Source: Akkermansia muciniphila
GTDB lineage: Bacteria > Verrucomicrobiota > Verrucomicrobiia > Limisphaerales > BJHT01
NCBI GenBank assembly: GCA_945861535.1
Contig: CAMAUZ010000026.1
Coordinates: 1-64,000, forward strand
Length of the DNA: 64,000 nt
Direction of reading: 5' to 3'
A model generated the notes under the pieces. It ran no database searches. It was given only the letters and a program-made list of their open reading frames with translations, and was not told where the DNA came from. The translations under genes were made by a program, and so were the position numbers. Shown piece by piece: positions 1-64,000 of this stretch; position 1 is the first letter of the stretch, and the number at the start of each line of letters is the position of its first letter.

Positions 1-64
1 AAGTCGGACGCGACACCGCTTTCGGACGCGCCAGGCCGTGAGAAAGCGGTGTCGCGTCCGACTT
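1..64. repeat. 64-bp perfect inverted repeat
   Basis: Positions 1-22 and 43-64 are exact reverse complements (22 of 22 bases) around a 20-base loop. It lies upstream of the hem operon and would fold into a very stable stem. It has no T-run, so a classical intrinsic terminator is not clearly supported. A dispersed palindromic repeat or the 3' end of an upstream transcription unit are both possible. The rest of 65-176 holds no gene that I can recognise. Confidence 0.8.
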
Positions 65-176
65 GCCACCGCACTCCATAATTCCCGCACCCCCGCACCC
101 ACTTTCAATCACACCCGGGGCCACCCCGTTCCCGCTTGCTGCTTGCGGAGCCGCTCAGGTTTAATGAGCGGGCAAC

Positions 177-992
177 GTGGCTTTCAGCGACAAACAATTC
201 TTCGCCGTGGCGGTGGCCCTCTACGGGGTGAGCATGCTGTACTCGGTGTTCCTGTGGCGGAAAGGGTTTCGCGAGGATGACCGCGCCAATTACTTCCTCA
301 TGCTCGCCGCGGCCGTCTGCCACACGGTCGCCATGTTCAAGCGCGGCTTCTCCCTCGAACGCTGCCCGGTCACCAATCTCTACGAAGCCACCACCTTCAT
401 CGCGTGGACCATCGTCGCGTGCTACCTCGTGCTCGGGCTGTGGGCGCGGCTGCGGTTCGTCGGGGCTTTTGCCTCGCCGATGCTGTTCGGCATCGGGGTC
501 TTCGCGCTCATGCCGGCGCTGGATAAAGGCAAGACGCTCGAATTCACCAGCGGCTGGGCGAGCCTGCACGCCGCGCTGATTCTGCTGTCCTACGGCGCGT
601 TCGGCCTGAGCGCCGTGGCCGCCCTGATGTATCTCTCGGTGGAACGCGACCTGAAATTCCACAAGCTGCGCGCGATCATGTCGCTGCTGCCGCCCATCCA
701 CCGGCTCGAACAAGTGATGACCCGCCTTTCCGTGGGCGGCTTCGTCCTGCTGACCGCCGGTCTGGCCGTCGGCGCGTATTATCTCCAACTGACCACCGGC
801 TCGTTTTACGCGGCCGATGCCAAGGTCATCTGGTCGGCGCTGGTCTGGCTGCTCTATCTGGTGCTGCTCGTGCTGAATCTCCGTTTCGCGCAGATCGGCG
901 GCCGCTTCGCCCTCGGCGCGATCGGCGGCTTTGTCTTCGTGCTCCTGACCTTCTGGGGCGCGAATCTGCTCTCTCCCATCCACACTCCCTGA
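177..992 (+). CDS. HemX/CcsA-like cytochrome c assembly membrane protein
   Basis: A 271-residue polytopic membrane protein with about eight hydrophobic segments, of the CcsA/CcmF/HemX family that handles heme or assists cytochrome c assembly in the cytoplasmic membrane. The C-terminal part (DAKVIWSALVWLLYLV, then a last hydrophobic span ending FWGANLLSP) fits the family pattern. The tryptophan-rich WWD heme-binding signature of true CcsA is not visible, which makes it more like HemX. It starts with GTG at 177; no in-frame ATG lies nearby. It stops two bases before hemA, so the three genes form an operon. HemX is known as a neighbour and modulator of HemA in Bacillus hem operons, so a role in controlling tetrapyrrole synthesis is a fair inference; a c-type cytochrome role is the alternative. 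Confidence 0.75.
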   Translation: MAFSDKQFFAVAVALYGVSMLYSVFLWRKGFREDDRANYFLMLAAAVCHTVAMFKRGFSLERCPVTNLYEATTFIAWTIVACYLVLGLWARLRFVGAFASPMLFGIGVFALMPALDKGKTLEFTSGWASLHAALILLSYGAFGLSAVAALMYLSVERDLKFHKLRAIMSLLPPIHRLEQVMTRLSVGGFVLLTAGLAVGAYYLQLTTGSFYAADAKVIWSALVWLLYLVLLVLNLRFAQIGGRFALGAIGGFVFVLLTFWGANLLSPIHTP

Positions 993-994
993 CC

Positions 995-2056
995 ATGCCC
1001 ATCATCGCTCTTGGTCTCAGTCATCACTCCGCGCCGGTCCAGGTGCGCGAACGGTTCGCGTTCGCCGAGTCGGCCATCCCCGCCGCGCTGGAAAGACTCC
1101 GCGCCTCGGGCCTCGTCGATGAAGCCGTGATCCTCTCGACCTGCAACCGCGTGGAAATCTACGCCGCCACCAGCCGCACCGATCACGAGGCGCTCACCGG
1201 CCTCCGGCAATTCCTGCTCGACCATCATCAGTATTCCGATCCCATTGCCAACGAACTCTATCTCCTGCGCGAACCGGACAGCGTCGAGCATCTCTTCAAG
1301 GTCGCCTGCGGCATGGACTCGATGGTCCTCGGCGAGACGGAAATCCTCGGCCAGCTCAAGAAAGCCTACGACCTCGCCCTCCAGGGCAAGCACACCGGCG
1401 GCCGCCTGAACAAGGCCTTCCAGCGCGCCTTCAACGTCGCCAAACACATCCGCACCGAGACCAACATCCAGCGCGGCAGCATCTCCGTCGCCTCCGTCGC
1501 GGTCGAACTCGCAGAGAAAATTTTCGACTCCCTCGCCGAGCGGCATGTCATGGTGATCGGCGCCGGCGAGACCAGTGAGAAAACCGCCCGCGCCCTGCTC
1601 AGCCGCGGCGCGCGCAGCGTCATCGTCTCCAATCGTTCCCATGACCGCGCTGTCGCCCTCGCCACCGAACTCGGCGGACACGCGATTCATTTCGACGAAT
1701 GGCACACCGAGTTCGCCCGCATCGACATCATCATCAGCAGCACCTCCGCGCCGCATTACGTGCTCGACCGCGCGCGGCTCGAACCGCTCCTCCCGCTGCG
1801 CGAAAACCGTCCGCTCCTCCTCGTGGACATCGCCGTCCCGCGCGACATCGAACCCGAGCTGAACTTTTTGGAAAACGTGTTCCTCTACAACATTGACGAC
1901 CTGCAGGCGATCGCGAGCGACTACCTCAAACAGCGCCACAGCGAGATCGCCCGCTGCGAAACCATCATCCGCGAAAAAGCCAAGTCCGTCCTGACCCGCG
2001 CCACCTCCTCCGCCGCGCCCGCAGTCGCGCCCCGCCTCGCCTACAGCCATGAGTAA
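995..2056 (+). CDS. hemA: glutamyl-tRNA reductase
   Basis: Catalyses the NADPH-dependent reduction of Glu-tRNA(Glu) to glutamate-1-semialdehyde, the first committed step of C5-pathway tetrapyrrole synthesis in the cytosol. The N-terminal catalytic domain begins with GLSHHSAPVQVRE and carries the nucleophile Cys50 in STCNRVE. The conserved block GMDSMVLGE lies at 106-114, and the NADPH-binding region (VIGAGETSEKTARALL) is near residues 183-198. At 353 residues it is shorter than the usual 400-430. The missing part is the C-terminal dimerisation helix region, which is reduced rather than absent. The ATG at 995 follows the upstream stop by two bases, and the gene overlaps hemC by 8 bases, giving translational coupling. 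Confidence 0.96.
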   Translation: MPIIALGLSHHSAPVQVRERFAFAESAIPAALERLRASGLVDEAVILSTCNRVEIYAATSRTDHEALTGLRQFLLDHHQYSDPIANELYLLREPDSVEHLFKVACGMDSMVLGETEILGQLKKAYDLALQGKHTGGRLNKAFQRAFNVAKHIRTETNIQRGSISVASVAVELAEKIFDSLAERHVMVIGAGETSEKTARALLSRGARSVIVSNRSHDRAVALATELGGHAIHFDEWHTEFARIDIIISSTSAPHYVLDRARLEPLLPLRENRPLLLVDIAVPRDIEPELNFLENVFLYNIDDLQAIASDYLKQRHSEIARCETIIREKAKSVLTRATSSAAPAVAPRLAYSHE

Positions 2057-3140
2057 ACCCCCGCCCTGGCGCAACCCGTCGGCCCCCTCCACGCCCGCCC
2101 GCCCGCGCGCCGCCGCCCTCAAATCTGCGGACACCATCGTCATCGCCACGCGCGGCAGCGCGCTCGCGCTCGCCCAGGCGAACCAAGTGCTCGCGCAATG
2201 CCGCGCCGCCTTTCCGCGGCTCAAGTTCGAACTGAAAATAATCAAGACCACTGGTGACAAGCTCCAGACCGCCTCGCTTTCCAACCCCAGCCCGGAGCTG
2301 CCGAAAGGGCTCTTCACCAAGGAACTCGAAGTCGCGCTGCTCGAAAAGCAGGCGCACCTCGCCGTTCACAGTTTGAAGGATCTCCCCACCGAACTCCCCG
2401 CGGGCCTGCGCCTCGGCGCGGTCGGCCAGCGCGCCGACGTGCGCGACGTGCTCCTCTACCGCGACGCGGCCCAGCTCGCGCATCTCGCCAAAACCAGTCC
2501 TGCAGCCGAGTGGCGTCCCGGCCAGCGCGAGCAGCGCGGCTTCCCGGCAAACACCACGCTCGCAGCCCTGCCCGCCGGCGCGGTTGTCGCCACCAGCAGC
2601 ACCCGCCGCCGCGCCCACGTCCTGTTGCTCGCCCCGCACCTGACCACGATTGAAATCCGCGGCAACGTTCCCACCCGCGTCCAAAAACTCGCTGATGATC
2701 CCGCGATGGACGCCACCATCCTCGCCGCCGCCGGCCTCGCGCGCCTCCAATTCCGCATCCAGCCCGACGGCCACCTCGTCGGCCCCGGCCTGCCCGCCGG
2801 CATCCTCGCCACCGTTCTCGAAACCGACACCATGATCCCCTGCGTCGGCCAGGGCGCCATCGGCTTGGAAATTCGCGATGGCGACGAACTCGCCGCCGCC
2901 GTCTGCGCGCGCCTCGATCACTTCAACACGCATCAATGCGTCCTCGCCGAGCGCGCGTTTCTGCGCGCGATGGGCGGCGGCTGCGCCAGTCCCGTCGCGG
3001 CCCACGCCCGCGTCATCGGGCACCTCATCCACGTCCGCGCCATCTCCTTCACCCACGCCACCCCGCGCCGCGCCGAAGGCTCCCGCCCCGTCCGCGAAGC
3101 CGAAGCCCTCGGCACCGACCTCGCCCGCCAGCTTCGGTGA
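2049..3140 (+). CDS. hemC: hydroxymethylbilane synthase (porphobilinogen deaminase)
   Basis: Polymerises four porphobilinogens into hydroxymethylbilane, two steps after ALA formation in the heme pathway. The 363-residue protein has the family blocks in order: IATRGSALALAQAN, TTGD, KGLFTKELEVALL, HSLKDLPTELP, SSTRRRAHVL and RGNVPTRVQKL. The cofactor-attachment cysteine is Cys312 in GGGCASPVAAH. It is about 50 residues longer than most homologues. The extra length is a 35-residue N-terminal extension and an insert near residues 145-170 (around PAAEWRPGQRE). The start at 2049 overlaps the hemA end by 8 bases. The gene closes the visible hem operon. Confidence 0.96.
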   Translation: MSKPPPWRNPSAPSTPARPRAAALKSADTIVIATRGSALALAQANQVLAQCRAAFPRLKFELKIIKTTGDKLQTASLSNPSPELPKGLFTKELEVALLEKQAHLAVHSLKDLPTELPAGLRLGAVGQRADVRDVLLYRDAAQLAHLAKTSPAAEWRPGQREQRGFPANTTLAALPAGAVVATSSTRRRAHVLLLAPHLTTIEIRGNVPTRVQKLADDPAMDATILAAAGLARLQFRIQPDGHLVGPGLPAGILATVLETDTMIPCVGQGAIGLEIRDGDELAAAVCARLDHFNTHQCVLAERAFLRAMGGGCASPVAAHARVIGHLIHVRAISFTHATPRRAEGSRPVREAEALGTDLARQLR

Positions 3141-3407
3141 AGCGCCCCGCGGAGGCGGGTTTCCCCGCACTCCGCGCGAGCGCCATCCGTCTCGCCACCG
3201 CGGCGGCTACGTTTTCACACAAGCTCGGAAGCCGCGTGCCAATGCGAGAGGGACGGAATAGCTGGGGGCTGCGGGCCGGGCAGCTCTCGCGGGGGAAGCA
3301 CGAGCGCGTCGAACAAGCAAGCGGCGGGTGACTGGTGGGAAGAACGCACCGTCACCTCCTGCGGACGGCCTGAGCGGGCGGGACACCCGCGCTCCGGGGG
3401 CGTGGCC
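3141..3407. other. convergent intergenic gap
   Basis: This gap lies between hemC and the convergent DUF1501 gene. It is GC-rich and carries short palindromic pieces of the dispersed-repeat kind seen throughout the window, for example around 3377-3400 (gcgggcgggacacccgcgct). I see no gene and no clear T-tailed terminator. Confidence 0.5.
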
Positions 3408-4883
3408 TTACACCAACACGCCCTTCACCACCTCCGCCTCGACCTCGACGCCGGTGAGGCGCTGGTCCAGGCCGAGGGCGCGGTAGGTGAGGCGGCGGTG
3501 GTCGATGCCGAGGAGGTGGAGGATGGTGGCGTTGAGGTCGCGGAGGTGGACGGGGTTCTCGACCACGTTGTAGCTGAAATCATCGGTCTCGCCGTAGGTG
3601 ACGCCGCCTTTGATGCCGCCGCCGGCCATCCACATGCAGAAGTTCCGGGGATGATGGTCGCGGCCGTAGTTGTCTTTTTTCAGCGTGCCTTGGGAATAGA
3701 CAGTGCGGCCGAATTCGCCGCCCCAGACGACGAGGGTGTCGTCGAGGAGGCCGCGTTGCTTGAGGTCGCGGATGAGGGCGGCGGCGGGTTGATCGACGTC
3801 GCCGCACTGGGCGCGGATGTCGTTCGGGAGGTTGCCGTGTTGATCCCAGCCACGGTGGAGGAGCTGTACGACGCGGACGTCGCGCTCGATGAGGCGGCGG
3901 GCGAGCAGGCAACTGGCGGCGAAGGTGCCGGGCTTGGTCACGTCGGGACCGTACATGTCCAGGGTGGCTTTGGATTCTTTGGAGATGTCGGTCAGCTCGG
4001 GGACGCTGGCTTGCATGCGGAAGGCCATTTCGTATTGGGCAATACGGGTCTGCGTCTCGGGGTCGCCCATGCGTTGGAAGTTCAGTTCGTTGAGCTTGCC
4101 GAGGCCATCCAGCATGGCGCGGCGGGAACTGCGGTCCACGCCGGGCGGATTCTTGATGTAGAGGACGGGATCGCCCTGGGCGCGCAAGGCGACACCGGCG
4201 TGGTGCGTGGGGATGAAACCGGAACTCCACATGCGCGTGAAGAGGGCCTGCGCGGCGGACTTGGAGGACCACACGGGGGTGAGGACGACGAAGGAGGGGA
4301 GGTCGTTGTTCTCACTGCCGAGACCGTAGCTGAGCCACGAGCCGAGGCTGGGTTTGCCGGGGATTTCGCTGCCTGTCATAACCACGGTGCAGGCGGGGTC
4401 GTGATTGATGGCTTCGGTGTGGATGGTCTTGATGAGGGCAAGGTCATCAGCGACGCCGGCGGTGTGCGAGAGGAGTTCGCTGATCCACATGCCGGACTTG
4501 CCGGCCTGGCTGAACTTGAACATCGATGGCGCGACGGGAAGCCGCGCCTGGCCGCTGGTCATGGTGGTGATGCGCTGCCCCTTGCGGATCGAGTCGGGGA
4601 GGTCCTTGTCGAAATACTCGGCGAGCTTGGGTTTGTAATCCAGAAGGTCGAGTTGCGAGGGGCCGCCATTCAGGTGGAGATAGATGAGGCGTTTGGCCTT
4701 GGGCGCGAAATGCGGGAAGCCGGCGAGGCCGGGGTGGACGCGCAGGGGCACTGGCTGCGCGGCGGCGAGTGCGCGGGCAGGCGCGCCGAGGGTGGCGAGC
4801 GCGATGGCGCCGGCGCTGAGGCCCGCGCTGGCGAAGAATTGGCGGCGGTTCTGGAGGGTGAGGTAGTCGTGGAGGGGGTTCAT
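3408..4883 (-). CDS. DUF1501 family secreted protein
   Basis: A 491-residue DUF1501 protein, a sulfatase/alkaline-phosphatase-fold relative abundant in Planctomycetota and Verrucomicrobiota. The N-terminus is a Tat-type signal with twin arginines at 13-14 (NRRQFF) followed by a hydrophobic stretch ending ARALA, so export to the periplasm is predicted. Family hallmarks near the C-terminus are [13 protein letters not shown] and [21 protein letters not shown]. It lies downstream of the DUF1549/DUF1553 gene on the same strand, a pairing that is standard for these families and is thought to serve polysaccharide or sulfated-glycan degradation. The exact substrate is unknown. The ATG at 4883 places the RR motif at the usual distance. 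Confidence 0.93.
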
Positions 4884-4934
4884 GGGAAAAGGGGGTGGTT
4901 AGCCAAGGGTGGAACACGGAGGGGATAGCCGGAC

Positions 4935-5082
4935 GGGGAGCGCACGCGGCCCGCGTGCCGGAGTGGGCGGCCCGCCCAATCCGTCGTGGCCCCGGTCTGC
5001 AATGTCCGCCGGGGAAAAAGGTTTGTGGAACGAGGTTTTCGGCGGGCCGCCGAAAACTGCACGCCAGCGGCGTGCGCTCCCC
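4935..5082. repeat. dispersed palindromic element
   Basis: Arms ggggagcgcacgc (4935-4947) and gcgtgcgctcccc (5070-5082) are perfect 13-base reverse complements. Between them are further palindromic pieces, such as the GGCGGGCCGCC region near 5041. The element fills most of the 265-base gap between two genes that are otherwise expected to be co-transcribed. It resembles interspersed GC-rich palindromes of Verrucomicrobiota genomes; that family assignment is an inference. Confidence 0.6.
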
Positions 5083-5148
5083 GGAGCGGTTGACCTGCGC
5101 CCTGCACAAATTCTAGCGCCCGTGTTCATTCCGTGTTTCATCCGCGCC

Positions 5149-8100
5149 TCAGTTCTTCGTCAGGCATTCGTCGAGGTTCAGGATCAGGTTTGCGACGAGA
5201 GTGTAGGCGGCGAGTTCGGAGGGATTGAGGTCGGCGGCGGGTTTGGATTCGCCGACGGCGATGGCGAGCTTCGCGGCTTCGGGATTGGCCTGGAACTTGG
5301 TGAGTTGGGCGGTGAGGGATTCGGTGAGGATGCTTTGTTCGGCGGCGGAGGGTTGGCGGGCGGTAGCGGTGCGGAAGCCCCAGGCGAGGCGTTCGCCGGC
5401 CGTGGCGCCACCTTCTTTCAACAAGCGCTGCGCAAAGGCGCGCGCGGCCTCGAAGTGCTGGATGTCATTCATCAAAACGAGCGCCTGGAGCGGCGTGTTG
5501 CTGCGCTCACGGCGCACGCAGAAGGACTCGCGGCTGGGGGCGTCGAAGGTCGTCATGTTCGGCGGCGGGGCGGTGCGTTTCCAGAAGGTGTAGAGGCTGC
5601 GGCGATAGAGCGCGTCGCCGGCGTCCTGCTTGTAAACGCGCGTGTTGCTGCCGCTGTAGGCGACGGGTTCCCAGATGTTCTCGGGCTGGTAGGGCCGGAC
5701 GCCCTTGCCGCCGATGGTGTGGTTCATCAGGCCGCTGACGAAGAGGGCGTTGTCGCGCACGACTTCGGCATCGAGGCGGTAGCGGGGCGCGCGGCCGAGG
5801 AGGCGGTTCTCGGAATCGGCGGCGAGCAGTTCGGGGCTGACGCGGGAGTCCTGGCGGTAGGTGGCCGAGGTGACGATCAGTTTCACGAGGCGCTGCACGT
5901 CCCAGCCGTCCTGCTGGAAGGTGGTCGCGAGCCAGTCGAGAAGTTCGGGATGCGAGGGCGGCTCGCCCTGCGCGCCAAAGTCGTTCGCGGTCTTCACGAT
6001 GCCGAGGCCGAAGAACTGCTGCCAGAAGCGGTTCACCGCGACGCGCGCGGTGAGCGGGTGCTGCGGGTCCACCAGCCAGCGGGCAAAGGTGAGGCGGTTG
6101 GTCGTGTCGCCCTTCGGCAGCGGCGGGAGAATGGCGGGCGTGTTCGGATACACGCGCTCGCCGGGCTTGTTGTATTGGCCGCGGATCATCACGAACGAGT
6201 CGCGCGGCTTTTCCAAATCGCGATAGATGAAGGTCGCGGGGATGAGTTTCTCAATGGCGTCGCGCTCGGTTTTGAGGGGATTCAACTCCGCGCGCAGCGT
6301 CTCGAAGGCCGGGCGCGTCGTGGCGCACACGTTCTCCAGATAATACTCGCGCAGCTTCTTCGACTGCTCGGGCTTGCGGTCCGCGGGCTTCACCGAGCGG
6401 AAAATCTCGCGCACGTCGGTCGGCAGTTCTTTGTTGTTCTTGCCCTGATTTTCTTTTTCCCACGCGGCCAGCGACTGCGTCGGGTCGGTCAGCGGATTGG
6501 TCTCCGCGCTCAGGCCGGCCTTGTCCCAGAACACCGTGCCGCCGAACTGCGTGAACGCGACGCCCGCGATCTTCGTGCCCGCTTTCAAGCCGAGGCTGTC
6601 CGCGGCGAACTCGAGCTTCACCCATTCGCCCGCCTTGGGCAGCGCCCCCAGCGACTTGCGCTCGTTGGTGCCTTTCTTGCCCCAGTCAATCGCGTCCTGA
6701 TCGCCCCACACCGCGCGCGCCGACCACGTGCCACCGACGTGGAACTGCACCATCACGGACTTGGGAACGTCATTGGTCTCCAGAAAAACATGCGCGAAAA
6801 TCTTCGCCCCGGCCGGCACTGTGATCGCCGGGCCGCCCTCGAAGAAGTCCTGCGCGATCCCTTTGTCCGAGCGCTTCAGCGCGCGTTTGCCGCTGAACAC
6901 GCGACCGCCTTTTTCCGCCGTCACCCACTGCGTCGGTTCGCCCGGACTGGCCGTGACCTTCGCGCCCGCAGGGAAGTCGTCATCCACCCAGACCGACTCC
7001 GTGCGCTTCACGGACGGCGGCGGCGTCAGCGTGGCGGGGTCGGTGTAAGCGAGCTTCGCGGCGAGTTCGCGGCTCGTCTTTTCAATCGCGGAAACCTTGG
7101 CCTCCAAGGCATCGAGCTTCTTCTGCTGATCGGGCGTGGCCAGCTTCAGAATCGGCGGCGTGGTGAGCGAGTTGCCATCCATCGCGGGATCGGCCGCCGA
7201 ATTGAAGAACGAGTACATCGAGTAAAACTCCTTCGTCGAGATGGGATCGAACTTGTGGTCGTGGCAGACCGCGCAGCCCGCCGTCAGGCCCATCCACACG
7301 GCGGCGGTCGTCTCGGTGCGATCCACGGCGTAGCGGAAGAGCAGTTCTTCATTGATTGAACCGCCCTCGCCGGTGGTGACGTTGCAGCGGTTGAAACCCG
7401 AGGCCGTGAGCTGTTCGAGCGAGGGCTTCGGCAGCAGATCGCCCGCGAGTTGCTCCACCGTAAACTGATCGAACGGCACGTTGCGATTGAACGCCTTCAC
7501 CACCCAGTCGCGGTAAGGCCACATCGAGCGCTCGTTGTCCAGATGCAGGCCGTGCGTGTCGCCGTAGCGCGCGGCATCAAGCCAGTAGCGCGCCATGTGT
7601 TCGCCGTAACGCGGAGATTTCAACAGGCGATCCACGACGTGCTCGTAGGCGTTGGCATCCTTGTCCGTGAGAAACGCCGCGACCTCCGCGAGCGTGGGCG
7701 GCAGGCCCGTCAAATCAAACGTCACGCGGCGGATCAACGCTTCCTTTGCGGCCTCCGGCGATGCCGTCAGGCCCTGCGCTTCGAGCCTCGCCAAAATGAA
7801 CGCATCAATCGGCGTCCGCACCACGGCGCCCGCCTTCACCACCGGCACCGCGGGACGCTTGGGCGCTTCAAAGGCCCAGTGTCCCTTGTAGTTCGCGCCC
7901 TGTTCGAGCCACTGCTTGAGCATCTCGATCTGTCGCCCCGTGAGCTTCTTGTGCGACTCCGGCGGCGGCATGATGTCGTCGGGATTCGTCGCCGTGATGC
8001 GCTTCCACAACGCGCTCTCCGAGACCTTCCCCGGCACCACCGCGCGCAGACCTTTGCCCAAGTCCGCGCGGGAACCGTCCTCCGTGTCCAGCCGCAGCTT

Positions 8101-8274
8101 CGCCTTGCGCTTCTTCTCATCCGGCCCGTGGCACGCGAAACAGTTGTCCGACAAAATCGGCCGCACGTCGTGATTGAAATCCACCTTCTTCGCCACCGCC
8201 GCGCCAGCGCGCGTTCCCGCGCCCGCCAGCAACGCCATGCCCAGCCCAACCGTCATGATCCAGTGAGTTCCCAT
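5149..8274 (-). CDS. PSCyt1/DUF1549/DUF1553 heme protein
   Basis: A 1041-residue secreted protein with the architecture planctomycete cytochrome C (PSCyt1) - DUF1549 - concanavalin-like insert - DUF1553. The signal peptide ends near GTRAGAA, and the c-type heme motif CFACH is at residues 45-49. The DUF1549 core is recognisable around FDLTGLPPT and ARYWLDAARYGDTHGLH, and DUF1553 by LTFARWLVDPQHPLTARVAVNRFWQ and YRQDSRVSPELL. I chose the ATG at 8274 because it begins directly at a signal peptide; an upstream in-frame extension to 8442 has no such logic. With the DUF1501 gene it forms the classic two-gene unit. Function: probably electron transfer or glycan catabolism at the cell surface; the reaction is not known. 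Confidence 0.93.
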   Translation of the reverse strand: MGTHWIMTVGLGMALLAGAGTRAGAAVAKKVDFNHDVRPILSDNCFACHGPDEKKRKAKLRLDTEDGSRADLGKGLRAVVPGKVSESALWKRITATNPDDIMPPPESHKKLTGRQIEMLKQWLEQGANYKGHWAFEAPKRPAVPVVKAGAVVRTPIDAFILARLEAQGLTASPEAAKEALIRRVTFDLTGLPPTLAEVAAFLTDKDANAYEHVVDRLLKSPRYGEHMARYWLDAARYGDTHGLHLDNERSMWPYRDWVVKAFNRNVPFDQFTVEQLAGDLLPKPSLEQLTASGFNRCNVTTGEGGSINEELLFRYAVDRTETTAAVWMGLTAGCAVCHDHKFDPISTKEFYSMYSFFNSAADPAMDGNSLTTPPILKLATPDQQKKLDALEAKVSAIEKTSRELAAKLAYTDPATLTPPPSVKRTESVWVDDDFPAGAKVTASPGEPTQWVTAEKGGRVFSGKRALKRSDKGIAQDFFEGGPAITVPAGAKIFAHVFLETNDVPKSVMVQFHVGGTWSARAVWGDQDAIDWGKKGTNERKSLGALPKAGEWVKLEFAADSLGLKAGTKIAGVAFTQFGGTVFWDKAGLSAETNPLTDPTQSLAAWEKENQGKNNKELPTDVREIFRSVKPADRKPEQSKKLREYYLENVCATTRPAFETLRAELNPLKTERDAIEKLIPATFIYRDLEKPRDSFVMIRGQYNKPGERVYPNTPAILPPLPKGDTTNRLTFARWLVDPQHPLTARVAVNRFWQQFFGLGIVKTANDFGAQGEPPSHPELLDWLATTFQQDGWDVQRLVKLIVTSATYRQDSRVSPELLAADSENRLLGRAPRYRLDAEVVRDNALFVSGLMNHTIGGKGVRPYQPENIWEPVAYSGSNTRVYKQDAGDALYRRSLYTFWKRTAPPPNMTTFDAPSRESFCVRRERSNTPLQALVLMNDIQHFEAARAFAQRLLKEGGATAGERLAWGFRTATARQPSAAEQSILTESLTAQLTKFQANPEAAKLAIAVGESKPAADLNPSELAAYTLVANLILNLDECLTKN

Positions 8275-8568
8275 AATAAAAATTTCTGCCGCAAGTGGAC
8301 GCCGCCCGCGCGACGCGGAATTCACAGCCGTTCCCGACTGTAGCCACCGCGGTGCTGAGGCGGGCTGGTCGGGTTTGCTCGAAGCCACCGCCGTCGCGCG
8401 AAATCCTGTGCTGCCTCCAGCAGCGACGCCTTGCCCCTCCACGCCACCACGCGAATCACCAGCGGGAACATCCTGCGGCGTCTGCTCATGGGTGCCATGC
8501 GGTTACCGGACAGCGTTGGGAGCAGTGTTGGGAAACGAAATCCATCCTCGAAAAAACCGCTGAAAAAA

Positions 8569-8645
8569 TGGTCGGGGCGGTGAGATTTGAACTCACGACC
8601 TCTTGTACCCGAAACAAGCGCGCTACCAAGCTACGCTACGCCCCG
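8569..8645 (-). tRNA. tRNA-Pro (CGG)
   Basis: The minus strand gives a 77-base cloverleaf with encoded CCA at 8569-8571. The 7-bp acceptor stem pairs CGGGGCG with CGCCCCG. The anticodon arm is CTTGT-TTCGGGT-ACAAG, which places CGG as the anticodon. The T-arm is GAGTTCAAATCTC, and the D-arm with AGCTTGGTAGCGC is typical of bacterial tRNA-Pro. Confidence 0.95.
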
Positions 8646-8727
8646 AACCACAGGCGCATACAGTTGCCAACTGTCCCCGCTAAATGCAACGTGTTTCTCG
8701 CCGCCGCTGGCCACAACGCAATCATTC

Positions 8728-9474
8728 ATGCCCTCTGAAATCATCGGACTCGGAACCGCCGTCAACGCCGGCGCCATCATCATCGGCGGCCTGGCGGGAC
8801 TGACGGTCAGCCACCACCTCACGCAAAAGATCGAACTGCGCCTGCGAACCTTCCTCGCCGCCCTGACGGTCTGGGTCGGCCTGAGCCTGACGTGGAAATC
8901 GTTTCACGGCGGCCTGGGCGCGTGCGCGCGACAGTTTCTCGTGCTCCTCGTTTCGCTGATCCTTGGCAACGCGTTGGGCCGGCTGATGGGACTCCAGTCC
9001 GGATTGAACCAGCTCGGAGCCTTCGTCAAAAAACGTCTCCCCACCGGCGCAGCGCCCTCGGCCTCGCGCTTCAGCGATGGCTTCGTCTCGGGCGCGATCG
9101 TTTTCTGCTCGGTGCCGCTGGCGATTGTCGGCGCGGCGCTCGACGGCTTCGGCGGCAATTACCGGCCGCTCGCGGTGAAGGCGGCCATCGACGGCCTGGC
9201 CGCCGTGGGTTTCACCGCGATGTTCGGCTGGAGCGTGCTGCTCGCGGTGATTCCAGTCGTTGCCTACCAGGGCGCGATCACCCTGCTGGGCGCGACGCTC
9301 GCGCCGCTGCTCGATCCGGACCAACTCGAATCTATCAACGCCGTTGGGGGCCTCCTCGTGTTCTGTGTCGCGCTCATCATGCTCCAGCTCAAGCGCGTGG
9401 CGCTCGCCGATTACCTCCCCAGCCTGCTCATCGCGCCCTTGCTGACTTGGTTGTTGAATCGGCTGTTCCTGTGA
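8728..9474 (+). CDS. DUF554 family membrane protein
   Basis: A 248-residue integral membrane protein with about seven hydrophobic helices, matching the DUF554 family (YqgA/YdfK-like, putative transporters of unknown substrate). It opens with MPSEIIGLGTAVNAGAIIIGGLAG, the conserved N-terminal pattern, and contains the conserved region SGAIVFCSVPLAIVGALDGF-like at about residues 112-135. The ATG at 8728 is preferred; longer in-frame starts would run into the tRNA-Pro gene. It has no obvious operon partner. Confidence 0.85.
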   Translation: MPSEIIGLGTAVNAGAIIIGGLAGLTVSHHLTQKIELRLRTFLAALTVWVGLSLTWKSFHGGLGACARQFLVLLVSLILGNALGRLMGLQSGLNQLGAFVKKRLPTGAAPSASRFSDGFVSGAIVFCSVPLAIVGAALDGFGGNYRPLAVKAAIDGLAAVGFTAMFGWSVLLAVIPVVAYQGAITLLGATLAPLLDPDQLESINAVGGLLVFCVALIMLQLKRVALADYLPSLLIAPLLTWLLNRLFL

Positions 9475-9519
9475 GGACGTGCCGCCCCGGTGGGTGAATC
9501 GCTGAACCACGAAACAGCT

Positions 9520-9640
9520 AGAACCACTGACCGGCACTAACTGGCACTAATATGACTTCCATTCTGTCATATCGTCCTACTTTCCGAGTGCGGCTTGGAT
9601 CGGTTCCCATTAGTGCCGGTTAGTGCCGGTTAGTGGTTCT
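9520..9640. repeat. 32-base inverted repeat between convergent genes
   Basis: Arms 9520-9551 and 9609-9640 are 32 bases each and match as reverse complements with two mismatches; the spacer is 57 bases. Each arm is built of a repeated ggcactaa unit. It sits between two convergent transcription units, so it could act as a bidirectional transcription stop. It also has the form of a dispersed repeat element. Confidence 0.75.
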
Positions 9641-9674
9641 GAAGCCGTCCGGTGGTCCTGCGGGCGGCGGCGAT

Positions 9675-9872
9675 TCAAGGTCTCGGCTTTCGCCCCAGCC
9701 CCCAGATCAGCCAGATCGCCAGAGCCACGAGGAGGATGAGCCACCAGAAGACGCGCAGTTCGCGGGCGGCCATTTCGGCGAAGGCGACGCCGGCGGGAAA
9801 CAGGAAGAGCAGCACCAACCCCACGAGCAGCAGCGTGCCGGCGACCAGCGAGGCTCGGACCCGCGGATTCAT
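9675..9872 (-). CDS. small two-helix membrane protein
   Basis: A 65-residue protein with two hydrophobic segments (about residues 9-30 and 38-57) and a basic end (GLGRKPRP). It has no family I can name. The ATG at 9872 overlaps the stop of the upstream SPFH gene in an ATGA arrangement, so it is translationally coupled to that gene. It is probably a small membrane partner of the SPFH assembly; this role is inferred only from position. Confidence 0.6.
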   Translation of the reverse strand: MNPRVRASLVAGTLLLVGLVLLFLFPAGVAFAEMAARELRVFWWLILLVALAIWLIWGLGRKPRP

Positions 9873-10687
9873 GGCGTTGCGTGGGTGTCGGGCGGACTGA
9901 GCGGGAGCAGCAGGCTTGCGCCGCGCGAGGCGGCGTTGGCGGGGACGACCAGGGGCGAGCGGCCGTTCCACTTCTCGACGATTTGCAGGTTCAGGAAGGC
10001 GGGGTTGAGCTTGAGGGCTTCGCCGCGGACTTTGATGGCCTCGGCTTCGCCCTTGGCGCGGATGATGACGGTCTTGGCTTCGATCTCGGTTTGCTGCTGG
10101 GTGAAGCGCGCCTTCGCCCCTTCCTGTTCGGCGACCATCTTGGCCTCGATGGCGTGTTCCAGTTCGCCGGAGAGGTCGATGTTGCGGATCACAATGTCTT
10201 CGACGCGCAGGATTTCGCCGATCTTGTGGCGCGCGGCGGTGATGGCCTTCTGTTTGATTTCCTCGCGGTTCTTCACGATCTGCTCGGCGGTCTGGAGGGC
10301 GGTGACTTCCTTCAAGGCTTCCTGCACGCGCGGGGCGATCAAGCTGTCGAAGGCGTCGCCGGCGTATTCCTTGTAAATCTGCACGACGGATTTCTCGGGG
10401 ATGCGGAAGAGGACGCGGACATCGATCTTTACCTGCTGCAAATCGGAGGAGAAGCAGTCGGCTTTGAGCGCCAGGGTGCGTTGTTTCACGTTCAAGGTCA
10501 CGATGTGCGTGATGAATGGGGCCTTGAACCCAAAGCCTTCGGGCAAGAAGACGTCGCCGGCCTTGCCAAGGGTGACCTTGATTCCGCGGGTGCCGGGGTC
10601 CACGACGTAGGTGGCCGCGGACAGCACGACGACGGCGACAAACAGGACGATCGCGATCTGGAGCAGCGGACGCAGCGCGGGATTCAT
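9869..10687 (-). CDS. SPFH/prohibitin family protein (second copy)
   Basis: A 272-residue SPFH (Band 7) protein with an N-terminal membrane anchor (residues about 7-28), then the SPFH domain. The region CFSSDLQQVKIDVRVLFRIP leads into APRVQEALKEVTALQTAEQI. A charged alpha-helical stretch (EHAIEAKMVAEQEGAKARF) is typical of prohibitins that form membrane-bound rings and scaffold proteases. It is clearly paralogous to the gene immediately upstream, from which it is separated by four bases. The ATG at 10687 is chosen because it immediately precedes the anchor; a longer frame to 10816 overlaps the upstream gene. Confidence 0.85.
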   Translation of the reverse strand: MNPALRPLLQIAIVLFVAVVVLSAATYVVDPGTRGIKVTLGKAGDVFLPEGFGFKAPFITHIVTLNVKQRTLALKADCFSSDLQQVKIDVRVLFRIPEKSVVQIYKEYAGDAFDSLIAPRVQEALKEVTALQTAEQIVKNREEIKQKAITAARHKIGEILRVEDIVIRNIDLSGELEHAIEAKMVAEQEGAKARFTQQQTEIEAKTVIIRAKGEAEAIKVRGEALKLNPAFLNLQIVEKWNGRSPLVVPANAASRGASLLLPLSPPDTHATP

Positions 10688-10691
10688 GGCG

Positions 10692-11570
10692 TCAGGGGCG
10701 GGCGGGTTTGGGCGGCCGCTGAACGGCGGACGGGGTTTGCGGGGTTGAGCTTCCATGGGGTTTTTGGAGACGCAGGCGTTCGAGATCGGTGAGGGGAAAG
10801 ACGAGACCCTCGCCACCGCCGCCGATGACGAGGGGCACCAAGCCGTCCCATTTCTCCACCACTTGCAGGTCGAGATAGGCGGGGTTTTCGCGCAAGGCCA
10901 GCCCGCGGATGCGGATGGATTCAGCCTCGCCGCCGGCCTTGATCACGGCGGTGTCGGCCTCGATCTGCGCGCGCTGTTGGACAAACTTCGAGCGCTGTGC
11001 CTCCTGTTCCTGAATCATCTTCGCCTCGATGGCGCGCTCGAGTTCGCGCGTGAGCGTGATGTTCTGGATGACGATGTCTTCGATTTCGAGGATCGATCCG
11101 ACTTTCTTGCGGACGAGTTCCAGCGACCGGGATTTGAGCAGTTCGCGACCCTTCACGATTTGCTCGGCGCTCTGGGACGCCGTGACTTCCTTCAACGCCT
11201 CCTGCACGCGCGGGTCGATGAGGCTCTCGAACGGCTCGCCGTGATAATCCTGAAACAGCTTCACGACCGCGGCCTCCGGGATTCGGAACAGCACCCGCAG
11301 CTCGATGTTCACCTGCTGGAGATCCGAGGAGAAACACTCGGCCTTGCCCTGCGCCGTCTGCTGCCGGATCGACACCGGATGCACGGTGGTGATGAACGGC
11401 GCGCGGAAGCCGAAGCCATCGCGCTTCGGTTGCGGCGAGACTCGGCCCATCGTCACCTCCACGCCGCGAAAGCCGGGCTGCACGATGTAGGTGCCCGCCG
11501 AGCCGACGATCAGCACGACAAAAATGAGAATCGCGACACCGATCAACCGGGCTAAGTTTTGCGGGCTCAT
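10692..11570 (-). CDS. SPFH/prohibitin family protein (first copy)
   Basis: A 292-residue SPFH-domain protein with a membrane anchor at about residues 8-28, then GTYIVQPGFRGVEVTMGRV, and the core CFSSDLQQVNIELRVLFRIP. A helical region, ERAIEAKMIQEQEAQRSKF, follows. The C-terminus has a proline-rich tail (QTPSAVQRPPKPARP) absent from its paralogue. It heads a three-gene unit with the second SPFH gene and a small membrane protein. Such paired SPFH proteins often form hetero-oligomeric membrane cages, as HflK/HflC do. That these two co-assemble is an inference. Confidence 0.87.
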   Translation of the reverse strand: MSPQNLARLIGVAILIFVVLIVGSAGTYIVQPGFRGVEVTMGRVSPQPKRDGFGFRAPFITTVHPVSIRQQTAQGKAECFSSDLQQVNIELRVLFRIPEAAVVKLFQDYHGEPFESLIDPRVQEALKEVTASQSAEQIVKGRELLKSRSLELVRKKVGSILEIEDIVIQNITLTRELERAIEAKMIQEQEAQRSKFVQQRAQIEADTAVIKAGGEAESIRIRGLALRENPAYLDLQVVEKWDGLVPLVIGGGGEGLVFPLTDLERLRLQKPHGSSTPQTPSAVQRPPKPARP

Positions 11571-11990
11571 GGGAAAAAGACGATGGGCGGAGCGTCAGGC
11601 ATTCCATCGCCAGCGACAAGGAAAACCGGGCGCGAGGGAAGGGCGAATGGCGAATGGAGAGTTACCCGTGAGAATGGGTTTTCAACCACGGATGGGCGCG
11701 ACGAAGAAAGCGGCGGACTGCAGCGGGTGTGGTGCCGATGGGTGCTCGGTCAGCATGTCTCGAGACTGCGGCGGGCAGGGTGCGTCTGTCCGCAACGGGC
11801 GGCGAAAAGAAGCTCCAAGCATAAAGCTCAAAGCTCAAGGGAAGCGCCAAGGTGGAAAGACCCAATCGGTGAGCGTGATGATCGGGAGCTTGGAACTTGA
11901 ACCTTCCCTTGAGCTTTATGCTTTGAGCTTTGAGCTTCCCCCCCCAATCCCTCGCGACCCCACGAACATCAGAAGCTGAGGGCGGACGCG
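11571..11990. repeat. intergenic region with heptamer-type inverted repeats
   Basis: No gene is visible in this 420-base gap. It contains an imperfect inverted repeat: 11809-11844 and 11903-11940 both carry aagcataaagctcaa plus runs of the AAAGCTC heptamer. The same kind of AAAGTTC/AAAGCTC run recurs near 34192-34215 and 48141-48180. There is also a short copy of the ttcaaccacggatgg motif near 11680. Confidence 0.6.
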
Positions 11991-13598
11991 TCACGGTTCG
12001 CGGGCGTCGAAGGTGTCGGCTTCGGGCTTGCGGTCGCGGGCGAGGTTGAACTGGATTTGGTTGAAGGCGGCGGTGGTGAAGGTGGCGTCGCCGAAGGCGG
12101 CGTGGCGGCCGCGGACTTGTTTTTGATCCCAGCCGGCGAGGGCGACGGTGAGGCTGCCGCGGTCGGCGAAGAAAAGGCGGACGTCGTTGGCGGCGGGGGC
12201 GTTGGTCGTGGCGGTGGCGGCGGGCGCGGTGAGTTCGACGAACTGCACGCGGGCGAGGGGAATTTCCATGCTGGCGAAACCGGTCGAGAAGGACGCCTTG
12301 CCGTCGCGGATGCCGGCGAGCTTGCCGTTGACTTTGTCGCGGTTGATGAGCTCGAGCATGTCTTCGGTGGGGCGGTTGGTGGTGGAGCCGGAGGATTCGT
12401 TTTTGCCGTCCCATTCGCTCACACGGATTTTGCTGATCTTGGTGTTGAACTGTCCCTGCTGGAAGAAGACGAGGCCGGTGCCTTTGCCGGAAAATTCCGC
12501 GGCGTCTTTCCATGTCTGCACGGTCTCGCCATCGACGGCGAGGGTGAAGGTGCGCGCGGCCTTGTCCACATGCAGCGTGAGATGCGCTTTGTTGCGCGTG
12601 TTCATGCCGAGGACCTGCACGGAGCCGAGCTGGGCCTGGTTGCCGTCGCGGGCGAGGCGGGTGAGCGAAAAATTATATTGGTTGAAGAGGAACTGGTAGC
12701 CGTCACCGCCCCACGGCTGGAGGCTTTCGGAATAGACGGTCATCATCAACTGGAGCGTGCCCTGCCATTGCAGATCGAAATCCAGGCGCAACGAGGCGGG
12801 CAGATTCAGGTCGCGGCTGATGGCCGAGGGACCGCTGCTGACGAAGGCGCCGTTTTTGAACTGAAAGCCGCCGGTGCCGCGCCCGAAGTTGAAGGCCGAG
12901 GGCCGCCAGCCATCGAGGCCGGTGGGGCCTTCATAGACGACGCGGTTGCTGCCGAGCGGGCGGAGGCTGCGGACGGCGGGGCGCTGGAGGGTGAGCTGTC
13001 CGCCGAACCAGGTGTCGAGCACGAGCTTGTCGGCGTCGAGCGCGAGGAGGCGGCCGATGAGTTCGTCGCCGTTGTGAAGGCGGACGAGGAACTGGTTGGT
13101 GGTGTCCTTCGGGGCGGCGGCGGGATGGGTGAGGGTGAGTTTGTGGAGGTTGGCCGCGGAGAAATCGAGCGCGCCGCCGAGGTCGGCATTTTGCCACGAA
13201 ACGCGCGGGTCGCCGGTGACACGGACGAGCTGGCCTTGGAGGAGATCGCCGTTGAAGAAGCTGAGGACGCCGGGGATGGGGAGGGGATTGGTTTGGGCGA
13301 GGGAGGGAAATGTGAAAAGGCAGACGAGCACGAGACTCGTAGCCGCCGACGTGAGGAGGCGGACGAACCTGCTGGCGCGGTCGGGGCGAGTGTCGCGCGT
13401 ACCGCAGGCGTCCCCGCCTGCGAGTTCTGGCGGCGTCTCGCCGCCAGTATCAACTCGGGGCGAGACGCCCCGCGAACTCGCAGGCGAGGACGCCGGCGGA
13501 ACCTGGTGGCAGAGAGAGGGACGGCGGCTTTCGCGCGACGGACGATCCGCCTCCTCACGTCGGCGGCTACGGGGGAGGTGCTGCGAAATTGTTTTCAT
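11991..13598 (-). CDS. secreted LamG/DUF1080-like protein
   Basis: A 535-residue secreted protein of unknown specific function. The central part (GPTGLDGWRPSAFNFGRG to FFQQGQFNTKISKIRVSEW) reads as a concanavalin-like/LamG or DUF1080-type beta-sandwich. It is flanked by small beta-rich modules of the form GDLLQGQLVRV and DKVNGKLAGIRDGKASF. The hydrophobic core of the signal peptide (TSLVLVCLFTFPSLAQ) is about 85 residues from the ATG at 13598. The intervening segment is made by a 232-bp inverted-repeat element (13339-13570). So either the element extended the leader, or translation starts within or after it. The gene was probably coupled originally by ATGA to the upstream prenyltransferase-fold gene; a 185-bp tandem duplication now separates them. 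Confidence 0.75.
   Translation of the reverse strand: MKTISQHLPRSRRREEADRPSRESRRPSLCHQVPPASSPASSRGVSPRVDTGGETPPELAGGDACGTRDTRPDRASRFVRLLTSAATSLVLVCLFTFPSLAQTNPLPIPGVLSFFNGDLLQGQLVRVTGDPRVSWQNADLGGALDFSAANLHKLTLTHPAAAPKDTTNQFLVRLHNGDELIGRLLALDADKLVLDTWFGGQLTLQRPAVRSLRPLGSNRVVYEGPTGLDGWRPSAFNFGRGTGGFQFKNGAFVSSGPSAISRDLNLPASLRLDFDLQWQGTLQLMMTVYSESLQPWGGDGYQFLFNQYNFSLTRLARDGNQAQLGSVQVLGMNTRNKAHLTLHVDKAARTFTLAVDGETVQTWKDAAEFSGKGTGLVFFQQGQFNTKISKIRVSEWDGKNESSGSTTNRPTEDMLELINRDKVNGKLAGIRDGKASFSTGFASMEIPLARVQFVELTAPAATATTNAPAANDVRLFFADRGSLTVALAGWDQKQVRGRHAAFGDATFTTAAFNQIQFNLARDRKPEADTFDAREP
13339..13570. mobile_element. 232-bp element with perfect 25-bp terminal inverted repeats
   Basis: Positions 13339-13363 and 13546-13570 are exact reverse complements over 25 bases. 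The interior carries the module seen elsewhere in the window (cgaactcgcaggc ... gcggcgtctcgccgcc). It has no transposase, so it would be non-autonomous (MITE-like). It lies in frame inside the 5' part of a secreted-protein gene. Confidence 0.75.
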
Positions 13599-13935
13599 CG
13601 TTCGTAGATGGGGAGGAAGCGGAAGTTGAGGGCGAGGGAGAGGAGCGAGGCGGTGGTGGAGAAGGTGGTGCCGAAGTTGCCGGTCCATGCGCCTTCCCCG
13701 GTCTGGGAAGTGGTGAGGGTCTTGATGTTGGCGGCGTTCCAGGCGCGCCAGCTACGGGGGAGGTGCTGCGAAATTGTTTTCATCGTTCGTAGATGGGGAG
13801 GAAGCGGAAGTTGAGGGCGAGGGAGAGGAGCGAGGCGGTGGTGGAGAAGGTGGTGCCGAAGTTGCCGGTCCATGCGCCTTCCCCGGTCTGGGACGTGGTG
13901 AGGGTCTTGATATTGGCGGCGTTCCACGCGCGCCA
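13566..13935. repeat. 185-bp tandem duplication, two copies
   Basis: Copy 1 is 13566-13750 and copy 2 is 13751-13935, both beginning gctacgggggaggtgctg and ending gcgcgcca, with about three differences. Each copy spans the 3' end of the upstream gene, the ATGA overlap, and the first codons of the downstream gene. The left breakpoint coincides with the last five bases of the 232-bp inverted-repeat element. Confidence 0.9.
13595..13783 (-). CDS. chimeric 62-residue ORF made by tandem duplication
   Basis: This frame starts MKTISQHLPRS, identical to the start of the following secreted-protein gene. It then switches to WRAWNAANIKTLTTSQ and runs to FLPIYER, which is the C-terminus of the preceding prenyltransferase-fold protein. 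It therefore arose at the junction of the 185-bp duplication. Its ATG overlaps the upstream stop at 13780-13783, and its own TGA overlaps the downstream ATG at 13595-13598, so ribosomes could pass through all three frames. Whether the peptide is made or does anything is unknown; the frame may survive only because it keeps the coupling. Confidence 0.45.
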   Translation of the reverse strand: MKTISQHLPRSWRAWNAANIKTLTTSQTGEGAWTGNFGTTFSTTASLLSLALNFRFLPIYER

Positions 13936-14877
13936 GACTTTGGGCGAGGTGTGGAAGTTGGCCTGCGCGGCGTAGTACAAATAGTAGTGGTAGTAGGTCT
14001 GGTCCGGCGGTGCGGCGGCGAGGAAGGCGGTGCCGGCGAGGAAGGCATTGGCGGTTTTTTGTTTCGCGAGCGCGAAGGCGAGGACGGCGATGGCGGTGCG
14101 CGGGGCGTTGGGTCCGCCGGGGCCGGTGTAGCCGAAGCCGCCGTCGCCGGACTGGCAGTCGGTGAAAAATTTCAGCGCCTTGCGGATGGCCTCATCGGGG
14201 ATGGCGAGGCCGGCGTTGCGGGCGGCGAGGAGCGCGACAACTTGCGCGCCGGAGACGGTGGTGTCGGCGTCGGCGGACTCTGGGGAATAGCGCCAGCCGC
14301 CGAAGGGGTTTTGCGCCTGCGAGGTGAGGATGAGGGCGACGGCTTTTTGGAGGGCGGGACCGAGGCGCGTGTCGGTGACGGCACCGTAGGATTCCGCGAG
14401 GGCGAGGGTGGCGAAGCCGTGGTTGTACATCGAGTTGCCGATGTAGCCGTTGCCGGGGTTCATGGCCTTGAGAATGAAGTCGAGGCCGCGGCGGATGGGT
14501 TGGGCGTAGGGGCCGCTGTTGGGGTCGTCGCCGTGCGCCAACATGCTGACAATGGCGAGGCCGACGACACCGGGTTGGGAGCCATACACGTCGGGCCACT
14601 GGCCGGTGGCGGTCTGAGTTTTGACCAGGTATTCGAGACCCTTGCGATACATGCGCTCGACGGCGGGCGGGATCGAGTCTTGTTCTTCCTCGAAGATTTC
14701 CTGGGCGGGGAGGGGGAGCGTGGCGAGGACGAGGAGAAGGAAGATGGGGACTATTGACCACAGAGACGCGATGAACACAGAAGGGGGAAAGTTGATTTTC
14801 ACAAGGTGTTTGTCAGAGGAATTGGGTAGCAAACCCGTTAGAATCCCGGAAAGAGCGATGCAACCCATTGTTAGCAT
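13780..14877 (-). CDS. prenyltransferase/squalene-oxidase repeat protein
   Basis: A protein with alpha/alpha-toroid repeats of the prenyltransferase/squalene cyclase type: GLEYLVKTQTATGQWPD, GLDFILKAMNPGNGYIG, ALKFFTDCQSGDGGFGYTG and IKTLTTSQTGEGAW are successive QW-like helices. A secretion signal (FLLLVLATLPLPAQ) precedes the mature part. In Planctomycetota and Verrucomicrobiota such proteins often sit near MoxR/DUF58/DUF4175 genes and act in the periplasm; a true cyclase active site is not evident. The start is uncertain. The ATG at 14877 lies inside a hairpin of the cassette boundary, and GTG codons at 14802 or 14778 would start closer to the signal. The leader region at 14758-14783 is a copy of the dispersed accacagaga-type repeat. 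Confidence 0.75.
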   Translation of the reverse strand: MLTMGCIALSGILTGLLPNSSDKHLVKINFPPSVFIASLWSIVPIFLLLVLATLPLPAQEIFEEEQDSIPPAVERMYRKGLEYLVKTQTATGQWPDVYGSQPGVVGLAIVSMLAHGDDPNSGPYAQPIRRGLDFILKAMNPGNGYIGNSMYNHGFATLALAESYGAVTDTRLGPALQKAVALILTSQAQNPFGGWRYSPESADADTTVSGAQVVALLAARNAGLAIPDEAIRKALKFFTDCQSGDGGFGYTGPGGPNAPRTAIAVLAFALAKQKTANAFLAGTAFLAAAPPDQTYYHYYLYYAAQANFHTSPKVWRAWNAANIKTLTTSQTGEGAWTGNFGTTFSTTASLLSLALNFRFLPIYER

Positions 14878-14913
14878 CGGGGCTGCGCCCGATGCTAACT
14901 TTAGTTGTTAGGC
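14858..14913 (-). other. attC-like site, degenerate (cassette 2)
   Basis: Read on the minus strand directly after the OGG-fold gene, the core R'' GCCTAAC is at 14913-14907. A perfect 12-bp stem with a 6-base loop follows (14870-14881 with 14888-14899), then GTTGCAT at 14864-14858 in the position of R'. R' departs from the GTTRRRY consensus at one base. The 56-bp length is at the short end of known attC sites. I read it as a short or decayed attC; a simple hairpin is the alternative. Confidence 0.45.
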
Positions 14914-14919
14914 GCTTAG

Positions 14920-15621
14920 TTAGCCATGCGTGAAGAGGTAGAATTCGAGTTGCTCTGCGCTGCAATTGAGTGCGGATGCCCAGCAGTGCATAAGAATCAA
15001 ATACTGGAGGTAACCACTACTAGTCCAGGATACTGACGAAGTGGTAGTTGCGTTATTATGCGTGAGATACCGCCAAAAGTCCGAAGGAAAGTCACTGCGC
15101 CGGAGACCAGAAGCAACACGGCTGTCGAATATGAGGGCTTTGGTTGGATAGTTGCTACGGGCTGAACAGAAATAGAGATACTTCGAGGCGAATGACGGTC
15201 CGAGTTCGGGAATTTCGGCGGCTTGGAACATGTCGTAAGCTGCGCCATACATCCCGAATGCGATTGCACGCGTGACGGCGCAAAGCGTCGGCTGGAGGTT
15301 CGGCGCACGGAGCATCGCAGCCACACGAAATGGCCCGTATCCCGTGCGGCCAAAACCCCAGACCATAGCCGCAATGAAAAGGCGTCGCAGGAAAGGAAAG
15401 GCATCATCGCAGGGAACAAGACGATAAGGATCAAGCTGCGGAGCGATGTCGAGAACACGACCGCGCGAAATGCCCGAGTTGCTATCGCCGAGAATATCAT
15501 CGAAATCGACATCCGGGCACTTGCGATTCCATGCATCACGGTTAATCGGCACGACTTGGTCATGGGGACGCAGCTCTCGAATTGCGTCGGCGTTTTCGAT
15601 TAGAATGTTTGGGACAAACAT
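14920..15621 (-). CDS. OGG-fold 8-oxoguanine DNA glycosylase-like protein (integron cassette)
   Basis: A 233-residue cytosolic protein that I match to the bacterial 8-oxoguanine DNA glycosylase OGG-fold family. The diagnostic parts are AAMVWGFGRTGYGPFRV, the helix-hairpin-helix-like IPELGPSFASKYLYF with candidate catalytic Lys147, and ALIFDSRVASGL with candidate Asp166. It would excise oxidised guanine or act on nucleic acid in a related way; the reaction is an inference. Base composition is visibly lower in GC than the flanks, consistent with transfer. It lies between an attC site (upstream on the minus strand) and a degenerate attC, so it is a gene cassette. The ATG at 15621 is chosen because the longer frame to 15708 reads through the attC. 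Confidence 0.65.
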   Translation of the reverse strand: MFVPNILIENADAIRELRPHDQVVPINRDAWNRKCPDVDFDDILGDSNSGISRGRVLDIAPQLDPYRLVPCDDAFPFLRRLFIAAMVWGFGRTGYGPFRVAAMLRAPNLQPTLCAVTRAIAFGMYGAAYDMFQAAEIPELGPSFASKYLYFCSARSNYPTKALIFDSRVASGLRRSDFPSDFWRYLTHNNATTTSSVSWTSSGYLQYLILMHCWASALNCSAEQLEFYLFTHG

Positions 15622-15638
15622 AGCCGATCGGTAGAAGC

Positions 15639-15737
15639 GCCTAACGAAAAAAACTGAGCCACCGCCGACCTGCGACGTGAACCGCGATAGCGGAACAGAC
15701 AGCGCCAACGGCGGTTGGCTCGGGCGATTTGTTAGGC
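15639..15737 (-). other. attC recombination site (cassette 1)
   Basis: On the minus strand this starts with R'' GCCTAAC (15737-15731) and ends with R' GTTAGGC (15645-15639). These are perfect 7-base reverse complements matching the RYYYAAC/GTTRRRY consensus. Inside, L'' CCGAGCCAACCGCCG pairs with L' CGGCGGTGGCTC apart from one unpaired base, the extrahelical base expected in attC. The 99-base length is normal. This is strong evidence for an integron-type cassette boundary. Confidence 0.85.
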
Positions 15738-15747
15738 GTCGCGGCTC

Positions 15748-16179
15748 TCATGCGAGGATGTAGTTGCTGCATTCAAGGCAACGGTTTATGTAGTGCTGCT
15801 CCCAACTCACAGGAAACGAATGAATAAAGGTGAGGTCGTGATGCAAGACAACCTTAATGGCATCATCTGCGCAGTAATATTTCGAGCCGCTAAAACTCAT
15901 GCCGACATGCCTCCCAGCATACCAGACAAGGTTGGTGCGCCCGGAATCATCTATCTGGGCGCATCCTGAAAGCGATGCAGATACTGTGTAGTCGAGATAG
16001 CTGCTGTAATCTGGACGATTGAAAATAGACAGCAGATTATTATAGCCACCAGTTGGCGCTGTGTGTTTGACAAACTTGCCGAATTGGTAGAGCGAACCTG
16101 TGAGATTGATGGTGGTGGTGTCGAATGGAACAATGACGCGTAGTTTTAGCGCACAATCGTGACAGTAATGCTTGCTCAT
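15748..16179 (-). CDS. cassette-encoded CxxC protein of unknown function
   Basis: A 143-residue protein with no family that I recognise. It has paired cysteines near both ends, Cys6/Cys9 (YCHDC) and Cys134/Cys137 (RCLECSN), which could form one four-cysteine zinc site. The middle is rich in Ser, Thr and Tyr with beta-like alternation. It has no signal peptide or membrane segment. The gene is AT-richer than its surroundings, begins about 20 bases after the recombination core at 16198-16204, and ends 11 bases before the attC core. That tight packing is typical of an integron cassette. No good ribosome-binding site is visible, which is also common in cassettes. Confidence 0.7.
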   Translation of the reverse strand: MSKHYCHDCALKLRVIVPFDTTTINLTGSLYQFGKFVKHTAPTGGYNNLLSIFNRPDYSSYLDYTVSASLSGCAQIDDSGRTNLVWYAGRHVGMSFSGSKYYCADDAIKVVLHHDLTFIHSFPVSWEQHYINRCLECSNYILA

Positions 16180-16197
16180 AGATAAAAGTGTAGCGAC

Positions 16198-16204
16198 GCC
16201 TAAC
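16198..16204 (-). other. cassette 1 upstream recombination core
   Basis: The minus strand reads GTTAGGC, the R' core expected at the upstream junction of a cassette. No complete attC or recognisable attI lies beside it in 16205-16313, and no integrase gene is in the window. The cassette pair could have entered at a secondary GTT site, or the integrase side of the array may be lost. Confidence 0.55.
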
Positions 16205-16313
16205 TAGTAATATACGAACCAGTGGTTGCAGGTTAATCCCCGGCAGTGGCAGGGAATCTTCGCGGCGGTGCCGGGGATGGGGCGCGGGATCATGCGTCGG
16301 CGGCGATGACGGG

Positions 16314-16943
16314 CTAGGGCACGCGTTTGACCGCGGGGTCGCTCCAGGGGCTTTTGACTTTCTTGGGGCCGAGGGCGCGGACGCGGCCCCATAGTTTGGA
16401 GCCGCTGAGCTGGCCGGTGAGGGTGGTCTTGGAGCCGCTGGGGAGGTCGCCGGGCCGCCAACTGGTGGGGGTGGGCGGGTCGTCGCTGATTTGCAGTTCG
16501 TAGCCACGGCTGCGGTCCACCGGGTCCCATTGCGCGTCAACTTCGCCCTCGTTGTCGCCGGCGGTGAGGGTGAAGTTCTGCGGGGCGTCGAGGGTGGTGG
16601 TGGGAGTCTTGGGAGCGCGGGTGTTCAGGCCGGTGCTCTGGATTTTGGCGGGCACACCGCCGGATTTTTCGTCCACGTAGCCGGCCAGGGAGTTCATCGC
16701 GGCATCCGCGGCATCCTCGGCGGTGCCGAGGCTGGTGGTGGCGGCCTTGGCGGATTGCTGGGCGGTTTGCTGGAGGTTGTAGGCCGCTTCCAGTTCGTCG
16801 GCCTTGGCACCAATGGCGACGAGCGAGGGGTTGGGGGTGGGGAAGTCGGCATTGCCGGTCAGCTTGGTGACGACTTGCCGCATGAATTGGACTTTGGCGG
16901 GGACGGTGAGGCTTCGGAGGTCGAGTTTGATTTTATTGGCCAT
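16314..16943 (-). CDS. fibronectin type III-like small protein
   Basis: A 209-residue protein of a type found repeatedly in Verrucomicrobiota. The N-terminal helical part (MANKIKLDLRSLTVPAKV, then a Gln/Ala-rich helix ELEAAYNLQQTAQQSAKA) is followed by a beta-sandwich resembling fibronectin type III (VDAQWDPVDRSRGYELQISDDP ... WGRVRALGPKKVKSPWSDP). It has no signal peptide. The ATG at 16943 follows AAAGGAACC, a reasonable ribosome-binding site. The same frame stays open upstream to 17255 through a 21-bp minisatellite that would code for a Pro/Asn-rich heptapeptide repeat, so a longer form cannot be excluded. Function unknown. Confidence 0.7.
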   Translation of the reverse strand: MANKIKLDLRSLTVPAKVQFMRQVVTKLTGNADFPTPNPSLVAIGAKADELEAAYNLQQTAQQSAKAATTSLGTAEDAADAAMNSLAGYVDEKSGGVPAKIQSTGLNTRAPKTPTTTLDAPQNFTLTAGDNEGEVDAQWDPVDRSRGYELQISDDPPTPTSWRPGDLPSGSKTTLTGQLSGSKLWGRVRALGPKKVKSPWSDPAVKRVP

Positions 16944-17036
16944 GGTTCCTTTCCAGCTTTTGCTTGGGTTGGATATTGTCGCTTTTATGATCTTGGGAGG
17001 CGGGGCTGTCAAGTCTCGGGCAGGTGACACTTTGGC

Positions 17037-17288
17037 GACGTGGGGGACCGGCTTGCGGCGGAGCGAAACCCGGTTGTTTTGCGGCACGACAGGCTTGCCG
17101 TGGGGCCGGACAGGGTTGTTGCGGCGTAGAGCAGGGTTGTCGTGGTATGGGACAGGGTTGTTTTGCGGGCGGACAGGCTGGTCTTGTCCGGGGACATGCT
17201 TGCGCTGTGGCACGACAGACGAGTTTTGGCACGGGACAGGCCTGTTCGGTGGCAAAACAGACTTGTTTTATCGCAAAGCAGGTCATTT
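17037..17288. repeat. 21-bp minisatellite, about 12 units
   Basis: Twelve successive 21-base units (17037, 17058, 17079 and so on to 17288) share the pattern gtggtatgggacagggttgtt with substitutions but constant length. The length is a multiple of three, so each of the open frames gives a heptapeptide repeat. On the minus strand this is an N-x-P-V-type repeat in frame with the downstream fibronectin-like gene. There are no unique spacers, so it is not CRISPR. Confidence 0.85.
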
Positions 17289-17640
17289 CTGGGCCGCGGA
17301 AGGGCAAGTTTGGCGGTGGGATTCCATGGATAGTGCCTTATCTGCCAACGAATTGCGACGGTCGGGCGGGAAATCGGTCGGGCGGAGAGGGATTCGGCGG
17401 TCAGGCGTTGGCGGTCGAGGCTCCGACAACGCCATTATAGGTCAGGAAGGCTGGGAATGAATCTCTCCCCGTTCGTGCCTCACGGGGCGAGGGAGACGGA
17501 CGCGCGGCAGCGCGTCCCTGACCTGTCCCCGTCCGCACGCGTGGGGATCGCAACGATGTCGGTTGCACGCGGGCGCGTTGGGACCGGGGAAAGGTTACGG
17601 ACGCGCGGCAGCGCGTCTCTACCGGGATAAGGAATAGCTA
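17289..17640. other. intergenic gap with GC-rich dispersed repeat pair
   Basis: No gene is visible. Two direct copies of acggacgcgcggcagcgcgt occur at about 17498-17517 and 17594-17613. Each is a near-palindrome and resembles the dispersed GC-rich repeats elsewhere in the window. Confidence 0.5.
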
Positions 17641-20600
17641 TCACGGTTTCTCGACGGCGTTGAAGTAGCCTTGGATGGCGTCGCGGTATTCGGCGGGGAG
17701 GGTGCGGGTGTCGCGGCCGCTGAGTTTTTGGACTTTGCGGGCGTTGGGGTCTTTGCCGCGGCCGTCGCCGTTGACGCTTTTGTTGGCGCGGTCGCTGAGG
17801 GCGCTGTTCATGCCTTCGCCGGGTTGCTGGCCCATTTGCATCATCTGCTGGAGGGCGCTCATGCCGCTGCTGGGCTTTTGGTTTTTCTGCTGGGACTGGA
17901 GGACGGTTTTGATGGCGTCGTCGATGAGGTTGAGGGCGTCGGTCTCGGCGGCTTGCGTGGGTTCGTCGGTGAGCGGGGTGGCGAGTTTGTATTCGGCTTC
18001 GTCCATGGCCTGGCCGGCTTGTTTGAGGCGTTCTTTGACTTTGGCGAAGACGCGTTCTTTCCCGAGGTCGCCGACTTCTTTTTTCAACGCGCCTTCGCGG
18101 GTGCCGAGTTCGGTGGCGTCTTTCGCGTAGGTGGGGCGGGTGGCTTTGTCGGCTTCGAGGAGGCGGGTGTGTTCGTTGATGTTTTCCTGGTCCTGGCGGA
18201 CGCGGATGAGGGCGAGGAGTTTTTCGAGGTCGCGCTTTTCCATCTTTTGCGGTTCGCCGCTTTCGCCGGATTCTTCCTCGGCTTCTTTTTCGCCGGCCTC
18301 GAGTTCGTCGGCCCAGGCGAGGATACGTTTGGCCCAGTTCTGCGCCTGCTGGCGGGCCTGGGCGGAGATGTTTTCGCGGATGAGTTCGGAGACTTGCGCG
18401 AGTTCGTCCACGACCTTGGTCTGTTTCATTTCCTGCGAAACTTTGCCGTGGCTGGCGAGGTCGGTGCGCTGGTGGAAGCGGGTGATTTCCTCGTGGATTT
18501 TGGCGGTGTCTTTGCTGGCGCGTTCCTGGTCGCCGGCGAGGCCGGAGAGTTTGGCGCGGGTCGGGGCGGGGAGTTCCTCGCGGCGGAGGCCGATGGTTTC
18601 GGCGAGGGTTTTCTGGAGGGTGAGATCGACGCTCTGCTCGGTCTCGCCGACTTTGCGGAGGCGTTTGGAAAGGGTGAGGGCCTGCATCTTGTCGAGGTCG
18701 TTGGACATTTTGCGCTGGAGTTCCTGGAGGGCTTTGAGGGCTTGCTCTTCTTTCTCGACGGCCTTGGCGACTTCGGTGGGGCGCTTGGTGGGATTCTGCT
18801 GGGCGGACTTGAGGGATTCGGTGGCTTCGCCCATTTCCTGTTTGGCCACGTTCTGCATCTGTTCGAGGCTTTGCGCCCAGTCCTTCAGCATTTTGGTGGG
18901 GAGCGATTTGTTGCGGAGGCCGTCTTTGAGCGTGCGGAGGCCGTCCTCGGAAATGCGTTCGAGGCTGCGGGCGTTTTCCTTTTGTTCGTCGGATTGTTCG
19001 CCAAGTTTTTTGGCGGTGTCGGGGGTGGCTTGTTTGTCGGGCTTCTGGTCCTGCACGCGCTTGGTTTCGCCGGTGAGATTTTCCTGTTTGCGGGTGAGTT
19101 CCTCGATGGCGACGCGGAGTTTTTCGAGCTGCTCCTGAATCATGCGGGCGTGCTCTTCGCGGCTGAGAATGAGGAGGCGATGGACGCTGGATTCGGCGGG
19201 GGCGCGGTCGGGAAAATAATCGGTGGCGAGGCCGCGGACGCTGACAACGGTGCCGGCGGGGATGCCGAGGAAGCTGGGGGAGAACTCGAAGACGCCGGCG
19301 AGTTTGCGTTCGGTGTGGGCGCCGGGTTTGACCTTTTTCGATCGGTTGATGTCGTCGCCGCCGGCTTTCTGCGGATTGGTGAATTCGTAGCGGAGGCCGA
19401 GTTCTTTCACGCCGTAGTCGTCGGTGGCGGCGAGGCGGAGGGGGACGATTTCGTCTTCGAGGATGGCGGTTTCGCGGGGCTGGTCGGGGAGTTCGATGAG
19501 CGGCGCGGCGTCGCGCTGGGGCTGGAGGAGGAGGGCGAGCGCGGGCTGGGGACGGAGGCCGAGTTCATCCTGCCAGGTGAAGTGGAGCGTGGGCGCGCCG
19601 GTGGGCGTGAGCGTGGGGGAGACGAAGCTGGCGGCGGTGACGGCGAGGGGCTGGGACTGGGGCTGGGCGTCGCGGAGTTCAGCGCTGGCGAGATTGCGCG
19701 TGGTCTGGCCGCGGAAGGTGACGCGGGTGCCTTCGAGATAGCTGAGGCGGCCTTGTTGGATGGGTTGGTCGAGGACGGGGTAATGGAGGTAGGCGGGGAG
19801 TTCGAGGCTGGCGGTGAATTGTTTGAGCGCGGGGCGATGGGTGGGTTCGATGGCGATCTGGCGCGTGGCGTCGCCGGCGCGGAGGGAGAGGGTGCCGGGC
19901 TGGGTTTGGCCGGGGATTTTGAAGAGGGCGTGGCCGGATTTGACGGGGGCGTCGATGGCGGGCTGGCGGGCGAACTGGGAGGTGGCGGTGGCGGGTTTCC
20001 AGAAGGAGCGCGGGGTGACGCCGCAGTTGATTTCAAAGGGTTCGCCGTGCGGGACGACGAGGCGGGCGGGGAGGTCGGAGAGTTGGACGAAGGTGTAGCG
20101 CGTGATGGAGGCGCCGGGGAGGAACCAGCGTTTCAGGGCGTTGAGACTGGCGTCGGGGAAGAGGACGAAGGGAATGGCAACGAGCGTGAGCAGGCCGAGC
20201 GCGGTCACGGCGATGAGACGCGGACGGCGGGCGGCGACGGCAGCGGAGAAGTCCATGGGCGCGGCTTCGCGGGCGACTTGCGCGATGGCGGCCTGGCAGA
20301 GGGCAGGGGAGACATTGGCGGGACGGCGGGATTCGTCAGCGAGTTCGACGACGCCGAGCAAACGGTCGCCGAGGCGGCGATGGTGGCGTTGGATGATTTC
20401 AGCGAGGGCCTTGGTGTCGCGGCGTTGCAATGCCCAGAGGCGGAACCAGCCGAGTCCGAAATAGCCCGCGGCCCCGAGCGCGGCGAGCGAGGAGAGCGTG
20501 CGCAGCCAGACGGGCGTGTCCCAGAGCCGGTCGGAAAGGAAGAGGAAGGTGAAGGAGAGCAGCAAGCCGCAGAGCGTGCCGCCGATGGCGACGGTGGTGT

Positions 20601-20691
20601 CCATGCGCCAGAGGCGCTGTTCCATGGCGGCGAATTGTTGCCGGAGCGTTTCAGGGAGCTGGCCGAGCGGTGCTGGGGTGGGCGGTGTCAC
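17641..20691 (-). CDS. DUF4175-like membrane/coiled-coil protein
   Basis: A 1016-residue protein. Two N-terminal transmembrane helices (about residues 33-55 and 62-85) and a third near 165-185 are followed by a large periplasmic beta-rich region. There the sequence YLHYPVLDQPIQQGRLSYLEGTRV recalls DUF4175 proteins. From about residue 520 a long charged coiled-coil rich in Glu, Lys and Gln runs to residue 960. The end is basic (DARKVQKLSGRDTRTLPAEYRDAIQGYFNAVEK), a known ending for DUF4175 proteins of Planctomycetota and Verrucomicrobiota. These usually belong to MoxR-AAA/DUF58/VWA clusters of the cell envelope; here the expected partners are absent apart from the prenyltransferase-fold gene further downstream. 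Function unknown. Confidence 0.75.
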   Translation of the reverse strand: MTPPTPAPLGQLPETLRQQFAAMEQRLWRMDTTVAIGGTLCGLLLSFTFLFLSDRLWDTPVWLRTLSSLAALGAAGYFGLGWFRLWALQRRDTKALAEIIQRHHRRLGDRLLGVVELADESRRPANVSPALCQAAIAQVAREAAPMDFSAAVAARRPRLIAVTALGLLTLVAIPFVLFPDASLNALKRWFLPGASITRYTFVQLSDLPARLVVPHGEPFEINCGVTPRSFWKPATATSQFARQPAIDAPVKSGHALFKIPGQTQPGTLSLRAGDATRQIAIEPTHRPALKQFTASLELPAYLHYPVLDQPIQQGRLSYLEGTRVTFRGQTTRNLASAELRDAQPQSQPLAVTAASFVSPTLTPTGAPTLHFTWQDELGLRPQPALALLLQPQRDAAPLIELPDQPRETAILEDEIVPLRLAATDDYGVKELGLRYEFTNPQKAGGDDINRSKKVKPGAHTERKLAGVFEFSPSFLGIPAGTVVSVRGLATDYFPDRAPAESSVHRLLILSREEHARMIQEQLEKLRVAIEELTRKQENLTGETKRVQDQKPDKQATPDTAKKLGEQSDEQKENARSLERISEDGLRTLKDGLRNKSLPTKMLKDWAQSLEQMQNVAKQEMGEATESLKSAQQNPTKRPTEVAKAVEKEEQALKALQELQRKMSNDLDKMQALTLSKRLRKVGETEQSVDLTLQKTLAETIGLRREELPAPTRAKLSGLAGDQERASKDTAKIHEEITRFHQRTDLASHGKVSQEMKQTKVVDELAQVSELIRENISAQARQQAQNWAKRILAWADELEAGEKEAEEESGESGEPQKMEKRDLEKLLALIRVRQDQENINEHTRLLEADKATRPTYAKDATELGTREGALKKEVGDLGKERVFAKVKERLKQAGQAMDEAEYKLATPLTDEPTQAAETDALNLIDDAIKTVLQSQQKNQKPSSGMSALQQMMQMGQQPGEGMNSALSDRANKSVNGDGRGKDPNARKVQKLSGRDTRTLPAEYRDAIQGYFNAVEKP

Positions 20692-21111
20692 AACAAGTTT
20701 GGCGGTGGTTTTGGTGCCGGGGGCGCGGCGGCGTTTTGTTGGGCGGGAGAATAGTGGCGGCGGGGAGGGGAGGGCAAATAAGATTGTCGGATTTGTGGGG
20801 GAAGTGGACGGGAGGGACTGAACTCGAACTCCGAAGTGGGAGGCACTTGCAAAACCTCGGCTTCACAGGTCCGGCTTTCCATCTTTTACCAGATGCTTGG
20901 GCCGTGGACGAGTGGACGGGATGCAGATGGTAAAAGATGGTGGGTAGAAGATAAACAAGCAGGGGTTTTGCAAGTGGCTCGTGAGAATCGGAACACCACG
21001 GATTGACACGGATCCACCCAGCACGGAGGCCACGGCAATCGAGGGAGCGCACGCCGAAACTCAGCGCGCCAATTATTTCTCGTCACTCTCTGCTGTAATC
21101 CTACCTATGAC
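20692..21111. repeat. intergenic region with nested hairpin
   Basis: There is no gene here. Perfect inverted arms cacttgcaaaacc (20844-20856) and its complement (20964-20976) enclose a second perfect pair ccatcttttacc (20879-20890) and ggtaaaagatgg (20929-20940). The result is a structure of about 133 bases with large bulges. It lies beyond the end of the sialate O-acetylesterase gene and could end or protect its transcript. A fragment of the ccacggattgacacggat dispersed repeat lies at about 20998-21015. Confidence 0.6.
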
Positions 21112-23136
21112 TCATTCGTCGGTGCGGAAGGTAATCGCCGGCAACCCCTCCTTGTTGAACAAATTCACGATCGGATTCCACGCCCAGCCATAGCGGACGT
21201 ACTTAGGTTCGGGCACTTCGGGCGAAGAGATGACCACGGTGTTGCCTTCGATCACCGCGTCGGCCCACGCCCAGTTGCGGTCGAAACCCGCGCAGACGAA
21301 GCCCGTGAGTTTCTTGTCGCCGGGCCGGATCATCAGGCCGCTGCCGACGTTCTTGAAGTAGAGACGGACCTTGTCGCCCTTGGGCAGCTCGACCTGCATC
21401 TCGGTGAACTCCGGGCCGGAATGCACGAGGTTCGTCTCGCCATAGACGAGTTTGCGCGCGACGAGCGAGAGGCGGCGGCCCACCTCTTGTTTGTTGCGCG
21501 GATGGATGTCCTTCGGGTTGCCGATGTCGATGGTCATGGCGAGGCCGGTGTTCGGCACCGTGCGCGCCGTGCGCCACTGCGACTCGCGAATTTCCGCCCA
21601 GCCCGGCTCGATGGGCTTGGTCTGCTCGGCGTTCAGATTGGCGAGCGACACGATGAGAAAGGGGAAGTCACCAACCTCAAACCGCTTCCGCCAGTCCACG
21701 ATGAGCGTGGGTAACAGCCGCCGATATTGCAGCCAAAACGGCCCGTTCGCCTCGCCCTGATACCACAGCGCGCCCTTGATGCCGTAGGGTACCAGCGGCG
21801 CGATCATCCCGTTGTAGAGCGACGAGATGGTCTTGTAATGGCCGACGCGCGGGATGGGAAACGGCGCGGGCAGATCCGCGAACGCCGGGCCGCGCTTCGC
21901 CTTCCAGGTGCCTGCGATGCGGACCTGATTGGTGCCGGGATTCACCGCGGGGCGCAGGATGATGTTGCTCGGCTGCGAACAAAAACCGCCGGGGCCTTTG
22001 GCATTCACAATCGCGGCGGCGAGCAGATTCTTGCCGGGCTTCACGAGCGACGCGTCCACGAGATAGTTGCGGATGCCCGGTGTTCCTTTCGAGCCGAGCA
22101 CCGTGCCGTTGAACCACACCACGTCGGCGTCATTGATCACCGAGAGCACGAGCGACAAATCCTTCCCGCTCCAGTTCGCCGGGATGTCCACCGTGTGGCG
22201 AAAACACACCATGCCATCAAAGTTCTTCAACTCGGCGATGCCCGTTTCCTCCCACGCTTTCGGCACCGCGATGTCGAGCCAGTCGCTTGTGTTGAGATTC
22301 GGATCGGAGGCGTATTTTTTCGCGGCGCTCGGCGGGTCCACCTTCGCGGTCCATTGCTCCACCGCCCGGAAGAACTCGAAGTCCGCGCCGAAGAACGCAT
22401 TGGTCCTGTCGAGTTCATCTAGCCGCTCGCGGAAGTCGTAGGGCATGTCGCGCCGCAGCGCCTCGGCGCTCACCCACGCCTCCGCCGCCGTCGCGCCCGC
22501 GCTGCTGTGAATGAGGCCGATGGGCACGCCCACCTTGGCCTGAATCTCGCGCGCAAAAAAATAACCGACCCCGGTGAAATTCTTCGCGAACTCCGGCGTG
22601 CAAGGTTCCCAGCGCGCGGCGGGCGGCAGCGGTTCCGGCGCGAACGAGGAATAAAAATTCACCGTGAACGAGCGGATGTTCGCGTTGGTGGCGGCTTTCA
22701 CTTCCTCCTCGGCATTCTGTGCGAGGCGCACGGGCCAGTTCATGTTCGACTGCCCGGTGCAGAGCCACACGTCGCCGAAAAGCACGTTGGTCAGCGATTC
22801 TTTCCGCCCGCCGCCCTCGACCACGACCGTGTGCGGCCCGCCCGCCGCGAACGGCCCGACCTTCGCCGCCCAGCGTCCGTCCGCGCCCGCAACGGCCTGC
22901 GCGGCGGGTTTGCCATCGACCTGCACGGTGATTTTGTCGCCGGGTTTGGCCCAGCCCCAGATCGGCGCGGCCAGGTCGCGCTGCATGACCATGTCGCTCG
23001 TGAAGAGCGGATGGAGAAAGGGCAGCGCCCGCGGCTGCACCGGCCACCACGGCTGCGGCCCCGTGGGCTGGGCAAACGCGTGGGGTAAGGCGGTAAACAC
23101 CGCGAGCAGCGCGGTCAGGAGGGCAAGGCGTTGCAT
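21112..23136 (-). CDS. sialate O-acetylesterase family protein
   Basis: A 674-residue secreted SGNH-fold esterase expected to remove O-acetyl groups from sialic acids or other acetylated sugars. The signal peptide MQRLALLTALLAVFTALPHAFA defines the start at 23136; an extension to 23175 adds 13 residues and cannot be excluded. The nucleophile block LCTGQSNM places Ser130. The second conserved block is GIKGALWYQGEANG, followed by DFPFLIVSLANL. A beta-sandwich (FRHTVDIPANWSGKDLSLVL) interrupts the catalytic domain, as in other bacterial members. It shares its strand with other secreted hydrolases, suggesting a polysaccharide-degradation neighbourhood. Confidence 0.92.
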   Translation of the reverse strand: MQRLALLTALLAVFTALPHAFAQPTGPQPWWPVQPRALPFLHPLFTSDMVMQRDLAAPIWGWAKPGDKITVQVDGKPAAQAVAGADGRWAAKVGPFAAGGPHTVVVEGGGRKESLTNVLFGDVWLCTGQSNMNWPVRLAQNAEEEVKAATNANIRSFTVNFYSSFAPEPLPPAARWEPCTPEFAKNFTGVGYFFAREIQAKVGVPIGLIHSSAGATAAEAWVSAEALRRDMPYDFRERLDELDRTNAFFGADFEFFRAVEQWTAKVDPPSAAKKYASDPNLNTSDWLDIAVPKAWEETGIAELKNFDGMVCFRHTVDIPANWSGKDLSLVLSVINDADVVWFNGTVLGSKGTPGIRNYLVDASLVKPGKNLLAAAIVNAKGPGGFCSQPSNIILRPAVNPGTNQVRIAGTWKAKRGPAFADLPAPFPIPRVGHYKTISSLYNGMIAPLVPYGIKGALWYQGEANGPFWLQYRRLLPTLIVDWRKRFEVGDFPFLIVSLANLNAEQTKPIEPGWAEIRESQWRTARTVPNTGLAMTIDIGNPKDIHPRNKQEVGRRLSLVARKLVYGETNLVHSGPEFTEMQVELPKGDKVRLYFKNVGSGLMIRPGDKKLTGFVCAGFDRNWAWADAVIEGNTVVISSPEVPEPKYVRYGWAWNPIVNLFNKEGLPAITFRTDE

Positions 23137-23381
23137 CGAATACAACGAGCGGGTCGCCGGGTGCATGGTGAACATTGCGGGCGAGACTAACGAGAGGCGG
23201 GGACCGGTGGCAAGTTGTGCGCGGCGCGTGTGGGGCAGGCATCTCTGCCTGCCAGTTCACGGGGCATCCCTGCCCCGTGTTCCCGCTTCCGTCGCGCCGC
23301 ACCTCCGCCAAAAAAACGGGCGGCACGGATGCCGCCCGAACTGTCAGGGTGGAAACCTGACCCACATTCCGAAGCAGACTC

Positions 23382-24341
23382 TCACCGTTTCACCGGCACG
23401 GGCGCGGGGGGCGGCGGGAGGAAGTAGAGTGCGCCACGGGCCTTGGTTTTGCGGCGGAAGACTTTGTCGGCACAGGTGGCGTATAGATATTCCATCTCCG
23501 GACCGGCGAAGCCCACGCTGGTCATGGCTTTGTCCGACGGCTTGGGCAGCACGCCGCTCATGCGGCCGGTAGGATCATAGACCTGTACGCCGAGCGAGGT
23601 GGCGACATAGTAACGACCTTGCATGTCCGTGGTCATCCCATCGCCATTGGACGATGGCTTGTACACCGGCGAGCGGCCGTCCTCGGACTTTCCGTTCACA
23701 TCCACCTCGGTGCGCATGGTCATGTAGGGTTCTTTCGCCGAGAGACTCCCATCCTTCTCGATGCGGAAGGCCCAGACATACTGTCCGCGAAAGTCACTCA
23801 CGGCGAGCGTCCCTTGGTCGGGAGACAGCGTGATACCATTCGGCGCCGTGATGCCGACATCGGCGGCCTTTTGCGCACCGGTCTTGGGATCAATAAACGT
23901 CACCTGTTTTTTGCCGGTCTCGGTGATGTAGATGTGACCTTTGAGAGTGACAACAAGGTCATTGGGTTGGATGTCCTCGGCGATGACTGTCTCTTTGCCG
24001 CCCGGCAGTTCAAAGGCGACGAGCCGCTTCTTGCTCCCCTGACAGGCGTAAAGACGGCCGTCGGGTCCGAACTTCAGGCCGCTGGCCGGCTGTTCAACCA
24101 GCGTGGTCATCTGACCATCGGGTGCCACTCGGTAGATGGCGGGCTTGCGCATGTCGGAGAAATAGAAGTTACCCTTGGCATCCGCGCAGGGGCCGTCCAC
24201 GAAGCCGTGGCCCTCGGACACCACCTGCCAGCCTTCGCCCTCGAGCAACAGCATCGAGAGCGGCATGTCCTGCGCAGCGGCTGCATAAGTCAGTCCGACC
24301 CAGCCGAGAAGAGTGAGCGTCCAGTGAGTGAGTGTTTTCAT
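23382..24341 (-). CDS. SMP-30/gluconolactonase family protein
   Basis: A 319-residue secreted six-bladed beta-propeller of the SMP-30/gluconolaconase/LRE family. The signal peptide ends near YAAAAQ. Blade motifs are visible: FVDGPCADAKGNFYFSDMRK, KFGPDGRLYACQGSKKRLVA, TAPNGITLSPDQGTLAVSD and GDGMTTDMQGRYYVATSLG. The acidic and Asn residues of the metal site sit in these loops. It probably hydrolyses a sugar lactone in the periplasm; the substrate cannot be read from sequence. It precedes the two esterases on the same strand. Confidence 0.88.
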   Translation of the reverse strand: MKTLTHWTLTLLGWVGLTYAAAAQDMPLSMLLLEGEGWQVVSEGHGFVDGPCADAKGNFYFSDMRKPAIYRVAPDGQMTTLVEQPASGLKFGPDGRLYACQGSKKRLVAFELPGGKETVIAEDIQPNDLVVTLKGHIYITETGKKQVTFIDPKTGAQKAADVGITAPNGITLSPDQGTLAVSDFRGQYVWAFRIEKDGSLSAKEPYMTMRTEVDVNGKSEDGRSPVYKPSSNGDGMTTDMQGRYYVATSLGVQVYDPTGRMSGVLPKPSDKAMTSVGFAGPEMEYLYATCADKVFRRKTKARGALYFLPPPPAPVPVKR

Positions 24342-24374
24342 AGAGTCTGCGAGTTCAGTTGGAAAAATAACGGC

Positions 24375-25313
24375 TTACTTCGCGTAGTCCCGCCAGAGCC
24401 ATTTCAAGGCGTCAGGGAAAATGCTACCACCATGCTTGCTGTTATGGCCGTAGCCTTCCACGAAGTCAGTTTTGTAATCGTAGCCTTGGAACTTCAGGGC
24501 GGCAGCCATCTGCTGGTTGGCGATCCACCAACTCCCGAACTGGTTGTCCACGTCGCCGCTGGAATCTTCGAGGAAGACCCGCAGCGGCTTGCGCTCCGTC
24601 TTGCGGATCAATGCCGGATAGACATGGCCGCCGCGGATATTGGTGAAGCTGCCGATGGTGCTGAGCACCTTGCGAAACTGATCGGGCCGCTCCCAGCCGA
24701 CCGTGAAGGAACAGATGCCGCCCGAACTGGCACCACAGATGGCGCGCCCGGCGGGGTCAGTAGTCAGCGAGTATTTCTTGCTGACCTCGGGAAGTATCTC
24801 CTCAAGAAGGAACCTAGCGTAACGGTCGCCGAGCGAATCGTACTCATAGCTGCGATTGCTCACGCCCCACGGGTTTTTCGGCGCGGGCGAGGCGGGATTG
24901 TGACCGGGATTGATGAGGATGGCGATGGTCACGGGCATCTCGCCCTTGGCGATCAGGTTGTCGAATACGATCGGCACGCGCCAACTGCCTTTGGGCGCGA
25001 CATAGTCATGGCCGTCTTGGAAGACCATCACGCACGCGGGTCTCTCGGCGCGGTATTGCGCCGGCACATACACCCACCAGTCCCGCACGGTGTTGGTGAA
25101 CACGGTGCTGGTCCAGTTGGTGTATTTCGTGATCGTGCCGACCGGCACGCCCGCCTGCACCTCGTGATAGGGAGTGGCCTTGAATTCATCCGCCGCGTGC
25201 GCCATGCCGCCGGCAGCGAACACGGCGAGTAAGATAGAAGCGGCAGCGCGACTAACGAGGGGATAGCAACCCGCCAGTGGGGTGCGGGAGAAAACTGTGT
25301 TCAGTGAGTTCAT
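24375..25313 (-). CDS. secreted esterase (esterase D/enterochelin-esterase-like), copy 1
   Basis: A 312-residue secreted alpha/beta hydrolase of the esterase D (IroE/Fes-like) family. The signal region ends near GGMAHAA. The catalytic serine is Ser196 in GASSGG, the acid is expected in [10 protein letters not shown], and the histidine is in [10 protein letters not shown] near the C-terminus. It is a clear paralogue of the next gene upstream: both share [32 protein letters not shown] and the same C-terminus. Similar proteins act as feruloyl or acetyl-xylan esterases, so plant or algal polysaccharide de-esterification is plausible. Confidence 0.85.
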
Positions 25314-25469
25314 GTCAGATTTGAGATTTCAGGTTTCAGATTACGGATTTCGGATGTCAAAATGCCCGTCCGGGCCGGCCGGTCGTGATGCGTGATGCGT
25401 GATTCGTGATTCGTCATTGGCCATTGGTTATTCGTGATTGGTCACGGATCACGCATTACGGATCACGCT
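25314..25469. repeat. dispersed repeat cluster between paralogous esterases
   Basis: The gap contains iterated short words. One cluster is gatttgagatttcaggtttc-like (25321-25356). Another, of gtgatgcgtgattcgtgatt words (25387-25424), is partly answered in inverted form by cacggatcacgcattacgga (25443-25462). It could form an imperfect hairpin. Repeats of this low-complexity type are known from Verrucomicrobiota and Planctomycetota genomes. Confidence 0.6.
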
Positions 25470-26345
25470 TCACTTCCCATACCCCTGCCACAGCCAGCGG
25501 AGGGAATCAGGTAGAATGGCCCCGCCGTGCTTGCCACTATGGCCGCCGTCACCCATGACGAGTTGGTGCTCATACTTGGCGAACTTCAGCGCGGCGGCCA
25601 TGTCTTGATTCGAGAGCGGCCAGTGGCCGTGGAGATTGTCGAGATCGTTGGAACCTTCCTGGAGAAACACCCGGATCGCCTTCTTCTCCGTCTTGCGGAT
25701 GAGCGCCGGATACACATGGCCGCCGCGGATGTTGGTGAAGCTACCGATCTGGCTGAGTACCCGCCCAAACTCATTCGGCCGTTCCCACGCCATCGTAAAG
25801 GCCCCAATGCCGCCCGAACTAATCCCCGCCGTCGCGCGCCCGGCGGGATCCTTGGTGAGATTCCACTGCTTGCCGACTACGGGCAGTATTTCCTCGAGAA
25901 TGAAACGCACGTTGAGATCGCCCAGCGAGTCGTATTCATAGCTGCGGTTGCTGCGACCTTTCTGCCCCGGTTCGGCGGGCGGGATGTTACCGGGATTGAT
26001 GAACACGCCGATGGTCACCGGCATTTCCTTCTTGTGGATCAGATTGTCGAAGACCGTCGGCGTGCGGAACTGGCCGTTCGTGCTTACATAGCTTGCACCG
26101 TCGAGGAAGACCATGAGGCACGCGGGCTTGGCCTCATCGTACTGCTTGGGTACATACACCCAGTAGTCGCGCTCGGTGCCGGGATACAGCGTACTCGTCT
26201 TCCACGAAAACTTCTCGATCGTGCCCGCCGGCACGGCCGCCTGTGGGAACGAGTCGGGACCAAACTTGTAATCTTCCGCGCCGCGCAAAACCGGAGATAC
26301 AAGCAGCAAGGCGACGACAACGCTGAGGGAACGCAGGTGTTTCAT
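25470..26345 (-). CDS. secreted esterase (esterase D/enterochelin-esterase-like), copy 2
   Basis: A 291-residue paralogue of the adjacent esterase. The signal peptide MKHLRSLSVVVALLLVSPVLRGA sets the ATG at 26345; a TTG two codons upstream is less likely. The nucleophile Ser176 lies in GISSGG, with acid candidates in FLQEGSNDLDN and His in GDGGHSGKHGG. The two copies differ mainly in the leader and in the loop after FINPGN. A tandem duplication followed by divergence of substrate range is likely. Confidence 0.85.
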   Translation of the reverse strand: MKHLRSLSVVVALLLVSPVLRGAEDYKFGPDSFPQAAVPAGTIEKFSWKTSTLYPGTERDYWVYVPKQYDEAKPACLMVFLDGASYVSTNGQFRTPTVFDNLIHKKEMPVTIGVFINPGNIPPAEPGQKGRSNRSYEYDSLGDLNVRFILEEILPVVGKQWNLTKDPAGRATAGISSGGIGAFTMAWERPNEFGRVLSQIGSFTNIRGGHVYPALIRKTEKKAIRVFLQEGSNDLDNLHGHWPLSNQDMAAALKFAKYEHQLVMGDGGHSGKHGGAILPDSLRWLWQGYGK

Positions 26346-26602
26346 CCGCAAACTTTACGACGCGACCAGAAACCAAGGCAACGATGGAATCGGAAAAGGA
26401 CCGGTGAAGCTGTTCGCGCGACGCTAGTCGTCGTGCTGGCCCGGAGGGGGAACCAGGGATTGGCCTCCGCCGATTCCCCTCACTCGTCTCCCGGCAGCGG
26501 CGGGCGGGCGGGAACTTTGCCGAGAATCTCATCCACCCGCTGCCAGTTCACCCGTTGCGCCCGCTGCTAGAGGTTGGGCCGCAGCATCGCCGGCGAATCT
26601 GG
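26346..26602. other. intergenic gap, possible gene remnant
   Basis: No complete gene is visible. On the minus strand, an open stretch ending at 26480 reads VNWQRVDEILGKVPARPPLPGD before its stop. This looks like the tail of a small protein without its start, but I do not recognise the family. Confidence 0.3.
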
Positions 26603-26923
26603 CTAGCCGGAAGACTGGGAAAGTTCACGCGACAAATCACGGGTGCCATGGAGCACCCGCAAGATTTGAATCCGGTCGCCGGCCATCACTCGGTAAAAAA
26701 CCAGGTGTCGGGGGAAATTCTGTACGCGCCATGAGCGCACCTCCTCAAAACCCAAATCGGCGCGATTGCGGCCCATGCCCGGATTGGCCGCGAGAAACTC
26801 GAAGGTATCATGGGCTGCGATCAGGAAACGGCGGGCTGCCGGCGGGTTCCAGCCACTGATAAAACGGGCAATCGCCTGCAGGTCGCAGAAGACGAACTCG
26901 CTCTCCTCCCAGCGTGGAGTCAT
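26603..26923 (-). CDS. ParE/RelE-family toxin
   Basis: A 106-residue type II toxin of the RelE/ParE superfamily. Family features are DLQAIARFI near the start, RRFLIAAHDTFEFLAANPGMG, RSWRVQNFPRHLVFYRV and the C-terminal IQILRVLHGTRDLS. The GMGR and final H-x-x-RD region are typical of ParE, which poisons DNA gyrase; RelE-like mRNA cleavage is the alternative. The ATG overlaps the antitoxin stop by four bases (ATGA), so the pair is coupled with antitoxin first. Confidence 0.9.
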   Translation of the reverse strand: MTPRWEESEFVFCDLQAIARFISGWNPPAARRFLIAAHDTFEFLAANPGMGRNRADLGFEEVRSWRVQNFPRHLVFYRVMAGDRIQILRVLHGTRDLSRELSQSSG

Positions 26924-27114
26924 TCGAGCGAGGCGAGGATGCGATCAATGTTGGTGCGATTGCCGGGAACAAACTCGCCAGCCAGCGCCTCGGCCAGTCT
27001 ATCACGCACGCCGGGCGGCGTCTCCTCGTCTTGCCACAGCAGCGTTTCCAACTCGTCTCGTTCACCGGTGGAGAGGTGGTCAATCGCAGATTTGATTTCG
27101 GCCACAGTGCTCAT
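26920..27114 (-). CDS. antitoxin of the ParE-type module
   Basis: A 64-residue acidic protein directly upstream of, and overlapping, the toxin gene. It begins MSTVAEIKSAIDHLSTGERDE and ends RTNIDRILASLE. The helical N-terminus resembles addiction-module component proteins of the ParD/DUF2281-like kind. It should neutralise the toxin and, with it, repress the operon. The family assignment rests on size, position and the helix pattern rather than a strong motif. Confidence 0.75.
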   Translation of the reverse strand: MSTVAEIKSAIDHLSTGERDELETLLWQDEETPPGVRDRLAEALAGEFVPGNRTNIDRILASLE

Positions 27115-27150
27115 GGCTTCAAACTAGTCACTGAGTACGGCGGGCGTCAA

Positions 27151-27315
27151 CTATTCTGTCCCGAAGTAGCCCTCCACCGCGTCAGTCATCATCGCCTCCA
27201 GTTCCACGAACGTGTCGCCTCGCGTGGTGATGCCCCCGCCGCCCGGCGCGTCCCAGCGCGCGACGTAGCCGCCGGTTTCGTGGCAGGGCGCAATACTGAA
27301 GGTGATTTCGTTCAT
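27151..27315 (-). CDS. HicB-like small protein (54 residues)
   Basis: A short gene starting MNEITFSIAPCHETGGYVAR and ending AMMTDAVEGYFGTE. The pattern of a short beta-hairpin, GGYVARW, then GDTFVELEAMMTDAV matches the partial RNase H fold of HicB-type antitoxins. No HicA toxin is adjacent. It lies 24 bases downstream of another HicB-like gene on the same strand. It may be an orphan antitoxin or a decayed module. Confidence 0.6.
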   Translation of the reverse strand: MNEITFSIAPCHETGGYVARWDAPGGGGITTRGDTFVELEAMMTDAVEGYFGTE

Positions 27316-27339
27316 AAAGTGATGATGGCTACCTGAGGC

Positions 27340-27513
27340 TTAAACCCACTCGCCGTGCTGCTTCAAGCTGGTGAGATAACCACGGATGGCATCCTGAATG
27401 TTGGTCAGTGCCTCCTGCGGCGTCGCTCCTTGGGAAATGCAGCCCGGCAGCGTGGGACATTCGGCGACGAAGGCGCCGTCTTCATCCGGTTGAACAATGA
27501 CGCGGGATTTCAT
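27340..27513 (-). CDS. HicB-like antitoxin family protein
   Basis: A 57-residue protein with the classical HicB_lk pattern: MKSRVIVQPDEDGAFVAECP, then LPGCISQGATPQEALTNIQDAI, then RGYLTSLKQHGEWV. HicB proteins bind and neutralise the HicA mRNA interferase, but no HicA (double-stranded RNA-binding fold with a catalytic His) is next to it. The ATG at 27513 is chosen because the domain begins there; the longer frame overlaps the upstream gene. Confidence 0.8.
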   Translation of the reverse strand: MKSRVIVQPDEDGAFVAECPTLPGCISQGATPQEALTNIQDAIRGYLTSLKQHGEWV

Positions 27514-27544
27514 GGCCGTTGTGTACCTTGTCCGAGAACCAAAC

Positions 27545-27949
27545 TCAACCTTCTCGCAATCGTCCGTCTGCCTGAGCGGCCGGCGGCGGCGGCGGAATTT
27601 CCTCAATGCTCTCCGGGAGCGGCAAATCATCACAGGCTTCGTCGCCAAAGTAGGCTACATCAAACGAGGAGAGTCGTCCGGCGGTTTCAAGTAACGTGAC
27701 TATTACCGTCGAGTTCTTGGCCGTGAGTCCTTGTCCCTGCCAGAGCAGCCGCGCTTTGCTCAATGGCGGTGCCGGTGCTCCCTCGTCCCACAGGTCAATG
27801 GTTGGACAACCACACGAGCACTTACCGGTGACGACGCTGCGTGAAAGCTGTGCGAGGTAGTGGCTTTCGTTGGGGAAAAACTTCGTCAGGAGATATGTCA
27901 GCAAGCCCGTTTCTGCTGGGGTCAGCCGCCGTGGAAACTCAGCGTCCAT
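27545..27949 (-). CDS. conserved hypothetical protein with CxCxC motif
   Basis: A 134-residue cytosolic protein. Its first half has MDAEFPRRLTPAETGLLTYL and LAQLSRSVVTGKCSCGCPTIDL. The Cys-x-Cys-x-Cys segment and its context occur in a family of small uncharacterised bacterial proteins, and may bind a metal. The second half is a beta-rich domain followed by a proline-rich tail (EEIPPPPPAAQ). Function is not known. It sits just upstream of the HicB-like genes, on the same strand. Confidence 0.6.
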   Translation of the reverse strand: MDAEFPRRLTPAETGLLTYLLTKFFPNESHYLAQLSRSVVTGKCSCGCPTIDLWDEGAPAPPLSKARLLWQGQGLTAKNSTVIVTLLETAGRLSSFDVAYFGDEACDDLPLPESIEEIPPPPPAAQADGRLREG

Positions 27950-27966
27950 TCAGTGCAAGGATTCGT

Positions 27967-28525
27967 TTATTTCCAGTAGGGACACCGCACCCATCTCCCC
28001 GGCTCGACCTCCACCAACTCCGGCGCTTTCTGCGAGCAGTCACTCTGCGCCTTCGGGCAGCCGGATGGAAACGGCAGCCGCTGGGGAAGTGGCCGAGGTT
28101 CGGCGCATTGCCGGGGATGGTTTCCAGGCGCTGCTGTTCGCGACCTAGTTTCCGCACGCTGTTCATCAGGGCCTGGGTGTAGGGATGGAGCGGGCGGCGC
28201 AGGAGTTCGAGGGCGGGCGCGAGTCCGTGATCTTGCCGGCATACTTCACGGCCACGCGGACGGCGATGTCGCCGACGATGCCAAGGTTGCGGGTGATGAG
28301 CAGGATGCTCCTGCCGAGGCGCGCCTTCAGTTCCTTCAACAGTTCGAGAATCTGCGCCTGAATGGTCACATCCAGGGCGGTGGTCGGTTCGTCGGCGATG
28401 AGCAGCCTCGGCTTGGAGGCGAGGGCCATCGCGATCATCACGCGCTGTTGCATGCCGCCGGACATTTGGTGCGGGTAATCCTTGATGCGCGATTCCGGCG
28501 CGGGAATACCCACGAGCTTCTGCAT
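27967..28525 (-). pseudogene. oppD/dppD ABC transporter ATPase remnant
   Basis: The C-terminal two thirds of a peptide ABC transporter ATPase, broken by two frameshifts. The first frame gives [20 protein letters not shown] (signature motif) and [14 protein letters not shown] (Walker B). After a shift near 28225 the frame gives [21 protein letters not shown] second shift near 28060 is followed by QKAPELVEVEPGRWVRC up to the normal end. The Walker A half is missing. It is therefore non-functional. The permease genes that would accompany it are absent, so this is a leftover of a lost peptide-uptake operon. Confidence 0.85.
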
Positions 28526-28609
28526 GGGGACAACTTCGCCGTGGCTGGAGCATCCACCTCCAGCGGTGGGCCATCCAACTGGCAGACAGAGACATAATCG
28601 GGTTAATGG

Positions 28610-28719
28610 TAATGCCTTTCGGTAATTCCGTTCCGCTGAACGCAGGGCCGCCAAGTGCGCGTTCCGCAACTCTCGGCAACCCCGTTGGGATTCTTCGTTG
28701 GAATTACCGAAAGGCATTA
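28610..28719. repeat. 110-bp element with perfect 20-bp inverted ends
   Basis: Positions 28610-28629 and 28700-28719 are exact reverse complements over 20 bases (taatgcctttcggtaattcc). The element lies between the truncated oppD remnant and lysS. It has no coding capacity for a transposase, so it would be a non-autonomous or palindromic repeat; it could also end lysS transcription. Confidence 0.7.
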
Positions 28720-28768
28720 GGGTTTACGGTGGCCGTACAAGATCCACCTCCGCATCGGGCTTGTTTGC

Positions 28769-30355
28769 TCACTTCGGCTTCATCTGCGGGAACAAAATCA
28801 CATCCCGGATGCTTTCCTGGCCCAGCAGCATCATGCACAGGCGGTCGATGCCGATGCCCAGGCCGCCGGCGGGCGGCATGCCGTGTTCGAGGGCGGTGAT
28901 GAAATCTTCGTCGAGCTTCTGCTGTTCGCCGCCGGCTTGGTGTTCGAGGGTTTCGCGCTGGGCGATGGGATCGTTTTGCTCGGAGTAGGCGGGCGCGATT
29001 TCCTGGCCGTTGATGCAGCACTCGAAGACTTCGACGGTGCTCGGGTCATCGGGCGAGAGCTTGGCGAGGGGCACGAGCTGCTTGGGCAGATGTGTGACAA
29101 AGGTCGGCTGAATCAGGGTTGGTTCGATCAGCTTCTCGAAGATCGCGCCGGTGACTTCGAAATCTTCGTAGGGAGTTTTGATCTGGTCCGCGGCGATGCC
29201 GTGCTGGAGGAAGAGCACCTGCCGCTCGGCGACGGTCATCGTTTTCCAGCCCGCGTGGTAGATGGCCATGAACTCCGGCGACACCACTTCGCCCTTGTGC
29301 CCGATGTCCGCGCCGAGCGCGAGCGCGCGCAGCTTCCGTTCGAGCGGCGTGATGTCGAACCAGTCCGCGCCAGCCTTTTCGCGCACGAGGTCCTTGTAGG
29401 TCACGCGCCGCCATGAGGGCGTCAGGTCGATGGTTTTGTAAACCTGGCCTTCGTGGTTTTTGTGTTCGATCACCAGCGTGCCGAGGACGCTCTGAGCGAC
29501 GTGGCAGATGAGCGACTGCGTCAGCTCCATCATCGTCTCGTAATCGCCGTAGGCCTGATACGCCTCGAGCATGGTGAACTCGGGGTTGTGCTTCCGCGAC
29601 AGCCCCTCGTTGCGGAAGTTGCGGCCGATCTCGAACACGCGGTCGATGCCGCCGACCAGCACGCGCTTGAGATACAACTCGATGGCGATGCGCAGGTAAA
29701 ACTCACACCCCAGCGCGTTGTGAAACGTCTTGAACGGCTGTGCCGCCGCGCCGCCAGGAATGGACTGCATCATCGGCGTCTCGACCTCCACGAAGCCGCG
29801 GCCGTGGAAGAAATTCCGAATCTCGCGCACGATCGCGCTGCGCTGGAGAAACGTCTGCCGTACCGCGTCGTTGGCGATCAGATCAAGATACCGCTGGCGG
29901 TAGCGAATCTCCGTGTCCTGCAAGCCGTGCCACTTCTCCGGCGGCGGGCGGAGCGCCTTGGCGAGCACGACGAAACTGTCCAGCTTCAAGCTGATTTCCC
30001 CCATTTTGGTGCGGAACAGCGTGCCCTTGGCGCCAATGAAATCGGCGAGGTCCAGATGCTTGAAAATGTCGAATTGCTCGTCCCCGAGCGCCGCCTTCTG
30101 CGCGTACACCTGGATGCGCCCGGAGCCGTCCTTGAGGTCGATGAACTGGCTCTTGCCCATGTCGCGATGCGCCGTGATGCGGCCCGCGATGGCCACCGCG
30201 TGCCCCTCGACGAACGTGCCCGCCGCGAACTTCTCGCGCGCCGCGCCGCAGCCCTCGGTGGGGGTGAACTTGTTGGCGAACGGATTGATCCCCTTCGCTT
30301 GCAGCCCCGCCAGTTTGGTGCGGCGCTGTTCCATCAAAGAATTTGTGTCATCCAT
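28769..30355 (-). CDS. lysS: lysyl-tRNA synthetase, class II
   Basis: A 528-residue class II LysRS that charges tRNA-Lys in the cytosol. The N-terminal OB-fold anticodon-binding domain runs to about residue 150 (VAIAGRITAHRDMGKSQFID). Motif 1 includes RNFFHGRGFVEVETPMM. Motif 2 contains EIGRNFRNEGLSRKHNPEFT. Motif 3 is GGLGIGIDRLCMMLLG near the end. I chose the ATG at 30355 because the conserved N-terminal helix (MDDTNSLMEQRRTKLAGLQ) begins there; the longer frame upstream is repeat-rich. It has no operon partner. Confidence 0.96.
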   Translation of the reverse strand: MDDTNSLMEQRRTKLAGLQAKGINPFANKFTPTEGCGAAREKFAAGTFVEGHAVAIAGRITAHRDMGKSQFIDLKDGSGRIQVYAQKAALGDEQFDIFKHLDLADFIGAKGTLFRTKMGEISLKLDSFVVLAKALRPPPEKWHGLQDTEIRYRQRYLDLIANDAVRQTFLQRSAIVREIRNFFHGRGFVEVETPMMQSIPGGAAAQPFKTFHNALGCEFYLRIAIELYLKRVLVGGIDRVFEIGRNFRNEGLSRKHNPEFTMLEAYQAYGDYETMMELTQSLICHVAQSVLGTLVIEHKNHEGQVYKTIDLTPSWRRVTYKDLVREKAGADWFDITPLERKLRALALGADIGHKGEVVSPEFMAIYHAGWKTMTVAERQVLFLQHGIAADQIKTPYEDFEVTGAIFEKLIEPTLIQPTFVTHLPKQLVPLAKLSPDDPSTVEVFECCINGQEIAPAYSEQNDPIAQRETLEHQAGGEQQKLDEDFITALEHGMPPAGGLGIGIDRLCMMLLGQESIRDVILFPQMKPK

Positions 30356-30816
30356 AAAATCGAGTGCGCGCATCAAACACCGAAGCGGGGGCGAATCCAA
30401 TCTTTTGCTGCGGTCGTGGCGCGGGGCGCGGCTTTCATGCCGCTGCAACGTGAAGTGTCGTGGGGGGCGCGAACGCGCTGTGCTCTTCGCACGCTGATGC
30501 GGCGTGAACGCCGGCACCAAGGTAGGGCGCGTCTGTCCCAGCGCGCCGTTTGCCGGACGTTCGGACTCGAGGGTTGCAAATGGCGGCGGGGTGAGGACAC
30601 CCCGCCCTACCGGCGGCGATTGATGGGCGGAATGCGTGCCCGACGGCGCGCGGCATTTATGCCGGTTCCGGGTGGAGCGCCCGTGCGGGTGCGAACGCGC
30701 TGCGGCGTGCGGACGGCGAAGCGGCGTGAACGCCGCGCGCCGACTGTGTCGCGCCGGATTGCCATTTTTCCCGCTGCGCTTGCACGCGGGGTGGCAGCGA
30801 CCTAGCCTCCGCAGCC
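30356..30816. repeat. divergent intergenic region with dispersed repeats
   Basis: The 461-base gap between lysS and the divergent hydrolase gene holds two direct copies of an 85-base repeat (30429-30513 and 30651-30735). Both run from cggc-tt-atgccg to gcggcgtgaacgccg. Between them is a 22-base hairpin (30585-30606) with 9-bp arms. The promoters of both flanking genes must lie in this repeat-filled space. I see no gene. Confidence 0.65.
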
Positions 30817-31638
30817 ATGAAATTCACATCTCTGCTGGTGGCGGTTCTTTGCGTGCTGGGTGGTTCGGTCTCCGCCGCGGAATCGGGCGCGCCGTTCCCG
30901 GGGAAGAAGTCCGTGTGGAACGGCTACGATCGCTACGATTTCCCGGTGGACGGGAAGAATGTCCTCGTGGTGGTGCCGAAGACGGCGGCGACGGGGAAGC
31001 CGTGGGTGTGGCACGGGGAGTTTTTCGGGCACAAGCCGGCGCCGGATGTCGCGCTGTTGGGGAAGGGATTTCACATCGTATATCTGAGCGTGCAGAACCA
31101 GTTGGGCAGTCCGGAGGCGGTGGGGAACTGGAACAAGTGTTACGAGGAGCTGACGGGGAAATATGGCTTCGCGAAGAAGGCGGCGTTGGTGGGGCTGAGT
31201 CGCGGCGGACTGTATTGCTACAACTGGGCGATTGCGAATCCGACGAAGGTGGCGTGTCTCTACGGCGACGCGCCGGTGTGTGATTTCAAGAGCTGGCCGG
31301 GCGGCAAGGGGAAGGGCAAGGGAAGCAAGGGCGACTGGGCGCTGACGATGAAGGTGTATCACTTCGCGAACGAGGCCGAGGCGCTGGCTTACAAGGGCAA
31401 TCCGGTGGACAACCTGAAGCCGCTGGCGGACGCCAAGGTGCCGCTGTTGCACGTCTATGGCGACGCGGATGACGTGGTGCCGTGGGACGAAAACACGGGC
31501 GTGATCGCGGAGCGCTACAAGAAACTGGGCGGCGACATCACGCTGATCGGGAAGAAGGGCGTGGGGCATCATCCACACGGCTTGGAGGACTCGACGCCGA
31601 TTGTGGAGTTCATTTTGAAACACACGCTGAAGCCGTAG
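30817..31638 (+). CDS. secreted alpha/beta hydrolase
   Basis: A 273-residue secreted hydrolase. The signal peptide is MKFTSLLVAVLCVLGGSVSA. The fold is alpha/beta hydrolase: GLSRGG holds the nucleophile serine, and VPLLHVYGDADDVVPWDENT carries the catalytic acid region. GKKGVGHHPHGLED holds the histidine. It resembles dienelactone-hydrolase or prolyl-oligopeptidase-type esterases common in Planctomycetota. The substrate is unknown. A lysine-rich loop (GGKGKGKGSKGDWA) is unusual. Confidence 0.82.
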   Translation: MKFTSLLVAVLCVLGGSVSAAESGAPFPGKKSVWNGYDRYDFPVDGKNVLVVVPKTAATGKPWVWHGEFFGHKPAPDVALLGKGFHIVYLSVQNQLGSPEAVGNWNKCYEELTGKYGFAKKAALVGLSRGGLYCYNWAIANPTKVACLYGDAPVCDFKSWPGGKGKGKGSKGDWALTMKVYHFANEAEALAYKGNPVDNLKPLADAKVPLLHVYGDADDVVPWDENTGVIAERYKKLGGDITLIGKKGVGHHPHGLEDSTPIVEFILKHTLKP

Positions 31639-31712
31639 GGGTGCGGTGGATTACGCGATCGCGTGGGGACAGGTTGTTTAACCGTAACCATTCAGTCGAA
31701 CCGAATTGTTTG

Positions 31713-31840
31713 ACCACAGAGATGCGATGAACACAGAGAAAACAAAGAATTCGCTGACCGACATTGACTCACTAACAGGTGACTTTCCGGCGCTGACGCC
31801 GGCCCGCTTTTTTTCTCTGTGTTCATCGTGTCTCTGTGGT
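31713..31840. repeat. accacagaga-type inverted repeat
   Basis: Arms of 30 bases at 31713-31742 and 31811-31840 match as reverse complements with two mismatches. The unit (accacagagatgcgatgaac) is a dispersed repeat, with another copy at 14758-14783 inside a signal-peptide coding region. The rest of the gap 31639-31907 shows no gene. Confidence 0.7.
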
Positions 31841-31907
31841 TTTCACATCGGTTTCCACTGCATAGATACGGTTTAGGTTGGAAGGCCATTTCGAACATAA
31901 CAAAATC

Positions 31908-32765
31908 ATGAAACTCATTCGCTTTGGAAAACCGGGGGCGGAAGTTCCCGGACTGATTCTCAACGACGGCCGGCGGATTGATGCGTCCGCATTTGGGTCC
32001 GATTACGACGAGGCGTTTTTCGGGGGCGATGGCCTCGAACGGCTGGCGGCCTGGGCGAAGGCCAGCGCGGCGGCTGCGCCGACGGTGGATGCCGCAGTGC
32101 GTCTGGGGCCGTGTGTGGCGCGACCGAGCAAGATCATTTGCATCGGTCTGAACTACAGTGATCACGCCAAGGAAAGCGGCATGCCGATTCCGGCGGAGCC
32201 GATTGTGTTTTTCAAGGCGACCAGCGCCATGGTGGGGCCGGATGATCCGGTGGTGATTCCGCGTCACTCGAAGAAGACCGACTGGGAGGTGGAACTGGCG
32301 TTTGTGATCGGCCGGAAGGCGAGCTATGTCGCCGAGGCGGACGCGCTGAGCCATGTGGCGGGATATGCGGTTCACAACGACTACAGCGAGCGGGAGTGGC
32401 AGTTGGAACGCGGCGGGCAATGGGTGAAAGGCAAGAGCTGCGACACATTTGCTCCGATCGGTCCGTGGCTCGCCACGCGGGATGAGATTCCTGATCCGCA
32501 GAATCTGAAGCTCTGGCTCAAGTTGAACGGCAGGCTGATTCAGAACAGCAGCACGGCGCAGATGATTTTCGGGGTGGGGCGACTGGTGAGCTATCTGAGC
32601 CAGTTCATGTCCTTGCTGCCCGGCGACATCGTCTCGACCGGTACGCCGCCGGGTGTCGGACTCGGCTTCAAGCCGCAGCCGGTGTACCTCAAGCCCGGGG
32701 ATGTGGTTCAACTCGGCGTCGAAGGATTGGGCGAACAGACGCAGACGGCGGTGGCGTGCCCGTAG
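31908..32765 (+). CDS. fumarylacetoacetate hydrolase family protein
   Basis: A 285-residue FAH-family enzyme with an N-terminal cap domain (MKLIRFGKPGAEVPGLIL), then the catalytic beta-roll. KIICIGLNYSDHAKESGMPI and FFKATSAMVGPDDPVVIP come first. DWEVELAFVIG supplies metal-binding acidic residues, and VAGYAVHNDYSERE and KSCDTFAPIGPWL follow. Such enzymes hydrolyse or decarboxylate beta-dicarbonyl acids, often in aromatic or sugar-acid catabolism; members are frequently labelled ureidoglycolate lyase or HpaG-like, but the substrate cannot be fixed. It has no operon partner. Confidence 0.9.
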   Translation: MKLIRFGKPGAEVPGLILNDGRRIDASAFGSDYDEAFFGGDGLERLAAWAKASAAAAPTVDAAVRLGPCVARPSKIICIGLNYSDHAKESGMPIPAEPIVFFKATSAMVGPDDPVVIPRHSKKTDWEVELAFVIGRKASYVAEADALSHVAGYAVHNDYSEREWQLERGGQWVKGKSCDTFAPIGPWLATRDEIPDPQNLKLWLKLNGRLIQNSSTAQMIFGVGRLVSYLSQFMSLLPGDIVSTGTPPGVGLGFKPQPVYLKPGDVVQLGVEGLGEQTQTAVACP

Positions 32766-32877
32766 CCGATCCGGCGGGAGCGACAGGGCGGTCCGGGTAG
32801 GGGCGCTGCGCGAGGAATTTTGGGCGGTTGCCCTTGGGCGCTGTGGCGGGTCAGGCAGTTGAAATGACCGACAAACC

Positions 32878-34182
32878 ATGAAGCCAGGGTGGGTTAGTGA
32901 CATGGCGCGGACTTGCACCGCGGTCGTTTTGATGACGGCATCGGTGGCATGGACCGATGATTTTGCAATCGTGGAGAGGCCTTGGGCGGCCTCGAACGAT
33001 CCCGTCGCGAGAATGTGGCAGCGTTGGCAGTTGGGGGAATTCAAACCGGCCTTGTCCAACGCCAAGGCTTGCGTTGCGAGTGTGCTGGCGGAGCTCAAAC
33101 TCTCGCCCGCCTCCCAGACGTTGGTGTTTTCCAAGACCAGCCTGCAGAACTCGGCGATCGATCCGCAAAGTCCGCGGAGCGTTTTCTTCAATGAGGAATG
33201 CTATGTCGGTTGGGCACAGGGAGGCGTGCTGGAAATCATCGGCATGGATCCGGAAACCGGGCCGCGTTTCTATTCTCTCACGTTGCCGGGGGCGGGCGGT
33301 GGCAGACCCGAATTGCGCACCACCGAGCTCTGCCTCTCGTGCCATCAAGGACCGCGGACGGGCGGCGTGCCGGGCATGTTGGTGCGGTCGGTTTACACGG
33401 GTGAATCGGGCCAGCCGATGCTCAATGAAGGCAGCCTGGTCACCGGGCACGACAGCCCGCTCCGCGACCGGTGGGGCGGCTGGTATGTGACCGGGAAACA
33501 CGGCACCGAACGGCACCGGGGCAACTCCTTCGCGCAACGGCGGGGACCGCGGATCAGCTTCGATTACGAGGCGGGCGCGAATGTCACCACGCTGGAGCGA
33601 TACTTCCCAACTGAGCGCTACCTCGCGCCGGGCAGCGACATCGTGGCGCTCATGGTGCTCGAGCATCAGTGCGCCATGCACAACAAGCTCACGGACGCGG
33701 CCCGGAGCACGCGGGAAGCGCTCGCCCGGCAGCGAGAGGCGCAGCAGCGGGCGAAGGAACCGGTGACCGATGTGCCGCAGGGTTCCGCGCTGGCGGTCAT
33801 CCACGAGCAGGCCGAGGCGGTCGTGCGGCATCTGCTCTTTTGCGGGGAATACGCGCTCAAGGATGCCGTCATCGGTGACCCCGCGTATCAGGAGGCGTTT
33901 CGCCGCAACCGGGTCGCGACAAAGGACGGGCGATCGCTGAAGGATTTCGAACTGCGCACGCGGCTGTTCCAGCATCGGTGCAGCTACATGATTTATTCGC
34001 GCGGATTCGAGGCGCTGCCATCGGCGGTCAAGCAGGCCATTTACCGGCGGCTGCATGACGTGCTGACGGGGAAGGATCAGGGCGGTTCGTTCGCGCATCT
34101 GTCCGCGGCCGAGCGCCGGAACATCCGGGAAATATTGCAGGAGACGAAGGCGGATTTGCCGGGGGATTGGGGGAGGGAGTAG
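32878..34182 (+). CDS. predicted secreted monoheme cytochrome-like protein
   Basis: A 434-residue protein with a short hydrophobic leader (CTAVVLMTASVAWT) and a single heme-attachment motif CLSCH in TTELCLSCHQGPRTGGVPGM. The surroundings (FSKTSLQNSAIDPQSPRSVFFNEECYVGWAQGG) match a family of uncharacterised planctomycete and verrucomicrobial cytochrome-like proteins. It is probably a periplasmic electron carrier or redox enzyme. The last 52 residues (AVKQAIYRRLHDVLTGKDQ and onward) are encoded by a 159-bp sequence that recurs twice near 48 and 49.6 kb as isolated fragments. The ATG at 32878 is taken as the start; the ATG at 32902 is an alternative. Confidence 0.7.
   Translation: MKPGWVSDMARTCTAVVLMTASVAWTDDFAIVERPWAASNDPVARMWQRWQLGEFKPALSNAKACVASVLAELKLSPASQTLVFSKTSLQNSAIDPQSPRSVFFNEECYVGWAQGGVLEIIGMDPETGPRFYSLTLPGAGGGRPELRTTELCLSCHQGPRTGGVPGMLVRSVYTGESGQPMLNEGSLVTGHDSPLRDRWGGWYVTGKHGTERHRGNSFAQRRGPRISFDYEAGANVTTLERYFPTERYLAPGSDIVALMVLEHQCAMHNKLTDAARSTREALARQREAQQRAKEPVTDVPQGSALAVIHEQAEAVVRHLLFCGEYALKDAVIGDPAYQEAFRRNRVATKDGRSLKDFELRTRLFQHRCSYMIYSRGFEALPSAVKQAIYRRLHDVLTGKDQGGSFAHLSAAERRNIREILQETKADLPGDWGRE
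34024..34182 (+). repeat. 159-bp gene-end repeat, copy A
   Basis: This is the 3' terminal 159 bases (52 codons plus stop) of the cytochrome-like gene. Copies of exactly the same length are at 47977-48135 (B, open) and 49577-49735 (C, with an internal TAG). Confidence 0.85.
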
Positions 34183-34320
34183 GGGGCGAAGATCAAAGTT
34201 CAAAGTTCAAAATCTGCGGGCGGGGTTGCGCGATTTCGCCGGGGGCGAGCACGGCGCATTGAGCCGCATCGCCTGCCTTTCCGACGGCTCCGCCGAGTAC
34301 TCCGGCGCGTGAACGTCACC

Positions 34321-34660
34321 ATGACCCAACTCACCGATTAATTGCTGGCCTCGAATGCCCGCGTTGGCGGCATCAACCATCTGGACGGCAAGAATCCGCC
34401 GTCAAAGACCGCCGTCACCGGCATCACGATCGACCTGCTGCGGTTGTTGTTCCCGGGGGTTTTGACGACCGGCCGGTGCAGCTTTCCGAAGTCCGGGTCG
34501 AGACGGTGTCGCTGATGGACGCGGTGTTGGGCCGTCTTGAGGAGATCTCGAAGAGCCTGTCGTCTGGTGGCGGCGGACGAGCCGTCCTACGACTGCGCCG
34601 TGAAGCGGTTGCGCGAAACGCAAGGCGTCACGACCGGGAGGGATTCGAATTTTCACTGCT
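34321..34660 (+). pseudogene. serine O-acetyltransferase N-terminal remnant
   Basis: The segment reads VGGINHLDGKNPPSKTAVTG, then ITIDLLRLLFPG, and after a frameshift near 34463 DDRPVQLSEVRVETVSLMDA. This is the N-terminal helical region of an EpsC/CysE-type serine acetyltransferase. There is an in-frame stop shortly after the ATG at 34321, and the catalytic left-handed beta-helix is absent. The flanking parts of the 510-base gap (34183-34692) show only the AAAGTTC-type repeat at about 34194-34214 and no gene. Confidence 0.6.
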
Positions 34661-34692
34661 AAGTTTTCAGGCATTTGAATCAATAGTGGTAG

Positions 34693-35226
34693 ATGGCACC
34701 AAACAGCCCAGCCCAACCGAGCATTGAAGTGTTGTTTTTGCAGCACGCGGCGGCGGTGCGCGGGTTTGTGATGGGGTTGGTGCCGGATCGGGCGGCGGCG
34801 GATGACGTGTTTCAAGAGGTGTTTTTGACGGTGATGCAGCGGGGGGCGGATTTTCGACGGGACGGGAACTTCCTGGCGTGGGCGCGCGGCATTGCGCGCA
34901 ACAAGGTGCTGGAGCATTACCGGCGGCAACGCACGGCACCCCTGCCGTTCGACGAGGAGTTGCTCAACTTGCTGGCGGACTCCGCGGAAGATTCCGACGA
35001 ACTCATGGAGCAGCGGCGGGAGGCTTTGGCGAAATGCCTGGAGCGGTTGGCGCCGCGGACCCGGGAAATTGTCGATCTGCGCTACGGCGATCATGCGCTG
35101 ACGCCGCCGAAAATTGCCGAGCAATTGGCATGGACCACCAACGCCGTGAACGTGGCGTTGGCCCGGGCACGGGCGTTTTTGCGCGATTGTACCCGGCGAA
35201 TGCTCGCCAGCGGGGAGGTAACGTGA
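34693..35226 (+). CDS. ECF RNA polymerase sigma factor
   Basis: A 177-residue extracytoplasmic-function sigma factor. Region 2 spans FLQHAAAVRGFVMGLVPDRA, DDVFQEVFLTVMQ and NFLAWARGIARNKVLEHYRR. Region 4 is the C-terminal helix-turn-helix (LAPRTREIVDLRYGDHALTP, then AEQLAWTTNAVNVALARARA). It belongs to the Rhodopirellula/Verrucomicrobium-type ECF subgroup. Its stop overlaps the start of a FecR-domain gene (GTGA), the usual sigma/anti-sigma coupling. It probably controls the adjacent heme-protein cluster, though no promoter evidence is available. Confidence 0.92.
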   Translation: MAPNSPAQPSIEVLFLQHAAAVRGFVMGLVPDRAAADDVFQEVFLTVMQRGADFRRDGNFLAWARGIARNKVLEHYRRQRTAPLPFDEELLNLLADSAEDSDELMEQRREALAKCLERLAPRTREIVDLRYGDHALTPPKIAEQLAWTTNAVNVALARARAFLRDCTRRMLASGEVT

Positions 35227-36977
35227 ACGAACGGCTAACAGCTTTGATCGACGGCGTGCTCGACGGGAGACTCTCGCCCGACGAGTGGACCGAGTTGGCC
35301 GAGATGCTCCGCGGGTCGGAGACCGCGCGAAAAAGGTACTGGGAAATGGTCGGGCAGGATGCGGATCTGCAGGAATTGGTGCGCGAGGCCGCTGGCCGCG
35401 ACTTGGCACGCATGGCGGCGAACGAGCTGTCAATCGGACGTGTGTCGATGGCCCTCGCCGACGATGGGGAGTTACGTGCTGATTCGAGTTCCTACTGGCC
35501 GCATCGCCGCTCGCTTGCGGCGCGCGGCGTTTTGGCGGTCGCGATCTGTGTCGTCATCGGCTTCGTCATCTGGCCGTCAGCACTGTCGCGCGGTGAACGG
35601 TTGGCGACATTGCACTCACTTTCGGGCGACGTCTGGCTCGTAAATCGCCAACAGGCGTTGGTGAAGGCGGCCTCCGGGCAACCGTTTTTCGCTGGCGAGG
35701 CCCTGCGTGTCGGTCCCGAGGGAGTGGCCGAACTAACGCTTGCGGACGGTTCATTGGTGGCGCTCGGTGCGGATTCCGTATTTCGATTCGTTGCCGCGGA
35801 GGGAGCGGCGAGACCGCGGATGCATCTCGAGTGCGGGGCGGCGGATATCGAAGCCACCCCGCAACCGCCGGACCGCCCGCTGGTCGTCACCACCGAGCAG
35901 GCTCGGTTGACAGTGCTGGGGACCCGGTTTCGGCTGTACGCCAGTGCGTCTGGTTCCCGCATCGAGTTGGAAGAAGGCAAGGTGCAATTCGAGCGGCAGT
36001 CGGACGGCCAGACCGTGGAGGTCGCTGCGGGGCAGTGCGCTGTCGCCGAGGCCGGACCAACCAGGCCGCTGGTGGCCGAAGTTCTGTCATCCGCCTGGCG
36101 GTTACGGCAGGCACTGCAGCGTGCAGGGGATCGCGTCGCGTTTTCGCACGACGGAGCGAAACTAGCGACGGCGGACTCAGGTCGGGTCAAGCTGTGGAAT
36201 GCCGCCACAGGTGAACCGCAACGGATGGTTGACAAGGTGGGACGGTTCGACTGCCTCGCATTTGCGCCGTCCAACGAATCCCTCGTAGCACTGGGCGAAA
36301 GTGGCAAGGTCTTGTATTGGGCGCTCGACGCGAAGTCCCCGAAATCCGCGGAACTTAAGACTGAAACGGGCAGGCTGCGACGGTGTGCGATTTCGCACGA
36401 TGGTCGGTGGCTCGCTCAGACCTCCGATATTGCAGCGGGCTATTTGCCGATCTGGGAAGTGGATGACGTGGGGGCAATCTCGCTGGTCCGGTCGATCCCC
36501 ATGAAAATGAGCGGCGTGGCGATCACTGCGACATCGCGTGGACCGCGAGTCGTCGCCGGCAACTGGAACGGCACGACTGTGGTCTGGGACGCGATAACGG
36601 GCAGCGAACTGGCTCGGTACCAATTTCGCTCGCAATTGCACGTTTTGGCGTTGTCCGGCGACGGTCGCCAGTTGTGCGGCTACGGCAACGCGAGCGGCCT
36701 GGTGATTCTGGACACGGAATCCGGCGAGCAACGGGTGCTGTGGCCGAGCGGGAGCGTGGCGGTGACCTGCCTGCGGTTTTCGCGCGACGGTCGCGAGTTG
36801 ATTGCCGCGATGGCGGACGGCTTGGTGCGCGGTTGGTTGACCGAAACCGGCGAAGCGACCTTTGTGTTGCCGACGGGCGATGCGCGAGTCTCGTCACTGG
36901 CTGTTGCCGATGACGGGCGCTCCCTGGCAACGGTCGGCGACAAGGGAAGCGTCAGGCTCTGGCAACGCGAAGACTGA
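35223..36977 (+). CDS. FecR-domain/WD40 membrane regulator
   Basis: A 584-residue protein. An N-terminal cytosolic anti-sigma-like part (VNERLTALIDGVLDGRLSPD) is followed by a transmembrane helix around residues 98-118 (GVLAVAICVVIGFVIWP). Then comes a FecR domain (LHSLSGDVWLVNR to KVQFERQSDGQTVEVAAGQ). The C-terminal half consists of WD40-like blades (VAFSHDGAKLATADSGRVKLW, CAISHDGRWLAQTSD and others to LATVGDKGSVRLWQ). It starts with GTG at 35223 after a strong GGGGAGG site and overlaps the sigma factor stop. The likely role is sensing at the periplasmic face and holding the ECF sigma factor inactive. Confidence 0.88.
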   Translation: MNERLTALIDGVLDGRLSPDEWTELAEMLRGSETARKRYWEMVGQDADLQELVREAAGRDLARMAANELSIGRVSMALADDGELRADSSSYWPHRRSLAARGVLAVAICVVIGFVIWPSALSRGERLATLHSLSGDVWLVNRQQALVKAASGQPFFAGEALRVGPEGVAELTLADGSLVALGADSVFRFVAAEGAARPRMHLECGAADIEATPQPPDRPLVVTTEQARLTVLGTRFRLYASASGSRIELEEGKVQFERQSDGQTVEVAAGQCAVAEAGPTRPLVAEVLSSAWRLRQALQRAGDRVAFSHDGAKLATADSGRVKLWNAATGEPQRMVDKVGRFDCLAFAPSNESLVALGESGKVLYWALDAKSPKSAELKTETGRLRRCAISHDGRWLAQTSDIAAGYLPIWEVDDVGAISLVRSIPMKMSGVAITATSRGPRVVAGNWNGTTVVWDAITGSELARYQFRSQLHVLALSGDGRQLCGYGNASGLVILDTESGEQRVLWPSGSVAVTCLRFSRDGRELIAAMADGLVRGWLTETGEATFVLPTGDARVSSLAVADDGRSLATVGDKGSVRLWQRED

Positions 36978-37008
36978 ATCCGAGGCACCAAATCCGAAAC
37001 AAACTCCC

Positions 37009-39255
37009 ATGACGGAAACCCCGATAACCAAAACGAAGGCACCCGGTTTGAGTGCGTTTCGCACACTTGGATTTCGGATTTCGGGATGCTTGCTTCTGCT
37101 CGCGCTTCCCTGCGGCATGGCATTCGCGGCCGAGTTGAAATTCGCCACCGGGGCCGAAAGTCGCGCGGAGTTCGAGCGGGTGGTGAAGCCTTTTTTTGCG
37201 AAGCACTGCGCGACTTGTCACAACGACAAGAAGGCCAAGGGCGATCTGAATCTTGCCGAGCTGGACCCCGACATGAAGGCCAGCACCAGCGGGGCGCGCT
37301 GGGCGAAGCTGGTGCAGAGCCTGACCGAAGGCGACATGCCGCCCGAGGAAAAGCCGCGTCCAGAGACGGCGGGGATGGAGGCGGTGATTCGCTGGGCGCA
37401 CGCCGAGGCGAAGCGAGCCAACAAGCACTTCGCGAAGCGCGCGAGCTACGCGAATGGCAACGCGGTGCCGCACGAAGTCCTGTTCAACCCAGCGAGCATC
37501 CCGCCGTTCGATGGGTCGCCGCGCGTCCGCCGGCTGAGCCCGGAAATCTATGCGGCGTCGTTCCTCGACAAGGGCAAAGCGAAGGGCGTGAGCCAGCCGT
37601 TTTCCGGCGAGGGCCGCACGACTTTCAAGGACATGGGTGCGCCGAAGATGGACGAGCCGGTGACGATGCAACTGCTGCAAAACGCCCTCGCGATTGTCGA
37701 GGCTCGCACGGCGCACAAGCTCGAGGATGGCAAGGTCAAGGCGATCGGCTTCCCGCCAAAGGAACTGCTGGCGCTGTTCGATCCCGCCGCGCCGCCGACG
37801 GACGCGCAGGTCGAGTCCGCCATCGCGTGGCAATTCAACTTCGTGCTGAAGCGCGCGCCGACGGCGGAGGAGAAGGCCCGGTTCGTCGCGCTGATGAAAC
37901 GGAACATCGCCGACGCGGGGCAGGTGCTCGGCGCCCGTTACGCACTGGCGGCGGTGCTGATGCTGCCGGAGGCGATCTTCCGGCTCGAAGTCGGCACGGG
38001 ACGTCTGGACGGAAAAGGCCGCGCGCGTCTCGGGCCGCGCGAAATCGCCTTTGGCATTTCCTACGCGCTGACCGACGGACCGCCCGACACCGCGCTGCTC
38101 ACGGCTGCGGCCACGGGCGGGCTCGACAGCGATGAGGATGTCGCGCGGCAGGTGCGGCGACTTTTGGATGAACCGAAGCTGGAGAAGCCGCGCATCCTGC
38201 GATTCTTCCGCGAATACTTTGATTACGAAAAGGCGAAGGATGTATTCAAGGATCCCAGCGGCGGACGTGCGGCGCTCGGTCATCCCGGCCACGACGCGCG
38301 CACGCTGGTCGAGGACACCGACCGTCTGGTGCTCTCGATCCTGGAGCAGGACAAGGACGTGCTCCGCGAATTGCTCACCACCAGGAAGAGCTTCGTGTCT
38401 TACAAGACCGCGGCGGATCAGAAAAAGAAGCGGGCCGAGGCGCTGGCGAAGTTCGAGGAGGAGAAGGCGAAGAACCCGGAGAAATTCAAGACGAAGACTT
38501 TCAATCCGCCGGGCAGGGAGGTGTTCCGCTCCTACGGGCTGGACGACTTTCCCGATGACCAGCCGGTGGAACTCCCCGCCGACCAGCGCGCCGGCATCCT
38601 CACTCAGCCGGCGTGGCTCGTGGCGCAGTCCACCGCGTTTGAGAACCACGTCATCCACCGCGGCAAATGGATCCGCGAGCGGCTCCTCGGCGGCGTGGTG
38701 CCGGATGTGCCGATCACGGTGGACGCGCAGTTGCCGGATGCGCCGGAGAAAACGCTGCGCGAGCGCATGGCCGTCACGCAGCAGGAGTATTGCTGGAAAT
38801 GTCACCAGCTCATGAACGACGCCGGCTATGCGTTCGAGCGTTACGATCACTTCGGCCGTTACCGCACGGCGGAGCCGGTGCTCGACCCCGCAGCCACGGC
38901 GAAGAATCTGGATTCGAAAGGCAGGCCGCTCGGCCCCGTGATGCGCGAAGCGGCGCTGAACACCGCCGGGATCATCGCCCAGGTCGGCGACCGGCGCGTC
39001 GAAGGTTCTGTCAAGGGTCCCGTCGATTACATGAGGAAGCTCGCCGACAGCGAGCGGGTCGAGCAGGTGTTCGTGCGTCACGCCTTCCGATACTGGCTGG
39101 GCCGCAATGAAACCCCCGGCGACGCCGCCAGCATGCAGGCGGCACATCGGGCATATCGTGCCGACGGAGGCAGCATGAAAGCGCTCATCACAGCCCTGCT
39201 CACCAGCGAGTCGTTCCTTTATCGAATCCCGGAAAAATCCGCCCAAAACAACTGA
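37009..39255 (+). CDS. DUF1592/DUF1588/DUF1585 diheme protein (copy 1)
   Basis: A 748-residue secreted protein. The leader MTETPITKTKAPGLSAFRT is followed by a hydrophobic run ending PCGMAFA, then the cytochrome motif CATCH at residues 67-71. DUF1592 follows (FGISYALTDGPPDTALL and DLVRRLLDEP-like blocks), then DUF1588 with a second heme motif CWKCH (QEYCWKCHQLMNDAGYAF). DUF1585 closes the chain (FVRHAFRYWLGRNETPGDA). These modules define planctomycete-type PSD/PSCyt proteins of unknown reaction, usually paired with a DUF1552 gene, as here. The leader sequence and the upstream words caccaaatccgaaac are nearly identical to those of the second copy at 40.8 kb. Confidence 0.9.
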   Translation: MTETPITKTKAPGLSAFRTLGFRISGCLLLLALPCGMAFAAELKFATGAESRAEFERVVKPFFAKHCATCHNDKKAKGDLNLAELDPDMKASTSGARWAKLVQSLTEGDMPPEEKPRPETAGMEAVIRWAHAEAKRANKHFAKRASYANGNAVPHEVLFNPASIPPFDGSPRVRRLSPEIYAASFLDKGKAKGVSQPFSGEGRTTFKDMGAPKMDEPVTMQLLQNALAIVEARTAHKLEDGKVKAIGFPPKELLALFDPAAPPTDAQVESAIAWQFNFVLKRAPTAEEKARFVALMKRNIADAGQVLGARYALAAVLMLPEAIFRLEVGTGRLDGKGRARLGPREIAFGISYALTDGPPDTALLTAAATGGLDSDEDVARQVRRLLDEPKLEKPRILRFFREYFDYEKAKDVFKDPSGGRAALGHPGHDARTLVEDTDRLVLSILEQDKDVLRELLTTRKSFVSYKTAADQKKKRAEALAKFEEEKAKNPEKFKTKTFNPPGREVFRSYGLDDFPDDQPVELPADQRAGILTQPAWLVAQSTAFENHVIHRGKWIRERLLGGVVPDVPITVDAQLPDAPEKTLRERMAVTQQEYCWKCHQLMNDAGYAFERYDHFGRYRTAEPVLDPAATAKNLDSKGRPLGPVMREAALNTAGIIAQVGDRRVEGSVKGPVDYMRKLADSERVEQVFVRHAFRYWLGRNETPGDAASMQAAHRAYRADGGSMKALITALLTSESFLYRIPEKSAQNN

Positions 39256-39283
39256 CCGTTCGCACTTCAACATACCACCCACC

Positions 39284-40687
39284 ATGAAACCAATGATCCA
39301 CCGACGCGATGCCCTCAAGACCCTCGGCCTTTCCGCCGGGGCCACATTCCTCTACCCGACGCTCGCACGCATGGAGGCGATGGCGGCCGGCGTGCCGGTC
39401 ATGCCGAAGCGTTTCGTCTTTGTCGTCGAAAGCAACGGGGTGCGTCCCGAGCAGATCGCGCCCGTCGGCATCGACCGCAAGCCGCGCGAGCAGCGTCCGC
39501 TGAACGGACCGGCGGAGTTGGTGGATATTCCGCTGGCGGGCCACAAGATGGGCTTCTCGCTCGAACCGATCGAGCGGTGGAAAAACAAGGTGACCATCGT
39601 CGAGGGACTCTCCGGCCGCATCTGCGGCGGCGGGCACTCGAATAACTTCCAAGCCCTCGGCGCATTTGGCGGCGGTCGCGGCGGCGGTGGCGAGAGCATG
39701 GCGGTCGGCGGCGAAACGATCGACGGCGCGCTCGCGAAGCAGCTTGGCGGCATTTTCCCGCACATCGGCCTGGGCATCTCGAAACGGATCGAAAACAACG
39801 TCATCTACAACATCTCCGCATGGGCGAAGGACAAGCCGCTGCCGACGATTTGCAGCCCGCAGCAGGCCTACAACACCCTTTTCGGCAGCGTGGCCGCGGG
39901 CGCCGGCAAGGGGGAGTTTGCCGCCAAAAACAACCTGCTCGATTTCCTGAAGGACGACATCAAGCGCACGGAGAAAAACCTCGCCGCGCCGGAGCGCGAG
40001 CAATTCGGGGCCTATCTCCAGACGTTCGAGTCGCTGCGCAATCGCCAGAGCCGCTTGAATGAGATCGAGCACACGCTCCGCGCGAAGGCGCCGGTGGTGT
40101 CCGACAAATACAAGAGCGCCGTCGAGACCGACCGCCTCGACGCGCAATTCGACATCGGCGCGGCGGCGTTGATCGCGGGGCTCACGAATGTGATGACCAT
40201 TTCCTCGGCCGCCGGCATCGGCGATTTTGACATCACATTCAAAGGACTCGGCATCAATCTCGACAAGCACTCGATCGGCCACGGCAAGGGTCTGGATGGC
40301 AGGACATGGGCCGACCTTTACAACATCATCCGCCGTTATCATTTCGACCTGATCGCCGGCTTCATGCGCAAGCTCGAGAGCGTGAAGGAGGGCAACGGCA
40401 CGATGCTCGACAACACCTTGATCGTGTATCTGAGCGACGGCGCGGAGGCGCACCACAGCCGCTGCTGGGAGTGGCCGATGGTCGTCATCGGCGACCTCGG
40501 CGGCAGACTGAAGGCCGGGCGCTACGTGGACTATCCCGGCTACGGCCAGACCGGGCATCGCACCACCGCCAACATGTATGTCACCCTCCTGCAACTCGCC
40601 GGCTCCTCGCGCGACTCGTTCGGCATGGCCGATCCGAATCTCAAGGATTTGGACCAGCACGGCCCCCTGGCAGAACTGCTCGCCTGA
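39284..40687 (+). CDS. DUF1552 family protein (copy 1)
   Basis: A 467-residue DUF1552 protein with a twin-arginine-like leader (IHRRDALKTLGLSAGATF). The core includes RFVFVVESNGVRPEQIAPVG, SGRICGGGHSNNFQALGAFG and the C-terminal NTLIVYLSDGAEAHHSRCWE, where metal-binding type residues recall the sulfatase/DUF1501 relatives. It starts 28 bases after the DUF1592 gene and is almost certainly co-transcribed and functionally paired with it. The substrate is unknown. Export through Tat is predicted. Confidence 0.9.
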   Translation: MKPMIHRRDALKTLGLSAGATFLYPTLARMEAMAAGVPVMPKRFVFVVESNGVRPEQIAPVGIDRKPREQRPLNGPAELVDIPLAGHKMGFSLEPIERWKNKVTIVEGLSGRICGGGHSNNFQALGAFGGGRGGGGESMAVGGETIDGALAKQLGGIFPHIGLGISKRIENNVIYNISAWAKDKPLPTICSPQQAYNTLFGSVAAGAGKGEFAAKNNLLDFLKDDIKRTEKNLAAPEREQFGAYLQTFESLRNRQSRLNEIEHTLRAKAPVVSDKYKSAVETDRLDAQFDIGAAALIAGLTNVMTISSAAGIGDFDITFKGLGINLDKHSIGHGKGLDGRTWADLYNIIRRYHFDLIAGFMRKLESVKEGNGTMLDNTLIVYLSDGAEAHHSRCWEWPMVVIGDLGGRLKAGRYVDYPGYGQTGHRTTANMYVTLLQLAGSSRDSFGMADPNLKDLDQHGPLAELLA

Positions 40688-40793
40688 CTTCAACTCGGCG
40701 GGCCGCGACATCCTCGTTGAATCCGTAGCCACAGGCGGGGAACAGCCGGCGGTAAATCCGAAATCCGCAGCACCAAATCCGAAACGAGATCCA

Positions 40794-43457
40794 ATGACGG
40801 AAACCCAAATGACCAAGACGAAGGCACCCGGCATGGGTGTGTTTCGCACGTTTGGATTTCGGATTCCGGGATGCTTGCTGCTGCTCGCACTTCCCTGCGG
40901 CCTGGCATTCGCGGCCGAGTTGAAATTCGCCAGCGCCGACCAGAGCCGGGCGGAGTTCGAAGGCACGGTGCGGCCGCTGCTGAACAAACACTGCGTCGCG
41001 TGCCATGGGCCGGAGAAGATGAAGGGCGATCTTCGTCTCGACGGCGCAGCGCCCGACCTCGCCAACTCGAAGACCCGCGGCGTCTGGGAGAAGGTGCATT
41101 CGATGCTCGTTCGCGGCGAGATGCCGCCCGAGGAGAAACCGCGGCTCTCGACCGATGATCTGGATACGCTGACCTCCTGGATTCGCCGCGAAGTCGGGCG
41201 GGCTGTGATTGCCGAGCGCGGTGGAGCGGGCCGGACCACGATGCGGCGGTTGACGCGCGTCGAGTATGCGCGATTGATCGAGGACGTTCTCGATCTTCGC
41301 TTCGCGAATGTACCCCTGCCCCTGGCGGAGAAACTGCCGAACGATCCGCAAACGGAGTTGCCGGTCAATGACGGCGATTTGCTCGCATTTCAAAGCTTGC
41401 ACTGGCGGTCATACGCCGACTTCGCCGAGCGAGCCGTGGCGGCGGTGCTGGCAAGCGAGCCCCGGCCGGAACCGTGGAGCTATCGTTTTGAAGCTCGCGG
41501 CATGGGAAGGGCGAACGTCTCCGGATTCCAGCAAGGCGAAAAAGGCTTTGGCGGGAATGTCGCGGCGAACGAGAAAGAGATCAGGCGTGCGGCGAAAGTC
41601 AGTGTCGGCGTCACGGAGCGAAATCCCGACGGTTCGACGACGCTGCCGGCGATTTACCGCGCCGATCCTGGATATCTCGGCCGCGATCCAATGAACGCCG
41701 GTTCGTGGTATCTGGAGTTGCCCTACGTCGAGCCGAAAGGTGTGTTGCGTTTGCGGATTCGCGCCGGTTCGATCGTTCCGAAGGGAGAAGGCGTTCCCCT
41801 CCTGCGAGTCGCGTTTCATAACAACGTCGTCAACCAGCGTTACAACCGTCTGCTCGCCGAGATACCGATCGAGAATTCGGCGGAGCAACTTCGGGATTAC
41901 GACGTCGAGATTCCCTTGGAGCTTGTCGAGTTTCCTTATGTCTTGTTCGAGCGTGCGAAGATGTTCGGCGTGCGAATCAGCAACGACACGATGCCGATCG
42001 CCGATCGCGGGAAGCCGACGGGGCCCAAGGGCAAGCCCGTGGAGTGGCCTTACAAAGAATCGTTGATCGTCATTGATTCGATCGAGGTGTTCGGGCCGGG
42101 AGCGGGGGAATGGCCGCCACGGCGACATCGGCGGTTGACCGGCGCGGGCGGCTCGGCGAAGGACGACCGCGGTCGCGCGGCCGCCATCTTCGCCGATATC
42201 GCGGGCAAGGCATGGCGTCGTCCGCTCGCTGAGGAGGAAATGACTCCCTTTCTGAAACTTTACGACCAGCGGCGTCAGGCGGGAGAGAGCGCCGACAGCG
42301 CGTTAAAAATCCCGCTGACCGCCATTCTCTCCTCGCCGCATGCAATTTACCGCGTCGAGCGCAAGGCCGAGACCGCCGCTCCGCTCACGGGCATCGAATT
42401 GGCCAATCGGCTGTCGTTCTTTCTTTGGGGCCGCGGGCCGGACGACGAACTGCGGCGACTCGCGTCCGAAGGTCGGCTCTCCGGTCCCAAGACGCTGACC
42501 GCCCAGATCGATCGGCTGCTCGATGACCCCAAGAGCGCAGTTTTTGTCGATGATTTCGTCGGACGACTCCTGGCGCTCGAACGGGTCGTCAAGGATCCGA
42601 TCGAATTCAAACTGACTCTCAAGAGCCTGGGCAGCGAGAAGGTCGCCGCGCTTCGCGAAGTTCGGCTCAAACACAATCTCGCGGAAGAGCCGGCTCGGTT
42701 TTTTGCGAATGCCCTGCGGAAGAACGAGCCGGCACATCGACTGATCGGCAGCGACACCTTGGTCATCAACGATCGTCTGGCTCGCTACTACGGTATCGAC
42801 GGCGTGGACGGCTCCACCTTCCGCGAAGTGCCCGCTCCGGAGAATCGCCGGGCGGGCTGGCTCTCGATGGCGGGAGTCATGGCGGCGGCGTCGCGCGGCA
42901 ACAAGGAGGCGACGATCCACCGCGGCGTCTATCTCCTGCAGCGCATTCTCGGCGAACATCCGGGCACGCCCCCGGGCAACGTCGAGCCGCTCGAAGTTCA
43001 GTCGAAATCGGATAAGCAGCGCAGGCAACTCACCGTCCGCGAGCAGGTCGCGTTGCACACCTCGCTCAATACGTGCGCTCTCTGCCACCGGAAGATCGAT
43101 CCACTGGGCTTCGTGTGGGCCGATTTTGATTACCTCGGTCAGAAGGTTTCCCCGCCGGCGCCCAAGGCTGGCAAATCTTCCGCGCCAATCGACTGTTCCG
43201 GCAAGCTGCCCGATGGTCGGGTGTTCGCCAGCCTCAGCCAATTCGCACAACTGCTCGGCGACCAGCAGCAGCCGTCGCCTTACCGGTTCGGCGAAGTGCT
43301 GGTGCGGCGTCTCACCGGTTACGCCTTGAGCCGCCCGCTTAATTTGTCGGATGAGGAGATGATCACCAAGCTAGTGCAAACCGCCCAGCGCAACGGCTGG
43401 CGGCTGCGTGAGATCATCAAGTCGATCGTAGTGACCGAAACATTCACCCAAGGATAA
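40794..43457 (+). CDS. DUF1592/DUF1588/DUF1585 diheme protein (copy 2)
   Basis: An 887-residue paralogue of the gene at 37 kb. The leader ends PCGLAFA, with CVACH at residues 67-71. A DUF1587-like block (MRRLTRVEYARLIEDVLDL) and a carbohydrate-binding-like insert (about residues 220-420) come next. DUF1592 (ELANRLSFFLWGRGPDDEL), DUF1588 with CALCH (NTCALCHRKIDPLGF) and DUF1585 (LTGYALSRPLNLSDEEM) complete it. It is longer because it keeps the DUF1587 and insert regions that copy 1 lacks. Its DUF1552 partner lies 27 bases downstream. It is likely a periplasmic heme protein in polysaccharide or polymer breakdown. Confidence 0.92.
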   Translation: MTETQMTKTKAPGMGVFRTFGFRIPGCLLLLALPCGLAFAAELKFASADQSRAEFEGTVRPLLNKHCVACHGPEKMKGDLRLDGAAPDLANSKTRGVWEKVHSMLVRGEMPPEEKPRLSTDDLDTLTSWIRREVGRAVIAERGGAGRTTMRRLTRVEYARLIEDVLDLRFANVPLPLAEKLPNDPQTELPVNDGDLLAFQSLHWRSYADFAERAVAAVLASEPRPEPWSYRFEARGMGRANVSGFQQGEKGFGGNVAANEKEIRRAAKVSVGVTERNPDGSTTLPAIYRADPGYLGRDPMNAGSWYLELPYVEPKGVLRLRIRAGSIVPKGEGVPLLRVAFHNNVVNQRYNRLLAEIPIENSAEQLRDYDVEIPLELVEFPYVLFERAKMFGVRISNDTMPIADRGKPTGPKGKPVEWPYKESLIVIDSIEVFGPGAGEWPPRRHRRLTGAGGSAKDDRGRAAAIFADIAGKAWRRPLAEEEMTPFLKLYDQRRQAGESADSALKIPLTAILSSPHAIYRVERKAETAAPLTGIELANRLSFFLWGRGPDDELRRLASEGRLSGPKTLTAQIDRLLDDPKSAVFVDDFVGRLLALERVVKDPIEFKLTLKSLGSEKVAALREVRLKHNLAEEPARFFANALRKNEPAHRLIGSDTLVINDRLARYYGIDGVDGSTFREVPAPENRRAGWLSMAGVMAAASRGNKEATIHRGVYLLQRILGEHPGTPPGNVEPLEVQSKSDKQRRQLTVREQVALHTSLNTCALCHRKIDPLGFVWADFDYLGQKVSPPAPKAGKSSAPIDCSGKLPDGRVFASLSQFAQLLGDQQQPSPYRFGEVLVRRLTGYALSRPLNLSDEEMITKLVQTAQRNGWRLREIIKSIVVTETFTQG

Positions 43458-43484
43458 AGCAAACCTACCATCCTAAAACCTACT

Positions 43485-44810
43485 ATGTTGAACCGACGAA
43501 ATTTTCTCAAAGCGGCCGGCGTGTGCCTGCCCTTGCCGTGGCTTGAGACTCTTGCAACGGCGGCGGAGGCCAAAGCCGGTTCGTCTCCGGGCCGCGCCGT
43601 GTTTTTCATGGTCCCCAGCGGCGTGAACATGTGGCGCTGGCACCCGAAGGAATTCGGTCCCAGCTACCAGTTGAGCAGTACGCTCCAGGCCTTGGCGCCG
43701 CTGCGCAAGGAACTGACCATCTTCAGCGGGTTGGAGCACGCCAAAGGCGCCGGCGGAGGCCATTACGAAGTCGGCGTCTGGCTCACCGGAAACGAAAAGT
43801 ACAAGAGCAAGGACGGCCCGGTCGAACCCAACACCATCTCGATCGACCAGCACATCGCCCGCTCCATCGGCCACCGCACCCGCATTCCCAGCCTCGTGCT
43901 CAGCGCCCCCGGCGGCAGCGTCACCACGTCATTCGCCGCCGCCGGCGCTCCCGTCAGCGCCGAGAACAACCTCCGCCGACTCTTCGGCGAACTCTTCGGT
44001 TCGCCCGATGTGATGGCCCGGCTGCAAAACCGCTCGAGCGTCCTGGACATCGTCGGCGAACAAGCACGGGGATTGTCGAAACAGCTCAGCCGCAGCGACC
44101 GCAACCGCTTCGACGACTACCTGCAAAGCGTCCGCGACGTTGAAAGCCGGCTGCAAGGGGATCGGGAATATTTCGCGTCCCGCCCGCTGCCGATCTCCGC
44201 CAACGAGCTGCCACTTGATTCCGACCCCCAGGCCCAGCGGCAGGAATACTTCCGCACCATGCTCGACCTGGTCGCGCTGGCGCTCCGCAACGATCAGACG
44301 CGAATCGTATCGATCCTCGCCTGCGGCTCGGGCCACGAGTTCTTCGGCCAATGGCCCGAATTCGCCAACGACACCCACCATCGCGCCTCGCATGCCACCA
44401 ACTACGACCCCGAGGAACAACGTCCGCGCGATTATGCCTTGCTCGAGAACGTGGACAAATGGTTCGTCGCCCATCTCGCCCGCTTCTTGCAAACGCTTAA
44501 CGACACCCGCGAAGGCGATTCGACGCTCCTGGCGAACACCATGGTCCTCTACGGCGGCGGCATGAGCTGGACGCACAACCCGTCGAACCTGCCGATGCTG
44601 CTGGCCGGTGGCAGCCGCCTGGGACTGAAGCACGGCAGCCACCTCCGGTTCAACCCGCACAAAAATCTCAAAGGCCAACTCGACAAGGGTGTGAAGCCTG
44701 ACGAGACGACCGTGTGCGACGTGCTGCGGACCATGTCCGAGCGCCTGGGAGTCCCCGCCGAACGCTTTGGCGACAGCCGGCGAGTGGTTCGCGATTTGTT
44801 GGTTGGCTGA
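43485..44810 (+). CDS. DUF1552 family protein (copy 2)
   Basis: A 441-residue DUF1552 protein with a twin-arginine leader (MLNRRNFLKAAGVCLPLPW). Conserved parts are VFFMVPSGVNMWRWHPKEFG, TIFSGLEHAKGAGGGHYEVG and NTMVLYGGGMSWTHNPSNLP. It follows and pairs with DUF1592 copy 2. The two DUF1552 proteins in this cluster are well diverged, so the duplication of the DUF1592-DUF1552 pair is old, unlike the near-identical DUF1592 leaders. Confidence 0.9.
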   Translation: MLNRRNFLKAAGVCLPLPWLETLATAAEAKAGSSPGRAVFFMVPSGVNMWRWHPKEFGPSYQLSSTLQALAPLRKELTIFSGLEHAKGAGGGHYEVGVWLTGNEKYKSKDGPVEPNTISIDQHIARSIGHRTRIPSLVLSAPGGSVTTSFAAAGAPVSAENNLRRLFGELFGSPDVMARLQNRSSVLDIVGEQARGLSKQLSRSDRNRFDDYLQSVRDVESRLQGDREYFASRPLPISANELPLDSDPQAQRQEYFRTMLDLVALALRNDQTRIVSILACGSGHEFFGQWPEFANDTHHRASHATNYDPEEQRPRDYALLENVDKWFVAHLARFLQTLNDTREGDSTLLANTMVLYGGGMSWTHNPSNLPMLLAGGSRLGLKHGSHLRFNPHKNLKGQLDKGVKPDETTVCDVLRTMSERLGVPAERFGDSRRVVRDLLVG

Positions 44811-44877
44811 GGCGATGATGGGAGGATTGAACCTCGGAGGCCGCCGGGGAACGAGAAGGACCAATGTCAACCAAGCG

Positions 44878-45669
44878 ATGACGATGAAGGACACTCCCCG
44901 AGATCCGGTGAGCGTGTGGCGGCTGCCGCTGTTTCTGCGAAGCAGCGTTGCCTTTGTGATTTCCGCAAAGCTCGTATTTCTTGCAGTCATCATGACCGGC
45001 CCGGCTTGGTCGGCCGACCCACCGGCCGATCCGTTTGCGTCGCGCTCCGTCGCGCCGGGATGGACGCTCTCTCATTTTGGCAAGGGGGAGCAACGTCGCT
45101 TGGAAGCGCCACTGCAAGCCACTTTCATGGACGGCAAGTTCACCTTGCAGGCCGACTCGGGAATGCTGTTCTTCAAGCGTTCCGACGAGGCAGACGGGGT
45201 CGGCTTCGTGCATCAGTCGCTCGCAGGAGATGGCTCCATCACGGCCAAGGTCACCCGCTTCGACGAATTTCACGTTTGGGGTGGCGCCGGAGTGATGCTT
45301 CGCGATGAGAACAAACCGCTCGGCCTTTACCTGTGCGCGATGCTTGAGACCGTGCATTCCAAAGAACAGCCCGAAGGCGGGCATTCCATCGCCGCGTCGA
45401 TCCGCCTGCGCCGCCAAGTCAGCAGCGAGGGCTTTCGCGTGGTGCGGCCCGAGCAGGTCAAACTGCCCGTTTGGCTTAAGCTCGAGCGGCAGGGCCAGAA
45501 GTTCCGCAGTTTCTACTCGCCCGACGGCCAGGAGTGGAGGTTGCTCAAGGAGATGGAAATTCCGATGGGGCCGAAAATCTCCGCGGGCCTCACCGCTTGG
45601 AACCGCCATGGCAGGACCAAGTTCGGCACCGTTGCGTTTGAAAATGTTCAAGTCCGCAACACTCGATAA
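44878..45669 (+). CDS. DUF1349 family secreted protein
   Basis: A 263-residue secreted protein with a hydrophobic leader (KLVFLAVIMTGPAWSA) and a DUF1349-type concanavalin/jelly-roll domain. Examples are FLQADSGMLFFKRSDEAD-like strands, HVWGGAGVMLRDENKPLGLY, RLRRQVSSEGFRVV, and FYSPDGQEWRLLKEMEIPMG. DUF1349 domains bind or trim carbohydrates. It follows DUF1552 copy 2 with a short gap and probably belongs to the same unit. The start at 44878 is chosen close to the leader; ATG codons at 44815 and 44818 are alternatives. Confidence 0.8.
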   Translation: MTMKDTPRDPVSVWRLPLFLRSSVAFVISAKLVFLAVIMTGPAWSADPPADPFASRSVAPGWTLSHFGKGEQRRLEAPLQATFMDGKFTLQADSGMLFFKRSDEADGVGFVHQSLAGDGSITAKVTRFDEFHVWGGAGVMLRDENKPLGLYLCAMLETVHSKEQPEGGHSIAASIRLRRQVSSEGFRVVRPEQVKLPVWLKLERQGQKFRSFYSPDGQEWRLLKEMEIPMGPKISAGLTAWNRHGRTKFGTVAFENVQVRNTR

Positions 45670-45702
45670 AAACTACCAACCAACTTGAGGAGCATCACGA
45701 CC

Positions 45703-46626
45703 ATGATAGGAAACACCACGCTTCCCTTCCTTTGCATTCTGGCGCTGGCGTATGGCAGCGCGCTGCCCGTTTTGGCCCAGAAGCAGAGCAAGCCAGCGCC
45801 GCCGACGCCGGAGGAGGAGTTTCGGGCGATCGGAGGAAAATGGCATCTGCTCCTGGCCCACGAGGCGGACGCGAATCTGACCGATCGGCCGGAGCACAAG
45901 AATTCCTCGGTGACCATCAGCGACCAGCAGTTCCAATGGAGTTCTGCCAACGGCAAGACGCTGTTCTCGGCAGCCTGCAACTGGAAGCACGTTGGCAAGC
46001 CGCCGTGGGAAGTTGAGCTGAGGCCGGCCAACGACGCCAAAGATCCTGCTGCGTTTCCAGGAATCGCCGTGCTTTACGACAAGGACATTCTGAAAATCTC
46101 CTGGCGACGGAAAAGCCTGGACAAGGGCCGCACACCCACCTTCAACGGCAATAAGGAACACACCTTCCTGCTGCTGGCCCGCAAGCCCCCCACGAAACCA
46201 TCTGGCAAGGCGAACCTGACCGGCAAATGGCAGATGCTTACGGCGCTCGACGACGCATTCGACAAGCTGGGTTCCGGCCGTACCGCCGCCGTGGCGATCT
46301 TCGAGTCCGATTCGTTCGCCTGGAAGGGCGGGACCAACGACAAGGGATCGAGGTACGCCGGCGGCTACAAACTCGATCGGTCAGCTCAGCCGACGCGCAT
46401 CAAGTTCAACGTCACCTTCCCGCCGCCGGGCAGCGGCGCGACGCCCACGCCCAAGGACGGATTGGTGCCGGGCATTCTCGAATTCCTGGACGACGACACC
46501 TTGCGGTTGTGTTACCGGGAAAGCGGCTGGAAGAACACCGACCCGCCGGAAGCCCGTCGTTACCCCGAGGGATTTTATTCCGACGGCGATATGAACCTGT
46601 GGATTCTCCGACGGAGCGGTCCGTAA
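45703..46626 (+). CDS. TIGR03067-like secreted protein (copy 1)
   Basis: A 307-residue protein with a signal peptide (PFLCILALAYGSALPVLAQ) and a C-terminal beta-barrel-like domain of the planctomycete TIGR03067 type. Its markers are YKLDRSAQPTRIKFNVTFPP, GLVPGILEFLDDDTLRLCYR and the final MNLWILRRSG. The N-terminal half is a weaker, related repeat (FRAIGGKWHLLLAHEADANL to GIAVLYDKDILKISWRR). A GAGGAG site precedes the ATG at 45703. Function unknown. It is followed by a second family member. Confidence 0.75.
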   Translation: MIGNTTLPFLCILALAYGSALPVLAQKQSKPAPPTPEEEFRAIGGKWHLLLAHEADANLTDRPEHKNSSVTISDQQFQWSSANGKTLFSAACNWKHVGKPPWEVELRPANDAKDPAAFPGIAVLYDKDILKISWRRKSLDKGRTPTFNGNKEHTFLLLARKPPTKPSGKANLTGKWQMLTALDDAFDKLGSGRTAAVAIFESDSFAWKGGTNDKGSRYAGGYKLDRSAQPTRIKFNVTFPPPGSGATPTPKDGLVPGILEFLDDDTLRLCYRESGWKNTDPPEARRYPEGFYSDGDMNLWILRRSGP

Positions 46627-46687
46627 CTCGTAACTCTGGAGACACGAATCTGTGCGGCTTGCGAAATTGCGAAATGGAGATTCAGGA

Positions 46688-47623
46688 ATGAACTGCCGGG
46701 TGGGGGTCATCGCGTGCCTGTTCCTGTGCGTGGCTGTGGCCTTACCCGCCGTCGATACCGTGCCTGCCTTCACGATAGAGGCGCAGGGCAACTGGTACAT
46801 GCTCGCCGCGCACCAGAGCAACCGGAACATCGCCCTCGGGTCGCGGGTCGGGTCGCGGGTTGCGGTCGCGGCCGACGGCGTGGTCTGGCACGACCCGGAG
46901 AAGGTTGCCCCGCCGCTCGTGAGTGCGAAGTGCGCCCGGGGCGCAGCCGATCCCGCGAAGAAGCAGGCCGATCCCAACGAGTTAACCAGTGTCGTGACCG
47001 GCAGCCTCTGCCCGAAGCAAGGCGCGAAACTCGCGGCCCGCTGGCGGATCACGGACAACGACGTCTTGCTGTTGCTTGTCCAGGTCGCTGAGTTCACGGG
47101 CAACCGCAACGGCACCTACAGCGGCGCGGCCTCGGCCGACGTGCTTCTCATCTGCCAGCGAAAGCCGGTGCCCCCGGCGCAGAAACCCGATGCCGCGGCC
47201 GACGCGCAGCGGTTGGTCGGCCAGTGGGTGGTGCTCGGCGAACTTGACGACGCGAACTGCGCCCGCACCCGCCCGCAGGGGAACGTCGCGTTCACGGCCG
47301 CCGAATTCTTCAAGCGTGGCACGCTCAAGTCGGACGCAAAGCCGAGCATGGACGGCACCTGGAAGCTGGTTGAGACGACGACGGAGCGAGGCCGGATCGA
47401 TCTTGGGTTCCGCAGGGGCATCGAGGGGAATCAAGGCCGTTCGCCCAGTCTGTTTACGTTTTTCGGCGACGACCTGTTGATGGTCGTCTATCCGGAGGGC
47501 GGCTGGGCGAAAGACGCCGTGGCGAACCAGGAACTGCGCAAGGCACCCGAGCACTTCGGCTCCGACGGCAACCGCAACATGTGGATCCTGCGGCGCGTGA
47601 CTCTCACCGACCGCGGGCAATAA
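46688..47623 (+). CDS. TIGR03067-like secreted protein (copy 2)
   Basis: A 311-residue paralogue of the preceding gene. Leader MNCRVGVIACLFLCVAVALP, a first module (EAQGNWYMLAAHQSNRNIAL) and a second module ending FFGDDLLMVVYPEGGWAKD and RNMWILRRVTL show the same two-part layout. It ends the long plus-strand series of secreted proteins. The sequence after its stop switches abruptly to gene remnants, marking the edge of the cluster. Confidence 0.7.
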   Translation: MNCRVGVIACLFLCVAVALPAVDTVPAFTIEAQGNWYMLAAHQSNRNIALGSRVGSRVAVAADGVVWHDPEKVAPPLVSAKCARGAADPAKKQADPNELTSVVTGSLCPKQGAKLAARWRITDNDVLLLLVQVAEFTGNRNGTYSGAASADVLLICQRKPVPPAQKPDAAADAQRLVGQWVVLGELDDANCARTRPQGNVAFTAAEFFKRGTLKSDAKPSMDGTWKLVETTTERGRIDLGFRRGIEGNQGRSPSLFTFFGDDLLMVVYPEGGWAKDAVANQELRKAPEHFGSDGNRNMWILRRVTLTDRGQ

Positions 47624-47697
47624 CGGGATCGTCGCCGCCGCCGTCGCCGGATTTCTTTCGCTCGGTGACAGAGGAAGGAACATGTCTGACGACAGCC

Positions 47698-47829
47698 GGC
47701 AAGCTCATCGGCGGGAACGATCTGCTTATTGCCGCGATCGCGCTGACGCATGGCCTGCCGGTGGTGACCCACAATTGCGGTGAGTCCAAGCGGGTTCCCA
47801 GTCTGCGCGTGGACGACTGGTCGGAATAA
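47698..47829 (+). pseudogene. PIN-domain (VapC-type) toxin remnant
   Basis: The frame reads GKLIGGNDLLIAAIALTHGL, then PVVTHNCGESKRVPSLRVDD, and stops. This is the C-terminal third of a VapC-like PIN ribonuclease, including the conserved GGNDLLIAA and VTHN positions. The N-terminal acidic residues and any VapB partner are missing. It shows that a toxin-antitoxin module once lay here. Confidence 0.75.
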
Positions 47830-47976
47830 CGAAGCGAAGTGGTCCGCGCATTCCGCTCTGACCGGTGGCGAGGAGCCGCTTCCGAACCGACAGGGAGAGC
47901 TTGAAATCGATTGGGACCAGTACCAGATGGGCACCGGCCAAGCTGCCTCTTGTTTCACCCTGTCCCGCTTCCCTCC

Positions 47977-48135
47977 GCGGTCAAACAGGTCATTTACCGG
48001 CGGCTGCATGAAGTGCTGACGGGGAAGGATCAGGGCGGGGCGTTCGCGCATCTGTCGGCCGCCGAGCGCCGGAACATCCGGGAGATTTTGCAGGGGACGA
48101 AGGCGGATTTGCCGGGGTATTGGCGGAAGGAGTAG
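47977..48135 (+). pseudogene. 159-bp gene-end repeat, copy B
   Basis: An isolated copy of the 3' end of the cytochrome-like gene (copy A, 34024-34182), reading AVKQVIYRRLHEVLTGKDQG to its stop with no internal break. It is followed, as copy A is, by an AAAGCTC/AAAGTTC heptamer run (48141-48180). The rest of the gene is not present. Between the PIN remnant and this copy (47830-47976) I see nothing. Confidence 0.7.
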
Positions 48136-48309
48136 CGCGGGGGCAAAGCTCAAAGCTTAAAGTTCAAAACTCAAAATTTGCGGTCGAGGTTCAAAGCTTG
48201 GTCTGAATTCGGAGGGAGATTTTGCCGGGCGGGCCGGTTGCTGATCGTGCCCAAGAAACCGTGCTAGCATACTTTACGTTTGGTAAGACTTTACGCATAC
48301 TGCGGTAGC

Positions 48310-49443
48310 ATGTTTGGAAGACCATTCTGGATGAACAGGTTAGAAGAAGCCTGGCGGCAGGCTCCCATCGTCTGGCTGTGTGGCGTCCGTCGCTGCGGCA
48401 AGACCACGTTGGCGGAGAGCTTGGGCGCGGACCGGGCCAGCTACCTCAATTGTGACCTGCCGCAGTCGGAGGAGATGGTCCGCGACCCGCTGATTTTCTA
48501 CCGGTCCTGCACGAAACCCGTGGTGGTCTTCGACGAAGTCCACCAACTCAGCGACCCCAGCCGGGTGCTCAAGATCGGGGCTGACACCTTCCCGCACCTC
48601 AAGATTCTCGCCACCGGCTCCTCGACGTTGGCTGCCAGCAAGAAGTTCCGCGACACCCTCACCGGCCGCAAACGCGTCGTTCATCTCGTCCCGGTAACAT
48701 GGGGTGAACTCCCTGCCTTCGGAAACGTTCCCATCCAGAAGCGTCTCTTCCACGGCGGCCTCCCGCCGGCGCTGCTGGCCGACTCCAAGCCGCCCGCTTT
48801 CTACCGCGAGTGGATGGACTCTTTCTTCGCGCGCGACATCCACCGCCTGTTCGAGTTCCGGGACATGAACCGTTTCAACGCCCTGTTCGAATATCTCCTG
48901 CGGCAGAGCGGCGGCCAGTTCGAGGTGACCAAGACCGCCACCGCCGTCGGTGTCACGCGCCCCACCGTCGAAAGCCATCTCCGCGCCCTCGAAACCACCC
49001 ATGCCGTTACGATCGTGCGTCCCTTCCACGGCAGCGGGCAAAACGAGATCGTCAAGCAACCCAAGGTTTACGGCTTCGACACCGGCTTCGTCAGCCACGC
49101 GCGCGGCTGGGATCCCCTCCGCCAGGAAGACCTCGGCCCGCTTTGGGAACACTTCGTCTTGGAACACCTGCAGGCCCATTTCCCGGACACCACCATCCGC
49201 TACTGGCGGGACAAGGCCGGGCGCGAAGTGGATTTCGTCCTCGCCCGCCGCCGCGACGAAGTGGACACCATCGAGTGCAAGTGGGACCCGCGCTCGTTCG
49301 ACAGCACCGCGTTGCAAGTCTTCCGCAGCTACTATCCCAAGGGCCGCAACTTCCTCGTCAGCCCCTCCTCCGCCCCCGGATACCTCAAAGCGTTCGGCAA
49401 CCTCGAAGTCCGCGTCTGCACTCCCTCGGAACTTCACCCGTAA
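48310..49443 (+). CDS. AAA_14/DUF4143 ATPase
   Basis: A 377-residue protein of the ATP-binding AAA_14 plus DUF4143 family. Walker A is GVRRCGKTT at 25-33, Walker B VVVFDEVH at 71-78, and a sensor-like ILATGSST follows. The C-terminal DUF4143 half contains a winged-helix-like part (FEVTKTATAVGVTRPTVESH). It ends in a nuclease-fold segment (GREVDFVLARRRDEVDTIEC). Such genes are common in accessory DNA of bacteria and archaea; function is unproven and defence or regulation has been suggested. It stands alone and is flanked by direct 159-bp repeats (copies B and C), consistent with acquisition or rearrangement as a unit. The ATG at 48310 is preferred to a TTG at 48280. Confidence 0.88.
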   Translation: MFGRPFWMNRLEEAWRQAPIVWLCGVRRCGKTTLAESLGADRASYLNCDLPQSEEMVRDPLIFYRSCTKPVVVFDEVHQLSDPSRVLKIGADTFPHLKILATGSSTLAASKKFRDTLTGRKRVVHLVPVTWGELPAFGNVPIQKRLFHGGLPPALLADSKPPAFYREWMDSFFARDIHRLFEFRDMNRFNALFEYLLRQSGGQFEVTKTATAVGVTRPTVESHLRALETTHAVTIVRPFHGSGQNEIVKQPKVYGFDTGFVSHARGWDPLRQEDLGPLWEHFVLEHLQAHFPDTTIRYWRDKAGREVDFVLARRRDEVDTIECKWDPRSFDSTALQVFRSYYPKGRNFLVSPSSAPGYLKAFGNLEVRVCTPSELHP

Positions 49444-49576
49444 CCCTGTCTCTCGCCCTCACCAACGCCGTCCGGCCCGCCGCCCACCGCTCCCGGCCCG
49501 CTAATGACTGGTCACTGCATACTGGCCGCGCCTTCTGATGCCTCGGGACCTCACGTCCGATTGCACGCTCCCACCG

Positions 49577-49735
49577 GCGGTCAAGCAGGTCATTTACCGG
49601 CGGTTGCATGACGTGCTGACGGGGAAGGATCTGGGCGGGGCCGTCGCGCATCTGTCCACCGCCTAGCGCCGGAACACCCGGGAAATCTTGCAGGAGACGA
49701 AGGCGGATTTGCCGGGGTATTGGAGGCAGCGGTAG
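49577..49735 (+). pseudogene. 159-bp gene-end repeat, copy C
   Basis: A third copy of the cytochrome-like gene end, reading AVKQVIYRRLHDVLTGKDLG, with an in-frame TAG at about codon 30 and several substitutions. It is clearly non-functional. The remainder of the gap, 49444-49576 and 49736-49924, contains no gene that I can see. Confidence 0.75.
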
Positions 49736-49924
49736 CGGTGGCGGAGCGGGGTGGACGGATGGGCGGGGCGGTTTCAGTGAAAGTGGTCTGGAATCAGGGA
49801 CGCTCTGCTTTTGTCGGAGGTCGGCGTCTGCGCAGGAGCAACGTGGGGCGGTGATCGACTTCGCGCGCTGGCGGGCGCGGAAAGGCTTTTCGTTTGGGCG
49901 GGCGCGTTTTAGCGTCGCCGCATC

Positions 49925-52900
49925 ATGCCCAACGAGTTGAAAGAGGATTTGCGCCAGATGATCGCCGACAAAAAGGTGGTGATGGTCGTCGGCTCCGGGG
50001 TTTCCATCGCGGCGACGAAGAATGCCCCGGCGGCGTCGTGGGGCGGTTTGTTGCAACTGGGGGTGGAGCGATGCCGCGAGCTAAATTCCCAACTGGACGA
50101 GGCCTGGGCGCAGGGGATGCGGAAACAAATCGCTTCGGGTGACCTCGTTGAGATGCTCCTTGCCGCCGAGAATATTTCCTGCCGGTTGGGCGCTCCCGAG
50201 GAGGGCGAGTTTCGGCGGTGGCTTCGCGAGACGGTGGGGGCGCTCAAGGTCCGCGACTCTGGCGTGCTCGAAGCACTGCGGGATCTGCGCGTGCCGCTGG
50301 GGACCACCAACTACGATCACCTGCTTTCGCAAGTCATTCGCCGGCCGCCGGTGACATGGCGCGATCAGGCGGAGGTTTCACGCCTCTTGCGGGGCGAGTC
50401 CGAATCCATCCTCCATTTGCACGGGCAGTGGGCGCAGCCCGAGTCGGTCGTGCTGGGCACGGTTTCTTACGAGGCGATTCGGCGGGACGCCCATGCGCAA
50501 GCAGCCTTTCGGACGGAGGCCATGACCAGGAACCTGGTGTTCGTCGGCTGTGGCGAAGGCTTGTCGGACCCCGATTTTCAGCCCTTTTTCGCGTGGCTGC
50601 GGGAGGTGGGCAAGAAGCACGAGGCGCGGCATTACCGCCTGATTGCAGATGACGAACTGGCGAAGGTCCGCCAGCAGCGATCGCCGGAGCGGCTCCGGCT
50701 CCTGTCGTATGGGAGCGACCACACGGCCCTGGCGGGTTTCCTTGCGGAGCTTGCGCCGCGCGCCCGTGCCCGCGCGACGGCCGGACGGTCCAAGGTTGCG
50801 GTGGGGAAATCTGGTCGCGCCGCTTCCCCAACGCTGTCCCCCGCCATCCTGGCCTATCTGCAGCGGCTGGAAACGGCCACGGCGCGACTTCAGCTCGTGG
50901 GCATCGGACGTGGCCTGCAGATCGAGCTTCCTATCGAACAGGCCTACATCCCGCTCAATGTCCTCGCCCAAGGCGGGCTGGCGGATGGACAGCCGGATCA
51001 CCTTGATCCAAAAAAGCTGGCCGCTGGTCGGCGCGAGGACTCGCCGGTCGAACTGGCCCAGGTTTTCGAGTATGCCGCCCGGCGCGGGCATCGCGGCGTG
51101 GTCCTGCTCGGGGATCCCGGCGCGGGGAAGACCACCGGCGCGCGCCAGTTCTGCTGGCGGGTGCTGCAGGCCCCGATGGCCGCGAGGACAGCCCTCGGGT
51201 TGCCGGGTGATGTCATCCCTGTTTTTCTACGCCTGCGCCACCTCAAGGCCGAGCACACCAGCCTCAAGGCGTTCATCTGCGAGAGCGTGGCCGCGCCGTC
51301 CGCGCCGGACGATCTGGCCCAGCCCGGTCCGGACTTGTGGGACCGCCGGGAACACGTCCTGTGGGTGTTCGACGGCCTGGATGAAGTCGTGGACGAGGCT
51401 CTGCGCATCCGCGTGGCGGGCTGGATTCAGCGGGCGCTGACGGAGCGGCCGCGCGACTATTTTCTGGTGACCAGCCGCTATCAGGGCCAGGTGAATCTCG
51501 GGGCGTCCTTCTGTCTGTTCCAGGTGCGGCCGTTGGAAGGGGGGCAGGTCGCGGCGTTTGTGTCCCACTGGTATCGCGCCGTGTTTCGCTGCCTGCACGA
51601 CTCTGGCGCGGGGGTCGAACGGCAGGCCGACCAGCAGAGCCGGTCGCTGATCGCGATTCTCGACCAATCTGACTACCGGGTGGGCAGTTTGCGCGCGCTG
51701 CGGGCCAATCCGCTGATGCTGACGATCATCTGCGTCGTGCATCACGAGGACAAAAACCTGCCCCACCGGCGGGCGGACCTCTATGCGCGCTGTGTGCGCG
51801 TGCTGGTCGAGCATTGGCGGCGCGAGCTGCGCGAGACTGCGGGGCTGGCGCACTTCAACGCCGGGGCGGCGGAGAGCGTGCTCGCCAAGGTGGCGTGGTG
51901 GTTGCACGGCACGGAAAATCGCGCGACGGCCACGGTCGCCGCCTTGGGCACCGTGGCGGGCCGGGCGCTGGCCGGCATGTCTGCGAACGCGGGGCTGGGC
52001 CGGGACGGCGGGCGTTTCATCGCCCGGATGCGGGACGAGAGCGGGATTCTCGCGTGGCACGGCGATGGCCAGACCGGTTTTCTGCATCTCACCTTTCAGG
52101 AGTATCTGGCCGGAGATCATGCGCATCGCGAAGGGCGCGAGGCGGAGTTGGTGCGGAACTTTGGCAGCAAATGGTGGCGCGAGGTGACCCTCATCGCCGT
52201 GGCGCTGGGTTCGGAGGTGTTTGCCCATCGGTTCTTCAAGGCGCTGCTGCGGACGCCGGCGCTGGGGACCGAGCGGGAGCTGTTCGAATTGTGCCTGAAG
52301 GAGGCCCAGCACAAGGTGCTCCAGCCGTTCCTCGCCGAACTGCGCGCGCCGCAGGCCACGGCGGCCCGGCAGCTCGCGATTCTGCGCCTGCTGACCGATC
52401 AGGATCAGCCCGGTCTGTTGCAGGTGTGTCGGAAGCTGGCGGACGGGCGAAATGACGAGGTGGCCGCGCTGGCCCGGGAAATTCTCCAGCGGGCGACCGG
52501 TGAGACGCAGCCCGCGGCTGCGCCCCGGGTCGTGGTGGGTGGCGAGACCTTCGTCGATCCCCGGACCGGGATTGCCTTTGTCGGGATTCCGGCGGGGGAG
52601 TTTGCGATGGGGTCGGCGAAGGGTGGCTATGATGATGAACGGCCGATGCATCAAGTGCGGATTTCATCGGGCTTTTTGCTCGGGAAGTACCCGGTGACCA
52701 ACGCGGAATATCAGCGGTATCTGGAGGCCAACCCGAAGGCCAAACCACCGGGCGAATGGACGAACAGCCAGTTCAATGAACCACAGCAGCCGGTGGTGGG
52801 CGTTTCGTGGCATGACGCGCAGAAGTTTTGTCAGTGGGCGGGTTGCCGGCTGCCGACGGAGGCGGAGTGGGAATACGCGTGCCGGGCGAAATCGCGCGGC

Positions 52901-53302
52901 GCGTATTGCTTCGGAAGCACCGAAGCGAAGTTGAAAACGTACGCGTGGTATGGCGCGAACAGTGGCAATAAAACGCACGCGGTGGGGCGAAAGAAACCCA
53001 ACGCGTGGGGGTTGTACGACATGCACGGCAACGTGTGGGAGTGGTGCCAGGACGTGTGGGATGCGGAGGCCTACCGGAAACGGATTGGTGGCGTTGCGGA
53101 CCCGGTGACGGCTGCTTCGGCTGATGAGGATCCGCCCCGTGTGTTGCGGGGCGGTTCGTGGCTCGACTCAGCCGGGGGCTGCCGGTCGGCGTTCCGCGAC
53201 AGGGGCGTCGCGGTTGGTCGCATCGGGAACTTCGGTTTCCGGGTTTGTCTTGCGCGCGGTCCGGCAGCCAGCAGTCCAATCAGCAAGCCAGCCAGCGCGT
53301 AG
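49925..53302 (+). CDS. SIR2-NACHT-FGE domain protein, probable anti-phage effector
   Basis: A 1125-residue three-domain protein. Residues 15-275 are a SIR2-like NADase domain: VVGSGVS at 21-27, TTNYD at 127-131, LHLHG with His166, and VGCGEGLSDPDF at 207-218. Residues about 335-850 are a NACHT STAND NTPase: Walker A GDPGAGKTT at 396-404 and Walker B FDGLDE at 482-487, with the helical region including FLHLTFQEYLAGDHA. Residues about 870-1110 are a formylglycine-generating-enzyme/C-lectin-like domain (FAMGSAKGGYDDERPMHQVR, RLPTEAEWEYACRA and RVLRGGSW). The known logic of such proteins is sensing by the STAND module followed by NAD depletion by SIR2 and abortive infection. The C-terminal domain would be the sensor. 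No partner gene is needed or visible. Neighbours are accessory (PIN remnant, AAA/DUF4143). Confidence 0.88.
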   Translation: MPNELKEDLRQMIADKKVVMVVGSGVSIAATKNAPAASWGGLLQLGVERCRELNSQLDEAWAQGMRKQIASGDLVEMLLAAENISCRLGAPEEGEFRRWLRETVGALKVRDSGVLEALRDLRVPLGTTNYDHLLSQVIRRPPVTWRDQAEVSRLLRGESESILHLHGQWAQPESVVLGTVSYEAIRRDAHAQAAFRTEAMTRNLVFVGCGEGLSDPDFQPFFAWLREVGKKHEARHYRLIADDELAKVRQQRSPERLRLLSYGSDHTALAGFLAELAPRARARATAGRSKVAVGKSGRAASPTLSPAILAYLQRLETATARLQLVGIGRGLQIELPIEQAYIPLNVLAQGGLADGQPDHLDPKKLAAGRREDSPVELAQVFEYAARRGHRGVVLLGDPGAGKTTGARQFCWRVLQAPMAARTALGLPGDVIPVFLRLRHLKAEHTSLKAFICESVAAPSAPDDLAQPGPDLWDRREHVLWVFDGLDEVVDEALRIRVAGWIQRALTERPRDYFLVTSRYQGQVNLGASFCLFQVRPLEGGQVAAFVSHWYRAVFRCLHDSGAGVERQADQQSRSLIAILDQSDYRVGSLRALRANPLMLTIICVVHHEDKNLPHRRADLYARCVRVLVEHWRRELRETAGLAHFNAGAAESVLAKVAWWLHGTENRATATVAALGTVAGRALAGMSANAGLGRDGGRFIARMRDESGILAWHGDGQTGFLHLTFQEYLAGDHAHREGREAELVRNFGSKWWREVTLIAVALGSEVFAHRFFKALLRTPALGTERELFELCLKEAQHKVLQPFLAELRAPQATAARQLAILRLLTDQDQPGLLQVCRKLADGRNDEVAALAREILQRATGETQPAAAPRVVVGGETFVDPRTGIAFVGIPAGEFAMGSAKGGYDDERPMHQVRISSGFLLGKYPVTNAEYQRYLEANPKAKPPGEWTNSQFNEPQQPVVGVSWHDAQKFCQWAGCRLPTEAEWEYACRAKSRGAYCFGSTEAKLKTYAWYGANSGNKTHAVGRKKPNAWGLYDMHGNVWEWCQDVWDAEAYRKRIGGVADPVTAASADEDPPRVLRGGSWLDSAGGCRSAFRDRGVAVGRIGNFGFRVCLARGPAASSPISKPASA

Positions 53303-53687
53303 GCGGAGCACGCCCTGGGAGACGGAGGCGCGAGGGACGAAGCGCCGGAGTCGGACGGGGCGTGCGGAGCCGGAGCGAGGAATTGCCTGCGTCTCAGGCC
53401 CCCAACGAAATCCGCGCAGCGGAAATTTTTTTCGGCAGAAAAATGGAACGGGGTCGGGGACGGGGATGGGAATTGGCAGACGAATGGGGAAATGGGATGA
53501 GGTTGGCGCGGATGGGGTGCGGGTCGAATGGGTCGCGCGCCCATGTGGCGCAGGTTTCCAAACCTGCTGTGTCGCCGACTTCCAAGTCGGCAGGGTGTTG
53601 GCCTCGCCGGACGCTCCGCAGGTTTAGAAACCTGCGATACAGCAGGCTTGGAAGCCTGCGCTACACATCGGGTCTGAAAGGTGCCGG
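53303..53687. repeat. intergenic region with four 18-bp palindromes
   Basis: Four palindromes of 18 bases (53550-53567, 53574-53591, 53618-53635, 53642-53659) follow the form gcaggtttccaaacctgc. They are spaced by short linkers. They are of the dispersed-repeat type common in this window and may act as a stop region between the convergent SIR2-NACHT and acyl-CoA dehydrogenase genes. No gene is seen in the gap. Confidence 0.75.
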
Positions 53688-55679
53688 CTACGACTCGCGT
53701 GCCGCCGGGTGCGCGGAACTCGCGCGCGGGCCGCCGGCGCTCCCGCGCAGGATTCCCGTTTCGAGCCACTCGAGTCTGCCGGCGCTGATGGCTTGGGCGA
53801 GGGAGTAGCCGGGGCGGTCGGAGTTGTGACGGATGCCGGTGAAGTGGGCGGCGATGCGTTCGCGGGCGGTGCGGCAGAAGTAGTCGGCGAGTTTGACGAG
53901 GTCGTCGCGGGATTCGGCGGTGTCGAGGAGGGTTTGGGCGCGGCAGCAGGTGGCGGTGAGGGCGAAGAGTTCGGTGCCGATATCGACGAAGCGGCCGAGG
54001 AGGACTTGTTGGCGCTCGAGTTTGGGGCCGAACAATGCCATCGCGTGGAAGAGGGAGCGCGCGAGTTTGCGGCTGGTGCGGGCGGCGTAGCGGAGGTGGC
54101 GTTTCAAGGTGGGATGAAGGTGCGTCGCGCCGCGGGTGTCGGGCGTGGCGAAGGGGAGCCATTGTTGCGGATACCAGACGGCGTAGTGGAGGCCGGCTTT
54201 GAGGGCGGCCTTGGCGCGTTCGGCGAGGGGGAGTTGGGTGTTGAGCGCGGCGCCGGCGATTTTCAGATGCGGGTCGAGGGCTTCGCGGGCGAGGAAGAGG
54301 CGCATGATTTCGGAGGAGCCTTCGAAGATGGTGTTGATGCGGCAGTCGCGCAGGAAGCGTTCGATGGCGAGCGGGGCTTCGCCGCGGGCTTTGAGGGAAT
54401 CGGCGGTTTCGTAGCCGCGGCCACCGCGGATTTGCATGGTTTCGTTGACGATGCGCCAGGCGGCTTCGGAGCCCCAGAGTTTGCACATGGCGGCTTCGAG
54501 GCGGACGTCGGCGTGTTTGTCGCGGTCCACTTTGCTGGCGGCGTAGAGGGTCATGGATTCGAGCGCGAAAATGTCGGCGGCCATGTGGGCGAGCTTGTCG
54601 GCGATGGCGGCGTGCTTGGCGATGGGCGCGCCCCATTGCTCGCGTTCGGCGGCCCAGCGGCGGGCGATTTCGAGGCAGCGTTTGCTCGCGCCGAGGCAGC
54701 CGGCGGGGAGCGTGAGGCGGCCGGTATTGAGCGTGGAGAGGGCGACCTTCAGGCCCTTGCCTTCGGCGAGGATGATGTTTTCGCGCGGGACGCGGACGTT
54801 GGTGAAGCGCACGACGCCGTTGTAGAGGGCCTTCAGGCCCATGAAGCGGCAGCGGTGCGTGACCTCAATGCCGGGCGTGTCCATGTCCACGATGAACGCG
54901 GTGACCTGGTCGCGCGAGCGGCCGTGGACGACCTTCGCGGGCGTGCGGGCCATGACGACGATGACGCCGGCTTTGGTGCCGTTCGTACACCAGAGTTTCT
55001 CGCCGTTGATGATGAAGCCGGTGCCGTCGGACGTGGGGTCGGCGCGGGTGACCATGCGGGCGGGGTCGGAGCCGACGCCGGTTTCGGTGAGGGCGAAGGC
55101 GGAGATTTCACCCTTGGCGACACGCGGGAGGAAGCGGCGTTTTTGTTCCTCGGTGCCGAAGAGGATGAGCGGTTGCGGCACGCCGATGGATTGGTGCGCG
55201 GAGAGCAGCGCGGTGAGATTCGCGCAATAGCTGCCGAGCAGGATCGCGGCGCGGCAGTAGTTGGTTTGCGAGAGGCCGAGGCCGCCGTGCGCGGGGGAAA
55301 TCTTGATGCCGAATGCGCCGAGGGCGGCGAGGCCGTCGAGGACTTTTTGCGGAATCTCGCCGGTGCGGTCGATCTCGTCGGGATCAACATTGGCCGCGAG
55401 GAAGGCTTCGAGGCGTTGGAGGAAGGCGTCGCCCTGGTCGTGGTCGGCGGGCTTTTGTAGGGGGAACGGCAGCAGGGTCTCGAGGTTGAGTCGGCCGAGG
55501 AAGAGGTCGGTGGCGAAGCTGGCGCGGGCGGCGGTGGCGTCGCGGGCGGCCTCGGTCATCTCGAGCGCGGCGCGTTGGCCGGTGGACATGCGCGAGGTGT
55601 CGATGACGGGGGCGGCTTCGTCGGTGTGGGCGGGCGGGGCGACGGGGGCGGCGCTCGGGGTGGGGGTGAGAGTGTTCAT
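53688..55679 (-). CDS. acyl-CoA dehydrogenase
   Basis: A 663-residue FAD-dependent acyl-CoA dehydrogenase (FadE-like, first oxidation of fatty-acid beta-oxidation) with an N-terminal extension of about 90 residues. The core shows ISAFALTETGVGSDPARMVT, YNGVVRFTNVRVPRENII, the region QIRGGRGYETADSLKARGE and the C-terminal signature EGSSEIMRLFLAREALDPH. A further helical C-terminal domain follows. The last 15 residues (GSAGGPRASSAHPAARES) come from a dispersed GC-rich repeat. It is the last gene of a five-gene operon and begins six bases after the preceding stop. Confidence 0.93.
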   Translation of the reverse strand: MNTLTPTPSAAPVAPPAHTDEAAPVIDTSRMSTGQRAALEMTEAARDATAARASFATDLFLGRLNLETLLPFPLQKPADHDQGDAFLQRLEAFLAANVDPDEIDRTGEIPQKVLDGLAALGAFGIKISPAHGGLGLSQTNYCRAAILLGSYCANLTALLSAHQSIGVPQPLILFGTEEQKRRFLPRVAKGEISAFALTETGVGSDPARMVTRADPTSDGTGFIINGEKLWCTNGTKAGVIVVMARTPAKVVHGRSRDQVTAFIVDMDTPGIEVTHRCRFMGLKALYNGVVRFTNVRVPRENIILAEGKGLKVALSTLNTGRLTLPAGCLGASKRCLEIARRWAAEREQWGAPIAKHAAIADKLAHMAADIFALESMTLYAASKVDRDKHADVRLEAAMCKLWGSEAAWRIVNETMQIRGGRGYETADSLKARGEAPLAIERFLRDCRINTIFEGSSEIMRLFLAREALDPHLKIAGAALNTQLPLAERAKAALKAGLHYAVWYPQQWLPFATPDTRGATHLHPTLKRHLRYAARTSRKLARSLFHAMALFGPKLERQQVLLGRFVDIGTELFALTATCCRAQTLLDTAESRDDLVKLADYFCRTARERIAAHFTGIRHNSDRPGYSLAQAISAGRLEWLETGILRGSAGGPRASSAHPAARES

Positions 55680-55685
55680 GGGAAT

Positions 55686-58505
55686 TTAGAGTTGGGAATT
55701 TCGAGTTGCGAATGGGGGATGGGCCGCGGGCGCGGTGGGTTGGTGCGAGGGGGTGCGGCTCGGCGTTGCTTTGGTAGCGCAGCCGTCCTCGACTGCGAGT
55801 GGCGGGGCGTCCTCGCCCCGGCTTTCGGAACTGGCGGCGAGACGCCGCCCGAACTCGCAGGCGGGGACGCCTGCGGTACCGGGGGCGGGGTAGAAGGTGC
55901 CGTTGACGGCGGCGAGATCGCGGAGGAGGGCGCAGGGGGTGAAGCGGTTTGCGGCGGAGTCGGGACTTGCGGGCGGGCCGCCCGCGCTCCCGCTCCGGGA
56001 GAGGGCGTCGAGGGTGGTGACGATTTCGCGCAGGCCGGTGGCGTCGGCGTAGCGGAGGGGGCCACCGTGGAAGGGGGCGAAGCCGGTGCCCATGACCATC
56101 GCGAAGTCGATGTCGGCGGGGGAATCGACGACGCCTTCTTCGAGGCAGCGCGCGGCTTCGTTGACCATGGCGAGGACGAGGCGGTCTTGCAGTTCTTGAT
56201 GGGTGAGATCGGCGCTGCGGGTGTCGGTGGTGAAGCGCGCGGCGAGCGCGTTGGGCACGGCGGACGAGCCTTGGTGATCGTAGAAGCCGCGGCTGGATTT
56301 TTTTCCGAGCCAGCCGGCGTCGATCATTTGCTGGAGGACGGCGGGGACGGTGAGGCGCGGTGCGAAGGCCGTGGCGAGCGTGCCGGCGACATGCAGGGAG
56401 ACGTCCATGCCGATCTCGTCGATGAGGCGGAGCGGTCCCATGGGCATGCCGAAATCGAGCATGGCTTCGTCGATGTCCTCGATGGCCGCGCCGCTGGTGA
56501 AGAGGTGGCCGGCCTCGAGGAGGTAGGGCATGAGGATGCGGTTGACGAGGAAGCCGGGGCGGTCGCGGACGACGACGGGGAGCTTGCCGATCTGCTGCGC
56601 GAAGCGGACGGCGCGTTGCACGGTCGCAGGCGCGGTGGCGTCACCGACGATGATCTCGACGAGCTGCATGCGGTGGACGGGATTGAAGAAATGCAAGCCG
56701 GCCACACTGGAGCTGACGCCGGGGCTGCCGCCGAGCTGCGTGACGGACAGCGCCGACGTGTTGGTCAACAGGAGCGTGTTGGAGCCAACTTGCGCGGCCA
56801 GCTTGCGAAAGAGTTTCTGCTTGAGATCGAGGCGCTCGACGGCGGCTTCGATGACGAGATCGACGTGGCGCAGGGGCACGTCGGTGGCGGTGGGCTGGAT
56901 GCGGTCGAGGCCGGTGCAGGCTTCGAGAGGCGTGACGAGGCGGCGTTTCACCGCGTCGTCGTAGAGCTTTTGAATCGCGCTCATGCCACGGGCGACGGCG
57001 GCGGCGTTGATGTCTTTGAGGATCACTCGGACGCCGTGGGAGCTGAGCCAGTGCGCGATGCCAGCGCCCATGACGCCGGCACCGATGACGGCGACGGTGT
57101 GGACGCGGGGGGCCGTCGGGGCCGTGGAGAGGGCTTCGCGGGGAGGGATTTCGTCCCGAGAAACCGGAGCGCCGAGCATTGCTCGGCCAGTGGGCACGCC
57201 AGCTCCATCGTGCCGAGCAATGCTCGGCGCTCCGGTCGCGGGATGGGGCAGGAGTTCAAGGGGCGGATTTTGTTTGAGGGAAATCTCCATGCAGACCTCT
57301 CCTCCCGCGACGAGAGGAGAGGGAGCGAGGGGCAGGCGTTTAGTCCGCCCATCACTTGCTGCAATGGTGGCTCCGACAGGAGCGGGGTAGCTGAGTTTCT
57401 TCGCGTGTTCCTGGAGGAGGAAGAGGTTGAGCAAATTGCGGGCGCGGCTGCCGGTGGCGAGGTCGGCGAAGGCATCGCGCTCGAGGCGCAGCGAATGCTC
57501 GTGCGAGTGGCGGATGCCGGTGGTGATGACGTCGATGGCCTTGATGACGGCGTGGTAGTGGCCGCGGGTTTTGCGGAGGACTTGGTTGCGCACGCGGGCG
57601 GCGATGAGGGGCGCGGCGAGTGCGGTGGCACGATGCGCGAGCGAGGTCGGGCGGGGGCGGTGCGGGAGGTGTCCGTGGAGGCTGGCGAGTTTGCGGCGGG
57701 CGGCGTCGAGAAGGTTTTCGCGCGGGGCGAGTTCGTCGATGAGACCTTTCTTCAAGGCGAGTTTTGCGGGCAGGATTTTGCCGTTGAGGATGAGGTCGAG
57801 CGCGGCGGGCAGGCCGATCAGGCGCGGGAGGCGGGTCGAGCCGCCCCAGGCGGGGAGGATGCCGAGCTGGGTTTCGGGCAGGCCGATTTTCGTGGCGTTG
57901 TCGGGCGAGGCGATGCGGAAGTCGCACGCGAGGCAGACCTCGAAGCCGCCGCCGAGGCACGCGCCGTGAATGGCGGCGACGGTCGGGATGGGCAGCGAAG
58001 CAAGGCGGTCGAAGAGTTGTTGGCCGCGTTCGACCATCGCGGTGAGTTGCGCGCGGGTGTCGGCGGTGGGCGTGCTGATGGTGTGGTAAAGGGCGTGGAC
58101 ATCGGCGCCGGCGATGAAGATGGCGGGCTTGGCGCTGAGGAGGACGAGGCCTTTGATTTCAGGGTGCGCGGCGATGTGGGTGAGGTGGGCGTCGAGTTCG
58201 TCGAGCGTGGCGGAGTCGAAGACGTTCGCCGCGGAGTCGGGGCGGTCGAAGGTGAGGAGGCAGAGGGCGTCGTCGGTGACGGTGCGGTGGATGTTTATGA
58301 AAGTGAGGGTAGGTGTCGGCATGGGGTTGGGGGTGGGTCGTGGAGTGGCCGACCCCTCGGCCCGGCCCTCGGCCCGCTCGGCACTCGCGGGGAGGGGGAG
58401 AGCGGAGGCGCGGGGGGGCGGGGGGCGGACCGGATTGACCGGGTTGACGGGGTTGACGGGATTGCCGGGGAAGAGATCGGTGGTGGTGAGGGAGAGGGTG
58501 TTCAT
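55686..58505 (-). CDS. enoyl-CoA hydratase/3-hydroxyacyl-CoA dehydrogenase (FadJ/FadB-like)
   Basis: A 939-residue bifunctional beta-oxidation protein. The N-terminal crotonase domain contains the oxyanion-hole pattern GACLGGGFEVCLACDFRIAS and GLPETQLGILPAWGGSTRLP. The C-terminal NAD-dependent hydroxyacyl-CoA dehydrogenase begins VAVIGAGVMGAGIAHWL and continues through LHFFNPVHRMQLVEII and DRPGFLVNRILMPYLLEA. It is about 200 residues longer than usual because of repeat-derived segments: an N-terminal stretch with tandem PVN, an interdomain linker carrying a perfect inverted repeat (57164-57235), and a C-terminal tail. The ATG at 58505 overlaps the thiolase stop (ATGA). The ATG at 58322 (MPTPTLTF), just before the domain, is an alternative start. 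Confidence 0.92.
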   Translation of the reverse strand: MNTLSLTTTDLFPGNPVNPVNPVNPVRPPPPRASALPLPASAERAEGRAEGSATPRPTPNPMPTPTLTFINIHRTVTDDALCLLTFDRPDSAANVFDSATLDELDAHLTHIAAHPEIKGLVLLSAKPAIFIAGADVHALYHTISTPTADTRAQLTAMVERGQQLFDRLASLPIPTVAAIHGACLGGGFEVCLACDFRIASPDNATKIGLPETQLGILPAWGGSTRLPRLIGLPAALDLILNGKILPAKLALKKGLIDELAPRENLLDAARRKLASLHGHLPHRPRPTSLAHRATALAAPLIAARVRNQVLRKTRGHYHAVIKAIDVITTGIRHSHEHSLRLERDAFADLATGSRARNLLNLFLLQEHAKKLSYPAPVGATIAASDGRTKRLPLAPSPLVAGGEVCMEISLKQNPPLELLPHPATGAPSIARHDGAGVPTGRAMLGAPVSRDEIPPREALSTAPTAPRVHTVAVIGAGVMGAGIAHWLSSHGVRVILKDINAAAVARGMSAIQKLYDDAVKRRLVTPLEACTGLDRIQPTATDVPLRHVDLVIEAAVERLDLKQKLFRKLAAQVGSNTLLLTNTSALSVTQLGGSPGVSSSVAGLHFFNPVHRMQLVEIIVGDATAPATVQRAVRFAQQIGKLPVVVRDRPGFLVNRILMPYLLEAGHLFTSGAAIEDIDEAMLDFGMPMGPLRLIDEIGMDVSLHVAGTLATAFAPRLTVPAVLQQMIDAGWLGKKSSRGFYDHQGSSAVPNALAARFTTDTRSADLTHQELQDRLVLAMVNEAARCLEEGVVDSPADIDFAMVMGTGFAPFHGGPLRYADATGLREIVTTLDALSRSGSAGGPPASPDSAANRFTPCALLRDLAAVNGTFYPAPGTAGVPACEFGRRLAASSESRGEDAPPLAVEDGCATKATPSRTPSHQPTAPAAHPPFATRNSQL
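57164..57235. repeat. 24-bp perfect inverted repeat inside a coding linker
   Basis: Positions 57164-57187 and 57212-57235 are exact reverse complements over 24 bases, with each arm itself containing the palindrome gccgagcaatgctcggc. It lies in frame between the two domains of the FadJ-like protein and codes for GAPSIAR and RAMLGAP-type peptides. Confidence 0.85.
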
Positions 58506-59782
58506 AAGGCCTCCAACCAGAGGGCCGCGCCTTGGCCACCGCCGACGCAGAGGGAGACGAGTGCGCGGTGGGCGGAGCGGCGTTTGAGTTCGAGCAGGGT
58601 GGTGAGGACGAGGCGTGCGCCGGTCGCGCCGACGGGATGGCCGAGAGCGATGGCACCGCCGTTGACATTGAGTTTTTCGAGCGGGATTTCGCCGAGGGCG
58701 GCGGGGCGGCCGAGGACTTTGCGGGCAAATTTTTCCGAGCGGGCGCATTCGAGGCAGGCGAGGACCTGGGCGGCGAAGGCTTCGTTGATTTCGATAAGGT
58801 CGGCGTCGGCGGGGCCGAGGCCGGTGAGGTCTTGGGCTTTGGCCATCGCGAAGACGGGGCCGAGGCCCATGCGGCTGGGATCGCAGCCGGCGTAGGCGTA
58901 GCCGGTGAGGACGCCGAGGGGATGCAGGCCGAGTTCGGCGGCCTTGGTTTCGGTCATGACGAGGAGGGCGACGGCGCCGTCGGTGATTTGCGAGGAGTTG
59001 GCGGCGGTGACGGTGCCGTTGCGTTTGTCGAAAACGGGTTTGAGGCGCGCGAGGGTCGCGGGGGTTTGATCGGTGCGCGGGCCGTTGTCGGTGGCGAGGG
59101 CGGTGCCGGCGGCGTTGAAGACGGGGCAGATTTCGGCGGCCATTTTTTCACGGGCGGCGAGGGTGCGTTTGTGTGACTCGATGGCGAAAGCGTCCTGGCG
59201 GGCGCGGGTGAGGCCGAGTTCGCGGGCGAGGAGTTCGGCGGTTTCGCCCATGTTCAGGCCGCAGACAGGGTCGGTGAGGCCGAGCAGGAGGCCGATGCGC
59301 GGTTTGAAATCAGCGGGGCGGAAGGCGGCGAGGGCTTTCAGCTTTTGCAGCGCGTTGCGGGCTTTGGCGAGGGCGGTGAACTTGGCGGCGGCGGTTTGGG
59401 GAAAGAGGAGCGGGACTTGGGACATGCTCTCGGTGCCGCCGACGAGGAAGATTTCGCCGCGGCCGGCGGCGGCTTTTTCCGCGGCTTGGGTGATGGCTTC
59501 GAAGCCGGAGGCGCAGTTGCGGTGGACGGTGATGGCGGGGACGGACTCGGGGATGCCGGCGCGGAGGGCGATGACGCGGGCGATGTTGGCGGCATCGAAG
59601 GGCTGGCAGACGCAGCCGAAGATGACTTCGTCGATGCAGGATGGATCAATGCCAGTGCGGGTGAGGAGGGCGTTGACGGCGATGCGTCCGAGTTCGTCAG
59701 GGGCGAGGCCGGCGAGGTCCGTGCCGGCGCGGCAGAACGGGGTTCGGACTCCATCCACGATGACCATGCGGGGCGTTTTCAT
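58502..59782 (-). CDS. acetyl-CoA C-acyltransferase (thiolase, FadA/FadI-like)
   Basis: A 426-residue thiolase that cleaves 3-ketoacyl-CoA with CoA in the last step of beta-oxidation. The acyl-accepting Cys90 lies in VHRNCASGFEAI. The catalytic His382 is in GGAIALGHPVGATG, and Cys412 is in SLCVGGGQGAAL. It is coupled by ATGA overlaps to both neighbours: its start at 59782 overlaps the ligase stop and its stop overlaps the FadJ-like start. With the FadJ-like gene it would form the trifunctional complex. Confidence 0.95.
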   Translation of the reverse strand: MKTPRMVIVDGVRTPFCRAGTDLAGLAPDELGRIAVNALLTRTGIDPSCIDEVIFGCVCQPFDAANIARVIALRAGIPESVPAITVHRNCASGFEAITQAAEKAAAGRGEIFLVGGTESMSQVPLLFPQTAAAKFTALAKARNALQKLKALAAFRPADFKPRIGLLLGLTDPVCGLNMGETAELLARELGLTRARQDAFAIESHKRTLAAREKMAAEICPVFNAAGTALATDNGPRTDQTPATLARLKPVFDKRNGTVTAANSSQITDGAVALLVMTETKAAELGLHPLGVLTGYAYAGCDPSRMGLGPVFAMAKAQDLTGLGPADADLIEINEAFAAQVLACLECARSEKFARKVLGRPAALGEIPLEKLNVNGGAIALGHPVGATGARLVLTTLLELKRRSAHRALVSLCVGGGQGAALWLEAL

Positions 59783-61479
59783 TTGGCGGCCTCCAGAGGT
59801 TCACGTTGGGTTGTTGTTAAGTTGGACAGGGCCGGGGCGGGATTGGTGGAAACAATTTGCGTCGCGGTGGCGGTGCGGTTGGTGGGGATTGGATCGAGCG
59901 GCGAGACGCCGCCCGAACTCGCAGGCGAGGACGCCTGCGGTACCGGGGTTAACGCGTGCGGCGAGACGCTGTGCGAACTCGCAGGCGGGGACGTCTGCGG
60001 GACCGCACCGGGGCGGTTGTCGAGGATCTTGCTTTCCTTGAGTTGAACGCCGACGCCCTGGCGGCGGCGGAGTTCCTCGGCGCTGTGGAATTCGATGCGG
60101 TTGGGGTGCAGTTCGGCGGTGTTGTAGAGGCGGGCGCGGAGGTCGTGGGTGAGGCGGGCTTCGTCGGTGCCGTTGATTTTTTGGACGTGGAGAATGAGTT
60201 CGTCCACTTCGAGCGGGTCGTCGTGGTGCTTGCGAAGTTCGAGCTGCCAGGAGCCGACGTCATCGACGTTGTCGAGGACGTGTTCGAGCTGGTTGAAATC
60301 GACGAGCGTGCCTTTGAGTTTGCCGAAATTGAGGCTCTTGATTTCGGTGCTGCGGCTGATGTTGCCGAGGAGGCGCGGGACGGTGCGGCCGCAGCCGGGG
60401 CAGCGTTCGTAGGTCAGGCGGCCGTCGAGATAATCGCCGGTGCGATAGCGGATGACGACGGTGCCGCGGCCGTCGAGCGGCGTGAAAACAATCTCGCCGG
60501 GCTGGCCGGGCGGGACGAGGCGGCCGGTTTTCGGATCGATCAATTCGACAAGGCCAAGGTCGGGGTAGAGATGGAAGCCGGTCTCGTGTTTGCCGAAGGA
60601 ATTGGCGCATTCGCCCCACGCCATACGGGCTTCGGTGAAGCCGTAGGTGCTGACGATGTCGAGGCCGGGCGAGCCGAGTTCGGCGGCGAGGTTGACCAGT
60701 TTCCGCTTCATGCCGTCGGGGACTTTCTCGCCGCCGAGGACGAGGCGGCGAAGGGTTTCGAGGCGTACGCCTTCAGCCGCGGCTTGATGCAGGACGTGAT
60801 AGAGGAAGGTCGGCATGCCGATGAGAATGTCGGGCTTGAGCTTCCGAATGAGGCGGAGATTGCCGTCGGTGCCCATGACTTTGCCGCCGCCGGTGCTGGT
60901 CTGGAACACGCCGAATGCCACACCGCCGTAGTGGGTTTGCCAGAAGGCGAGATGCGGCGCGAAGGGGAAGAGATTGAGCAGGCGCAGGTCGGGCGCGGCG
61001 CCGCAGATTTCGAAGACGCGTTTGCCGGTGAGCGCGAGATGATCGAGGTCGTAGCGGGTGAAAAGAAATGGAATCGGCTCGGCGGAACGGCCGGTGGTGC
61101 TGGTCATGAACACGGGGCGGAACTCGGCATCCAGGGCGCGGCGGACGTGTTCGCGGCCGTGGATGAGGGCACCGAGGATGTTCGCGGGGCGGCGGGCGAG
61201 GATTTTTTTGTCGGGCAGAACGAGGAAGTCGCGGATGCGGTTGGGATGCTCGGGCGTGGAGCTGAGGTCGAGCTTCGAGGTGAGCGGGAGGCAGTCGAGG
61301 TCCTCAAGGGTGCGGAGATCGTCCGGGGCGAAGCCGTGTTCGTGAAAGAGCGCGCGGTAGTGCGGTGAGAAGGGAACGACGACGTCGCGCAGGTAGCGGC
61401 GCAGCTTCTCGGTTTGGAGGCGGCGGACGGTGGCTTCAGGCAGCGTGTGCCATTGGGTGGTGAGCAGGTTCGTGTTCAT
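59779..61479 (-). CDS. AMP-dependent acyl-CoA/phenylacetate-CoA ligase family protein
   Basis: A 566-residue adenylate-forming enzyme of the PaaK-like branch. The nucleotide-binding loop is MTSTTGRSAEPIPF, the A5-type motif STYGFTEARMAWGE, and the A7-type region VVIRYRTGDYLDGR. A zinc-knuckle-like CPGCGR and the small C-terminal domain follow. It probably activates a carboxylic acid to its CoA thioester to feed the beta-oxidation enzymes encoded downstream. The last 75 residues (from about AVPQTSPPASSHSVS) are repeat-derived and not part of the fold. The gene start overlaps the patatin-gene end by 44 bases. Confidence 0.85.
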   Translation of the reverse strand: MNTNLLTTQWHTLPEATVRRLQTEKLRRYLRDVVVPFSPHYRALFHEHGFAPDDLRTLEDLDCLPLTSKLDLSSTPEHPNRIRDFLVLPDKKILARRPANILGALIHGREHVRRALDAEFRPVFMTSTTGRSAEPIPFLFTRYDLDHLALTGKRVFEICGAAPDLRLLNLFPFAPHLAFWQTHYGGVAFGVFQTSTGGGKVMGTDGNLRLIRKLKPDILIGMPTFLYHVLHQAAAEGVRLETLRRLVLGGEKVPDGMKRKLVNLAAELGSPGLDIVSTYGFTEARMAWGECANSFGKHETGFHLYPDLGLVELIDPKTGRLVPPGQPGEIVFTPLDGRGTVVIRYRTGDYLDGRLTYERCPGCGRTVPRLLGNISRSTEIKSLNFGKLKGTLVDFNQLEHVLDNVDDVGSWQLELRKHHDDPLEVDELILHVQKINGTDEARLTHDLRARLYNTAELHPNRIEFHSAEELRRRQGVGVQLKESKILDNRPGAVPQTSPPASSHSVSPHALTPVPQASSPASSGGVSPLDPIPTNRTATATQIVSTNPAPALSNLTTTQREPLEAAK

Positions 61480-63142
61480 GATGCGACTCCTTTCGGGTGA
61501 CGAGGGACTTGATGTCGCGGAGGTGTTCGGTGGCGACCTGACGGCCGACGGCGATGTATTTGCCGGGACGGGCGAAGTCGTGCCAACGGGCGTCCCAAGC
61601 GAGCGGGCGCAGGACGAGGTCGGCGTCGCGGCAGCTTTCTTCGGCGACGCGCATTTGCGCGCCGTAGAAGCAGGAGATGAGGTTGTCGAGGATGTTGCCG
61701 CCGGCGAAATAGTTCAGGTGACGATTGAGGGCTTTGAAAAGGTTGAAGCGTTTCGAGGCCGTCTCTTGTTGCTCGCGTTTCATTTCCTCGCGGCATTGCA
61801 GATAGGCGGGCGGCGGGATGGTGTTCACGGCGATGATGCGTTCGATGCCCATTTCGCGGAGGACATCGACCGGCAGCGGGTCGGAGATGCCGCCGTCGAT
61901 GTAGTCGGTGCCGGCGATGTTCACGGGCACGCAGACGCCGGGAATCGCAATGCTGGCGTGGACGGCGCTGGCGATGTCGCCGCTGGAAAAAACCGTGCGC
62001 CCGAGGCTGCCGAGCTGGGTGGCGACGACGCGGAGGGGGATGACGGTGTCGGCGAAATGGGCGTCGCCGAGCGAGCGTTTCAGGCGGCGCTTGATCGCAC
62101 CGCCGCCGATGAACCCGCGGCGCGGCGGCAGCATGGGATCAATGAGGCGCAACATGCCGGTGCGGCCTTCGACCTCGTGGGCGAGGCGGTCGAGCTTGGT
62201 GCCGTCGAGACCGTAAGCCCAGAGCGCGCCGACATAAGCGCCCATGCTGCAACCGGCGACGATGTCGATGTCGATGCCATTTTCCTCGAGGACCTGGATG
62301 ACACCGACGTGGGCGAAGCCTTTCGCGCCGCCGGAGGAGAGGGCGAGGCCGACCTGGCGATGGCTGATTTCGCGGGCGAGACGGCGCAGGTCGGAGTCGA
62401 GGAGGCGGTTGGTCCAGGAGCCGACGTCGGTGTCGGCGCCGATGGCGGGGGCGTTGCGGACGAAGCCGGTGTGGTAGCCGGTGAGGGGCTTGAAGGTTTC
62501 ATCCGGCTCCTGCGCGCGCTCGTCGTTGGCGAGGCAGATGAGGGGTTTGAGATGGGCCAGTTCACCGCCGGGCGCGGCGTGGATGAGGCGGGCGAAGCGG
62601 TTGAAGTCGTAGAATTCCGTCGCGTCTTGGCGCAGCAGGAAGCAGTTCAGATCGGAGCGGAGGACGCATTCTTCGAGGAGCGGGGCGGCCGTTTCGTGGC
62701 CGAGGTCGAGGAGGATGTAGGTGAAATGGCGGCGGAGATGATTCAGGAAGGTCGCCATCTGGGCGGCCTCGTGCGGATCTTGCCCGCCCGCCATGGTCAG
62801 GTGCTCGACGCCGGTGGGAAGCGTCGCGAGATGGGAGGAGAGGACGAAGCCGGCTTCGGCACGTCGCCGAAGCAGGGGCCAGTCCTTCAACGCCAGCGTG
62901 GTTCCGGCGGGGACCAACTGGACGATCAGGACCGGTTCCCCTGATTCGGCTTTAAGACAATGCCCGATGCGCGCCGCGATGAAACTGCTGTCAATGGAGC
63001 CGCTCAAGGAAGCGAGCGTCACCACGCCTTTGGCCCGGGTGCTGGCGGCGCGCCCGTGAGCATGGCTGCCGCTCCTCGGACTCAGGCTGCCAGCCAGCCG
63101 TTCCTCGAGATTTCCCCGCAGAGTTGTCGCTCGCGCATTCAT
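61436..63142 (-). CDS. patatin-like phospholipase with degenerate MinD-like N-domain
   Basis: A 568-residue protein. The C-terminal half is a RssA/NTE-type patatin lipase: oxyanion hole SSGGAKGFAHVGV, nucleophile Ser299 in GCSMG, and catalytic Asp416 in YIDGGISDPLP. The N-terminal 250 residues resemble a MinD/CpsD-like NTPase in layout (VVTLASLSGSIDSSFIAARI, then TYILLDLGHE). The P-loop is degenerate, with no GKT/S, so it may be a pseudo-NTPase regulatory domain. It is the first gene of the fatty-acid operon and could release fatty acids for its downstream enzymes. The extreme C-terminus is His-rich (ESHHEHEPAHHPMAHAA). Confidence 0.87.
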   Translation of the reverse strand: MNARATTLRGNLEERLAGSLSPRSGSHAHGRAASTRAKGVVTLASLSGSIDSSFIAARIGHCLKAESGEPVLIVQLVPAGTTLALKDWPLLRRRAEAGFVLSSHLATLPTGVEHLTMAGGQDPHEAAQMATFLNHLRRHFTYILLDLGHETAAPLLEECVLRSDLNCFLLRQDATEFYDFNRFARLIHAAPGGELAHLKPLICLANDERAQEPDETFKPLTGYHTGFVRNAPAIGADTDVGSWTNRLLDSDLRRLAREISHRQVGLALSSGGAKGFAHVGVIQVLEENGIDIDIVAGCSMGAYVGALWAYGLDGTKLDRLAHEVEGRTGMLRLIDPMLPPRRGFIGGGAIKRRLKRSLGDAHFADTVIPLRVVATQLGSLGRTVFSSGDIASAVHASIAIPGVCVPVNIAGTDYIDGGISDPLPVDVLREMGIERIIAVNTIPPPAYLQCREEMKREQQETASKRFNLFKALNRHLNYFAGGNILDNLISCFYGAQMRVAEESCRDADLVLRPLAWDARWHDFARPGKYIAVGRQVATEHLRDIKSLVTRKESHHEHEPAHHPMAHAA

Positions 63143-63672
63143 GTTTGCGGAGGCGACGGGAGCAGGTGACTTGGGCTTTCTAGATCGGATCTTCCAGTAT
63201 CACGCTGGCCGCCGCCGGGTTCTGGGTTTTCATCGTTCGTTAGGCGATTAGTAATGCTTTATATATGGATAAGATATACGCCTCTTTGGTGTAACGGTCA
63301 AATGGGCGGGGAACGTGAGGGGAAATCGGGGGGGCAAACTTCCCCGCGGTTGTTGTGTGGGAGTAGCTGAGTTGTTGGCGCCCCTTGTCGGCGCCCGGCT
63401 TCAGCCGGGGTGTCGTTTCAGCCCCAACGGGGCGATGCCATTCCAGCCCGGGGCATCGCCCTGGGTTGGGGTTGGAGAAGCCGCAAAGCCCTGAAGGGGC
63501 GACCCATTCCCCCGCGAAGTGTCGCCCGTGGAACGCCCCTTCAGGGCTGAGTTTCATTTGGGCGTTCAACCCAGGGCGGCGCTGCGCTCTGCCCTGGGCT
63601 GGAATGTCATCGCCCCGTTGGGGCTAAACACATCCCTCGGCTGAAGCCGGGTGCTAATGAGATGAACCGTGA
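63143..63672. repeat. intergenic region with a large nested palindrome
   Basis: From 63394 to 63651 successive short palindromic words are mirrored. cccggcttcagccg (63394-63407) pairs with 63638-63651, and agccccaacggggcgatg pairs with the block near 63609-63625. accctgggtt-type and agccctgaaggggc-type words pair further in. The region lies between gcvH and the divergently placed or unrelated fatty-acid operon. No gene is seen. The promoter of the patatin operon should be at 63143-63250. Confidence 0.7.
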
Positions 63673-64000
63673 TCACCCGCCGATCTGCTTGGCGTAGTCA
63701 GTCGGGCTGAGGAGCGCTTCGGCTTCGGCGGGCACGGCGAGCTTGAGCTGGAAGAACCAGCCGTCGCCGTAAGGCGCGGAGTTCACGAGCGCGGGATCTT
63801 TCACGACGGCGGCGTTGACCGCGATGATTTCGCCGCTGGCGGGGGCGTAGATGTCGCTGGCGGTTTTCACGGATTCGACGACGGCGCAGGCTTCGCCGGC
63901 CTTGACCTTGCGGCCGGCGGCGGGGAGTTCCACGAAGACGATGTCGGTCAGTTCGTGCTGCGCGTGGTCGGTGATGCCGACGGTGCCGGTGTCGCCGGCG
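63673..64000 (-). CDS. gcvH: glycine cleavage system H protein (partial)
   Basis: The last 108 residues of the lipoyl carrier of the glycine cleavage system; the start lies beyond the window edge. It contains [20 protein letters not shown] and the lipoylation site Lys in [14 protein letters not shown]. It ends with [11 protein letters not shown] and a short helix. It shuttles the aminomethyl group between GcvP, GcvT and GcvL in the cytosol. The other gcv genes, if linked, are outside this window. Confidence 0.95.

Follow-up and report, generated by a model that had tools for sequence, protein, structure and literature searches.

A single-chain SIR2-NACHT-FGE protein, a candidate NAD-depleting immune receptor with a DGR-type variable region

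STAND receptors in which an FGE/C-lectin domain serves as the sensor are a published class (Kaur 2021, PMC8195603; Dore 2024, PMC10907252; see also Kaur 2020, PMC7159879), and STAND/NACHT-CLec proteins have been described as targets of diversity-generating retroelements (DGRs; Dore 2024, PMC10907252). In the accessible parts of these sources, SIR2 is not mentioned by Dore 2024 and appears once, for another system, in Kaur 2021. The gene described here comes from a window of 64,000 nucleotides (the whole stretch of DNA that was analyzed) and shares with this class, the STAND NTPase-FGS (FGE/CLec) proteins, a central STAND/NACHT NTPase, a C-terminal FGE domain, an N-terminal effector slot, the presence of several copies per genome and a DGR-type variable region, but differs in its SIR2 effector, which the accessible descriptions of the class do not name, and in that neither a DGR reverse transcriptase (RT) nor a template was found in the genome. 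Avs5, as described in the accessible text of PMC12931631, likewise combines an N-terminal SIR2 domain with a TTNXD motif, a STAND ATPase and a C-terminal sensor in one gene; Avs5-type SIR2-STAND proteins are reported there to hydrolyze NAD+ on infection, the Asn of TTNXD being essential. Unlike Avs5, which has the motifs GAGXS and, often, NG, the window protein reads GSGVS and HG; its sensor is an FGE domain, and PADLOC gave no match to the Avs models and a weak one to LmuA. SIR2_2 and NACHT also share a chain in plasmid-encoded SIR2-NACHT-HEAT proteins (e.g., L238, Azotobacter), which have HEAT repeats where the window protein has FGE, whereas a DUF4062-NACHT-FGE gene (L154) has the NACHT-FGE core and a predicted NADase effector, the effector domain being unrelated (DUF4062 is a NADase according to the accessible part of preprint PMC13174449) and the gene carrying an in-frame stop. 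The literature searched, comprising few subscription papers and no supplementary files, contained no description of a SIR2-NACHT-FGE protein in its accessible text. An earlier note on this DNA had singled out the FGE-type sensor as the uncommon feature; FGE/C-lectin sensors of STAND proteins are already in print, and what is new, as far as the accessible literature goes, is the SIR2 effector on that chassis.

The gene occupies positions 49925..53302 of the plus strand, an open reading frame with an ATG start, 1125 encoded amino acids and no internal stops. Three Pfam matches, each above the Pfam cut-offs, cover SIR2_2 (50303..50671, plus strand; aa 127-249; E 1.6e-17), a NACHT ATPase (51098..51577, plus strand; aa 392-551; E 1e-11; Walker A K402, FDGLDE at 482-487) and an FGE-sulfatase/C-lectin-fold domain (52577..53245, plus strand; aa 885-1107; E 1.6e-57). 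The single 1125-residue chain with these three domains that the earlier note had read from the letters is thus confirmed, and the layout is certain; the motifs quoted there lie at aa 21-27, 127-131, 163-167, 396-404 and 482-487, and the residues singled out for mutation are in place (N at 129, H at 166, K at 402). A chance fusion can be dismissed as the origin of this layout: the genome encodes a full-length paralogue on contig C35 (62% identity over the alignment, same three domains), and the three domains recur together in a gene of L173, from a genome (G056) of the same order and another family. A full-length structure model of the protein reached a pLDDT of 53 and was discarded.

The aligned SIR2 region extends from aa 1 to about 280 and includes N129 and H166. 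Among seven aligned SIR2 domains, G23, G25, N129, D131, H166 and D215 are kept, the catalytic N and H being invariant in 7/7, and a profile of the seven sequences has human FAM118B (1.6e-39; FAM118 proteins are the subject of PMC12700824, accessible in part) and ThsA (4e-13) as its best solved relatives, with matches that cover the SIR2 region only. The N-terminal SIR2 assignment is therefore supported, and so is the central NACHT, by the Pfam match and the Walker A lysine. As for the match to solved structures on which the earlier note would have its domain assignments judged, it was obtained for the SIR2 part but not for NACHT, for which the sequence searches found no significant match. Judged by its families, the protein is likely to follow a NADase effector logic.

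The reading that we prefer, and consider fairly probable, is that of an NLR-like immune receptor in one chain, with a SIR2 NADase as its output and an FGE sensor rewritten by a DGR in former times or by one still working in trans. In the mechanism that we infer, the C-terminal lectin-fold FGE domain would bind a molecule of the invader, such as a phage; binding would switch the NACHT ATPase and lead to oligomerization; and the N-terminal SIR2 domain would then hydrolyze NAD+ and thereby bring the infected cell to a halt. A DGR would have rewritten the face with which the FGE domain binds, its sequence being copied from a template with mutagenesis at adenines.

The genome assembly, 7.94 Mb in 169 contigs (completeness 96.6%, contamination 1.9%), contains four receptor genes on two chassis. 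Besides the window gene and the C35 paralogue, contigs C127 and C98 each break off inside one further receptor gene, the visible parts of which encode an FGE domain preceded, in the Pfam analysis of C127, by matches to pentapeptide repeats. Because of identical ends of 144-149 bp, the 5' halves of these two genes probably lie on C44 and C117; visual inspection of the C44 half shows a P-loop-like motif, Pfam gives no match there, and the term STAND for this second chassis is our own reading. The end of the window FGE gene is 85% identical to that of C127 over 143 bp, and the two FGE domains are 61% identical as protein. There are two variable-region classes, window/C127 and C35/C98, each made up of a SIR2-NACHT-FGE gene and a gene of the other chassis. 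Upstream of the FGE domain, the window gene pairs with C35 and C127 with C98; inside it, C98 is mostly nearest C35, and in its last block the window gene is nearest C127 (65% vs 30-37%).

Codon comparison of the paralogues delimits a 24-codon DGR-type variable core at 53162..53233 (plus strand). The earlier note mentions neither this region nor the sensor module common to the two chassis nor the hairpin element on the 3' side. Between the window gene and C127, 12 core codons differ, all by nonsynonymous changes (12 nonsynonymous, 0 synonymous), and 17/18 base changes fall at codon positions 1-2, against 73 nonsynonymous and 39 synonymous changes in the 184 FGE codons upstream; for C35/C98 the core has 12 nonsynonymous and 1 synonymous changes, with 16/17 base changes at positions 1-2, against 31 and 27 in 185 upstream codons (Fisher test on the nonsynonymous and synonymous counts, 0.008 for each pair; 7e-4 combined). 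Behind the core, the ratio in the four genes is ordinary again (6/3 and 7/4). Cross-class pairs show a weaker shift to positions 1-2 (window-C35, p 0.055; C127-C98, p 0.09). A pair from another genome of the phylum, L178/L179 (G599), is only suggestive of a DGR-type case, with 9 nonsynonymous and 1 synonymous core changes, 74/49 upstream and a Fisher value of 0.056; in this pair transitions and transversions stand at 4:7 in the core and 80:105 upstream, and no template was found for it.

As controls, 46 FGE C-terminal segments were taken by pattern from L091-L170, yielding 8 pairs at least 60% identical. The fingerprint appears in 2/8 (14/0 and 11/1, with 0 third-base changes), both inside L091, a Methylococcaceae locus in which an RT with the motif IGNLTSQFFAN sits among the FGE genes; the RT check among the control loci covered L091, L096 and L144. 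The remaining 6/8 pairs lack the fingerprint, with 6 to 18 third-base changes in the core; two of them reach p 0.014-0.015 for positions 1-2, but with 12 and 14 third-base changes.

Verified DGR templates allow a comparison by column. An A-bias finder, applied to the window, six other loci of the same genome, L154, L200 and L214-L230, recovered template/variable pairs in L217, L219, L220, L224 and L228 and low-complexity matches in L229; it gave no pair in the window and the six own-genome loci and is not exhaustive, since it missed L216 and L225, where blastn detects repeats near the RT that match the variable regions (82-84% in L216; 91.5% over 130 bp in L225). Six of the seven templates gave the 24-codon core, and that of L216, which did not fit the pattern, was dropped. 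In 17 of the 24 core columns, three or more of the six templates have A at codon positions 1-2, and the variable codons fall on these A-type columns in 12/12 cases for window/C127, 11/12 for C35/C98 and 9/9 for L178/L179; 0/23 circular shifts of the columns matched the observed mean difference for each pair. Plain selection on the same binding-loop positions would also be expected to favor these columns.

Such selection is the basis of the foremost alternative, which we consider unlikely: the same SIR2-NADase receptor without a DGR, its core spread by gene conversion and then shaped by positive selection at contact residues. The movement of FGE modules between receptor genes and the absence of a DGR from the assembly are in keeping with this alternative, as is the location of the variable columns, but it does not account well for core third bases that are almost constant (1/24 changed per pair, vs 9+8 first- and second-position changes for window/C127 and 9+7 for C35/C98), nor for the excess of transversions over transitions in the cores (12:6 and 12:5, vs 94:85 and 36:38 upstream), and the sole control locus with the pattern, L091, holds a DGR RT. 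That the sensor variation stems from a DGR is well supported by the substitution pattern and the controls, and stays short of proof without a template; given the absence of the template, A-specificity of the core changes is not demonstrable.

A blastn search of the assembly found no template repeat for either variable-region class among the matches examined; weak second-class matches on C132 and C29 were rejected as templates, both lying in unrelated genes. No DGR RT was found by an RVT_1 search of the 96.6% complete assembly, the sole match reading QGGVISP and YADD and being group-II-intron-like. The TSQ motif is typical of DGR RTs, and the same search recovered RTs with this motif in G599, G645 and G646; G056, the second SIR2-NACHT-FGE genome, gave no RVT_1 match. 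The best reading is that the DGR either was active formerly or still works in trans from a piece missing from the assembly. Taken further, the four genes may constitute a repertoire of suicide receptors, with exchangeable DGR-diversified FGE sensors on two chassis, one variable-region class per chassis pair and a common 3' hairpin, which, with the DGR in trans or lost, would form a frozen antibody-like set coupled to NAD depletion; this extended reading we hold tentatively.

By blastn, the 3' element (53290..53441, plus strand) recurs behind the three other receptor genes and nowhere else in the genome; a 26-bp match at C109:4054-4079 is unrelated sequence and was rejected as a further copy. 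Within it, a hairpin is predicted behind the stop codon (53308..53365, plus strand), with the loop motif GAGGGACGA at 53332, followed by a terminator-like stem and T run recognized by eye (53410..53432, plus strand). With 80- to 100-nt flanks and 100 mononucleotide shuffles, the fold scores z -3.8 for the window and -3.5 for C35; a strong fold is not general at this place, because 14 other flanks, verified DGR targets included, range from -2.2 to +1.5, and it is not seen in the 80-nt flanks of most verified targets. Between the two variable-region classes the stem letters differ and the loop motif is constant. The loop measures 9-10 nt, against the 4-nt GRNA loop of the DGR hairpin 3' of the variable region in the accessible text of Guo 2011 (PMC3240598). 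The 9-mer GAGGGACGA, picked after it had been sighted in the loci of this genome, in L220 and in L228, has 23 distinct contexts in loci that total 1.64 Mb with overlaps counted, where 12.5 copies would be expected. In twelve of these the motif follows an FGE variable region at a distance of no more than 330 nt, and in a 13th (L117) it is 74 nt past an FGE stop; the 13 comprise five in this genome, five in G599 (three contigs) and one each in G646, a Cloacimonadota contig and a Chlorobiaceae contig. In L219, L220 and L228, variable regions that were verified are followed by the motif, and L090, from this genome, has an extra copy that is not behind an FGE gene. Since background copies have short stems around the motif as well, we claim only the motif and its place; a MAFFT alignment of 12 hairpin regions put the motif out of register and was set aside. 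Three sub-threshold miRNA matches in Rfam all fall within a dispersed repeat at 53542-53666.

The earlier note had placed the gene in a defence island of toxin and ATPase remnants, which the neighborhood does not bear out. The ATPase is an open ORF of 387 aa upstream of the receptor (AAA_14/DUF4143 in Pfam; 48280-49443), the PIN-like tail (47581-47829) was recognized by eye only, and the other Pfam-matched neighbors are not defence genes: PSCyt-type and DUF1552 genes upstream and, downstream on the other strand, fatty-acid-type enzymes (acyl-CoA dehydrogenase, ECH/3HCDH, thiolase, AMP-binding and patatin genes). PADLOC matched one of 8 neighbors, the AAA_14/DUF4143 ORF (PDC-S01), and the reading as a defence island was rejected. 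This location would suit a STAND receptor with the same SIR2 output and a role other than against phages, such as kin recognition (an alternative raised for DGR-STAND proteins in the accessible text of PMC10907252), plasmid control or a developmental death switch; this possibility appears less likely still than a receptor diversified without a DGR, given that the effector and the chassis resemble anti-phage proteins (ThsA and, weakly in PADLOC, LmuA).

A model of the FGE domain, built from the window sequence and 47 FGE homologues, reached a pLDDT of 90.5 and a pTM of 0.87; Foldseek ranked FGE enzymes at the top (6e-21), closely followed by PvdO and by TvpA, which is the variable protein in a Treponema DGR. 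The modelled fold is that of FGE and of TvpA. Of the FGE cysteine pair, the first is replaced by D1081 and the second, C1086, is kept. Because one of the two cysteines is absent, the sensor role that the earlier note had assigned to this domain is plausible, and by its sequence the domain is probably a binding module. That it is instead an active oxidase, acting on a substrate and regulated by the SIR2-NACHT part, is highly improbable, the strong FGE profile and fold match being outweighed by D1081 at the first Cys, which speaks against a catalytic formylglycine-generating enzyme, and by scores far under the cut-offs for the NCBIfam models of enzymes with this type of fold.

If the preferred reading, a SIR2-NADase receptor with a DGR-rewritten sensor, is correct, NAD depletion would be wired to a hypermutable lectin-fold sensor within one polypeptide, and phage detection by DGR-diversified STAND sensors would become testable, because the output can be measured simply and one genome already supplies natural variants of the sensor. 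DGR sensor cassettes would furthermore move between receptor chassis, and DGR targets could live apart from their DGR or outlive it.

To look for relatives elsewhere, 384 genomes of the class were searched with the SIR2-NACHT part as query; 6 matched at E<=1e-30, and the three domains occur together in two of these, this genome and G056; the other four have ORFs with the SIR2 part, FGE motif absent. Among 387 genomes of the phylum, 5 matched, with all three domains in this genome only, and G599 encodes NACHT-FGE with a different N-terminus; the two draws overlap and at most two candidates were scored per genome, so these counts are lower bounds. Viral contigs were scanned three times, twice with single sequences, which reach close relatives only, and yielded no relatives, and none of the 371 plasmid and 18 phage records that matched had one place covering more than 80% of the protein; a phage or plasmid origin was accordingly rejected. 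A contig scan with two FGE peptides matched mainly the FGE part of proteins. Two cousins are linked to a DGR: in L216 (G599), a DGR-type RT lies amid three NACHT-FGE ORFs, of which one is truncated at the end of the locus, and a repeat near the RT corresponds to two of the variable regions of these ORFs; in L225, from an Anammoxibacter genome, a Metallophos-NACHT-FGE gene adjoins a DGR-type RT.

Several genomes carry the 9-mer GAGGGACGA directly 3' of an FGE variable region; of its 23 contexts among the loci compared, 13 are of this kind. In the window, it falls within the predicted hairpin (53308-53365) that immediately follows the stop codon of the SIR2-NACHT-FGE receptor gene; in the other loci, it is located at L220:5515, L220:8439, L196:175, L218:3653, L219:3705, L127:4878 and L117:4376. 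GAGGGACGA, a motif chosen post hoc, is a candidate sequence signal of one group of diversity-generating retroelements (DGR).

The FGE copies of a Methylococcaceae contig (L091) show the same substitution fingerprint as the receptor genes of the window genome, with nearly all changes in the variable core being nonsynonymous and confined to codon positions 1-2. On this contig, a DGR-type reverse transcriptase (4199-5281) is located amid three FGE-domain copies (3090-9907). A DGR-type reverse transcriptase is also encoded amid three NACHT-FGE ORFs, the last one truncated by the locus end, in another genome from the phylum of the window genome (L216:1684-13000, minus strand).

Downstream of the receptor gene, a partly palindromic repeat (53530-53690) is dispersed across the genome: searching with 53290-53720 yielded at least 67 matches (40 of 217 candidates scored), nearly all of them in the repeat portion of the query. 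Upstream, the AAA_14/DUF4143 gene (48280-49443) is bracketed by a 169 bp direct repeat (47970-48137 and 49569-49737; 88.8% identity), as if the gene had been inserted or duplicated. By eye, a tail resembling a PIN-domain toxin fragment is discernible at 47581-47829. Another contig of this genome encodes a 1009 aa NACHT protein (L090:4080-7106, minus strand) with, as judged by visual inspection, leucine-rich-like repeats and a DUF4062-like start.
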